In this document: piece by piece, positions 1-30,383 of the stretch | How positions within the stretch are numbered: position 1 is the first letter of the stretch | How the letters are laid out: each line of letters starts with the position of its first letter | Virus record (IMG/VR): IMGVR_UViG_3300044815_000193 | Location: 1-30,383 of that record | DNA length: 30,383 nt | From: a virus | Reading direction: 5' to 3' (one strand) | The notes under the pieces: generated by a model | Database searches by the model: none | Seen by the model: only the letters and a program-made list of their open reading frames with translations | What the model was told of the DNA's origin: nothing | Translations under genes and position numbers: made by a program

Positions 1-255
1 CACGAGGGTGTACTCTAGGCGTTGTAGCTCGCGCACCGCTGACGATGCGCTGGCGGTGGATATCCATCGGACCCATCCCCCGCGACATCCACACGCTAGC
101 GGTCCGCCTCCGACACGGCGGGCGCGACGCGTCGCCTCCCGGAGCACGAGCTTGCTCTACCAGGACCTCTACCCAGCCTCCCGCGATCCGCGTGCGTACC
201 CATCCCTTCGTTTTTTTGATTCGCGGTCCGGTGCCCAGGCAGGTACGTATTTCTG
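1..255. other. Region without a supported gene
   Basis: Two plus-strand frames stay open across this stretch, but they run into the promoter at 256-284, begin upstream of the window or at poor starts, and encode Arg/Pro/Ser-rich sequence unlike the neighbouring proteins. A run of seven T at 211-217 follows a weak CGCG-ATC-CGCG inverted repeat, which could be a poor terminator. The stretch AGGTACGTATTT just before the promoter is nearly identical to the one before the promoter at 2613 and may be an UP-like element. It may be the 3' part or trailer of a gene lying outside the window. Confidence 0.4.
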
Positions 256-284
256 TTGACGGTACGTCGACGTTGGTGTACACT
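256..284 (+). promoter_or_regulatory. Early promoter P1, near-leaderless
   Basis: A TTGACG -35 box (256-261), a 17-base spacer and a TACACT -10 box (279-284) lie 8 bases before the ATG at 293. Transcription should start about two bases before the start codon. The same layout recurs three more times downstream. The spacer contains the 10-base palindrome ACGTCGACGT. Confidence 0.85.
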
Positions 285-292
285 CACTGACG

Positions 293-676
293 ATGAAGCT
301 GCGCGTCTACACGAATCCAGACGTGCACACCGTGGAGGACGCGACGTGGGACCACCCGGCGCTCACCGCCTGGCAGCACGCCGTGGTGGTGTGGGACCGC
401 GACTACGGGCACCTCGAGCCGAACTCGATCCACGTGTGGAACGGCGACCGCCGGCCGAACCTCTGGATCGGCACCCACATGGTGGAGGTGCTCTACGGCA
501 GGACGTCGGGCGTGGTGCGGTGGTGCGGCCGGCACGCGCGGTGGGAGCTTGTGCACTCGCACCGCGACTGCCACATCGACTCCTTCACACGGGCGCGCCA
601 GCTGTCGATCGGGAACGACGAGTACAGCCGGCGCAAGGCGCCCGCGTGGCGCGCGCTCGGCATCCCGGGGTACTAA
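293..676 (+). CDS. Hypothetical protein, first gene after P1
   Basis: This 127-residue protein is rich in Trp, His and Arg and has no domain I recognise. The ATG at 293 is chosen because it lies 8 bases after the -10 box of P1; there is no room for a Shine-Dalgarno site, so it should be translated from a leaderless or nearly leaderless mRNA. It is the only gene of its unit: the next promoter starts 7 bases after its stop. It has no signal peptide or membrane segment. Its position in the early region suggests a small host-takeover or accessory role, but that is only inference. Confidence 0.8.
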   Translation: MKLRVYTNPDVHTVEDATWDHPALTAWQHAVVVWDRDYGHLEPNSIHVWNGDRRPNLWIGTHMVEVLYGRTSGVVRWCGRHARWELVHSHRDCHIDSFTRARQLSIGNDEYSRRKAPAWRALGIPGY

Positions 677-682
677 TTCATG

Positions 683-711
683 TTGACATCGTCACCACGT
701 TCGGGTACACT
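683..711 (+). promoter_or_regulatory. Early promoter P2, near-leaderless
   Basis: A consensus TTGACA (683-688), a 17-base spacer and TACACT (706-711) lie 9 bases before the ATG at 721. A dyad, TGAC-ATC-GTCA, spans the -35 box and the start of the spacer and could be an operator. The AT-rich stretch TACTAATTCA lies just upstream. Confidence 0.9.
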
Positions 712-720
712 CACCGTCCA

Positions 721-951
721 ATGTCGAGACCAAAGAATCACGTGGCCCTCCCTACCGGACCCATCTTGTGCGGGTGCTCGTCCGCACGCGCGATCATGTG
801 CGGCGACCTGTGCGCGGCCTGCGAGCGACGCGTGGTGGACGTGATCCACGCGCTCCGCGAGGTGACGCGTCACCTGTCCGACTTCCACGGGCTCGACAAG
901 CGCACGCGGCGCGCGATCGAGTTCGTGCACACCTTCTCGGAGGCGGCGTGA
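721..951 (+). CDS. Small Cys-rich protein (putative zinc binder)
   Basis: The 76-residue product has five cysteines close together (Cys17, 19, 27, 31 and 34, with a CxxC at the end), followed by a helical Arg/His-rich C-terminus. This looks like a small metal-binding module, though I cannot assign a family. The start is fixed by P2, whose -10 box ends 9 bases upstream, leaving about three bases of leader. It heads a six-gene unit (721-2599) and its TGA overlaps the next ATG by one base. Confidence 0.75.
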   Translation: MSRPKNHVALPTGPILCGCSSARAIMCGDLCAACERRVVDVIHALREVTRHLSDFHGLDKRTRRAIEFVHTFSEAA

Positions 952-1292
952 TGTCCAGCCCCGAGGCTTCCAAGCCCAAGCCCGAACTCGTCGTCTACTT
1001 CGTCGTGCACGTGCACGCCTACCGCGGCACGCCGAGCGGCGCGATCCAACCGCCACCCGCGGCCGACGAGCTGTCGAACGTGCGGCTCTCCCAGGCAGGT
1101 GACGAGAGCCTCGGCGAGTTCAAGAACCGCGTGTGCGAGTCGGTGAACAAGATCTCCATGCGGGTGGCCGAGGTCGCCGACGCGAAGAAGAAGCTCGTGC
1201 AGCTCGTGGAGCAGACCCGGCGCGCCGCGGGCGAGGCCGGGTTCGACGGCTTCGCCAACGACCTCGTAGCTCTCGTGGAGGAGCACCTGTGA
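951..1292 (+). CDS. Hypothetical helical protein, paralogue of the 2648 gene
   Basis: This 113-residue protein shares its plan with the protein encoded at 2648-2977. Both have an N-terminal YFVV-V segment, a central variable part, and a helical C-terminus with the pattern LVxxxRAAGxxxFA/LAxxLxxLxEEHL. The final Glu-Glu-His-Leu codons contain GGAGGAG, which can serve as ribosome binding site for the next gene. Likely coiled-coil in its second half; function unknown. Its start overlaps the previous stop by one base. Confidence 0.75.
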   Translation: MSSPEASKPKPELVVYFVVHVHAYRGTPSGAIQPPPAADELSNVRLSQAGDESLGEFKNRVCESVNKISMRVAEVADAKKKLVQLVEQTRRAAGEAGFDGFANDLVALVEEHL

Positions 1293-1675
1293 TGACGAAG
1301 GCAGATGAGATCAAGAAGATCGCCGGCGACATGCGGGAGGAGGGACGCCTCGACGAGGCGGCGGCTGCGCGCGCGGAGGCAGACGTGCTCGCCCTCAAGG
1401 GACGTCGGTTCTTCGGCGCCGTGCAGAACTACGCCGCGAACGTGCTGGGGCTCGACCGCAACGCGTTCGTTACCGAGTTCCACAAGCGCGTCGACGCGTG
1501 GCTCGAGTCGTACATGAAGCACCACATGGACCACGGGTGGCTCGGCAAGATGGTCCGGGACCGCGTCGAGGCGCACGTTCGCGCGCACGTCAACGCCATC
1601 GTCACCGAGACCGTCCGCAGCATGCTGTCGAAGAACCCAACGACCGTCACGATCACGTACGGAGGTGCGCAATGA
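1292..1675 (+). CDS. Hypothetical helical protein
   Basis: The 127-residue product is mostly helical and charged, with repeated His residues in the middle (KHHMDH) and a C-terminal Thr-rich strand. I recognise no family. The ATG overlaps the preceding TGA by one base and has GGAGGAG upstream inside the previous gene. Its own 3' end contains GGAGG six bases before the next ATG. It is the third gene of the P2 unit. Confidence 0.75.
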   Translation: MTKADEIKKIAGDMREEGRLDEAAAARAEADVLALKGRRFFGAVQNYAANVLGLDRNAFVTEFHKRVDAWLESYMKHHMDHGWLGKMVRDRVEAHVRAHVNAIVTETVRSMLSKNPTTVTITYGGAQ

Positions 1676-2049
1676 TCAACATCTACGAGATGCTTGCGAT
1701 GGTGCGCATGTCATGGGAGCACCTCGAGACGGCCTCCCACGTGCTCGACGACTTCGAGACCAGGCTGCGCGACGCGGAGCGCGGAGACTACCTCGGTGTG
1801 CTCTACCGCACCGACTACGAGGTCTCGGGTCGTGGCATGTTCCCCGTCGACATGCTGCGCTACACCTGCTCGTGGCCCGCGGACGAGGCGAGCGCGCGGG
1901 CGATCAGCGAGTCGACCAACAACAAGCCGACGTACACGGTGCGGCTGTCGAAGTACCACCGCGACGCGGTGCCCGAGCTTGCCGAGAGCCGCTGGAACTC
2001 GAAGTTCCGGTGGAGCGTGGAACGTCAGCTCGAGACGGTGTGGTTGTGA
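1672..2049 (+). CDS. Hypothetical protein
   Basis: This 125-residue protein has no recognised domain. It begins with a Met-rich helix (MINIYEMLAMVRM) and is otherwise mixed helix and strand with several Trp and Tyr residues, which suggests a compact soluble fold. The start is supported by GGAGG at 1661-1665 and an ATGA overlap with the preceding gene. Member of the P2 unit. Confidence 0.75.
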   Translation: MINIYEMLAMVRMSWEHLETASHVLDDFETRLRDAERGDYLGVLYRTDYEVSGRGMFPVDMLRYTCSWPADEASARAISESTNNKPTYTVRLSKYHRDAVPELAESRWNSKFRWSVERQLETVWL

Positions 2050-2369
2050 GCGCCGCCGGCGAGCGCGCGCTGCGCGAGGCGATCAACAAGCACCTGACGA
2101 TCAGCACGCGCCCGCACAGCGAGATCGTCGGGGCGCTCAACGCCTTCGTCGCTGAGGCGCACGAGAACCCGAACCCGGGCTACTGGCGCTCGCCCTACGG
2201 CGCGATCGTGCGCTTCGACGACCTGCAGGTGATCGACTTCGACGAGGACGCGCCAAGCGACGCGCAGCTCTACTACGACGGCGGGGGCAACCCGAAGGTG
2301 ATCATGATGACGCGCACGATGTACGACGAACTCGCGGCGGCGTTCGAGCGGTGGCTCACCGGCCGGTGA
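2046..2369 (+). CDS. Hypothetical protein, GTG start
   Basis: The product is 107 residues, acidic, with a FDDLQVIDFDED segment in the middle and a helical C-terminus ending in FERWLTGR. No family is recognised. The GTG start is chosen because it gives the GTGA overlap used at most junctions in this region; no good alternative lies upstream. Fifth gene of the P2 unit. Confidence 0.7.
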   Translation: MSAAGERALREAINKHLTISTRPHSEIVGALNAFVAEAHENPNPGYWRSPYGAIVRFDDLQVIDFDEDAPSDAQLYYDGGGNPKVIMMTRTMYDELAAAFERWLTGR

Positions 2370-2599
2370 GTTTGCCACCGTGCCGGTGCGAGATGTTCAA
2401 CTACGCCTTCACGTGCTTCGTGTGCAAGGTGCGCAACGACGTCATCCGCGACGACAGCGGCGTGGTGCGCGCGATCGGCCTGTGGTTCGCGTGTCGGTGG
2501 TGTCGACGCTTCTTCACCGTGATGCCCGACGTCGACTACTGCCCCGACTGCGTGCGCGACGTAGTTCCGCTGCTCGACCGCATCATCAGACCAAGCTAG
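2366..2599 (+). CDS. Small zinc-ribbon-like protein
   Basis: The 77-residue product has eight cysteines in four pairs: Cys6/Cys8, Cys17/Cys20, Cys43/Cys46 and Cys59/Cys62. Paired CxxC knuckles of this kind normally bind two zinc ions, so a small zinc-ribbon protein acting on nucleic acid or as an adaptor is plausible. It starts at a GTG overlapping the previous stop by four bases and is the last gene of the P2 unit; P3 begins 14 bases after its stop. Confidence 0.75.
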   Translation: MSLPPCRCEMFNYAFTCFVCKVRNDVIRDDSGVVRAIGLWFACRWCRRFFTVMPDVDYCPDCVRDVVPLLDRIIRPS

Positions 2600-2612
2600 G
2601 TACATATTTGTG

Positions 2613-2641
2613 TTGACATCGTCACCGGGCTCGTGTACACT
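2613..2641 (+). promoter_or_regulatory. Early promoter P3, leaderless
   Basis: TTGACA (2613-2618), a 17-base spacer and TACACT (2636-2641) lie only 6 bases before the ATG at 2648, so the expected +1 is the A of the start codon. The TGAC-ATC-GTCA dyad over the -35 region is identical to that of P2. The upstream AGGTACATATTTG resembles the stretch before P1. Confidence 0.9.
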
Positions 2642-2647
2642 CCCTCC

Positions 2648-2977
2648 ATGTCGAACACCAGCACCGATACCGACCTCTACTTCGTCGTCACCGTCGCGAC
2701 CCATCGCGACGACCCCGCGCAGAGCGCGAAGGACCGCGGCGCGCCGGGATCGGCGATCACGGCCACGCCGCTCGTGCAGATGCGCGACGAGCCCGACGCC
2801 CTGTTCTGGACGCGCGTCGAGACCTTCGCGAAGACGGAGCGCGCGAAGCTCGAGACCGCCACGAAGCAGCAGCGCGACCTCGCCGCGAAGCTGGACCAGC
2901 TCGTCAGCGAGGCGCGCGCCGCGGGCTACAAGGAACTCGCCGTGAGTCTCGAGGACCTCGCGGAGGAGCACCTGTGA
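2648..2977 (+). CDS. Hypothetical helical protein, paralogue of the 951 gene
   Basis: This 109-residue product resembles the 113-residue product of 951-1292: a YFVV-V strand near the N-terminus, a variable middle, and a helical end with RAAGYKELAxxLEDLAEEHL. The ATG at 2648 is preferred over an in-frame GTG at 2633, because that GTG lies inside P3. The ATG coincides with the expected transcription start, so the mRNA should be leaderless. The GGAGGAG in its last codons can serve as ribosome binding site for the next gene. Confidence 0.8.
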   Translation: MSNTSTDTDLYFVVTVATHRDDPAQSAKDRGAPGSAITATPLVQMRDEPDALFWTRVETFAKTERAKLETATKQQRDLAAKLDQLVSEARAAGYKELAVSLEDLAEEHL

Positions 2978-3270
2978 TCACGCCTGATGAAGTACGCCGC
3001 CTGCAGGAGGTCGCGGACAAGGCCGACAACCTCGAGAAGCAGATGGACGCCAAGATCCGCGAGTGTGTGCGGGCGCGCGGTGCGATCGCGTCGGTCTCCG
3101 GGATCGGCAGCAGCGACCTCGCAGAGGAACTCGCCGACCGCTACCGCATCGCCGGGTACCACGTCGTGGTCACCGACATCTCCAGCGACCGCATGACCTC
3201 GCCGGCCGATTGGAAGGTCGAGGTCGACATCTCTATCAAAACAAAGCAGAAGAAGGAACCGAGCACCTGA
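2974..3270 (+). CDS. Hypothetical protein
   Basis: The 98-residue product starts with a charged helix of about 35 residues, probably a coiled coil, followed by an alpha/beta part (residues 40-90) and a basic tail. The N-terminus resembles, weakly, that of the 1292 gene, which occupies the equivalent place after the other paralogue. GTGA overlap with the preceding stop fixes the start. Function unknown. Confidence 0.7.
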   Translation: MITPDEVRRLQEVADKADNLEKQMDAKIRECVRARGAIASVSGIGSSDLAEELADRYRIAGYHVVVTDISSDRMTSPADWKVEVDISIKTKQKKEPST

Positions 3271-3485
3271 TGCCGATCAAGAACGAGGGCAAGCCGAAGA
3301 AGCGCCTCTACACCGTCACCCTGAAGCGGACCATCGAGCACAGCGCTGTGGTCGATGACGTCGCGGCGACGAGCGCAACCGAGGCGATCGAGAAGGCCAT
3401 CAAGATCGCGGACGAGCACGACGCGAACCAGTGGCGCGAGGGCGACACGATCGGCGAGGACTCGAGCGCCAAGGTGCAGAGCTGA
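3270..3485 (+). CDS. Hypothetical small protein
   Basis: This 71-residue protein has a basic N-terminus, a beta strand (RLYTVTLKRTIEHSAVV) and a helix (SATEAIEKAIKIADEH). The strand-helix pattern is common in small phage proteins of unknown role. It overlaps its upstream neighbour by one base (TGATG) and its downstream neighbour likewise. Third gene of the P3 unit. Confidence 0.7.
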   Translation: MPIKNEGKPKKRLYTVTLKRTIEHSAVVDDVAATSATEAIEKAIKIADEHDANQWREGDTIGEDSSAKVQS

Positions 3486-3679
3486 TGGCTGGGAGCCGCG
3501 AGAAGGTGCTCGTGTCGCTCGCGCCCGACGTGATCGCGTTGATCGACGAGCGCGCGAAGTGGCACCGCATGAACCGTTCGCAGTACATCGCGGCGCGTTG
3601 CCTCGGACTGCTCGGCGATCCCGGAGATAAGAACGACGAGGACGAGCTGAAGAAGGCCGACCTCGGAGGTCCAACATGA
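3485..3679 (+). CDS. Ribbon-helix-helix DNA-binding protein
   Basis: The 64-residue product fits the CopG/Arc ribbon-helix-helix fold: strand EKVLVSLAPD (residues 6-15), a first helix (VIALIDERAKWH), a turn with Asn-Arg-Ser and a second helix (QYIAARCLGLL). RHH dimers normally insert the paired strands into the major groove and act as repressors. This one is a candidate binder of the TGAC-N3-GTCA dyads in P2-P4, which is inference. The acidic tail is specific to this protein. Member of the P3 unit with 1-base and 4-base overlaps. Confidence 0.75.
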   Translation: MAGSREKVLVSLAPDVIALIDERAKWHRMNRSQYIAARCLGLLGDPGDKNDEDELKKADLGGPT

Positions 3680-4182
3680 GCAACACCACCAAGGTCGAGG
3701 ACATGACGTCGCTGCTCGTGCCGCACCTCAGCGCGCGCGGCGTCGCGATCGTCACGAACATCCGACGTCCGACCGCACCTCAAGTCGCTGATGGCGAGTT
3801 GTTGGGTGACGTGTTCTACCTGACGACCCGCACGGCGCACGCGACCGTCGAGTTCGCGCGTCGCCTCGACGCCGTCTTCGCGTTGTTCGACGGGGTCCGC
3901 CGCTATGCGTCGGCGTGGGGCGTCATGTCGCCACACATCGACGCGCTGCTGTCACCACCGATGCGGATGCCGCTCGGATGTTACTCGTGGGAGGGCGGCG
4001 AGCCCGTGCGCTGCGCAGGTCCCGTGCGTGACCTCCTGCTGGTGTATCCCTACGTCGACGGTGCTCCGACCGCGATCTACGAAGACGTGCGCCTCTGGCT
4101 GAACGACGTCATCGCGGAGGGCTGCGGCGAGGAACGTCTCCAGTTCGAGCGCGCCGGCGACGTCGGAGGCATTGTCCTGTGA
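3676..4182 (+). CDS. Hypothetical protein
   Basis: This 168-residue soluble protein is among the larger products of the early region and has no family I recognise. It is alpha/beta in appearance with a central helical stretch (HATVEFARRLDAVFALFDGVRRYA). The start is supported by GGAGG at 3665-3669 and an ATGA overlap. Its stop overlaps the GTG of the next gene. Confidence 0.75.
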   Translation: MSNTTKVEDMTSLLVPHLSARGVAIVTNIRRPTAPQVADGELLGDVFYLTTRTAHATVEFARRLDAVFALFDGVRRYASAWGVMSPHIDALLSPPMRMPLGCYSWEGGEPVRCAGPVRDLLLVYPYVDGAPTAIYEDVRLWLNDVIAEGCGEERLQFERAGDVGGIVL

Positions 4183-4355
4183 GCGACGCCGCGAAGCTCG
4201 CGTCACCCGCGCCCGTCGTGTGCGATCGCTGCAATGGTGAGGGCTGGTACGTCGGTCCCGCGTTTGGCGGGTACGGACGCTACTGCACGTGCCCGAAGGG
4301 TGAGGACCTGATGCGCTGCGGGTCCGAGCTACCACCGCCGGGATCGAAGTCGTAG
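4179..4355 (+). CDS. Mini-protein with DnaJ-like CxxCxGxG half-site
   Basis: The 58-residue product carries CDRCNGEG (Cys15, Cys18), which matches one CxxCxGxG repeat of the DnaJ zinc finger, followed by CTCPKG (Cys36, Cys38) and Cys47. A single zinc site is likely. Such mini-ribbons occur in phages without known function. GTG start with a four-base overlap; it ends the P3 unit, and P4 begins 10 bases after its TAG. Confidence 0.7.
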   Translation: MSDAAKLASPAPVVCDRCNGEGWYVGPAFGGYGRYCTCPKGEDLMRCGSELPPPGSKS

Positions 4356-4364
4356 CAATTAGAG

Positions 4365-4393
4365 TTGACGTTGTCACCGCGATAGGGTACACT
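4365..4393 (+). promoter_or_regulatory. Early promoter P4, near-leaderless
   Basis: TTGACG (4365-4370), 17 bases, TACACT (4388-4393), then 9 bases to the ATG at 4403. A dyad, TGAC-GTT-GTCA, lies at the same place as in P2 and P3. AT-rich CAATTAGA lies just upstream. It drives the longest early unit (4403-7995). Confidence 0.9.
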
Positions 4394-4402
4394 CACTCCA
4401 TC

Positions 4403-4549
4403 ATGACGAGACATCCCGGGGAACAGGGTGAGGTGGCGCCGCCGACGTGGATCGACTGGCTGGCGGTCGCGGTGACGATCTGCGTGGCGGTGCCGGTCGG
4501 CATGCTGCTGGAACACCGCGCGCGGAAGCGTCGCTGGTGGAGACGGTGA
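4403..4549 (+). CDS. Small single-pass membrane protein
   Basis: The 48-residue product has a short polar N-terminus, one hydrophobic helix (about residues 17-36) and a strongly basic tail ending in RRWWRR. The positive-inside rule predicts the tail in the cytoplasm. The start lies 9 bases after the -10 box of P4, so translation should be almost leaderless. Small inner-membrane proteins at the head of early phage operons often alter host envelope or host defence, but no function can be assigned here. Confidence 0.75.
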   Translation: MTRHPGEQGEVAPPTWIDWLAVAVTICVAVPVGMLLEHRARKRRWWRR

Positions 4550-4734
4550 GCGACACGGATGACGAGACGCCGTCGCCCGGCACGATCTGGATCGAGCACG
4601 TCGACTTCCTCTGCACGTGCAGCGTGGGCGACGACGGCGCCATCTTCGTCCGGCTCCCGTGCCTGGTGCGTGGCACGCGCGTGACGAAGCACCGCGTCGG
4701 ACAGCTACGTCACGCTATCAAGAGGAAGTCATGA
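4546..4734 (+). CDS. Hypothetical small protein
   Basis: This 62-residue product starts at a GTG overlapping the previous stop by four bases. It has an acidic N-terminus, a beta-rich centre with two cysteines (LCTCS) and a basic end. No family recognised. Second gene of the P4 unit; followed by another ATGA overlap. Confidence 0.7.
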   Translation: MSDTDDETPSPGTIWIEHVDFLCTCSVGDDGAIFVRLPCLVRGTRVTKHRVGQLRHAIKRKS

Positions 4735-5198
4735 GCGAACAACCAGCAGTCCGAACAGCAGAAGAACTCGACCACGGCGCGCTCTACATCATCGTCTGCT
4801 ACACCTCGGAAGGCAACTCCTACCACGTGATGTGGTTCGCGTCGCACGCGTCCGCGTTCGACAAGGCGCGCGAGATGACGGTGTTGAGCGCGAAGTGGAC
4901 GGCGAGGTTCAACGCCGAGGAACAGAGCGCGCGCTTGGCAGACAACTCGGACGCGGGATTCTTCGAGTCGCCACCGGGTCGATACCTGACCGACTGGCGA
5001 TCCGCGAACCTCACGATCGCGCGTCTCGAGATCGGCGATCCGGCGTGGGACTGGCGCGGCTACGAATACGTGCCCGAACCTGTGATGTGCGGCGCTCGCG
5101 CGAACGAGGAGTTGGAGCGCCTCGGCGAACGGCTCGTCGCCCGCTCGCAGGCCGTCGTCGTGCAGGTCGATCCTCCACCGACGCGAGGTGATGCGTGA
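4731..5198 (+). CDS. Hypothetical protein
   Basis: The 155-residue product has an N-terminal alpha/beta segment (YIIVCYTSEGNSYHVMWFASHASAF has the look of a strand-turn-strand-helix unit) and a helical C-terminus. No known motif is visible. ATGA overlap with the previous gene and AGAGG upstream support the start. Confidence 0.7.
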   Translation: MSEQPAVRTAEELDHGALYIIVCYTSEGNSYHVMWFASHASAFDKAREMTVLSAKWTARFNAEEQSARLADNSDAGFFESPPGRYLTDWRSANLTIARLEIGDPAWDWRGYEYVPEPVMCGARANEELERLGERLVARSQAVVVQVDPPPTRGDA

Positions 5199-5584
5199 CG
5201 GAGCGCTACCGTCAAGCCGCGATGAGCGACGAGGAGCTGACGGCGCTCACCAACCGCCTCGGCAAGGCCGCGCGCATCCTCGGCATCGACGAGCTGAAGA
5301 TCGAGCACCGCGCAGAGAAGCCCGGGTTGCGGCTGTCGCAGCTGTTCGCGCTGAGCACGGGCGAGTCGGTGATGATGGTCCGGATCGGAGACCGGAAGTT
5401 GACGGGCGCGGTGCCGCTCGAACTCATCGAGGAGGCACGTCGCGGCGAGTTCGGAGGGATGGGAGCGTTCGCGCGGTGGCTCGTCGACATGCTGCGCTCT
5501 GGTCACGTCGACAAGGAAGACAACAAGCCGACACGATTCACGGCGATCGCTCTCGAGCTGGACAACGAAGAGGAGAAGAAGTGA
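5195..5584 (+). CDS. Hypothetical protein
   Basis: This 129-residue soluble protein begins at a GTG in a GTGA overlap; an internal ATG ten codons later is a possible alternative. It is alpha/beta with an acidic lysine-rich C-terminal tail (NEEEKK). I recognise no family. Confidence 0.7.
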   Translation: MTERYRQAAMSDEELTALTNRLGKAARILGIDELKIEHRAEKPGLRLSQLFALSTGESVMMVRIGDRKLTGAVPLELIEEARRGEFGGMGAFARWLVDMLRSGHVDKEDNKPTRFTAIALELDNEEEKK

Positions 5585-5769
5585 ACAAGCACGACACGCG
5601 ACACGTAGCCGAGGCGCGCGACGCGCTCGCGACGCGCACCGATCTCACGCCGCACGAGCGTCGCGTCATCGAGAACGAGATCAAGATGTACAAGGCTGGC
5701 ACGCTGCAATCCGGTGAGTACGAGACGTTTGACGCACGCATCCATCGCCTGCGGGACCACTACCCGTGA
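5581..5769 (+). CDS. Hypothetical small helical protein
   Basis: The 62-residue product is helical and charged, with many Arg, His and Glu residues, and ends in IHRLRDHYP. It starts at GTG with a four-base overlap. No assigned function. Confidence 0.65.
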   Translation: MNKHDTRHVAEARDALATRTDLTPHERRVIENEIKMYKAGTLQSGEYETFDARIHRLRDHYP

Positions 5770-5993
5770 GATCGGACAAGGCTGGACCGCGCGGACCTCG
5801 TGGCATCTGTCCGAGATGCGGACAGAGCATCATGCTCTGGCGCAATACGCGTACCACTGGGATCCCGCACACCCAAGGGATGATCGGGTTCCACCAAGGA
5901 GACCTCGAGCGCGTCTACGCGACGTCGCGAGTCGGTGGCAAGGAGATGCGCTCATGTTCGGGCGTCGATCAACCACCGAAGACGAAGCCATGA
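5766..5993 (+). CDS. Small zinc-ribbon-like protein
   Basis: This 75-residue product contains CPRCGQSI near residue 15, a typical zinc knuckle, and only one further Cys near the C-terminus, so a complete four-ligand site would need His residues or a partner. The N-terminus is basic and Gly/Pro-rich. GTGA and ATGA overlaps tie it to its neighbours. Confidence 0.65.
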   Translation: MRSDKAGPRGPRGICPRCGQSIMLWRNTRTTGIPHTQGMIGFHQGDLERVYATSRVGGKEMRSCSGVDQPPKTKP

Positions 5994-6319
5994 GCGCTGC
6001 ACCACCCGACTGGACGTTCATCCGGTCGCTCTACGAGGTCACGCGCGCCGAGCGTCAGGCCGCGTTCCCGGCGACCAACACGGACAGGTGCCGGTACTGC
6101 GGGATGTTCTGGCGTCGGTGGCCGACGGACGCGGCGCGTGCACCCGAGCACGTGCTCGACGGTCACACGCAGTGCATCGTCTCCCAGGAGTTCGTGGACG
6201 TGCTGCGCGAGGCGGTGCGCAGGTCGCCCGAGAAGATGCAGGTGATCGCCGACAAGCTCGGCGTGCACGTCGCGTGGGTCACCGCATGGTGGCGCGGCGC
6301 TAGACGAGATGGCACGTGA
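5990..6319 (+). CDS. Zinc-finger plus helix-turn-helix protein
   Basis: The 109-residue product carries Cys34-x2-Cys37 and then His54, His59 and Cys62, a plausible single zinc finger. It ends with a helix-turn-helix-like segment (residues 83-103: VIADKLGVHVAWVTAWWRG) resembling small phage DNA-binding proteins. A DNA-binding regulator is the best guess. The start is set by an ATGA overlap. Confidence 0.65.
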   Translation: MSAAPPDWTFIRSLYEVTRAERQAAFPATNTDRCRYCGMFWRRWPTDAARAPEHVLDGHTQCIVSQEFVDVLREAVRRSPEKMQVIADKLGVHVAWVTAWWRGARRDGT

Positions 6320-6537
6320 GAGCCCACGTCGCGAAGGAGCACCAGACGAAGTATGGAGATCGTACTCGTTGTGGACGCTTGCTCAAGAAGACACCCGTCC
6401 TCACAACCAGCGCGAAGATCTTGGCGATGACCTTAGCCGACCGCTGCGGTACGTGCTTCATCGCCTGCGCTTACGATGCCAGGCTTACCGTGCTCACGAA
6501 TGCTGGATCGAAGACGAAGAGAAAGAGGAAATCATGA
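6316..6537 (+). CDS. Small Cys-containing basic protein
   Basis: The 73-residue product has the arrangement RCGR ... DRCGTCFIAC seen in many small phage proteins that probably bind one zinc, and a very basic C-terminal tail (KTKRKRKS). The tail suggests nucleic-acid contact. GTG start with GTGA overlap. Confidence 0.65.
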   Translation: MRAHVAKEHQTKYGDRTRCGRLLKKTPVLTTSAKILAMTLADRCGTCFIACAYDARLTVLTNAGSKTKRKRKS

Positions 6538-6671
6538 GCAAGCGTTGCAAGAGGTGCGGCAAGAAGTGGTGCGGGACGAAGAAGCGCACCAAGATGCTCT
6601 ACCCGCGCGAGCCGTGGATGTGGGCGAAGACGTTCGGCACGAAGAAGTGCCGGGACAAGGCAGCAACGTGA
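6534..6671 (+). CDS. Very basic Cys-containing mini-protein
   Basis: This 45-residue product is about one third Lys/Arg. It contains CKRCGKKWC (Cys5, Cys8, Cys13) and Cys40, together four potential zinc ligands. The overlaps at both ends (ATGA, GTGA) and the consistent reading frame support it as a real gene despite its size. Probably binds nucleic acid. Confidence 0.65.
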   Translation: MSKRCKRCGKKWCGTKKRTKMLYPREPWMWAKTFGTKKCRDKAAT

Positions 6672-6796
6672 GCAAGAAACCACCGAAGCAGTTCACCGCG
6701 GAGTTCTCCGCGAACTTCATCGCCGGCTACTCGTGGGTGCGTCACGCGCTCGACAAGGTCCAGGCGGCGTTCATCCAGGGAGGTACGAAGCGATGA
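6668..6796 (+). CDS. Hypothetical mini-protein
   Basis: The 42-residue product starts at GTG and has one amphipathic helical region and basic ends. It carries GGGAGG near its 3' end that serves the next gene. Supported mainly by its place in the chain of four-base overlaps. Confidence 0.6.
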   Translation: MSKKPPKQFTAEFSANFIAGYSWVRHALDKVQAAFIQGGTKR

Positions 6797-7341
6797 CCGA
6801 CGATCCTGCAACCCTCGCGCTGCCGTTCACGCTGCGGCGCGGCACCATGTACCAGCTCACGGACGGCGTGCTCGAGGAGCTGATCGGGATGCTGATCACC
6901 GACAACATCCCGACGAACCTCATGATGCCGGCGACGAGCACCGGAGACGACGATGAGCCGGAGGTCATCACCGCGACGTACCGCGACCACATCCGCTTCC
7001 TGCCGACGATGGTGATGTTCTCGGAGAACGTGCAGGACCTCTCGCGCGAGTGGAACCACATGTTCGACCTCCACCTCAAGGCCGGCAGCGCGGTGCCGCG
7101 CGTGCGGCTCGACGCCGCGAGCGCCGTCGTCGCGCCGGGAAACGCCACCGTGATCCTCACGCAGCGTCGCAAGACGATCGCCATCAACGACGTTGGCCAG
7201 TACGAGGACGTCAACGTGATCCGTGACGCCTGGATGTCCGGCAAGCTGGTCAAGGCGCGCGAGATGGCGCTGGCGATCATGCCGCAGTGCTGGCCTGTCC
7301 TGCTCGCGTGCTGCGAGCTGGAACGTGCAAACCAAGACTAG
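6793..7341 (+). CDS. Hypothetical protein
   Basis: The 182-residue product is the largest of the early region. It is acidic in its first half (a GDDDEPE segment) and alpha/beta overall, with a Cys pair near the end (LLACCELE). No recognised domain, signal peptide or membrane segment. Strong GGGAGG ribosome binding site at 6779-6784 and an ATGA overlap. Confidence 0.75.
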   Translation: MTDDPATLALPFTLRRGTMYQLTDGVLEELIGMLITDNIPTNLMMPATSTGDDDEPEVITATYRDHIRFLPTMVMFSENVQDLSREWNHMFDLHLKAGSAVPRVRLDAASAVVAPGNATVILTQRRKTIAINDVGQYEDVNVIRDAWMSGKLVKAREMALAIMPQCWPVLLACCELERANQD

Positions 7342-7349
7342 GAGATGAG

Positions 7350-7574
7350 ATGAACAACACCGACCGTCCGATCAACGAAGACAACGTGCCGCAGTACACC
7401 GCTGGTCTCGCTCGCACCCTGTACGAGGCGTACACGGCGAACAGCGGGAACCTCAATTACCAGGGGCTCCCGTGTCCGAAGTGGGATGATCTTCCCCAAG
7501 CGATCCGAGATCACTGGTGCGCGGTGTCCGACAAGGCGCAGGACGAGCTGCGCGCACACTGGAACTCGAAGTGA
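7350..7574 (+). CDS. Hypothetical small protein
   Basis: This 74-residue helical product has its own GGAG site right after the preceding stop; the 8-base gap is the only non-overlapping junction inside the early units. The pattern Y-x-A-x2-G-x-N-(Y/F)-x-G-L-P-x-P-x-W-x-D-L-P, then IRDHWCAV, resembles a recurrent small phage protein family of unknown function. Confidence 0.75.
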   Translation: MNNTDRPINEDNVPQYTAGLARTLYEAYTANSGNLNYQGLPCPKWDDLPQAIRDHWCAVSDKAQDELRAHWNSK

Positions 7575-7825
7575 TCGAGGACCACGACGCAGGAGACGAG
7601 GACGAAGATCGCCCGATGTGGAAGCGCATCACGCTTCGCTACGGGGATACCCTGTTCCTGTTTCCAAGGTCGTGGGTCGAGATGAAGATCCCGAGCTTGG
7701 AGAATCACGACCCGGGCGATGAAGAAGCCATCTGGATCCCGCGAAACGACGGGTCTCGAGAATTCATCGGCCCGCATCGGTACTACGTGAACATCGAAAC
7801 GCACATCGGACTAGGGGAACCATGA
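7571..7825 (+). CDS. Hypothetical protein
   Basis: The 84-residue product has an acidic N-terminus (DHDAGDEDED) and a beta-rich remainder with aromatic residues. No family recognised. GTG start in a GTGA overlap; followed by an ATGA overlap. Confidence 0.65.
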   Translation: MIEDHDAGDEDEDRPMWKRITLRYGDTLFLFPRSWVEMKIPSLENHDPGDEEAIWIPRNDGSREFIGPHRYYVNIETHIGLGEP

Positions 7826-7995
7826 ATCACAAGGGATCCAAGAACCCGAACGCCGTGCTCACGCCAGCGCTGGTCAAGGAGATGCGCCGCCTGCACGGAC
7901 TCGGGTTCGGTTACACCTGGCTCGCGCGGTGGCTCAACGTCTCGAAGTCGTGCGTGGCCCGCGTGATCACGGGCCAGACGTGGGTGAATAAGTGA
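7822..7995 (+). CDS. Small helix-turn-helix DNA-binding protein
   Basis: The 57-residue product is almost entirely one homeodomain-like helix-turn-helix: LTPALVKEMRRLHGLG (first helix), YTWLARWLNVS (second), KSCVARVITGQTW (recognition helix). This resembles the C-terminal HTH of resolvases and of phage HNH-associated proteins. Probably a regulator. It ends the P4 unit, and its stop abuts, with no spacer, the stop of the opposing gene. Confidence 0.75.
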   Translation: MNHKGSKNPNAVLTPALVKEMRRLHGLGFGYTWLARWLNVSKSCVARVITGQTWVNK

Positions 7996-8379
7996 TCAGA
8001 CCGGGTGCGTAGCGAGCACGGCGAGGGTTGCCTTCACCACGTTGGTGAAGAGCTTGTCCTTCGCCTGCTGCTCGAACGGCAGCTCCTCGAACGGCACGAG
8101 ACACGGGTGCGTCTTCGCGTCCGCGTCCTTCACCGAGCCGTGGTGCCACCCGTCGGCGATCTTCTGCTTCATCCACCCCTCGTGCGACTGCTCCGGCGTG
8201 ATGGACGAGTTCGTCATCACGGCGACGACGCCGTCACGCGCGCTCGACTTCTGCCACTCAGGTGCGTCGTCCCACGGCGCCTGCGAGACGTCGCCGAGCG
8301 AGCGGCAGTAGGCGCGGTTCGCCTCGTGGGCGGCGTGCGCGGCGGTCTCGATCTTCCAGTTCTCCGGGACCTCGACCAT
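7996..8379 (-). CDS. RyR-domain protein
   Basis: The 127-residue protein matches the single-copy RyR (ryanodine-receptor) domain found in bacteria and phages. Visible marks are EANRAYCRSLGD, PWDDAPEWQKSSARDGV, SHEGWMKQKIADGWHHG and HPCLVPFEELPFEQQAKD. It spans nearly the whole protein. In bacteria such domains have been proposed to sense nucleotide-derived ligands; the role in phages is unknown. It is the last gene of a three-gene minus-strand unit and converges on the plus-strand early genes with zero spacing. Confidence 0.85.
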   Translation of the reverse strand: MVEVPENWKIETAAHAAHEANRAYCRSLGDVSQAPWDDAPEWQKSSARDGVVAVMTNSSITPEQSHEGWMKQKIADGWHHGSVKDADAKTHPCLVPFEELPFEQQAKDKLFTNVVKATLAVLATHPV

Positions 8380-8382
8380 GGC

Positions 8383-8598
8383 TCAGAATCCCTTCAGGGT
8401 GACGAACGCCTGGGAGAGCGGGTGGACGAGCGCGAGCTGCTCGCTCGTCGCCTCCGCGTTCGACGCGATCGCGGTGATCTTCGTGAGCACCGCGAGCTTC
8501 GCTTCATGGGTGGCGTTATCCACCGCGATCGCCGCTTCGTGGGCGGCGGTCTTCACGGCGATCTCTTCGGGCGTCTCGGTCTTCGACTTGGGTTTCAT
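8383..8598 (-). CDS. Hypothetical small helical protein
   Basis: The 71-residue product begins at an ATG preceded by AAGGA at seven bases. It is Ala/Glu/Lys-rich and probably one or two long helices after a basic start (MKPKSKTETPEE). A longer open frame extends upstream into the HTH gene but is composed of shadow sequence and is rejected. It lies 3 bases upstream of the RyR gene start. Confidence 0.7.
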   Translation of the reverse strand: MKPKSKTETPEEIAVKTAAHEAAIAVDNATHEAKLAVLTKITAIASNAEATSEQLALVHPLSQAFVTLKGF

Positions 8599-8609
8599 CT
8601 TCTGTTCCT

Positions 8610-8870
8610 TCACGGGTTGGCGATCTTGTTGAGCTTCTGGACGTCGATGTGCTGCGGCATGCGCCGCGGAAAGTGGCGAAGCTTGATGTTCTTCTTGCGG
8701 AGGCGATTCGCGATCGCAGACACCGAGTTGTGCTTGATGTTGAGCGCCTTCGCGATCTCGCCGATCGAGTTCGCGGTCCGCCACAGCTTGACGAACTGCT
8801 CGTAGTTCACAGCCGGCGGTCGCCCACCCTTGCTCGCGGTCTTCTTCTTCTTCTTTTCTTTGGGCTTCAT
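8610..8870 (-). CDS. HTH regulator with Lys-rich N-terminus
   Basis: The 86-residue product has a run of lysines (residues 2-12) and then a homeodomain-like or sigma-like helix-turn-helix (about residues 22-62: FVKLWRTA, IGEIAKALNIK, SVSAIANRLRKK). It is probably a transcriptional regulator of the RyR unit and perhaps of divergent thyX. The ATG lies 7 bases after a -10 box on the minus strand, so this mRNA should also be nearly leaderless. Confidence 0.75.
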   Translation of the reverse strand: MKPKEKKKKKTASKGGRPPAVNYEQFVKLWRTANSIGEIAKALNIKHNSVSAIANRLRKKNIKLRHFPRRMPQHIDVQKLNKIANP

Positions 8871-8898
8871 TTACATATCGATACGTGGCCTGTAGAAG
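8870..8898 (+). promoter_or_regulatory. Candidate thyX promoter
   Basis: TTTACA (8870-8875), 17 bases and TAGAAG (8893-8898) precede a 26-base leader with AAGGA six to seven bases before the thyX ATG at 8931. The overlap with the minus-strand P5 means the two units probably compete or are jointly controlled. Confidence 0.5.
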
Positions 8899-8906
8899 AA
8901 TGTCAA
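8878..8906 (-). promoter_or_regulatory. Minus-strand leaderless promoter P5
   Basis: On the minus strand TTGACA (8906-8901) is followed by exactly 17 bases and TATCGA (8883-8878), then 7 bases to the ATG at 8870. Spacing matches P1-P4, although the -10 box is weaker and the TGAC-N3-GTCA dyad is absent. It overlaps the candidate thyX promoter on the other strand. Confidence 0.6.
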
Positions 8907-8930
8907 ACCAACAACAACAAGGAAATGAAC

Positions 8931-9830
8931 ATGACCAACTTCGATCCTGACGTGCGCACCACCAAGAACGGCACCCGATATCTGAAGGAAGCGGGCGTCG
9001 CGCTCGTCGCCAAACCTCAATTCATCCCGATGAATGCCACGCCGTTCGTGGGCAGCTTCGGCGACACCTTCGACGCGGCCGACTACGAGAACGACTTCTA
9101 CGTGTCCAGCACGAACGCCGGGATGCAGCAGGCATGTGATCAATCCATCGACCATGGTGCTGCGCTGTGCAAGCTCGCCGGGCAGACTTGCTACCTGAGC
9201 TTCGGCGAGAAGCGCTCGCGTGCCGCCGACGCACAGCGCTACTTCGACAACATCAAGGAGCAGGCTCATGGGAGCGTGTTGGAACACGCGAACTACTCGT
9301 TCCTCGTGTGGGGCATCGATCGCGCTGCGTCGCACGAGGCCGTGCGGCATCGCGCAGGGTTCGGGTACAGCCAGCTCTCGCAACGCTACGTGAACGGCGT
9401 GACGCTGCGCTTCGTCGAGCGTCCCGAGTACCAGGACAACCCGGAACTCCACGAGACGTTCGAGTCGTGGATCGACAGCGCCGCGGTCGAGTACGAGCGG
9501 CGTGCGCGAATGCTCGGTGAGGTGTACGCGCGCGATCCGTCGTTCACCGCGCTCCCGGCAACCGAACGTCGCAAGACGGTCAACCAGGCAGCGCGCAACT
9601 GCCTCCCGAACGAGACGGAGACCGCGATGGTCATGACGGGCAACGCGCGTTCGTGGCGTCACTTCCTCGAGATGCGCGCGAGCCGCCACGCCGACCTCCC
9701 GATCTCGCGGCTCGCGCTTCGCATCGGTGCGATCCTCAAGGAGGTTTCGCCGATCTTGTTCAGCGACTACACCGAGGAGACCTCGCCCACCGGTCGCGTG
9801 AGTCTCACCACGCAGTACAAGAAGGTCTAG
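8931..9830 (+). CDS. thyX: Flavin-dependent thymidylate synthase ThyX
   Basis: ThyX makes dTMP from dUMP using methylene-tetrahydrofolate, FAD and NADPH. The 299-residue protein shows HGSVLEHANYSF (residues 113-124), the signature RHR at 139-141 followed by SQLSQRY, and the C-terminal block ARNCLPNETET ... NARSWRHFLEMR. The usual signature is RHRxxSxNxxS; here the spacing reads RHR-AGFGYSQLS, a variant. The length is at the upper end for the family. ATG 8931 is preferred to ATG 8925 because AAGGAA is better spaced. It should use dUMP derived from the dCTP deaminase route encoded at 14726. Confidence 0.95.
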   Translation: MTNFDPDVRTTKNGTRYLKEAGVALVAKPQFIPMNATPFVGSFGDTFDAADYENDFYVSSTNAGMQQACDQSIDHGAALCKLAGQTCYLSFGEKRSRAADAQRYFDNIKEQAHGSVLEHANYSFLVWGIDRAASHEAVRHRAGFGYSQLSQRYVNGVTLRFVERPEYQDNPELHETFESWIDSAAVEYERRARMLGEVYARDPSFTALPATERRKTVNQAARNCLPNETETAMVMTGNARSWRHFLEMRASRHADLPISRLALRIGAILKEVSPILFSDYTEETSPTGRVSLTTQYKKV

Positions 9831-9857
9831 GCAAGCGACGGTGACAGCGGTGTGACG

Positions 9858-9871
9858 AGTACGTTCGTACT
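9858..9871. promoter_or_regulatory. Palindrome AGTACG-TT-CGTACT, possible operator
   Basis: A perfect inverted repeat with a two-base centre lies in the 90-base gap between thyX and the 9921 gene. A -10-like TAGATT at 9895-9900 follows, without a clear -35. It could be a repressor site for the downstream gene; the assignment is tentative. Confidence 0.35.
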
Positions 9872-9920
9872 TCCCTGCTGGCAGACCTTCGTGCTAGATT
9901 CCATCCGAGTGGAGGAAGTC

Positions 9921-10130
9921 ATGTCGAAGCACAACACCAAAGAGACCTGCCCGCTCTGCACGGAGACCGCGCTGCAACACGTGCACTGCGGTCACGCAGG
10001 ATGTACGTTCCGCGTGACCACATGTCCGAAGTGCGACCGCGAGCAGGCCGTCCGCGCCTTCATTCAAGACCACGAAGGCGATTGCGTCCACGGTCCGGGA
10101 CTCCAGCTGCCGCTTCGCCGCGTGGCGTAG
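9921..10130 (+). CDS. Small Cys/His-rich zinc-binding protein
   Basis: The 69-residue product has CPLC (Cys10, Cys13), Cys23 and Cys28 within HVHCGHAGC, CPKC (Cys35, Cys38) and Cys55. That is enough ligands for one or two zinc ions in a treble-clef or ribbon fold. The ATG has GGAGG seven bases upstream, a conventional ribosome binding site unlike the early genes. Function unknown. Confidence 0.75.
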   Translation: MSKHNTKETCPLCTETALQHVHCGHAGCTFRVTTCPKCDREQAVRAFIQDHEGDCVHGPGLQLPLRRVA

Positions 10131-10177
10131 TAGCCGACTGGCGCGTCGTCCTCGACCTCAGCGGGGATCGTCGCGAC

Positions 10178-10336
10178 GTGAACGTCTACCGCTTCCTGTG
10201 CGCGGCGTGGTGGCCTCATCCGGTCCACGACACGCTGCGCGTGATCCAGACGGACCACACGCTCGTGTTCGAGTGCTCGTGCGGCGAGAAGCTCGGCGTA
10301 CCGCTCGTGGCGGCGCATGACCTCGAGCTGCTGTAG
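10178..10336 (+). CDS. Hypothetical small protein
   Basis: The 52-residue product starts at GTG 10178 with GGGGA upstream. It has a Trp pair and a FECSCGEKLGV segment that resembles half a zinc ribbon. Its start is uncertain: the frame is open further upstream but without ATG or GTG after the previous gene. Its stop abuts the endolysin stop on the opposite strand. Confidence 0.55.
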   Translation: MNVYRFLCAAWWPHPVHDTLRVIQTDHTLVFECSCGEKLGVPLVAAHDLELL

Positions 10337-10351
10337 CTACGACTCGAGGTC
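10319..10351. terminator. Hairpin spanning two convergent stop codons
   Basis: GACCTCGAG (10319-10327) and CTCGAGGTC (10343-10351) form a perfect 9-base-pair stem around a 15-base loop that contains both abutting stop codons. No U-run follows on either strand, so if it terminates it would be a bidirectional hairpin without the classical tail. Confidence 0.45.
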
Positions 10352-11332
10352 GACAGCTGCGATCGGCTTCGTCGGGTCGCCGTAGTTCCCTTCGCTGTCG
10401 GGTCGCACGCCGTACGCCTGGTAGATCGCGCCTGCGTAGGCTCCGACGGTCTGCGCCGTGATCTCCACGTACTTCAGTGGCTGCCCGCTCCACCCGCGCG
10501 TGGCGTCGCGGTAGCCGTCCGCAGCGATGCGGAAGAGCTTGCCCTCGCGCGCCACGAACAGGACCGTGTGGTGCCACCACTTCCACACGCCGTTGAACTT
10601 CGTCGACTGCCCGCACACGATGAACGTCGGCAGCTCGGCACGGCGATCGAACAGCTCGCGCGCGTCGAAGTAGTTCCCGACGCCGTTGCGCTTCGCGCCG
10701 CTGCCGTCTGGTTCGAGCTTGAAGCACGCATCGCCGTAGCCGCGGTAGCGCAGCGTCCAGCCATCCTGTGGTGACTCGTGCATCGCGGCGCTCTGCGAGA
10801 GCAGGTCGAACAGCTCGGGGATGTTGCCGGCGTGCGTGTAGTTCTCGTTGCGACGCAGCAGCCAGCCGAGGATGAAGTTCGTGAACGACGTGCAGTGGAA
10901 CGACGGGTACGGCGTGCCGATGAAGTTCTTCCAGTTCTTCAGGTTCACGTCGCCGGCGCCGAACGTCACGAGGAACTTGCCGTCGCGGAACAGCCCGCGG
11001 CCGGGACCGTAGCGGACCGGCTTCGAGGTGATCGTGGAGATCACCTTCTCGAACGCGGCGAACGTCGCGGCGTTGCACGGGACGTACGTCGTGGTCTGCG
11101 GCGGGGTGACCGCGGCGTTGCTGAGCACCTTGCGGAGCTTCTGGTCCGTCTGCGGGCCGTACACGCCGTCGTCCGAGATGTCGCTGTAGTCGAGCTGGAA
11201 CGCCAGCACGCCGCCCTCGGTCTTCGCGCCGTAGTCGCCGTCGATCGTGCCAACGTCGTAGCCGAGCTTGGTGAGATTCTGCTGCAGCTCGATGACGGCG
11301 GGACCCTTGTCTCCACGTTTGAGCAGCTTCAT
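10337..11332 (-). CDS. Endolysin: peptidoglycan-binding domain plus Cys/His hydrolase-like domain
   Basis: The 331-residue protein begins with a PG_binding_1-type domain (residues 4-70: LKRGDKGPAVIELQQNL, DGDYGAKT, DGVYGPQTDQKL). A C-terminal domain follows with Cys147 in PSFHCTSFTNF and His254/His255 in WWHHTVLFV, consistent with an NlpC/P60- or CHAP-like cysteine peptidase or amidase. No signal peptide is seen, so release would need the holin. ATG 11332 is preferred over GTG 11335 because AAGGA lies six bases upstream. It is the last gene of the minus-strand lysis cassette. Confidence 0.8.
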   Translation of the reverse strand: MKLLKRGDKGPAVIELQQNLTKLGYDVGTIDGDYGAKTEGGVLAFQLDYSDISDDGVYGPQTDQKLRKVLSNAAVTPPQTTTYVPCNAATFAAFEKVISTITSKPVRYGPGRGLFRDGKFLVTFGAGDVNLKNWKNFIGTPYPSFHCTSFTNFILGWLLRRNENYTHAGNIPELFDLLSQSAAMHESPQDGWTLRYRGYGDACFKLEPDGSGAKRNGVGNYFDARELFDRRAELPTFIVCGQSTKFNGVWKWWHHTVLFVAREGKLFRIAADGYRDATRGWSGQPLKYVEITAQTVGAYAGAIYQAYGVRPDSEGNYGDPTKPIAAVDLES

Positions 11333-11616
11333 CACGCGTCCTTCTTGGGAAACTTGGCGGCGAGCGCGGCGTCCGCCGCCGCGTCGTTCGTCTTGATGCT
11401 CGCGCTGAGCTTGTCCAGCGCGGCGATGATGTCCTTGGGATCGTGTCCGAGAGACACACCCGTGATGGTCGTGCTGATGATCTTGTCGATCGCGGCAAGC
11501 GCGGCGGCGGCGTTGTCACCGCCGAGGTGCGTGATCGACTGGATCGCCTGCAGCGCGTGCACGACGGGCTCGGTGTACTTCGCGGCTTTCTTGAGGGCGT
11601 CGAGAGCAGTCGTCAC
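11332..11616 (-). CDS. Small helical protein of the lysis cassette
   Basis: The 94-residue product starts at GTG with GGAGG six bases upstream and overlaps the lipoprotein gene by four bases and the endolysin start by one base. It is Ala-rich and helical, without a clear membrane segment or signal peptide. The function is unknown; co-transcription with holin and endolysin suggests an accessory lysis role. Confidence 0.7.
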   Translation of the reverse strand: MTTALDALKKAAKYTEPVVHALQAIQSITHLGGDNAAAALAAIDKIISTTITGVSLGHDPKDIIAALDKLSASIKTNDAAADAALAAKFPKKDA

Positions 11617-11978
11617 AGGGAACCTCCGAGTAGCGGCATGACCGCGTTGAGCAACACCTTGAGGCGCGTCTTCATCTCGGCGAACGAGGCGTCGTCGTTC
11701 GCTTGAGATGCCGCGAGGATCGCGTAGTAGACGACGGGGAAGAGCGCGAGCACCTTCTCGCGCTTCGCGCGGTACTCGACGAGCTGCGCCTTGCCGCTCT
11801 CGAGCGACGTCGCGCTGTCCACGATCTTCGCCTGCGCGATCGCGTCGTACTGGACGAAGGCTTCGCGCGCGGCGTTCGTCGCGAGGAGCGTGGTCTGGAT
11901 GGTCTGCTCGCGACCCGCGTGCGTGCACGCGCCGATGACGAGGAGCAGGATGACGAGGACGCGGTTCGGCTTGATCAC
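11613..11978 (-). CDS. Lipoprotein of the lysis cassette
   Basis: The 121-residue product starts IKPNR and continues with the hydrophobic stretch VLVILLLVIGAC. IGAC is a good lipobox, predicting lipidation at Cys18. The remainder is helical with a second hydrophobic segment near residues 78-90 (LALFPVVYYAILAA). In phages of diderm hosts an outer-membrane lipoprotein beside the endolysin is often an o-spanin, but o-spanins are usually shorter, so this is only a possibility. GTGA overlap with the holin-like gene. Confidence 0.75.
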   Translation of the reverse strand: MIKPNRVLVILLLVIGACTHAGREQTIQTTLLATNAAREAFVQYDAIAQAKIVDSATSLESGKAQLVEYRAKREKVLALFPVVYYAILAASQANDDASFAEMKTRLKVLLNAVMPLLGGSL

Positions 11979-12487
11979 TTGGGCTGCTCCGTGTTCGTGG
12001 TGGTCGTGGTCGTGGTCGACGCGGCGACTGCAGTCGTGTCGCCGGCCGGGTTCGTGGTCGATCCGGCGAGCAGCTGCGTCGTGGTCATCGGCCTGATGGA
12101 CCGCACCGCCTCCTCGACCTTCGCGGAGATCCACGAGTCGAGCTTGCCGTTGTCGATCCCGAGCACGTGCTTCAGCTCGGCCATGATGTTGCCCGCGTTC
12201 CACACGGCCTTGAGATCGGTCATGACCGCGTCCTTCGCGAGCTTCGCCTCGGCTTCATCGAGCTTGCCGTCTTCACCGCGGAACTGGTCGATGCGCTGCG
12301 CCTGCTTGGCGACGAACGCGCTGATGTCAGAGGTCGCGCGTTCGACGATGCCCTCGAACTGGGTGTTCTTCGTGTGCGCCCGGACCCAAAGCGTCGCTTG
12401 TGCGATCAGCAGCAAGACCAGGCCGGAGATGAGGGTGAGCAGTGCGGGTTGGACGGTGAGCCAGAGCGAGTTCAGGAAGTCGTGCAT
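11975..12487 (-). CDS. LLH-type holin-like membrane protein
   Basis: The 170-residue product has one N-terminal membrane helix (about residues 12-35, PALLTLISGLVLLLIAQATL), followed by a long charged helical region with AKDAVMTDLKAVW and GIDNGKLDSWISAKVEEAV. This arrangement resembles the LL-H phage holin family. A Thr-rich C-terminal tail is added. ATG 12487 is preferred because the membrane helix then starts close to the N-terminus; an in-frame GTG at 12544 would add 19 residues. First gene of the minus-strand lysis unit. Confidence 0.7.
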   Translation of the reverse strand: MHDFLNSLWLTVQPALLTLISGLVLLLIAQATLWVRAHTKNTQFEGIVERATSDISAFVAKQAQRIDQFRGEDGKLDEAEAKLAKDAVMTDLKAVWNAGNIMAELKHVLGIDNGKLDSWISAKVEEAVRSIRPMTTTQLLAGSTTNPAGDTTAVAASTTTTTTTNTEQPK

Positions 12488-12585
12488 GCAGACAGACTCG
12501 CCCGGACCGACGATCACGTCAAGCAGCGGGAAGTTTGTCACCACTAATTAGCTGTCAAGAAGCGAATATGAAGATTGTTGGTGGG

Positions 12586-12614
12586 TGTGTAGTGCGTGCA
12601 TTGTCGACGGTAAA
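12586..12614 (-). promoter_or_regulatory. Candidate lysis-cassette promoter
   Basis: On the minus strand TTTACC (12614-12609), 17 bases and TACACA (12591-12586) resemble the early promoter pattern. The expected transcript would have a leader of about 90 bases before the holin-like ATG at 12487. A TTGACA on the same strand (12558-12553) has no good partner. Tentative. Confidence 0.35.
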
Positions 12615-12630
12615 CAGTTCGTGTAAGTTG

Positions 12631-12636
12631 TACACT
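12631..12636 (+). promoter_or_regulatory. Isolated TACACT -10 box, possible promoter
   Basis: The hexamer is identical to the -10 of P1-P4 and sits within the imperfect palindrome GTGTA-AGTTG-TACAC. No -35 with 17-base spacing is present. If active, it would transcribe the hairpin cluster at 12669-12839, starting near 12643. Confidence 0.35.
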
Positions 12637-12849
12637 CATGGTTACCATGGTTGACGAACGGTATCCGAATCGGCTACGAAGCGTAGCGGCCCGGATCGAA
12701 CCGGACCGGACGGTAGCCGATGGGTGTCGAGTGGTGCACTCGGTCCCGGCTAGCTGAATCGATCCACCCGATCTGGCTGGTCCGATGGTTTGGAGAGATC
12801 CATCGATCGCCTCGGATCACCTGATCTCCGTCGGATCCGCTCGCTTTGC

Positions 12850-12876
12850 TTGACTCATGCCTGTTGGTCGTACTAA
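12850..12876 (+). promoter_or_regulatory. Candidate promoter for the 12888 unit
   Basis: TTGACT (12850-12855) and TACTAA (12871-12876) are 15 bases apart, shorter than ideal. The ATG at 12888 follows 11 bases later and no Shine-Dalgarno is visible, so this gene too may be translated from a very short leader. Confidence 0.4.
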
Positions 12877-12887
12877 CCTGCTGGCAC

Positions 12888-13196
12888 ATGGGCAAGAAGA
12901 CAGCTGCTGCGAACAAGTTCTCCGTCGGCGACGTCGTGGAGTGGACCTCACAGGCGAACGGGTCCTCCCTCAAGAAGATCGGGACGGTCGTCGAGGTGGT
13001 GCCGGCGACGAAGTCCACGAAGGCGACGCCGCTGCCGCTCGGGACGCGCGACCACGAGAGCTACATCGTCGAGGTGACCTTCGCTCCGAAGCGCTCCACG
13101 TCCGCGATCAAGAACGTTCGCGTGAAGAAGCCGAAGCGGTACTGGCCGCGCGTCTCCGTGCTGCGGAAGTCGCGCTTCAAGGCGGTGCACGCGTGA
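12888..13196 (+). CDS. Basic protein with SH3/KOW-like N-terminus
   Basis: The 102-residue product is rich in Lys and Arg. It contains KFSVGDVVEW ... KIGTVVEVVP, the pattern of small SH3-like or KOW-like beta barrels, and ends in a basic region (KKPKRYWPRVSVLRKSRFK). It may bind nucleic acid. ATG 12888 is chosen; an upstream in-frame TTG-initiated extension would run through the promoter. It heads the middle block and overlaps the next gene by four bases. Confidence 0.65.
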   Translation: MGKKTAAANKFSVGDVVEWTSQANGSSLKKIGTVVEVVPATKSTKATPLPLGTRDHESYIVEVTFAPKRSTSAIKNVRVKKPKRYWPRVSVLRKSRFKAVHA

Positions 13197-13429
13197 GCAA
13201 GCTGCAGACGCTCAAGCTCCGCACCGAGAACGGACGCCCGACGATCCCCGAACTCGACGGCGTGCCGCTGCGCAACGTGAAGTCGATGAACCTCGAAGTG
13301 ACGCGCAACGGCGTGACGGCGTTGATCGAGATCCTCGTCGACACTGACGTGTTGGTGGACGCCGTGGTCGAGACCGTCGACCAGCACGGCAAGCTCACGA
13401 CGCTCGCGAGCAGCGGAGGTGGCTCGTGA
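13193..13429 (+). CDS. Hypothetical beta-rich protein
   Basis: The 78-residue product is made of alternating short strands with the pattern L-R-N-V-K-S-M-N-L-E-V-T-R-N-G, followed by a helix-poor C-terminus. No family recognised. GTG start in a GTGA overlap and a GTGA junction with the next gene. Confidence 0.65.
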   Translation: MSKLQTLKLRTENGRPTIPELDGVPLRNVKSMNLEVTRNGVTALIEILVDTDVLVDAVVETVDQHGKLTTLASSGGGS

Positions 13430-14319
13430 CCGCGACGCGCTTCACCACCCGCCACGTCACCGTCTGCGCGATGCAGGTCCCGCAGCTCCGCGAGATCGTC
13501 CGCACCCTCGGCAAGGAACCCAAGGTGGTGCACTCCGACGCGGTCGGCGCGCTGTTCTCCACGCCGTCGTGGATCCTCACCTCGATCGAGGCACGCGAGA
13601 TCATGCTCGTCGGCGAGGATGACGAACTCCTCGTCCGCATCGACGGCTCGAACCGCACGGTGACGCCGATCGAGAGCGCGTGGGTCGTGTACGTCACGCC
13701 CGGCGTTCTCCGCGTGATGTCGTCGTCGGCGTTCGAGAGCACCTACGAGCCCGCGCCCGAGATCGCCGACACCGGGTTGAACGCGCCCATGCCGATCGGC
13801 TTCCCGCTGAAGGTCGAGGCTTCGATCAGCCCGACGTGGGAAGACCTGGCGACAAGTCACCTCCCCATCATGACCGTGCCGAACGATCCCAAGACGTGGA
13901 AGGAGATCACCACGACCGTGGCATCGACGGTCGCGAAGTCCGACATCGTCGACCAGCCTCCGCCGATCGATCGTCCAGATCTCGTGCCCTCGTGGGAGGC
14001 CGTGATCTCCGACATGACCCTGAAGTTCGGAGAAGATCCCGACCCCGAGGTCGTGTACCGCATGCAGGAGGCTGTCGCCGACATGCGTGATCGTGATCGT
14101 CTCGGTCGCGAGCGCTACGGCGTGCCGCTCACCGCGCACAACGGTCGGGACCAGATCATCGACTGCTACCAGGAGCTGCTCGACGGCACCGTGTACATGC
14201 GCTCGGCGATCCTCGAAGGCGTCGTCGTCCCGCAGGAACGCTACCAACACATGCTCGATGCGATCCTCTGGGCTCGCACGTTCATCACCGATCGCGACCG
14301 CGCGAAGGAGTCCCAGTGA
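13426..14319 (+). CDS. Two-domain protein, possible MazG-like C-terminus
   Basis: This 297-residue protein has an N-terminal beta-rich domain (about residues 10-110) with the pattern D-G-S-N-R-T-V-T-P-I ... F-x-x-x-Y-E. That pattern is common in phage proteins that lie near nucleotide enzymes. The helical C-terminal domain (about 205-292) has GRERYGVPL, NGRDQIIDCYQELLD and YMRSAI. The ExxD element (Glu250, Asp253) and the helices suggest an all-alpha NTP-pyrophosphohydrolase-like fold, but this is uncertain. The deoxyribosyltransferase-like gene follows with a GTGA overlap. Confidence 0.6.
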   Translation: MTATRFTTRHVTVCAMQVPQLREIVRTLGKEPKVVHSDAVGALFSTPSWILTSIEAREIMLVGEDDELLVRIDGSNRTVTPIESAWVVYVTPGVLRVMSSSAFESTYEPAPEIADTGLNAPMPIGFPLKVEASISPTWEDLATSHLPIMTVPNDPKTWKEITTTVASTVAKSDIVDQPPPIDRPDLVPSWEAVISDMTLKFGEDPDPEVVYRMQEAVADMRDRDRLGRERYGVPLTAHNGRDQIIDCYQELLDGTVYMRSAILEGVVVPQERYQHMLDAILWARTFITDRDRAKESQ

Positions 14320-14729
14320 AACGCGTCTACGTTGCCTCTGCTTCATCTCCTGCTGGACAAGAGCGCGCGCGGCGCGTGATGGATCGCCTCCGCGCCGCGG
14401 ACGTCGAGGTCACCTCCGACTGGCTCGAGGTCATCGCCGCGAACGGCGTCGCGAACCCGCGCGGCGATGACAAGCACTCGATCCGTCGCTCGGCCGCGCT
14501 CGGCAACAAGCAGGCGATCAAGCGCGCCGACATCCTGTGGATGCTCGTGCCCGAGGACGCGCCGGGGCGCGGCGCGTACTACGAGGCCGGCGTCGCCGAC
14601 GTGCTCGGCAAGCACCTCGTGTTCAGCGGCGACTGTGACCAGTCGGTGTTCTGCGCGACCGGCGCGGAGTTCGACAACGACGACGCCGCGTTCGACCACG
14701 TCGTCGCGTACGCGAGGCACTCGTTGTGA
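14316..14729 (+). CDS. Nucleoside 2-deoxyribosyltransferase-like protein
   Basis: Members of this superfamily cleave or transfer the N-glycosidic bond of deoxynucleosides or nucleotides. The 137-residue protein has the N-terminal strand KRVYVASASS, a helix with ERARRVMDRLRAADVEV, then ADILWMLVP and GRGAYYEAGVADVLGKH. Glu90 in the last motif is at the usual catalytic position, and Asp72 lies where an active-site Asp is expected. The FxNDDAAFDHVV end is also typical. GTG start with GTGA overlaps on both sides; it lies directly before dCTP deaminase. Confidence 0.75.
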   Translation: MKRVYVASASSPAGQERARRVMDRLRAADVEVTSDWLEVIAANGVANPRGDDKHSIRRSAALGNKQAIKRADILWMLVPEDAPGRGAYYEAGVADVLGKHLVFSGDCDQSVFCATGAEFDNDDAAFDHVVAYARHSL

Positions 14730-15304
14730 TCCTCGTCGACCGCGAGATCGAAGACGCGATGGAGCGCGGCGAGATCTCCATCAACCCATACGATCCGAAG
14801 TGCCTCGGCACGAACTCGTACGACGTGCACCTCGCGCCGAAGCTCCTCACGTACGACGCGTTCACCGGCGGCGCCGCGGTGGGTCTGTTCGGAGTACCTC
14901 CGCTCGACTGCCGCAAGGAGAACAAGACGATCGAGCATGTCATCCCGGAGCAGGGCTTCGTTCTCCAGCCGCACATGCTCTACCTCGCGTCGACGATCGA
15001 GCACACGCGGACGGATCGCGCGGTGCCGATGCTCAACGGGCGTTCATCGCTCGGCCGTCTCGGACTCAGCGTGCACGTCACCGCGGGCACCGGCGACGTT
15101 GGCTTCGTCGGCTACTGGACGATGGAGCTGTTCGTCATCCACCCGCTGCGCGTGTACGCGGGAATGCCGATCGCGCAGCTGCTCTACTTCGACGCGAAGG
15201 TGCCGCGTGTCTCGTACGCGGAGAAGCGGAGCGCGAAGTACAACAACCGCACGTCGGAGCCCGGCGCGAGCCGGCTCTACCGCGACTTCGAGGAGAAGAA
15301 GTAA
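14726..15304 (+). CDS. dcd: dCTP deaminase
   Basis: The enzyme deaminates dCTP to dUTP (or to dUMP in bifunctional forms), supplying ThyX. The 192-residue protein shows GTNSYDVHLAP (28-38), NGRSSLGRLGL (104-114), VHVTAGTGDVGFVGYWTMEL (117-136) with the probable catalytic Glu134, and the C-terminal KYNNRTSEPGAS, all typical of the trimeric dUTPase/dCTP-deaminase fold. Length is normal for the family. GTG start in a GTGA overlap with the deoxyribosyltransferase-like gene. Confidence 0.9.
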   Translation: MILVDREIEDAMERGEISINPYDPKCLGTNSYDVHLAPKLLTYDAFTGGAAVGLFGVPPLDCRKENKTIEHVIPEQGFVLQPHMLYLASTIEHTRTDRAVPMLNGRSSLGRLGLSVHVTAGTGDVGFVGYWTMELFVIHPLRVYAGMPIAQLLYFDAKVPRVSYAEKRSAKYNNRTSEPGASRLYRDFEEKK

Positions 15305-15564
15305 TGGGTCACCTCACTGGTCACCGACAGGTCACGCTCTACATCGACCCGGTCCTCTACGAGAAGATGCGCTGCACCGCGTACGCGCTCGGCGAGGACA
15401 TCTACGAGATGGTCGACGAGGCGATGAAGAGCGCGATCGATCGCCGTCTCACCCAGGTGCAGCGCGCCACCATCGAGTCGATGGCGGAGCAGAACATCAA
15501 GAACCTCGCCGAGAAGAAGGGGAAGACGCGAGACGACAAGACCAAGCGCGCCAAGCGCGGCTGA
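15304..15564 (+). CDS. Ribbon-helix-helix-like DNA-binding protein
   Basis: The 86-residue product has a predicted strand (RQVTLYIDPVLY), two helices (EKMRCTAYALG, IYEMVDEAMKSAIDRRL) and a long basic helical tail ending in KRAKRG. The strand-helix-helix pattern fits an RHH regulator. Its ATG overlaps the dcd stop by one base (TAATG), so it may control the nucleotide block. Confidence 0.65.
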   Translation: MGHLTGHRQVTLYIDPVLYEKMRCTAYALGEDIYEMVDEAMKSAIDRRLTQVQRATIESMAEQNIKNLAEKKGKTRDDKTKRAKRG

Positions 15565-15592
15565 CGTATGATGCGTCGGAGGAAGAATTCCA

Positions 15593-15790
15593 ATGGCACT
15601 GTCAGTTCCCGGAGCAAAGCAGAAGCGGCGCGCCAAGAAGAAGGCCGCGAAGGCGAAGACAGGCAAGCAGCAAGGGTCGAGCCCGAAGCGCGGCGGCGGC
15701 AAGAGCCGTCTCGGAAAGCGCAACGCCAACGTGAAGGTGCGGCGCGGGAAGTCGTCGAAGGCGAAGGCGGGATCGTCGACCAGCGGCTGA
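15593..15790 (+). CDS. Highly basic, histone-like small protein
   Basis: The 65-residue product consists largely of Lys, Arg, Ala, Gly and Ser, like the tails of histone H1 or other DNA-condensing proteins. It has no globular domain. The ATG has GGAGG about ten bases upstream and a TATGAT box at 15567. A competing long frame over the same bases would extend the following PP-loop protein upstream, but it lacks an ATG with a good site, so this frame is preferred. Confidence 0.6.
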   Translation: MALSVPGAKQKRRAKKKAAKAKTGKQQGSSPKRGGGKSRLGKRNANVKVRRGKSSKAKAGSSTSG

Positions 15791-15810
15791 CGCCGCTTGC
15801 GTCGGCGACG

Positions 15811-16530
15811 ATGCTCCTGCGCGAGGCGCACAAGGTCTCCAGCAAGATCGGCGTCGGGCTCAGCGGCGGCAAGGACTCGCTCACGACGCTCGACCTGTGC
15901 GTCCGCGAGTTCGGTGCTGCGAACGTGCGGTGCTTCTTCATGTACCTCGTGAAGGACCTGCGATGTGTCGAGACGACGATCCGGTGGTGCGAGAAGCACT
16001 ACAAGATCGAGGTGCTCCGCGTCCCACACTGGCAGCTCGGGCGCGCGTACAAGTACGCCGTGTTCATGCCGCACCGCACCGGCGCGGATCAGATGCGCGA
16101 CATGAAGCTGACCGACGTCGAGCAGCTGGTCCGCGCGAAGACCGGCGTCGAGTGGATCGCCTACGGGCACCGCATGGCTGACTCGATCGAGCGCGTCGGC
16201 ATGCTCAGCAACAACGAGGGGCACGACGAGGCCGGACGCCGCGTCTACCCGCTGTGGCGGTGGAACGAGGCGTCGGTCGTCGCGTACCTGCGCGCGCGCA
16301 AGATCCCGCCGCCGCCGAAGATCACCATCCTCAAGCGCGCGATGACGGGCATCTCCTTCCAGGAGGACGTCCTGCTCGCGATCCGCGACAAGTTCCCGGA
16401 CGACTTCGCGAAGATCCTGGAGGTGTTCCCCTACGTGGAGGCGAAGCTCGCGCGCTACGAGTTCCAGAAGAAGAGCTGGAAGCAGAAGACATACATCGAC
16501 AAGTTCAAGACCTCACTGAAGGGAAGATGA
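15811..16530 (+). CDS. PAPS-reductase-like PP-loop protein
   Basis: The 239-residue protein starts MLLREAHKVSSK and has the PP-loop signature SGGKDS at residues 18-23, used to adenylate substrates. It also has VYPLWRWNEASVVAYL and a C-terminal region typical of phage PAPS-reductase-family proteins. No CxxC redox pair is obvious, so it need not be a true sulphate-assimilation reductase. ATG 15811 is the first start in frame after the preceding gene; it lacks a clear ribosome binding site. A ParB-like gene follows after one small gene, the IbrA/IbrB arrangement known from phages and islands. Confidence 0.85.
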   Translation: MLLREAHKVSSKIGVGLSGGKDSLTTLDLCVREFGAANVRCFFMYLVKDLRCVETTIRWCEKHYKIEVLRVPHWQLGRAYKYAVFMPHRTGADQMRDMKLTDVEQLVRAKTGVEWIAYGHRMADSIERVGMLSNNEGHDEAGRRVYPLWRWNEASVVAYLRARKIPPPPKITILKRAMTGISFQEDVLLAIRDKFPDDFAKILEVFPYVEAKLARYEFQKKSWKQKTYIDKFKTSLKGR

Positions 16531-16703
16531 GCATGAAGCCACGCATCGTGATCACGGTGGTCACCGAGGATTCCAAGTACGAGTTCTCGAACGTCAAGGG
16601 ACGCGAGCTGAAGGACGGCAGCCCATCGCCGGGACCGACCAAGAAGCAGTTCGACATCATCTACAAGGCGATCGCAGACATCTGCAACGCGGAGCCGAAG
16701 TGA
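16527..16703 (+). CDS. Hypothetical small protein
   Basis: The 58-residue product lies between the PP-loop and ParB-like genes with four-base overlaps on both sides. It has a beta hairpin (RIVITVVTEDSKYEF) and a C-terminal helix with a single Cys. It may be an accessory of the pair; nothing more can be said. Confidence 0.7.
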   Translation: MSMKPRIVITVVTEDSKYEFSNVKGRELKDGSPSPGPTKKQFDIIYKAIADICNAEPK

Positions 16704-17680
16704 ATAAGAAGAAGCCGAAGGTCGACGCCGGCGAAGCGGTGCTCCACCCCGATCAGAAGTTCGTCCCCGGACGCATCAGCCGATCGCAGATCAAGAACGC
16801 GCCGTACAACCCACGGCAGATCGACGACCACGCGCGCAAGAAGCTGGCCGACAACATCAAGAAGAAGGGGCTGCTCGAGGCGCTCGTCTGGAACAAGCGC
16901 AACGGCAACCTCGTCTCCGGCCACCAGCGGCTGAGCATCCTGGACGCGCGCGCCGCGGAGAAGAAGCTCGCGAACTACCTGCTCGATGTCAGCATCTGCG
17001 ATCTGAGCGACGCGGACGAGAAGGAGCAGAACATCTTCTTCAACAACCCGAGCGCGCAGGGCACGTACACGGCCGATGAACTCGGGAAGATGTTCTCAGA
17101 CGGCGTCGACTACAAGCGCGCCGGGTTCGACGACATGGACCTGCAGCTCATCTTCGAGGGCACGGAGTACGAGGTCACGATGTTCGACACCGAGGACGCG
17201 CCGGCGTCGGTGAAGGACGACCTCGAGCAGCTCGAAGAGATCCAGCGCATGAAGCGCGAACGCAAGGAGCACCGCGAGCGCGACAAGGACGCGAACGACC
17301 CGGAGTTCATCGCCGTGGTGGTGTTCCCGGATCGCGAGGCGCAGGGGCAGTTCATGGAGCGCGTCGGGCTGAGCAAGAACGAGCGGTACGTCGACGGCGT
17401 CCGCCTCCACACGTCGCTCGAGGCTGCGAAGCCGCAGACGCGCACGAAGGGTGGCGAGGAGTTCGAGGCGCTCACGTTCTGGGTCGCGCGCGATCAGAAG
17501 GAGGTCATCGAGGGCGAGCTGGTGCGGCTCGGATCGCTGATGAAGGGCAAGAACATCCGCGGGCGCGCGCTCGAGGCGATGGCCGTGGTGTCCGGGCAGA
17601 CGCCCATCAACAACATCACTGGTGAGGAACCCGAGCCAGAGTTAGAATTCAAGCCGAAGAAGAAAAAGAAGGTGACGTGA
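16700..17680 (+). CDS. ParB-like nuclease-domain protein
   Basis: The 326-residue protein has the ParB/Srx-fold signature: APYNPRQ (34-40), LADNIKKKGLLEALVW (49-64) and VSGHQRLSIL (72-81). The GHQR motif is the conserved nucleotide-binding or hydrolytic element. The C-terminal half has a long charged helix (about 185-205) and an FIAVVVFPDREAQ domain common in phage ParB-like proteins, then an acidic linker and a Lys-rich end. Such proteins act as CTPases, nucleases or partners of DNA-modifying enzymes. GTGA overlap with the preceding small gene. Confidence 0.85.
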   Translation: MNKKKPKVDAGEAVLHPDQKFVPGRISRSQIKNAPYNPRQIDDHARKKLADNIKKKGLLEALVWNKRNGNLVSGHQRLSILDARAAEKKLANYLLDVSICDLSDADEKEQNIFFNNPSAQGTYTADELGKMFSDGVDYKRAGFDDMDLQLIFEGTEYEVTMFDTEDAPASVKDDLEQLEEIQRMKRERKEHRERDKDANDPEFIAVVVFPDREAQGQFMERVGLSKNERYVDGVRLHTSLEAAKPQTRTKGGEEFEALTFWVARDQKEVIEGELVRLGSLMKGKNIRGRALEAMAVVSGQTPINNITGEEPEPELEFKPKKKKKVT

Positions 17681-18015
17681 TGAATGACGACGTCGAAGGG
17701 CACATGGCCGAGATGTTCCCGACCCTGATCGGGGAACTGCAGCGCAACGACGTGCAGCAATTCGACCTCGAGCAGAAGAAGCAGAGCGAGCTACGCGCGG
17801 CTCTCCGCGCTCAGGACTCGAACCAGGGCCTCACGGCGAGCGAGCTGCTCAAGAAGATCGAGGGCGATCCCGCCGAGTCGCAGCGTGCGATGGAGGAGGA
17901 GTTCGACAAGATCGCGAAGGAAGCGAAGGCCGCGGTCGCGGCGAAGGACAAGGAGAAGCTGGCGGCGGCGCTTCCCGTCGGTCACTTCCCTCCGCCGCCA
18001 ACCTCGGTGCGGTGA
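17680..18015 (+). CDS. Hypothetical coiled-coil protein
   Basis: The 111-residue product is helical and charged, with probable coiled coil from about residue 25 to 100 and a Pro-rich end (FPPPPTSVR). ATG 17680 overlaps the previous TGA by one base and has AAGAAGG upstream; GTG 17677 is an alternative. A small terminase or scaffold role is conceivable from its place before the head genes, but no motif supports this. Confidence 0.65.
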   Translation: MNDDVEGHMAEMFPTLIGELQRNDVQQFDLEQKKQSELRAALRAQDSNQGLTASELLKKIEGDPAESQRAMEEEFDKIAKEAKAAVAAKDKEKLAAALPVGHFPPPPTSVR

Positions 18016-18227
18016 AGATCATGGTCGAAAAGGTGGTACTCACGCACCGACCTCTGGCTAAGCTCGGATCCATGAAGCCCCAAGACTACAAGTGCACGTT
18101 GTGCGGTCACGCGTGGGTCGGAACCAGCTCGACGTGCCCCAACTGCCAGGGCGTCGCGAAGTCCGAAGGCGAGATGACGAAGAAGACGCTGCAGGGAGAG
18201 GACGACCTGAAGAAGGGTCTCCGCTGA
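18012..18227 (+). CDS. Small zinc-ribbon protein
   Basis: The 71-residue product has Cys28-x2-Cys31 and Cys42-x2-Cys45 in CTLCGHAW ... CPNC, a rubredoxin-like zinc ribbon, followed by a charged helix. The start is either the GTG at 18012 (GTGA overlap) or the internal ATG at 18072, which begins just before the ribbon. I keep the overlap start but this is uncertain. Confidence 0.65.
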   Translation: MKIMVEKVVLTHRPLAKLGSMKPQDYKCTLCGHAWVGTSSTCPNCQGVAKSEGEMTKKTLQGEDDLKKGLR

Positions 18228-18228
18228 G

Positions 18229-18663
18229 ATGCGCGTCTTCATCAACCTCCAGGCGCTCGTCACGAACGACGACGACCAGCGGCAGAAGCTCCTCGACCAG
18301 GCGATCACGTTCGACGACACGGACGCGACGACGGCGTCGACGTTCCAGTCGGCGATCATGAAGCTCGACCCACTCGATGCCTCGGTGCCGTTCGACTTCG
18401 GCGACGTCGACGTTGCGTCGACGCTCATCGTCGTCGCCTCGGACGAGATCCAACTGCAGCTCGACAGCAACACCGCGCCGCTCGTCACGGTGCGTCCCAT
18501 CCCAGCCTTCGCGGCGGCGTCGATCCTCTCGAGGTTCCAGCGCGAGGAACAGCCGGGACTCGTCGTGTGGCGCGGCAAGATCAGCAGCCTGTTCGTCTCG
18601 AACCCGAGCACGCTGGACTCCGCGTCCGTGTACATCGCCGTCGTCGGTGACGCTCTCCCCTGA
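18229..18663 (+). CDS. Hypothetical beta-rich protein
   Basis: The 144-residue product is acidic and beta-rich, without Cys, with several VxVxxS/D strands near the C-terminus. It resembles small virion components in composition, but I recognise no family. It starts two bases after the preceding stop with a weak AAGGGT upstream. Confidence 0.65.
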   Translation: MRVFINLQALVTNDDDQRQKLLDQAITFDDTDATTASTFQSAIMKLDPLDASVPFDFGDVDVASTLIVVASDEIQLQLDSNTAPLVTVRPIPAFAAASILSRFQREEQPGLVVWRGKISSLFVSNPSTLDSASVYIAVVGDALP

Positions 18664-18678
18664 CGCGGTAGGTCGGCC

Positions 18679-18708
18679 TGGACGAGGTGATGGCTTCAGC
18701 GGTAGGCT
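18679..18708 (+). promoter_or_regulatory. Candidate promoter before the 18716 gene
   Basis: TGGACG (18679-18684), an 18-base spacer and TAGGCT (18703-18708) lie 7 bases before the ATG at 18716, again with no Shine-Dalgarno. The same GGTAGGCT occurs at the same distance before the ATG at 23846, which suggests a second, weaker class of near-leaderless promoter. Confidence 0.4.
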
Positions 18709-18715
18709 GACCCTC

Positions 18716-19990
18716 ATGAGCGCAGGAACGGTCATCAGCGGCGGCTTCCCGGGTCGCGTCGCGCAGGAAGTTCAGCCGAACGCGAAGTGCAACGGGTGTC
18801 TCCACTTCGACGGCCAGGCCGGACGGACCGGGGTGTGCACGATCGGACTTCGGCCCTGGTTGTGTGGCGAAGACGGCAGCGCGGCCGACATCGGCTACGC
18901 GCCGATCGCACGTGGTGCCGGTTCGTACCTGCCCGACATGAACAACCACGGCGCGCACGCGTCGAGCGTTGCTCCGCAGGAGTCGGCGGACCTGTACGGT
19001 GTCGGGTCGACGCGTCCGGTGGCGTTCCAGGAAGTATCGCTCGGCGAGGAGCACGTCCGTTTCGTGAAGAGCGTCTTCGCGAACCACGTCACCCAGCAGC
19101 GCGAGATGTGCAGGATGTGCAAGAGCATCGGTACGACGATCGGCACCGGGCCGGCGAACAACGGACCACAGGTCTGCACGTGCGAGCCGATCGAGGCACG
19201 CTCGATCGCGAAGTCGCTCATCCCGCGGCTGTCCAACCGTGAACGCCTGGTCATCGACCTCAGCGACGCCACCGACTTCGTCTACTCCGTGATCAAGGGC
19301 GACGGGATCGCGAAGGGGACCTTCTACCACCACCACGGCAAGTACGAGGTCTCGCCTTCGGGCAAGGGTCAGCAGCACGTCGACTTCCACCCACGCGGCG
19401 GCGGCGAGACGACGCGCGTCGGCACGTTCGACACGCACAAGGAGGCACGGCGCGCTTCGGAGCATCACGCGCGTCGGTTCGCGCATGGCACCGGCGCGGA
19501 GAACAAGCCGTATGAGCACTCGAACGCGGCGCCGACCCACACCGCCGCCGAGCACACGGTGCGCGCGCACGCCGGCGCGAAGGAGAAGCCGAAGAGCACG
19601 CACACGCCTGCGGGTCTGCCTTCGATGAAGGAGGCGGTGAGCGTCGTCGGCAAGTCGGAGACCGCCGTCCCACACGTTTCGCACTTCAAGTCGCCGCACG
19701 GCAACTACAAGGTGGAGTCGAACCACAGCACCGGGGAGCACACCGTCCACTACACGCCCAAGGCCGGAGCGAAGGCACCGGCGCAGTCGGTGAAGATGCC
19801 GAGCCACGAGCACGCCGTGAAGATGGCGAAGGTGCACGCCTTCGTGAACGATCACGACGGCGAGCACTCACACGCCACGATGCATCACGATCACGTCGCG
19901 GTGCACGAGCCGCACAGCGGCCCGGACGGCGGCGCGGCCACGCACAAGGTCACGTCGATGGGAAGCGCGCGCGAGCACCTGGGGTACTAA
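18716..19990 (+). CDS. His-rich protein with two four-Cys clusters
   Basis: This 424-residue protein is unlike any family I know. The N-terminal half has two clusters: Cys25, 28, 41, 50 and Cys132, 135, 154, 156, each enough for one zinc or an iron-sulphur site. The C-terminal half is very rich in His and contains a degenerate repeat: residues 204-254 (HHHGKYEVSPSGKGQQHV) and 324-377 (SPHGNYKVESNHSTGEHTV). It sits 3 bases before the portal gene, where a terminase would be usual, but shows no Walker motifs. It may be a virion or packaging-associated metal-binding protein. Confidence 0.75.
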   Translation: MSAGTVISGGFPGRVAQEVQPNAKCNGCLHFDGQAGRTGVCTIGLRPWLCGEDGSAADIGYAPIARGAGSYLPDMNNHGAHASSVAPQESADLYGVGSTRPVAFQEVSLGEEHVRFVKSVFANHVTQQREMCRMCKSIGTTIGTGPANNGPQVCTCEPIEARSIAKSLIPRLSNRERLVIDLSDATDFVYSVIKGDGIAKGTFYHHHGKYEVSPSGKGQQHVDFHPRGGGETTRVGTFDTHKEARRASEHHARRFAHGTGAENKPYEHSNAAPTHTAAEHTVRAHAGAKEKPKSTHTPAGLPSMKEAVSVVGKSETAVPHVSHFKSPHGNYKVESNHSTGEHTVHYTPKAGAKAPAQSVKMPSHEHAVKMAKVHAFVNDHDGEHSHATMHHDHVAVHEPHSGPDGGAATHKVTSMGSAREHLGY

Positions 19991-19993
19991 CCG

Positions 19994-21784
19994 ATGTCCG
20001 AAGTGATCGACGAAGCTCCCACGACTCCGGCGCTCGCCGCGCTCCCACCCGACATCCAGAAGGCGGTGAACGCGGCGTTCGAGGACCTGCGCGAGAAGGC
20101 GTGGTCGAACGAGGAGAAGCTCGCGAAGGAGCGCGCGCGTGCCAGCGACAACCAGCCGAAGGCGTTCTTCGCTGACCCGAACGCGCTGATGGACTCCGTC
20201 GGCATGGGCTATCGGAGCGCGCCGTCACACCTGACGTACGACACTCTCCGGCAGATCAGCGAGCGCGACACGTACATCGCCGCGATCCTCCTCACACGCA
20301 TCGACCAGGTCGCGTCGTTCACGCGTCCGCAGCCGAACAAATACAGCGTCGGGTTCCGGATCCAGCCGCGCCACAACAGCGACAAGAAGCAGATGACGGA
20401 CAGCGAGCGCGATCGCTGCAAAGAGATCCAGATGCTGCTCCTCAACACGGGGCGCGAGTACAACCTCGGCCGCGACGGCTTCCTGCAGTTCGTCCAGAAG
20501 TTCGTCCGCGACTCGCTGACGTACGACCAGGCGTGCGCGGAGACGGTGCGGACGCGCGGCGGCAGCGTGCACTCGTTCGCCGCCGTGCCGAGCGACACCA
20601 TCCGCACGGCGACCCCTCGGCAGATGAAGGGCACGCCGCCGCGCGTCGCCGACCTCCGCAAGGAGATCCGCTACGTCCAGGTCATCAACGCGGCGATCAC
20701 GGCGGAGTTCACCATCGACGAGATGGCGTTCGCGGTCCGCAACCCGCGGTCGTGGATCAAGGCGAACGGATACGGCGCGCCGGAGATCGAGACGCTGATG
20801 ACGACGGTGACGAGCCACCTGCACGCCGAGCAGTGGAACCAGAAGGCGTTCAGCCAGGGCTCGACGATGAAGGGCATCCTCAACATCAAGGGGAACATCC
20901 CGCCGGTCCAGTTCGAGGCGTTCAAGCGGCAGTGGCACTCGCAGGTCTCGGGCATCGCGAACGCGTGGAAGACGCCGATGCTCAACAGCGAGGACGTCCA
21001 GTGGCTACCCACCGGGATGAGCAACACCGAGATGGGCTACCAGATGTGGATGGAGTACCTCATCAAGATCACCACGGCGATCTTCCGGATCGACCCGGCG
21101 GAGATCAACTTCGACCTCCGCGGCGGCGTCGGGCAGCAGCCCGTGTTCATGTCGTCGAACGAGGCGCAGCAGAAGGCATCGAAGGATCGCGGCCTGCAGC
21201 CGCTCATGCGGTTCGTGGAGGACACGATCAACCGCCACATCGTGTTCAAGATCGATCCGCGCTTCGAGATGGCGTTCGTCGGACTCGACGCGAAGACCGA
21301 GGAGCAGGCGCAGCAGCTCCGCATGCAGCAGGTCCAGAACACGCACACGCTCAACGAGGTGCGCGCGATGGACGATCTGCCGCCCGTGCAGTACGGCGAC
21401 AACGTGATGAACGCGACGTACATCGGATACAAGATGCAGAAGGAGCAGGCGGCGATGATGGCGCAGCAGCAACCGCAGCAGGCCACGCCGGCAGCTGGCG
21501 GTCAGCCCGCGCCGCCGCCGCGCTTCGCGCAGGCGCCCGGTGACGAGGAGGAGCACGGCGCGGATCAGCTCCGCCAGTTCGCCGAGCCGACCGCGTCCGC
21601 GAAGCCCGATCAGAGTGGCGGAGGCGGCAACGCCGACGGAGCCGCGGACGACGAGTCGAGCGGGCCGGATCCGAAGACGCTCTCGCGCCTCCACATCGAC
21701 GACTGGGACTCGGTGATGACGCACTCACTGCGCACCGACGACCTGAAGAAGTCGGCGCTGTTCGACACGATCGACATCGACTGA
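19994..21784 (+). CDS. Portal protein
   Basis: The 596-residue protein fits tailed-phage portal proteins, which form the dodecameric ring at the head vertex through which DNA passes. Visible marks are SERDTYIAAILLTRIDQV near residue 90, a helical core with TMKGILNIKGNI, the segment TGMSNTEMGYQMWMEYLIKI and FRIDPAEINFDLRGG near 360, and a long Gln/Ala/Pro-rich C-terminal tail. The length is at the upper end of the usual range because of that tail. It is the firmest anchor of the head module. Confidence 0.9.
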   Translation: MSEVIDEAPTTPALAALPPDIQKAVNAAFEDLREKAWSNEEKLAKERARASDNQPKAFFADPNALMDSVGMGYRSAPSHLTYDTLRQISERDTYIAAILLTRIDQVASFTRPQPNKYSVGFRIQPRHNSDKKQMTDSERDRCKEIQMLLLNTGREYNLGRDGFLQFVQKFVRDSLTYDQACAETVRTRGGSVHSFAAVPSDTIRTATPRQMKGTPPRVADLRKEIRYVQVINAAITAEFTIDEMAFAVRNPRSWIKANGYGAPEIETLMTTVTSHLHAEQWNQKAFSQGSTMKGILNIKGNIPPVQFEAFKRQWHSQVSGIANAWKTPMLNSEDVQWLPTGMSNTEMGYQMWMEYLIKITTAIFRIDPAEINFDLRGGVGQQPVFMSSNEAQQKASKDRGLQPLMRFVEDTINRHIVFKIDPRFEMAFVGLDAKTEEQAQQLRMQQVQNTHTLNEVRAMDDLPPVQYGDNVMNATYIGYKMQKEQAAMMAQQQPQQATPAAGGQPAPPPRFAQAPGDEEEHGADQLRQFAEPTASAKPDQSGGGGNADGAADDESSGPDPKTLSRLHIDDWDSVMTHSLRTDDLKKSALFDTIDID

Positions 21785-21793
21785 GAGGTCACG

Positions 21794-23803
21794 ATGAGCG
21801 CCGGACCATACGCATTCATCAAGCAGGGAAACCTGTTCGTCGCGCCCATCAAGCAGGTCGCGGCAGCACCATTGCCGTCGCTCGATCGCGCGCGCCGGTT
21901 CTCGATGTGGATCAACGGCAAGATCGAGGAACCACCGTTCCAGCTCGACCAGGCACCGATGCCACCGACCACGTTCCAGGCGGTGCGTGACGACATCAAC
22001 CGCTTCTCGCCGGTCAAGGTGAGTCGGTCGGCGCTTCGCCGATCACAGCACGCGTACGTCGGCGTGATCGACTCCAACGGGACGCCGTACCACTTCGCGC
22101 TCGACAGTCGCGGTTTCTCGATCGAGAAGGCGACGGTCGGTGATGCATGGAGGGCGTTCGACAAGCTCATCGACGAGGAGCGCGTCATGGCGACCGAGTC
22201 GCGCCGTCATCGCGCCGACGTCGAGATGCGCGACGTCGAGCACGAGCTGTCGTCGCCGCAACCGCCGCTACTCGTCATCATGAAGAGCGAGGTCGCGCGC
22301 GTCTCGCGATCTGGTCGTCAGTTCTCCGTGGCGACGTCGACGGGCAACACCGACGTCCCGTCGTCGAGCGCCGCCGAGGACGCGATCCAGCACCACCTCC
22401 CCTCTGGGTTCAAGGTCGGCGGCGCGGTCAACCTGCACCGCGCATCCGTCCACGAGGGCGCCCCGCGAGGCGCTGCCGATCCGGACGCCATCCACGTCAT
22501 GAAGCCGTCGGAGATCGCCGCGCGCGGCGTGCACGGCAACGAGCTGCATCCCGAACATCTCGATTCCATCCGAAGCGCGTGGAACGAGGGCAAGCGTCTC
22601 GACCCGATCGACGTCAACGTTACGCACGACGGTCAGTGGCACGTCGAGGATGGCAACCATCGTCTCCACGTCGCAGCTGCGACGGATGCGCCTGTGGCGC
22701 TCCGGTTTCGTCAGCAGAGCAAGGACTACCGACCGCAGGCCGGCGTCCGTGACATCTCGGATCGACTTCGCTCGGCGCAGAGCACGGAGAAGAGCGACTT
22801 CGACTGGAAGCGGAAGACCAAGGAGCGCGTCGGCAAGAAGCCGGAGCCGAGCCCGTTGACGAAGGCCGAGCAGCACACCGGGACGATGATCTCGCTGCAC
22901 CTCCCGGCCGAGCTTGCAGATCGGATCGCGCTGCCCGACGGAGAGTCGCCGAGCACGATGCACATCACGCTCGCGTACCTCGGCAAGGACCTCACGGAAG
23001 AGCAGAAGCTCGCCGCCGCGTGCGCGGTGCGTCGGTTCTCGCAGTACGCGTATCACGTGCGCGCCGTGCTCGGCGGCGTCGGGCGCTTCAGCGCGAGCAC
23101 CACCACCGAGGGTCGCGACGTCGTCTACCTCTCGGTGGACTCGCCCGACATCACGCGCCTGCGTCCGAAGCTGCTCGATGAGCTGGCTGCTGAGGGGTTG
23201 GTGCCGAACGACACGCACGGGTTCATCCCGCACGTCACGCTGGCGTACGTGGCGACCACCGCGCGCACGCCGATCAAGCGGTTCCCTCCGACGCCTGTCG
23301 AGTTCACGCGCGTGTCGCTCGCGGTAGCCAACACGCAGATCCACTTCCCGTTTCAACAGGAGCGCGCGATGTTGCAGGCCATCCACGGCTCTCAGCCGTC
23401 GCTCGTCATCAAAGCGCTGCCGAAGAAGCCGAAGACGGACGAAGCGAAGAAGACGCCGAACAAGAAGACGTCGAGCAAGAAGATCGGATCCGGCGGCAAG
23501 ACGCGCTATGGATACCTCGACGAGAAGAAGAAGAAACCGGCCGGCGGCGGCGCGAAGGGTCAGCAGCAGCTCGTGATCGTTCGTCACGACGACACCAAGC
23601 ACGCCGACCCGGGCGAACTCGCGAACCAGCTCGGTGTCTCGGTGCGCACGCTGCAGCGCGCGGCGGAGAAGCTCGGACGCGACGGCTTCGCGAAGTTCAT
23701 GCGTGCTCACCTCAAGCGGTTCAGCGCGAAGCACAGGATCGACCCGAGCTACTGGCATACGCTGCACACGAAGCTCGAGGCGATGTCGCCACCGACGTTC
23801 TAG
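21794..23803 (+). CDS. ParB-like / 2H phosphodiesterase / HTH fusion protein
   Basis: The 669-residue protein has several modules. Residues 1-150 are unassigned. Residues 235-305 look ParB-like (LHPEHLDSIRSAW, then VEDGNHRLHVAA with Asn288-His289-Arg290). Residues 360-520 carry two H-x-T motifs, MHITLAYLG (His390, Thr392) and PHVTLAYVA (His480, Thr482), the hallmark of LigT-like 2H phosphodiesterases. A Lys-rich linker (540-590) follows, then a helix-turn-helix (603-625, LANQLGVSVRTLQRAAEKLG) and a helical end. GAGAGG supports the ATG. It lies between portal and MuF, so it may be a virion protein. Confidence 0.8.
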   Translation: MSAGPYAFIKQGNLFVAPIKQVAAAPLPSLDRARRFSMWINGKIEEPPFQLDQAPMPPTTFQAVRDDINRFSPVKVSRSALRRSQHAYVGVIDSNGTPYHFALDSRGFSIEKATVGDAWRAFDKLIDEERVMATESRRHRADVEMRDVEHELSSPQPPLLVIMKSEVARVSRSGRQFSVATSTGNTDVPSSSAAEDAIQHHLPSGFKVGGAVNLHRASVHEGAPRGAADPDAIHVMKPSEIAARGVHGNELHPEHLDSIRSAWNEGKRLDPIDVNVTHDGQWHVEDGNHRLHVAAATDAPVALRFRQQSKDYRPQAGVRDISDRLRSAQSTEKSDFDWKRKTKERVGKKPEPSPLTKAEQHTGTMISLHLPAELADRIALPDGESPSTMHITLAYLGKDLTEEQKLAAACAVRRFSQYAYHVRAVLGGVGRFSASTTTEGRDVVYLSVDSPDITRLRPKLLDELAAEGLVPNDTHGFIPHVTLAYVATTARTPIKRFPPTPVEFTRVSLAVANTQIHFPFQQERAMLQAIHGSQPSLVIKALPKKPKTDEAKKTPNKKTSSKKIGSGGKTRYGYLDEKKKKPAGGGAKGQQQLVIVRHDDTKHADPGELANQLGVSVRTLQRAAEKLGRDGFAKFMRAHLKRFSAKHRIDPSYWHTLHTKLEAMSPPTF

Positions 23804-23830
23804 GTCCTGTACCCGGGTCGAGCACGCAGG

Positions 23831-23836
23831 TAGGCT
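23831..23836 (+). promoter_or_regulatory. TAGGCT -10-like box before the 23846 gene
   Basis: GGTAGGCT precedes the ATG at 23846 by 9 bases, as before the 18716 gene. No clear -35 is seen and no ribosome binding site is present. Weak evidence for a near-leaderless promoter. Confidence 0.3.
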
Positions 23837-23845
23837 CTGATCTAC

Positions 23846-25003
23846 ATGCCGGGTTCCCACACTAGTAAGCAGAAGCGGATGGCGCGCCACATCTACGAGA
23901 CGGCGAAGCGTGGAGGGCACGACGATCACGCGGCCGAGCGCATCGCGTGGGCGACGGTGGCTTCGTTCAAGAAGGCGTCGGCGATCGAGTATGGGGACAA
24001 CACTTCGGCGCGCGGAGGAGCTGGAACTATGGCTCCCAAGCCACCACCACAGCCCAAGGCTCCGACTCCGGCTCCGAGCATCACGACGTCGACGCCGAAC
24101 CACCAAGAGTTCGTGCAGCGCGTCCCGGTCAATCCAACTACTGCAGCTGATGGGACAGCTGGAACCACCGTGCCGCCTCGCGCTCCTGTGATGGTTGGGA
24201 GCCCTGGTGTAGGATCTCGAGTCGTGAAGGCAGATCCTCCGTCGATGAACGCGCAGTTCCAACTCTTGAACGACAAGATCCGTCGTCGCGCTCGTCGCAA
24301 GAAGCGCATCGCCAAGGCCGGCGAGGCATACCTCCCGAGACCGAAGACCAAGAACTCCTCTCCGCGTGAGCGGATGTCTCGCATGTCGTACGGGACTTCG
24401 GGGAAGCGCGTGAATCGTCTCGAGCAGCGGATGCAAGGAATCAAACCTCTCGGGACGCACACCGTCACTGCAACGGCACCTGCGTCAGCGCCGACGCGGT
24501 CAGCAGAAAAGCGCTTCGGCTTCGATGCTCATGGGAAGTCACTTCGCGTGGTGTCGATCGACGAAGCACACGCGATGCTGAAGGGTGAGGCAGGCGCGAT
24601 GCCGGCCGCGCCCGGAGCGCAGCCTCCGCCGAAGCGCTTCCCGCGCGGCGACAAGCCGACGATCAAGATGAAGCCGATCTCCGACGGCGAGGCGATGGCG
24701 AACCTGAAGGCAGGCAAGTTCCACGAGAAGTCGCTGCGCACGCTCGCCGCGATCAAGGCGCTCGTCGCTGGTTACGGGAACCTCGCCGGTGCCGACGCGC
24801 TCCGCTCGGCGAACCGCGGATCGCTCAGCATCCACGACCTCAACCGCGCGATGGAAGTGATGCCGAAGCCGAAGGGTGCCGTCCCTCCGCCGACGACATA
24901 CCTGCCTGGCGTCCATGGCCCCGACGTGAAGCAGCGCGCCGCTAAGATCCGGTCGCAGGCCCGCACCAAGAAGCCCGCAGCCGCATCCGCCGCCGCTCCC
25001 TGA
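23846..25003 (+). CDS. Hypothetical protein with basic helical N-terminus
   Basis: The 385-residue protein begins with SKQKRMARHIYETAK ... AAERIAWATVASFKKA, a short motif found in many phage and plasmid proteins near the N-terminus. It continues with Pro/Thr-rich low-complexity linkers, a basic region (RRRARRKKRIAKAG) and an Ala/Pro-rich C-terminus. Disorder is predicted by composition. A structural or DNA-binding head component is plausible; no enzyme motif is visible. Confidence 0.7.
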   Translation: MPGSHTSKQKRMARHIYETAKRGGHDDHAAERIAWATVASFKKASAIEYGDNTSARGGAGTMAPKPPPQPKAPTPAPSITTSTPNHQEFVQRVPVNPTTAADGTAGTTVPPRAPVMVGSPGVGSRVVKADPPSMNAQFQLLNDKIRRRARRKKRIAKAGEAYLPRPKTKNSSPRERMSRMSYGTSGKRVNRLEQRMQGIKPLGTHTVTATAPASAPTRSAEKRFGFDAHGKSLRVVSIDEAHAMLKGEAGAMPAAPGAQPPPKRFPRGDKPTIKMKPISDGEAMANLKAGKFHEKSLRTLAAIKALVAGYGNLAGADALRSANRGSLSIHDLNRAMEVMPKPKGAVPPPTTYLPGVHGPDVKQRAAKIRSQARTKKPAAASAAAP

Positions 25004-25069
25004 TCGAACCGTGATCATCAGCGCGCGATACGTGATACAAAAAACGTGAAGGCCACAGGAGCAAGTACG

Positions 25070-25588
25070 ATGAGCAAGACCAACTTCAACGACATCTTCA
25101 ACGGCACGGACAACCTCATCAAGAGCGATGCCGGGGAGACGCTCGTCGACTGCCCGCACTGCGAGGTTCCGATCACGAAGTCCGACCTCGAGAAGTCGGA
25201 CATCGCCAAGCAGAACGCCTCCGGCAAGACGATGCGCGGCGGGTCCGGCAAAGGCCAGGTCGAGTCGAAGCGGAGCGCGCCCGGCGTGAAGAAGCACGAT
25301 GATCCCGCGGGCATCCAGAACTCGAAGGGCTCGCGTACGCGCAAGGGCGGTTCCGACGACAGTGCCTCGGACGATGGATCGGACGACGCCTCGGACGACA
25401 AGCCGCCGATGAAGAAGTCGATGATGACGGTCCGCGGAACCGAGGTCTGCCAGTATTTCGACTTCGGCGACGCCCCGGGCTCGGACGCATCGATCGCGAA
25501 GTCGATCATGGAGGCCCAGGGCCAGCTCGGTCAGTCGGTGACCCAGCCCATGGACCTGAACAACGACCTCTCGCGGCTGCTGGTCTGA
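25070..25588 (+). CDS. Hypothetical protein with Cys knuckle and acidic linker
   Basis: The 172-residue product has one CPHC knuckle (Cys28, Cys31), a Gly/Lys-rich middle, an Asp/Ser-rich acidic stretch (about 94-108) and a helical C-terminus. ATG 25070 has AGGAG eight bases upstream; a GTG eight codons earlier is less likely. Composition recalls scaffolding-type assembly proteins, but this is inference only. Confidence 0.65.
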   Translation: MSKTNFNDIFNGTDNLIKSDAGETLVDCPHCEVPITKSDLEKSDIAKQNASGKTMRGGSGKGQVESKRSAPGVKKHDDPAGIQNSKGSRTRKGGSDDSASDDGSDDASDDKPPMKKSMMTVRGTEVCQYFDFGDAPGSDASIAKSIMEAQGQLGQSVTQPMDLNNDLSRLLV

Positions 25589-25603
25589 TATACCTACGAG
25601 GGC

Positions 25604-27013
25604 GTGAACCTCGACCAGCTATTCGGTGAAGGCGTCGAACTCGACGACGACGTAGTCATCAAGGCGCAGCTTCGCTTCCGCGTGCATCCGCCGGAGCATC
25701 CAGCTGCGCAGGCTCTCGTCGACCGCCTCGTGTCTTCGTACGACGAGCGGCTCGACATGATCTGCGAGGAGGTCGGCGACGTGCTCAAGCACTCCGACAT
25801 CCGCCGCAGCTCGCGCTCGCACGCGCTCGTGATCGGTCCGCCGCGCGACGTCGTGAAGGCTGCGGCGAGCAACCAGCCGATCGCGCCGGGCACGCGCGGT
25901 GGCAAGTGGTACCGCGACGGGACCGGGCACATCCGGTACGGCGAGAAGCCGATGGGTGCCGGCGCGAAGCCCGTCGGATCCGAGCACGTGCAGCCGCACG
26001 TCGAGCACTTCCGACCGTCGCAGTTCATGGGGATGCACGGCATCGATCGCGACCTGACCGGGTTCCTGATGACCGAGGGCGACAAGCACGGGTTCAAGAA
26101 GAACGAGCTGCGCTTCCTCGGCAACTGGTACGGGACCGCGACGAAGACCGGGTCGCTGTTCGACGCATTCCTCGATTGCGCGGGGATCACGCGCGAAGAC
26201 CTCGCCGGCGACATCACGCAGCTCCGCTTCGGCGCGCAGCAGCTCACGTATGAGGAGGCGGTGTTCGAGTTCTTCGCCGCGCAGCGCGCGCTGTTCCTCG
26301 GTGACGAGTCGGACGACGACAACGGCGAGAGCGATGACGGCGACGAGACGTGGGAGAGCATGCTGAACGACGAGATCCGTCCGCTCCTCGACAGCACGTT
26401 CAAGAAGTACGAGACGCTCAAGGAGGATCCGGCGTTCAAGGAGGCGTTCGCGCACGCGCCCGAGAACATCCGCCGCCGCTTCTTCGCGCGCGCTCATAAG
26501 TGTGAAGACGACACTAACCGCATCGCGACGGTCGTGATGAGCGCGTGGGATCCCGAGGCGCAGGTCAGCGCGGTGGTCGCGGGGATCGCGAAGCTCGGGC
26601 TGTTCACGCGCGCCGACGTCGCGCACCTGCACGACCAGCCGAACGTCGAAGGTGCCGACGTGTTCGACGACGCGCTCCTCACGGACGACGCGCGCAGCAA
26701 CCCGCTCCTCGTCGACGGAGGCAAGCTCGACAAGCTGACGGTCTCGCAGCTGATGCTGCTGCACGTCGCCGCCGAGATGCATCGTCGGTGGGATCCGGAC
26801 ACGCGCTCGTACTCGACCGAGGCGCAGGCCGACGTCGGTCCCGGAGCGCTCGGCGAGGCGACGTTGAACGCGATCGCGGAGCGTTCGCCGGAGTGGGCCG
26901 CTGCGACGAAGCTCCTCAGAGCGCACCTCGACACGGCGATCGATCGCATGGTCGCGTCGTTGAATCGTGCGCACGCCGAGGTCGACAAGCTGGAAGTGAG
27001 CGGCGATGAATAG
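25604..27013 (+). CDS. Hypothetical protein of the head module
   Basis: The 469-residue protein is acidic and mostly helical, with an N-terminal region LDQLFGEGVELDDDVVIKAQ. A linker motif, PGTRGGKWYRDGTGHIRYGE, starts near residue 93; this GG-K-W/Y-x-R-x-G type occurs in several phage head-associated and toxin-like proteins. A large unassigned helical domain follows (about 130-460). It starts at GTG with GAGGG upstream. No catalytic motif can be seen. Confidence 0.7.
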   Translation: MNLDQLFGEGVELDDDVVIKAQLRFRVHPPEHPAAQALVDRLVSSYDERLDMICEEVGDVLKHSDIRRSSRSHALVIGPPRDVVKAAASNQPIAPGTRGGKWYRDGTGHIRYGEKPMGAGAKPVGSEHVQPHVEHFRPSQFMGMHGIDRDLTGFLMTEGDKHGFKKNELRFLGNWYGTATKTGSLFDAFLDCAGITREDLAGDITQLRFGAQQLTYEEAVFEFFAAQRALFLGDESDDDNGESDDGDETWESMLNDEIRPLLDSTFKKYETLKEDPAFKEAFAHAPENIRRRFFARAHKCEDDTNRIATVVMSAWDPEAQVSAVVAGIAKLGLFTRADVAHLHDQPNVEGADVFDDALLTDDARSNPLLVDGGKLDKLTVSQLMLLHVAAEMHRRWDPDTRSYSTEAQADVGPGALGEATLNAIAERSPEWAAATKLLRAHLDTAIDRMVASLNRAHAEVDKLEVSGDE

Positions 27014-27419
27014 CGGCGACTACTTCATGCTCGACGTGATCGACGACGAGAACGACCCGGGGATCCGCGTCACCACGCCGGCTTCGGTACTGGTGATCCA
27101 CGAGGTCAACGAGCTGAACGAGCGGCTCGAGGCGTTCTCCGACCCGATCAAGAACCGCGTCGTGAAGAACAACCCGAAGGCGCGTCGCTGGTACGTCGAG
27201 AAGATCCTGCCGGCGCTGCGCTTCTACTGCGATCGTCTCGGCGTCGAGAAGCCTGCGTGGCTGGCTACCAATGGGCACTGGGAGCGTATGACCGACGAGG
27301 AGAAGGCGCGACTGTTCGGGCCGGAGCCTCTCCAACTCCGCGAGTTCGCGCAGGTCGCACAGGCCGACATCGCCGTGGTGCGTGAAGAGCAGGAACAAGA
27401 AGCAGGAGCGCCGTCGTGA
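27006..27419 (+). CDS. Hypothetical protein
   Basis: The 137-residue protein overlaps the preceding gene by eight bases and the MuF-like gene by four. It is mainly helical with NNPKARRWYVEKILPALRFY in the centre and a Glu/Gln-rich tail. It may be an adaptor of the head, but no family is recognised. Confidence 0.7.
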   Translation: MNSGDYFMLDVIDDENDPGIRVTTPASVLVIHEVNELNERLEAFSDPIKNRVVKNNPKARRWYVEKILPALRFYCDRLGVEKPAWLATNGHWERMTDEEKARLFGPEPLQLREFAQVAQADIAVVREEQEQEAGAPS

Positions 27420-28351
27420 ATCGCACCATGACCCAGCTGCAGCGTCGCCGCATCCAGCAGATCATCTCGGACGGTCACCTCGCGTTCGTCGCCGAGATGT
27501 TCGGTCCGACGTCCATCGGGCACGACGATTACGTTCGTCTCCATGCCGCCGGCAAGATCCGAGATGACAAGCTCCTCCCACAGGACGTCGTACTCGCTGC
27601 CCATGCGCTGGGAGCGATCATGGGACACGCGCAGCTGTCGCCGGACATCACCCCGGGCGACCTCGTGCCGCACGACGCGCAGGTGATCACCGAGGCCGAG
27701 CGCGAAGCCGTCACGATCCTGCGCGACCGCCTCGGGCAGCACGTGCGCGGTCTCGGCAACCGTCTCGACACGGTCGTCGGTCACATTCTCGTGGACGCGG
27801 ACGACGCGATCCGTCGCGCGCGCGTCACCAAGCGAGCCCGCGCGTCCGACGTCGACCAGCGATCCGCCATGCTCGCAGTCGAGCAGAAGATCCGCCTCGC
27901 GATGCGCGACTTCCGACGCGACTGGATGCGTTGCGCGCACACCGAGATGCACAACGCCATGGAAGAGGCGAAGGCGATCGTGATCTCGCATCGCGGACCC
28001 GACCGCGACCCACGCGTGTTCAAGCGTCCACGACCTGATGCCTGCAGGTTCTGCGTCATGCTCTACCTGCGTCCCAACAAGATCACGCCACGCGTGTTCA
28101 AGCTCAGTGAGCTGCTCGCGAACGGATCGAACGTCGGCCGGCGCGCCGGACAGCCGACACGATCTGGCAGCTCACGAACCGAGTGGAAGGCTACGCTCGG
28201 TGCCGTGCATCCGTTCTGCAAGTGTCCGCTCCACGTGCTCCCCGAAGGCTTCGGCTTCGATCGCAAGGGTGCGCTCGTGCGCTCCAAGAATTTGATCACG
28301 GTCGACAAGCTCGACAAGGCTCTCCTCGCGCACGAGTGCGAGACGCCGTGA
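27416..28351 (+). CDS. MuF-like minor head protein
   Basis: The 311-residue protein has the expected plan of phage Mu F-like head morphogenesis proteins: a long helical N-terminal region with WMRCAHTEMHNAMEEAK, followed by the Cys/His end CRFCVMLYLRPN ... LGAVHPFCKCPLHVLP. These proteins assist early head assembly at the portal vertex and may be ejected. GTG start with a GTGA overlap. The kinase-like gene follows with another GTGA overlap. Confidence 0.8.
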   Translation: MNRTMTQLQRRRIQQIISDGHLAFVAEMFGPTSIGHDDYVRLHAAGKIRDDKLLPQDVVLAAHALGAIMGHAQLSPDITPGDLVPHDAQVITEAEREAVTILRDRLGQHVRGLGNRLDTVVGHILVDADDAIRRARVTKRARASDVDQRSAMLAVEQKIRLAMRDFRRDWMRCAHTEMHNAMEEAKAIVISHRGPDRDPRVFKRPRPDACRFCVMLYLRPNKITPRVFKLSELLANGSNVGRRAGQPTRSGSSRTEWKATLGAVHPFCKCPLHVLPEGFGFDRKGALVRSKNLITVDKLDKALLAHECETP

Positions 28352-29205
28352 CGCGCTTCAGCTCCATCGTCACGCACGAGAAGCCGCAGAAGCTCGAGCC
28401 CGCACCCGGAGGCAAGAGCGGCGCGCTGCTCGCCACCTACGAAGGCGGCGTGCGCGCGATCATCAAGCAGGCGAAGGAGAAGCTGCCGAGCGGACACAGC
28501 AAGCAGCGCGGCATCCCCGTCAGCACTCACCCGTTTCGCGAGGCCGCGTTTCGCCGCGCCGCCGATCTCATCGGCTGCAGCGACCTCGTGCCGGAGACCG
28601 TGCTGACGATGAAGGCGGTCCCGGGCATCGCCTCCGCGCAGCTCTTCGTTCCCGCGCATCACCTCAACGAGCTGCAACCGAAGTTGAAGGACGTCAGCGA
28701 CAAGCGCTGGGGCTCGCTCCTCGCGAAGACGTGCGAGGTCGTGCCCGCCGACACGTGGCGGAAGCTCCTGGTGCTCGACATCCTCGGCGGCGTCCGCGAT
28801 CGTCACGTCAACAATGTCGGGGTCATCATGCGGTCGGAAGGAGGTCGCCCGGTCTACCAGGCGGTCGCGTGGGACAACGCGGTCTCGTTCGGGAAGACGT
28901 TCGACCTCTACCACAACGTGTTCCACAAGTTTCTCTTTCGCCGATCCGTCGACCTCGGCGGTGCGTGGAAGATCGTCGACAAGATCACGAAGTCCGACCT
29001 GCACTACGCTCTCGACGAGTTCCTCCCGCGTGACTTCGTCGACGACGCGTTCAAGCGTGTCTCGTTCTTCCGCGACTTCCCGTACCGGCTGCCGTTCAAG
29101 GTCTGCAGCAAGGGCGAGGACTCACCCAACGAGTTCCCGACCTACGCACACTACTTCAACCCTGTTGTGGCGCGGCCACTTCACCTGGTACACGTGCAGG
29201 CGTGA
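28348..29205 (+). CDS. PI3/4-kinase-like (HipA-like) protein kinase-fold protein
   Basis: The 285-residue protein has the order of motifs expected for bacterial kinases of the PI3/4K or HipA-related superfamily. They are a possible Lys40 in VRAIIKQAK, Glu65 in PFREAAFRRAADLIG, IASAQLFVP, the catalytic loop GGVRDRHVNN (Asp151, His153, Asn156), and a metal-binding AVAWDNAVSFG (Asp176) in place of DFG. All key polar residues appear intact. It directly follows the MuF-like gene in the head operon, so it could modify virion or host proteins, or nucleotides. GTG start with GTGA overlap. Confidence 0.75.
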   Translation: MTRFSSIVTHEKPQKLEPAPGGKSGALLATYEGGVRAIIKQAKEKLPSGHSKQRGIPVSTHPFREAAFRRAADLIGCSDLVPETVLTMKAVPGIASAQLFVPAHHLNELQPKLKDVSDKRWGSLLAKTCEVVPADTWRKLLVLDILGGVRDRHVNNVGVIMRSEGGRPVYQAVAWDNAVSFGKTFDLYHNVFHKFLFRRSVDLGGAWKIVDKITKSDLHYALDEFLPRDFVDDAFKRVSFFRDFPYRLPFKVCSKGEDSPNEFPTYAHYFNPVVARPLHLVHVQA

Positions 29206-29235
29206 GGTTCGTGTACTATCTACGCAGAGGGATCG

Positions 29236-29988
29236 ATGCGTGAAGATGTAGAGCGTCTGCTCGAGAAGGACGAGTTCACCGTGTGGGCTCCGGCTTGTCT
29301 CGAGATCCTCGAGAAGAGCAGCACGTCCGGCATCGACATCGAGACCACGCGTCCGATCGGCGGCTGGTGCTCGACGGAGAACCTCGATCGTCAGGACGAG
29401 ATCGTCGTCGCGAAGGGTCTCGACTTCAGCGAGTTCGTCGCGTTCGGCTACTTCAATGACAACCACAAGCAGGACACCTCGGCGGTGCTCGGCTACCCGC
29501 GCGTCGCGCGGCTCGAGAAGAGCCGGTGGTGGACGGAGGGCAACCTGCTCACCGGCTACGCGCCCGCCGACAAGGTGTGGGAACTCGCGAAGGCGATGAA
29601 GAAGTCGTCGGCACCGCGCAGCCTCGGATTCTCCATCGAAGGCAAGGTCCTCGAGCGCGACGGTGGAAATCGGATCGTCCGCGCGAAGGTGCGGAACGTC
29701 GCGATCACCAACGCGCCGGTGAACACCGACTGCCTCTGGGGAATCTTGAGCAAGGCGTTCGCGCCGCTCGCAGCCGTGGAGAATGCTCAACGCAAGGCCC
29801 TGGCGGAAAATTCGTCACTGGTGCAGAGTGTCGGAGTAAGCCCCCGCGACAATCACGTGAACAGCATCTTCCATGAACGCAACGATCATCTGTCGCTCGA
29901 CGAAGCGATCGATCGCGTTCACCGGATCCACCCGCACCTCAGTGCTGCGGCGTGCCGCCGCGTCGTCGATTTCGCGATGAGTCGCTGA
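29236..29988 (+). CDS. Prohead (capsid maturation) protease
   Basis: The 250-residue protein matches HK97-type prohead serine proteases, which trim scaffold and capsid during maturation. It shows GWCSTENLDRQDEIV (43-57), the catalytic His in NDNHK (His77), GNLLTGYA, and RSLGFSIEGKV with the nucleophile Ser133, then RNVAITNAPVNTD. The C-terminal 70 residues may be part of the scaffold or a tag. GAGGG precedes the ATG. A TACTAT box at 29214 could be a promoter but lacks a -35. Confidence 0.85.
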   Translation: MREDVERLLEKDEFTVWAPACLEILEKSSTSGIDIETTRPIGGWCSTENLDRQDEIVVAKGLDFSEFVAFGYFNDNHKQDTSAVLGYPRVARLEKSRWWTEGNLLTGYAPADKVWELAKAMKKSSAPRSLGFSIEGKVLERDGGNRIVRAKVRNVAITNAPVNTDCLWGILSKAFAPLAAVENAQRKALAENSSLVQSVGVSPRDNHVNSIFHERNDHLSLDEAIDRVHRIHPHLSAAACRRVVDFAMSR

Positions 29989-30000
29989 AGGAGAACGCAG

Positions 30001-30336
30001 ATGCCGCCGACCAGAAACACCACCGCACCTCACCCGTACCAGAGCCGCCAGAACGAGCTGCTCCACTCGGGCATCGTCACCATTCCGGCCGCGGGCTCGC
30101 TGCTCGTCGATCTCGGGATCGGTCACAACAACTTCGTGCCGAGCATCGTCCAGCAGGCGTCTCTCGCCGCGGACGTGAACAAGGCCGCGAAGATCTCGTG
30201 GGCGTACGGGACGCGTCCCGGCACGTTCACCATTTACGCGTGGAAGGCGACTGCCGCCGGCACCACCACCCTCATCGCGGCGACTGCAGCTGTCGTCGTC
30301 TCGTTCACGGTGATCGCCGACAGCTCGGTCGGCTAA
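30001..30336 (+). CDS. Small probable virion protein
   Basis: The 111-residue product is Ala/Thr/Val-rich and beta-stranded (LLVDLGIGHN, FTIYAWKATAAGTTTLIAA, VVVSFTVIADSS), like small decoration or head-fibre proteins encoded next to the capsid gene. A strong AAGGAG ribosome binding site precedes the ATG. Position between protease and probable capsid gene supports a decoration role, but the family is not recognised. Confidence 0.65.
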   Translation: MPPTRNTTAPHPYQSRQNELLHSGIVTIPAAGSLLVDLGIGHNNFVPSIVQQASLAADVNKAAKISWAYGTRPGTFTIYAWKATAAGTTTLIAATAAVVVSFTVIADSSVG

Positions 30337-30348
30337 GGAGAAAGACAG

Positions 30349-30383
30349 ATGCAGAACGCTTCCATTCCGAACTTCGCGAACAC
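30349..30383 (+). CDS. Probable major capsid protein, partial
   Basis: Only the first eleven codons (MQNASIPNFAN) are in the window. AAGGAG lies eight bases before the ATG. The place after protease and decoration-like gene is where the major capsid gene is expected; the identity is an inference from order only. Confidence 0.5.
   Translation, partial: MQNASIPNFAN

Follow-up and report, generated by a model that had tools for sequence, protein, structure and literature searches.

Four early transcription units of an uncultivated phage are each predicted to begin at a leaderless sigma70-type promoter, and at three of the four the -35 box forms one half of a palindrome that a phage-encoded dimeric repressor may bind, shutting off the units together or holding them under feedback control, a combined reading that we regard as moderately probable. 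The window (the whole 30,383-nt stretch analysed here, the 30-kb virus record IMGVR_UViG_3300044815_000193, GC 65%) contains exactly four matches to TTGACR-N17-TACACT, at 256, 683, 2613 and 4365, all on the + strand, against a mean of 0.00 in 100 dinucleotide shuffles. P1 (256-295) consists of TTGACG at 256-261, a 17-nt spacer, TACACT at 279-284 and an ATG at 293-295; P2 (683-723) of TTGACA at 683-688, TACACT at 706-711 and an ATG at 721-723; P3 (2613-2650) of TTGACA at 2613-2618, TACACT at 2636-2641 and an ATG at 2648-2650; and P4 (4365-4405) of TTGACG at 4365-4370, TACACT at 4388-4393 and an ATG at 4403-4405. The exact search and the sequence agree with the original prediction of four TTGAC(A/G)-17-TACACT copies at a fixed spacing from an ATG, with 8, 9, 6 and 9 nt from the -10 box to the ATG of P1, P2, P3 and P4. 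With +1 placed at the seventh base after the -10 box, the leaders computed from the sequence are 2, 3, 0 and 3 nt, which bears out the expected start 0-3 bases before the start codon; at P3, only pyrimidines separate the -10 box from the A of the ATG, so that this A is itself the likely +1. The four ATGs open ORFs of 127, 76, 109 and 48 codons, and over the -35 and -10 boxes together 9-10 of 12 positions match sigma70, consistent with sigma70-type promoters heading four early units.

At P2-P4, the -35 box doubles as the left arm of a palindrome, GTTGAC-N3-GTCACC, which was absent from the original prediction. It reads GTTGACATCGTCACC over the -35 boxes of P2 (682-696) and P3 (2612-2626) and GTTGACGTTGTCACC over that of P4 (4364-4378), in each case as an unstranded feature, with the consensus TT-N3-GKTGAC-N3-GTCAMC. 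We interpret it as a putative operator at which a dimeric regulator of the phage, probably acting as a repressor, would bind. P1 keeps the left half-site GTTGAC with a poor right half, and the lack of a good right half-site there counts against an operator scheme common to all four promoters. A TT at -5/-4 before GTTGAC is present in all four and is near-invariant in relatives too. The AT-rich stretch noticed earlier upstream of P1 and P3 is indeed shared, in a more specific form than had been stated: the two have GGTACRTATTT in common, part of which is the outer arm of the palindrome. A 39-bp palindrome bounded by GTAC at both ends of P1-P3 was considered and dropped, as it is absent from P4 and not general in the related phages.

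A near-identity search against known phages gave zero matches. Compared with Bacillus phage SPO1 and its relatives, the portal and prohead protease show 40-51% identity across 55-77% of the protein length, from which the phage appears to be an uncultivated SPO1 relative; a lytic lifestyle is typical of this group, and no integrase was noticed in a non-exhaustive look at the window phage. The window has no tRNA and no match to an Rfam family. Closer relatives are uncultivated contigs found by their portal, and thyX as a query gained none in addition. The early region is present in two of them, labelled B and C. Phage B was joined from IMGVR 3300005844_000024, 3300025711_000007 and 3300025711_000019, whose overlaps are 99.98-100% identical, and the assembly closes at ~117 kb; phage C is IMGVR 3300012930_000020 (39 kb). 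A search for the host through genome contigs returned only distant portal relatives (Anaerococcus and a Flavobacteria MAG), and no host was found.

The same palindrome stands before genes in B and C. Its perfect form, GKTGACNNNGTCAMC, occurs 3 times in the window, 14 times in B and 6 times in C, against 0.00, 0.07 and 0.07 expected from shuffles; among related records it is found once in G009 and not in G010 or G003, the last being a weaker control than the other two because it lacks the early region. In several B copies, the symmetry extends to ~27 bp, as in GTTCCCGTTGACATTGTCAACGGGAAC at 5901. Since the B and C copies were gathered by the palindrome itself, base conservation within them proves nothing, and the weight lies on their number relative to shuffles and on their position relative to genes. 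As to position, 19 of the 23 perfect palindromes in the three phages have an ATG at 21-25 nt from one of their edges, against a background of 5.9% at random positions (binomial P ~3e-20; an ATG was counted only when it opened an ORF of 35 codons or more). Nearly all copies have a -10-like hexamer correctly placed between palindrome and ATG. In phage C, several of these hexamers match the consensus poorly at their first position (CACGAT, GACGCT, GAACCT, TGTGCT), yet TGn precedes them. A few copies in B stand away from a leaderless promoter and weigh against the operator-promoter reading. They are at 5901 (with a Shine-Dalgarno (SD) site and a longer leader), at 18697, at 24568 and at 30142, the last followed downstream by a promoter of its own kind, TTGACG-18-TACACT-8-ATG, separate from the palindrome. 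A cassette of operator-like site, promoter and AUG recurs in B and C, and the preservation of its spacing in two related phages lends weight to the leaderless reading.

Leaderless-type promoters are also found apart from the palindrome. A loose pattern, TTGAC-N17..20-TANNN[TA]-5..10-ATG, which assumes neither the exact boxes nor a 17-nt spacer, gives 6 sites in the window (0.05 expected), 10 in B (0.18 expected) and 3 in C (0.03 expected), and none in G003 or G009. The window sites are P1-P4 and two promoters without a palindrome, one on the - strand (8870-8906, TTGACA-17-TATCGA-7-ATG) preceding a helix-turn-helix (HTH) gene at 8610-8870, and one on the + strand (12850-12890, TTGACT-18-TAACCT-8-ATG) preceding the gene 12888-13196. 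The strict form TTGACN-17-TACACT is absent from the first 12 relatives, and the idea that the promoter is a private feature of the window was overturned once the -10 box and spacer were relaxed. A scan of the collection with the extended promoter of the window gave six single matches, on contigs without tblastn similarity to window proteins.

Translation signals divide the genes by their place in the unit. The duplex with the anti-SD sequence has a median of -3.95 kcal/mol at the four first genes, close to the random background of -2.9, with the P1 gene the strongest of the four at -5.3 kcal/mol. The medians are -7.1 kcal/mol at internal early genes and -6.25 at genes beyond 12.8 kb, and in the window an SD-like motif stands before 18% of the genes that come first in a unit, compared with 68% of internal ones. 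As internal early genes carry the strongest SD sites, a weak SD is a property of unit-first genes and not of early genes. The strong SD sites attributed earlier to genes on the capsid side are borne out in part by their median of -6.25, although internal early genes exceed them.

Two structural-side genes moreover carry leaderless-type promoters themselves. The first of these elements (18679-18718, +) has TGGACG at 18679-18684, an 18-nt spacer, TAGGCT at 18703-18708 and an ATG at 18716-18718. Homologues of its gene in B, C, G001, G003, G008 and G011 have a like element 6-7 nt before the ATG, and that in G007 has a variant, TACGCT, without the TGGAC box. The N-termini at this ATG are near-identical in all eight proteins (M[SAP]AGTVISGGFPGR; MAGTVISGGFPGR in G011). 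The second element (23807-23848, +) reads CTGTAC-18-TAGGCT, with the hexamer at 23831-23836, followed after 9 nt by an ATG at 23846-23848; its counterpart before the G003 homologue is TAGGCT-7-ATG, and B has a similar site. With this second promoter class at structural-side genes, late units, "late" being assigned from gene content, look leaderless too. The proposal of separate translation modes for early and late genes finds no support, given these late-side promoters and the best SD sites lying at internal early genes; the real divide is between unit-first and unit-internal genes.

Under the mechanism that we favour, transcription from P1-P4 would start at the seventh base past the -10 box, leaving a leader of 0-3 nt, and the first gene of each unit would be translated from a 5'-terminal AUG, with genes further along relying on SD sites or coupling. 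A phage-encoded dimer would bind the palindrome over approximately -36 to -22 and occlude RNA polymerase at the -35 element, and the likeliest use of such binding would be to shut off the early units or place them under feedback control together. The position of +1, translation from an AUG at the 5' end and the blocking of polymerase by a dimer are taken from established knowledge.

As the dimeric protein, we tentatively suggest a 57-aa HTH protein (7822-7995, +) common to the window, B and C. It is encoded by the last of the window's early genes in the stretch ending at 7995, and for none of the others did blastp find a homologue in B or C; its own homologues show 60 and 64% identity between the window and B and C, respectively, and 78% between B and C. 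The cassette is thus conserved while the genes driven by it mostly turn over, and it is this association that hints at the 57-aa protein as palindrome binder. By the same association, a second candidate is an 86-aa HTH protein (8610-8870, -), also common to the three phages, whose gene has its own leaderless-type promoter and no palindrome. Neither protein has a tblastn match in the distant 117-kb relatives G009 and G010. Since the window, B and C are kin, the co-occurrence of palindrome and HTH protein may reflect descent only. In family searches, the 57-aa protein best matches the HTH portions of phage DNA-binding proteins, HNH-associated ones among them, and not a known repressor family, which counts against it as the repressor. 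So does the weakness of its structural evidence: the predicted model has moderate confidence, with a mean pLDDT of 72, and the nearest solved structures, headed by SIRV1 ORF55, have non-significant E-values.

The palindrome might instead bind an activator, or a host regulator exploited by the phage, and serve to switch the early units on from leaderless promoters. The -10 hexamers of phage C, weak at the first base as in activator-dependent promoters, would fit such a scheme, but the TGn preceding them compensates for this weakness, and the boxes in the window fit sigma70 well enough that help from an activator should be unneeded. Moreover, the centre of the palindrome falls near -29, on the -35 box and spacer, where binding usually blocks polymerase; we consider activation unlikely. 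Slightly less likely still is that the promoters are leaderless and have no dedicated regulator, the right half being part of what the host polymerase recognizes or a by-product of promoter copying. The four promoters of the window are near-copies and the boxes of P1 should suffice without the right half-site, as this explanation would have it. However, symmetry of ~25 bp is no sigma70 feature, B copies lacking an adjacent leaderless promoter show longer, near-perfect symmetry (as at 5901), and at 30142 in B the palindrome sits upstream of a separate promoter.

We give the lowest probability to ordinary leaders, in which the ATGs are not true starts or transcription begins further upstream. 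The first early genes lack conservation, so that ORFs and codon use are what their start codons were assigned from, which leaves room for this explanation; against it stand the 21-25 nt spacing kept at 19 of 23 palindromes, the weak SD-like signals at the four first genes and, for the late promoter class, an ATG backed by conservation of the protein N-terminus in eight phages. Repression from a shared palindrome at leaderless promoters remains our preferred reading.

The kinds of element involved have precedents. TANNNT ~12 nt before the start codon is an accepted signature of leaderless genes (PMC3160421; for Deinococcus-Thermus, PMC12340547). The present promoters resemble those of leaderless bacterial genes in having the -10 box immediately ahead of the ORF, equally spaced, and in needing no SD; unlike them, they belong to a phage, have a strong -35 box inside a palindrome and form a near-identical repeated cassette. 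In the Thermus phage phiYS40, most middle and late mRNAs are leaderless (PMC3594737). Messages without leaders are common to that lytic phage and, as predicted from sequence, to the present one; here, in contrast, early and late unit-first genes both appear leaderless and the early ones bear a palindromic site. L5-type mycobacteriophages have repressor sites dispersed genome-wide, each an asymmetric 13-bp sequence to which a monomer binds (PMC9283540). The window phage resembles them in that one regulator site is dispersed over promoters and intergenic places, with copies at promoters far above chance (3, 14 and 6 against 0-0.07), and differs in that its sites are symmetric and mostly at promoters. 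We therefore rejected an L5-like stoperator system: the site here is a palindrome, and the L5 site is asymmetric and oriented with transcription. As in the host-takeover region of SPO1-like Herelleviridae, small early genes of unknown function stand in a block behind several promoters, but the window differs from that region in its high GC, leaderless geometry and palindromic -35 region. A literature search of open-licence papers found no leaderless early phage promoters with operators; the combination appears to be new, and the leaderless promoter and the dispersed operator are each already known as kinds.

A wider interpretation, which we offer as a possibility somewhat short of even odds, is that this lineage fused operator, promoter and start codon into a cassette of ~40-50 bp under one phage regulator, preserved as a whole while the genes behind it are exchanged freely, with a second, independent leaderless class serving late units and 5'-AUG initiation used at the start of transcription units in both phases. 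The lambda cI gene is an example of leaderless initiation among phages, and to our knowledge few cases are documented. If true, such a phage would be a natural system for studying how a phage programme can run on 5'-AUG initiation, and would raise the question of whether the IF2/IF3 balance is shifted by such phages. This fixed cassette could also serve as a signature for early, host-takeover-type genes without recognizable homologues in uncultivated phages, and it directs the search toward a regulator.

Several further observations concern the genes of these phages. The products of 951-1292 in the P2 unit and 2648-2977 in the P3 unit are diverged paralogues (33% identical), which suggests duplication of a unit. 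In phage B, the first gene behind one palindrome cassette (L034:2984-3544) encodes a C-terminal HTH of the 8610-8870 family, making this family multi-copy in B. In phage C, a membrane sensor-like protein with a HAMP domain (L081:4181-5110) is encoded directly before the HTH gene and has a 32% homologue elsewhere in B. A RyR-domain protein (7996-8379, -; Pfam E 3e-12) is common to the window and B. The gene after the portal (21794-23803) may encode a composite protein, as its PHROG matches are mixed, with head maturation protease, RNA ligase and ParB-like families among them. Finally, a small ORF in B (L034:4829-4993, -) resembles a RiPP precursor, with a leader, a GG motif and a Cys/Thr-rich core; it scores 23.7 bits with TIGR04149 (NCBIfam), slightly under the cut-off of 25, also matches a class I lanthipeptide leader weakly, and is possibly a hint of the host.

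Follow-up and report, generated by a model that had tools for sequence, protein, structure and literature searches.

Why would a phage encode, among its virion genes, a single chain that joins domains as unlike as a ParB-like segment, a 2H phosphodiesterase and an HTH-like domain? The question is raised by P0001, a protein encoded in the 30,383-nucleotide viral sequence analysed here (the window), which has the portal gene immediately upstream and the prohead protease gene downstream and belongs to a phage known here from this one contig. The first-pass annotation had considered P0001 a fusion that could be packaged, delivered at the start of infection and, as is known for the phage enzyme Acb1, directed against the cyclic nucleotides of CBASS. 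The reading that we moderately favour, on the strength of sequence comparisons and models, is that P0001 is a head-packaged cargo polyprotein whose 2H module would be freed in the head, injected and act on a defence nucleotide.

The P0001 gene and its surroundings

The start, the frame and both ends of P0001 are kept in its relatives. The parts of the gene and the surrounding head genes are listed below, a slash marking the predicted cut; the cuts are presumed to be made, in P0001 as in other head proteins, by the prohead protease encoded at 29236..29988.

21794..23803, + strand: P0001, cargo-carrier open reading frame of 669 residues; ATG start, orthologs with the same opening sequence
21794..22285, + strand: N-terminal carrier domain, residues 1-164; conserved in 10 relatives
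22283..22285, + strand: K164, predicted prohead-protease site 1, LLVIMK/SEVARV; motif at the junction
22286..22864, + strand: inserted module, residues 165-357, ParB-like core at about 230-310; phrog_1033, alignment
22649..22663, + strand: DGNHR motif, residues 286-290; sequence
22862..22864, + strand: K357, predicted prohead-protease site 2, PSPLTK/AEQHTG; motif match
22865..23413, + strand: 2H phosphodiesterase module, residues 358-540; PF13563, AF2 model, PDB fold matches
22961..22969, + strand: first catalytic motif, H390-x-T392; sequence, alignment
23231..23239, + strand: second catalytic motif, H480-x-T482; sequence, alignment
23411..23413, + strand: K540, predicted prohead-protease site 3, PSLVIK/ALPKKP; invariant in orthologs
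23414..23803, + strand: basic linker and C-terminal HTH-like domain (605-663), residues 541-669; ortholog alignment, model
19994..21784, + strand: portal protein, directly upstream of P0001; PF04860, 1.7e-24
25604..27013, + strand: conserved head-module protein; predicted sites DDVVIK/AQ and RDVVK/AAA
27416..28351, + strand: MuF-like minor head protein; weak call (VG15, E 0.013), kept in relatives
29236..29988, + strand: prohead (head maturation) protease; phrog_1028, 4.8e-47

The portal protein carries predicted sites near both of its ends (LPPDIQK/A and DDLKK/S), and the prohead protease is present in every relative that extends that far. The earlier placement of P0001 between portal and MuF is right as to order but not as to adjacency, four open reading frames preceding the weakly called MuF-like gene. 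Antisense open reading frames such as 22268-24460 (- strand) were rejected as genes; they are GC-rich artefacts, and it is the + strand that encodes the conserved proteins. The head-module gene at 28348-29205, which separates the MuF-like gene from the protease gene, encodes a protein kept in most relatives; it resembles a HipA/PI-kinase-like fold, contains DRHxxN...D-like motifs (RDRHVNNVGV...AWDNAVSFG) and matches PADLOC PDC-M03A weakly. The window also encodes ThyX (8649-9830), a PAPS-reductase-like protein (15568-16530) and a stand-alone ParB-like protein (16700-17680; phrog_9353, 7.8e-58), and in relatives the latter two genes keep together as a block that precedes the head genes.

Within P0001, residues 58-153 are predicted to be folded in the full-length model, and the N-terminal carrier domain that contains them (residues 1-164) gave no Pfam match, its fold family being left unassigned by Pfam. 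The HTH (about 605-663) is kept in orthologs and modelled as confident helices. The DGNHR segment aligns to phage ParB-like DGHHR proteins, with DG(N/H)HR and neighbouring conserved residues present. Both elements are thus there as first described, although the HTH scores under the Pfam cut-offs and the ParB-like call is weak by HMM: the phrog_1033 match reaches 1.8e-4, and ParB_N in Pfam matched neither P0001 nor the ParB-like segment searched alone. Residues 155-359 have a pLDDT mostly below 50, a single sequence carries the ParB-like segment, and the region is unresolved in the full-length model. The segment was absent from every other ortholog found, and viral contigs scanned with one query sequence, either whole P0001 or the ParB-like segment, yielded no relative. 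A ParB-2H pair as a conserved unit was accordingly rejected, as was Mycobacterium phage Littleton gp95 as a ParB-2H homologue, the match spanning residues 236-487 and the annotated protein lacking DGNHR.

The 2H domain and its candidate substrates

The 2H domain of P0001 is almost certainly a real enzyme. It matches PF13563 over residues 387-497 (1.4e-11, 45.1 bits against a cut-off of 27), and the AF2 model of the module has a mean pLDDT of 91.2. The two HxT motifs reported at the outset (His390/Thr392 and His480/Thr482) are intact; in an alignment of 85 sequences, the equivalents of H390 and H480 are invariant and those of T392 and T482 at least 90% conserved. The best fold matches in the PDB are E. 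coli LigT (5ldm, E 3.2e-10) and drCPDase, the Deinococcus CPDase (Z 18.5), the LigT/CPDase-type enzymes as a whole scoring Z 16-18.5. Next come Usb1 (Z 15) and, from rotavirus, the VP3 2'-5' phosphodiesterase (Z 14.5); Acb1 (7t26, Z 11.1) and the penguinpox cGAMP enzyme (Z 10.4) are both more distant. The top NCBIfam match, RNA 2',3'-cyclic phosphodiesterase TIGR02258, is sub-threshold, and a match to arginine kinase 4rf6 (E 0.005) was set aside as a chance match from repeats. Model and matches together bear out the 2H fold. The domain belongs to the LigT / 2'-5' RNA ligase family, with Acb1 as a more distant fold relative, and the LigT-type fold and the conserved HxT motifs therefore predict that it works as a 2H phosphodiesterase. 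E. coli LigT / ThpR and drCPDase, its best structural matches, share the fold and the HxT/HxT motifs at about 22% identity but are stand-alone cellular enzymes.

The 2H family points to 2',3'-cyclic phosphates or 2'-5' linkages as substrate, and since the best fold matches are RNA 2',3'-cyclic phosphodiesterases, an RNA substrate is by family at least as likely as an immune signal. That the 2H module acts on a defence nucleotide signal is a tentative proposal which we place just short of even; a counter-signalling role would suit an injected, optional and swappable 2H enzyme that is sometimes paired with a Nudix hydrolase. Somewhat unlikely, in our estimate, is a role in RNA repair or processing, in which the 2H enzyme would work on tRNA or mRNA that host anticodon nucleases have cut, resolving 2',3'-cyclic phosphate ends or acting as an RNase. 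LigT, drCPDase and Usb1 are the closest structures, in keeping with such a role, as is the sub-threshold TIGR02258 match, and Iyer et al. (PMC5512222) favour RNase or 2'-5'A-degrading functions; the same authors, however, never saw such 2H domains with RNA ligases, and neither RNA ligase (PF09414) nor RtcB (PF01139) was found in seven related records. These records may be incomplete, so their lack of both enzymes weakens RNA repair and leaves it a possible role.

The idea of a specific Acb1-like anti-CBASS nuclease, as first put forward, is doubtful, and we likewise give little weight to CBASS as the specific target of the 2H module. P0001 and the phage-encoded Acb1 of T4/FBB1 have the 2H fold and the HxT/HxT tetrad in common, LigT-like phosphodiesterases outside the Acb1 family degrade cGAMP (PMC11410667), and a phage enzyme labelled Acb1 (9q2g) is a weak hit of the 2H clade profile (E 0.003). 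Kinship to Acb1 nevertheless did not hold up, because LigT-type enzymes match far better (Z 16-18.5 against about 11) and the Acb1 family in Pfam (PF23474) gave no match to P0001 at E up to 1. In L047 and L048, two relatives with a Nudix domain, PF23474 matched at sub-threshold level only (0.0048 and 0.062). T4/FBB1 Acb1 is thus a distinct family without a sequence-family match to P0001, and the accessible part of its description reports no virion context.

Conserved ends, exchanged middles and a lysine motif

A search baited with the portal retrieved 12 related loci; two further contigs came from an N-domain search, and L047 and L048 from a search with the 2H domain, six closer 2H sequences being used in place of a 15-sequence alignment that was too divergent for scanning. 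In most relatives the portal gene is followed directly by an ortholog that has the same N-domain (about 165 residues) and ends in a common KALPKK linker and HTH domain, with an unrelated middle. This middle is a 2H domain in L016/L017 and L018, Nudix plus 2H in L047 and L048 (NUDIX at 3.8e-13 and 8.4e-16), DUF5661 in L019 and L020, other segments in L021, L028 and L040, and almost nothing in L026; among the orthologs found, P0001 is the only one with ParB-like plus 2H cargo. In L025, the N-domain sits on a protein of ~1,850 residues with topoisomerase IB, and the C-terminal domain is a separate gene; this protein (L025 14533-20103) has a eukaryotic-type topoisomerase IB (PF01028, 5.8e-32) fused to the carrier N-domain after 'SLVIKADIKQPGSRGGKF'.

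Homology to P0001 in tblastn stops at residues 164-165 in L019, L020 and L023 and restarts at 537-540 in L019, L021, L026 and L028, breakpoints that coincide with K164 and K540. K540-A541-L542-P543 is invariant in 11 of 11 aligned orthologs with unlike cargo. The conserved N-terminal domain and the basic HTH-like C-terminal domain would thus bracket a swappable effector slot, which in P0001 would hold the ParB-like module and the LigT/CPDase-type 2H phosphodiesterase.

Other head-module genes vary in comparable ways. In the L020 gene at 2379-4187 the KALPKK junction occurs twice (residues 371 and 470), as though duplication of a protease site had brought in an extra cargo module. The protein at 25604-27013 has 469 residues in the window and 1,655, 1,500 and 1,463 in relatives (the L026/L034 region G008_18000_22967, G009 and G010), with [LIVF]-x-K-[AS] sites near the N-terminus, and seems to be a second expandable carrier. 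The gene at 18716-19990, just upstream of the portal, has a conserved N-terminal part (about 194 residues), a remainder that varies in relatives and five motif matches, and is a possible third cargo gene.

In every ortholog whose junction can be recognised, this consists of a hydrophobic residue, any residue, Lys and then Ala, Ser or Gly, for example LVIMK/S, LIIK/A, LVVSK/A and LVITK/G upstream and VIK/ALPKK downstream. A K164-type motif occupies the same junction in P0002, L018, L019, L020, L021, L028 and L040. K357 precedes the conserved HTGTM start of the 2H domain by four residues, and this spacing, from Lys to H(T/S)GTM, recurs in P0002, L018, L047 and L048, whose 2H modules likewise have a site on either side; the Nudix-bearing L047 and L048 have no clear site between the N-domain and the Nudix domain. 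K164, K357 and K540 all lie in low-confidence (low-pLDDT) linkers. K112, which also fits the motif, sits inside the folded N-domain and for this reason was left out of the likely cuts. The motif is short, and the four matches in P0001 are not significant taken alone.

Because the junctions resemble a maturation-protease site, the motif was tested across the whole lineage. In the window, G003, G006 and G008, the head-module proteins contain 136 occurrences of [LIVF]-x-K-[AS] against 40.9 expected from shuffled residues (3.3-fold, z 16.5), and the tail and other proteins 11 against 15.7. The motif had been picked after the junctions in relatives were viewed, and hold-out genomes and residue-swap controls were run for that reason; the hold-out result, the fairer number, is 77 against 27.0 in the head proteins of G009 and G010 (z 9.4) and 12 against 14.3 in their other proteins. 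No enrichment was seen in these genomes when R, E, D or Q was swapped for K, and of the twenty residues tried at X in [LIVF]-x-X-[AS], Lys alone was enriched (144 against 50). The major capsid protein has one site near its N-terminus (K26, DELSK/ALSAGYQ), the portal and the protease have sites at both ends, and an acidic scaffold-like head protein has 8-10; in G009/G010, KALSAG is common to the N-terminus of the capsid protein and the C-terminus of the protease. The prohead proteases of other phages cut at such places, namely the capsid N-terminus, the ends of portal and protease, and the scaffold. Enrichment and placement together make [LIVF]-x-K/[AS] very probably the prohead-protease site of this lineage, and no reading that would account for it better emerged.

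Predicted maturation and published precedents

By tblastn, 367 phage records contain the 2H domain; nearly all are of phages of Actinobacteria, and the annotations read 'RNA ligase', 'head maturation protease' or 'MuF fusion'. Those records that were opened have the domain within or close to the head module. A portal was detected in 29 of 50 metagenomic viral records; in 26 of these 29 the 2H domain shares the portal's strand and is less than 8 kb away, 13 of the 26 having the two fused.

We propose that, as the head matures, the prohead protease would cut past Lys164, Lys357 and Lys540 (motif [LIVF]-x-K/[A/S/G]). The predicted pieces are the N-domain (18.5 kDa), the ParB-like module (21.1 kDa), the 2H module (20.0 kDa) and the basic linker plus HTH (14.3 kDa, pI 10.3). 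A free 20 kDa 2H enzyme (residues 358-540) would be left among the internal head proteins, would enter the host with the DNA and may there break a cyclic or 2'-5'-linked nucleotide (or a 2',3'-cyclic phosphate) of early host defence. The suggestion that the 2H domain could be packaged gains from the protease-site signature, the portal linkage and the portal fusions in relatives, on which we judge packaging in the head to be highly likely; cutting of P0001 by the prohead protease is likely. The working form is probably the free 2H enzyme in the capsid rather than a ParB-2H-HTH fusion, since the predicted sites part the modules and the ParB-like segment is absent from other orthologs; the fusion stands as a single open reading frame but probably not as a working protein. 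We hold it to be an even call whether the carrier is cut in trans at every module boundary, which would free several enzymes (ParB-like and 2H here, Nudix and 2H elsewhere) for simultaneous injection. In phage SPN3US, the protease's own cuts aside, cleavage only trims N-terminal propeptides (PMC10052503), which counts against a polyprotein, as multi-product cutting would be unusual.

P0001 might instead be packaged and injected whole, as a polyvalent protein in which the motif is a docking or capsid-targeting peptide and the ParB-like or HTH domain anchors the 2H enzyme to the phage DNA. Polyvalent proteins with 2H fused to MuF or portal were reported by Iyer et al. 2017, portal-2H fusions, for which no cutting is required, are common here as well, and a basic HTH domain closes every ortholog. 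We regard this alternative as unlikely, because the placement of the motif (capsid N-terminus, portal and protease ends, scaffold-like protein) fits a maturation-protease site, the homology breakpoints fall at the sites and orthologs do without the ParB-like module. A purely structural head protein whose 2H fold only binds nucleotide or RNA is very improbable: most relatives do keep the carrier ends without any 2H domain, but this makes the 2H domain an optional insert and not a structural constant, and its catalytic tetrad is kept over 85 diverse sequences.

The head-packaged cargo polyprotein that we favour has clear precedents. Fusions of 2H domains to MuF and portal were described by Iyer et al. 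2017 (PMC5512222), who suggested that they act as RNases or degrade nucleotide signals, and a 2022 study (PMC9503650) considered such 2H domains probably packaged and injected against nucleotide signalling. The central idea of the first-pass annotation, a head-packaged 2H enzyme aimed at nucleotide signalling, is therefore prior art and not novel. Like P0001, these polyvalent proteins have 2H in the head module, are predicted to be packaged and injected, possibly counter nucleotide-based immunity and have diverse other domains in like positions. They differ in that P0001 has its carrier encoded on its own beside the portal gene, with a middle that can be swapped and modules delimited by predicted sites for a prohead protease acting in trans, whereas peptidase domains embedded in the protein were invoked for the polyvalent proteins (PMC5512222). 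In the actinophage head-module '2H/RNA ligase' genes, such as Gordonia phage Paries gp17, Arthrobacter phage Salgado gp18 and Streptomyces phage Abt2graduatex2 gp11, 2H likewise has portal, MuF, protease and capsid genes around it or is part of a fusion with protease or MuF; 2H alone is common to them and P0001 (about 30% identity), and carrier ends of the P0001 type, a ParB-like module and the motif were not seen in them. The protease of SPN3US (gp245; PMC10052503) offers a parallel to our proposal as a short-motif prohead protease that trims internal and ejected head proteins, but its cuts strip N-terminal propeptides, whereas those predicted in P0001, after Lys, would free several modules from one chain. 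The apparent novelty lies in the layout, a swappable cargo slot in a carrier with modules delimited by predicted protease sites.

If this reading is right, the carrier ends and [LIVF]-x-K/[AS] would reveal the injected effectors of this lineage from sequence alone, anything between sites beside the portal being cargo, and a motif scan and a one-gel test would tell which proteins are injected and in what form. By the predicted mechanism, early effectors could be exchanged without rebuilding packaging signals.
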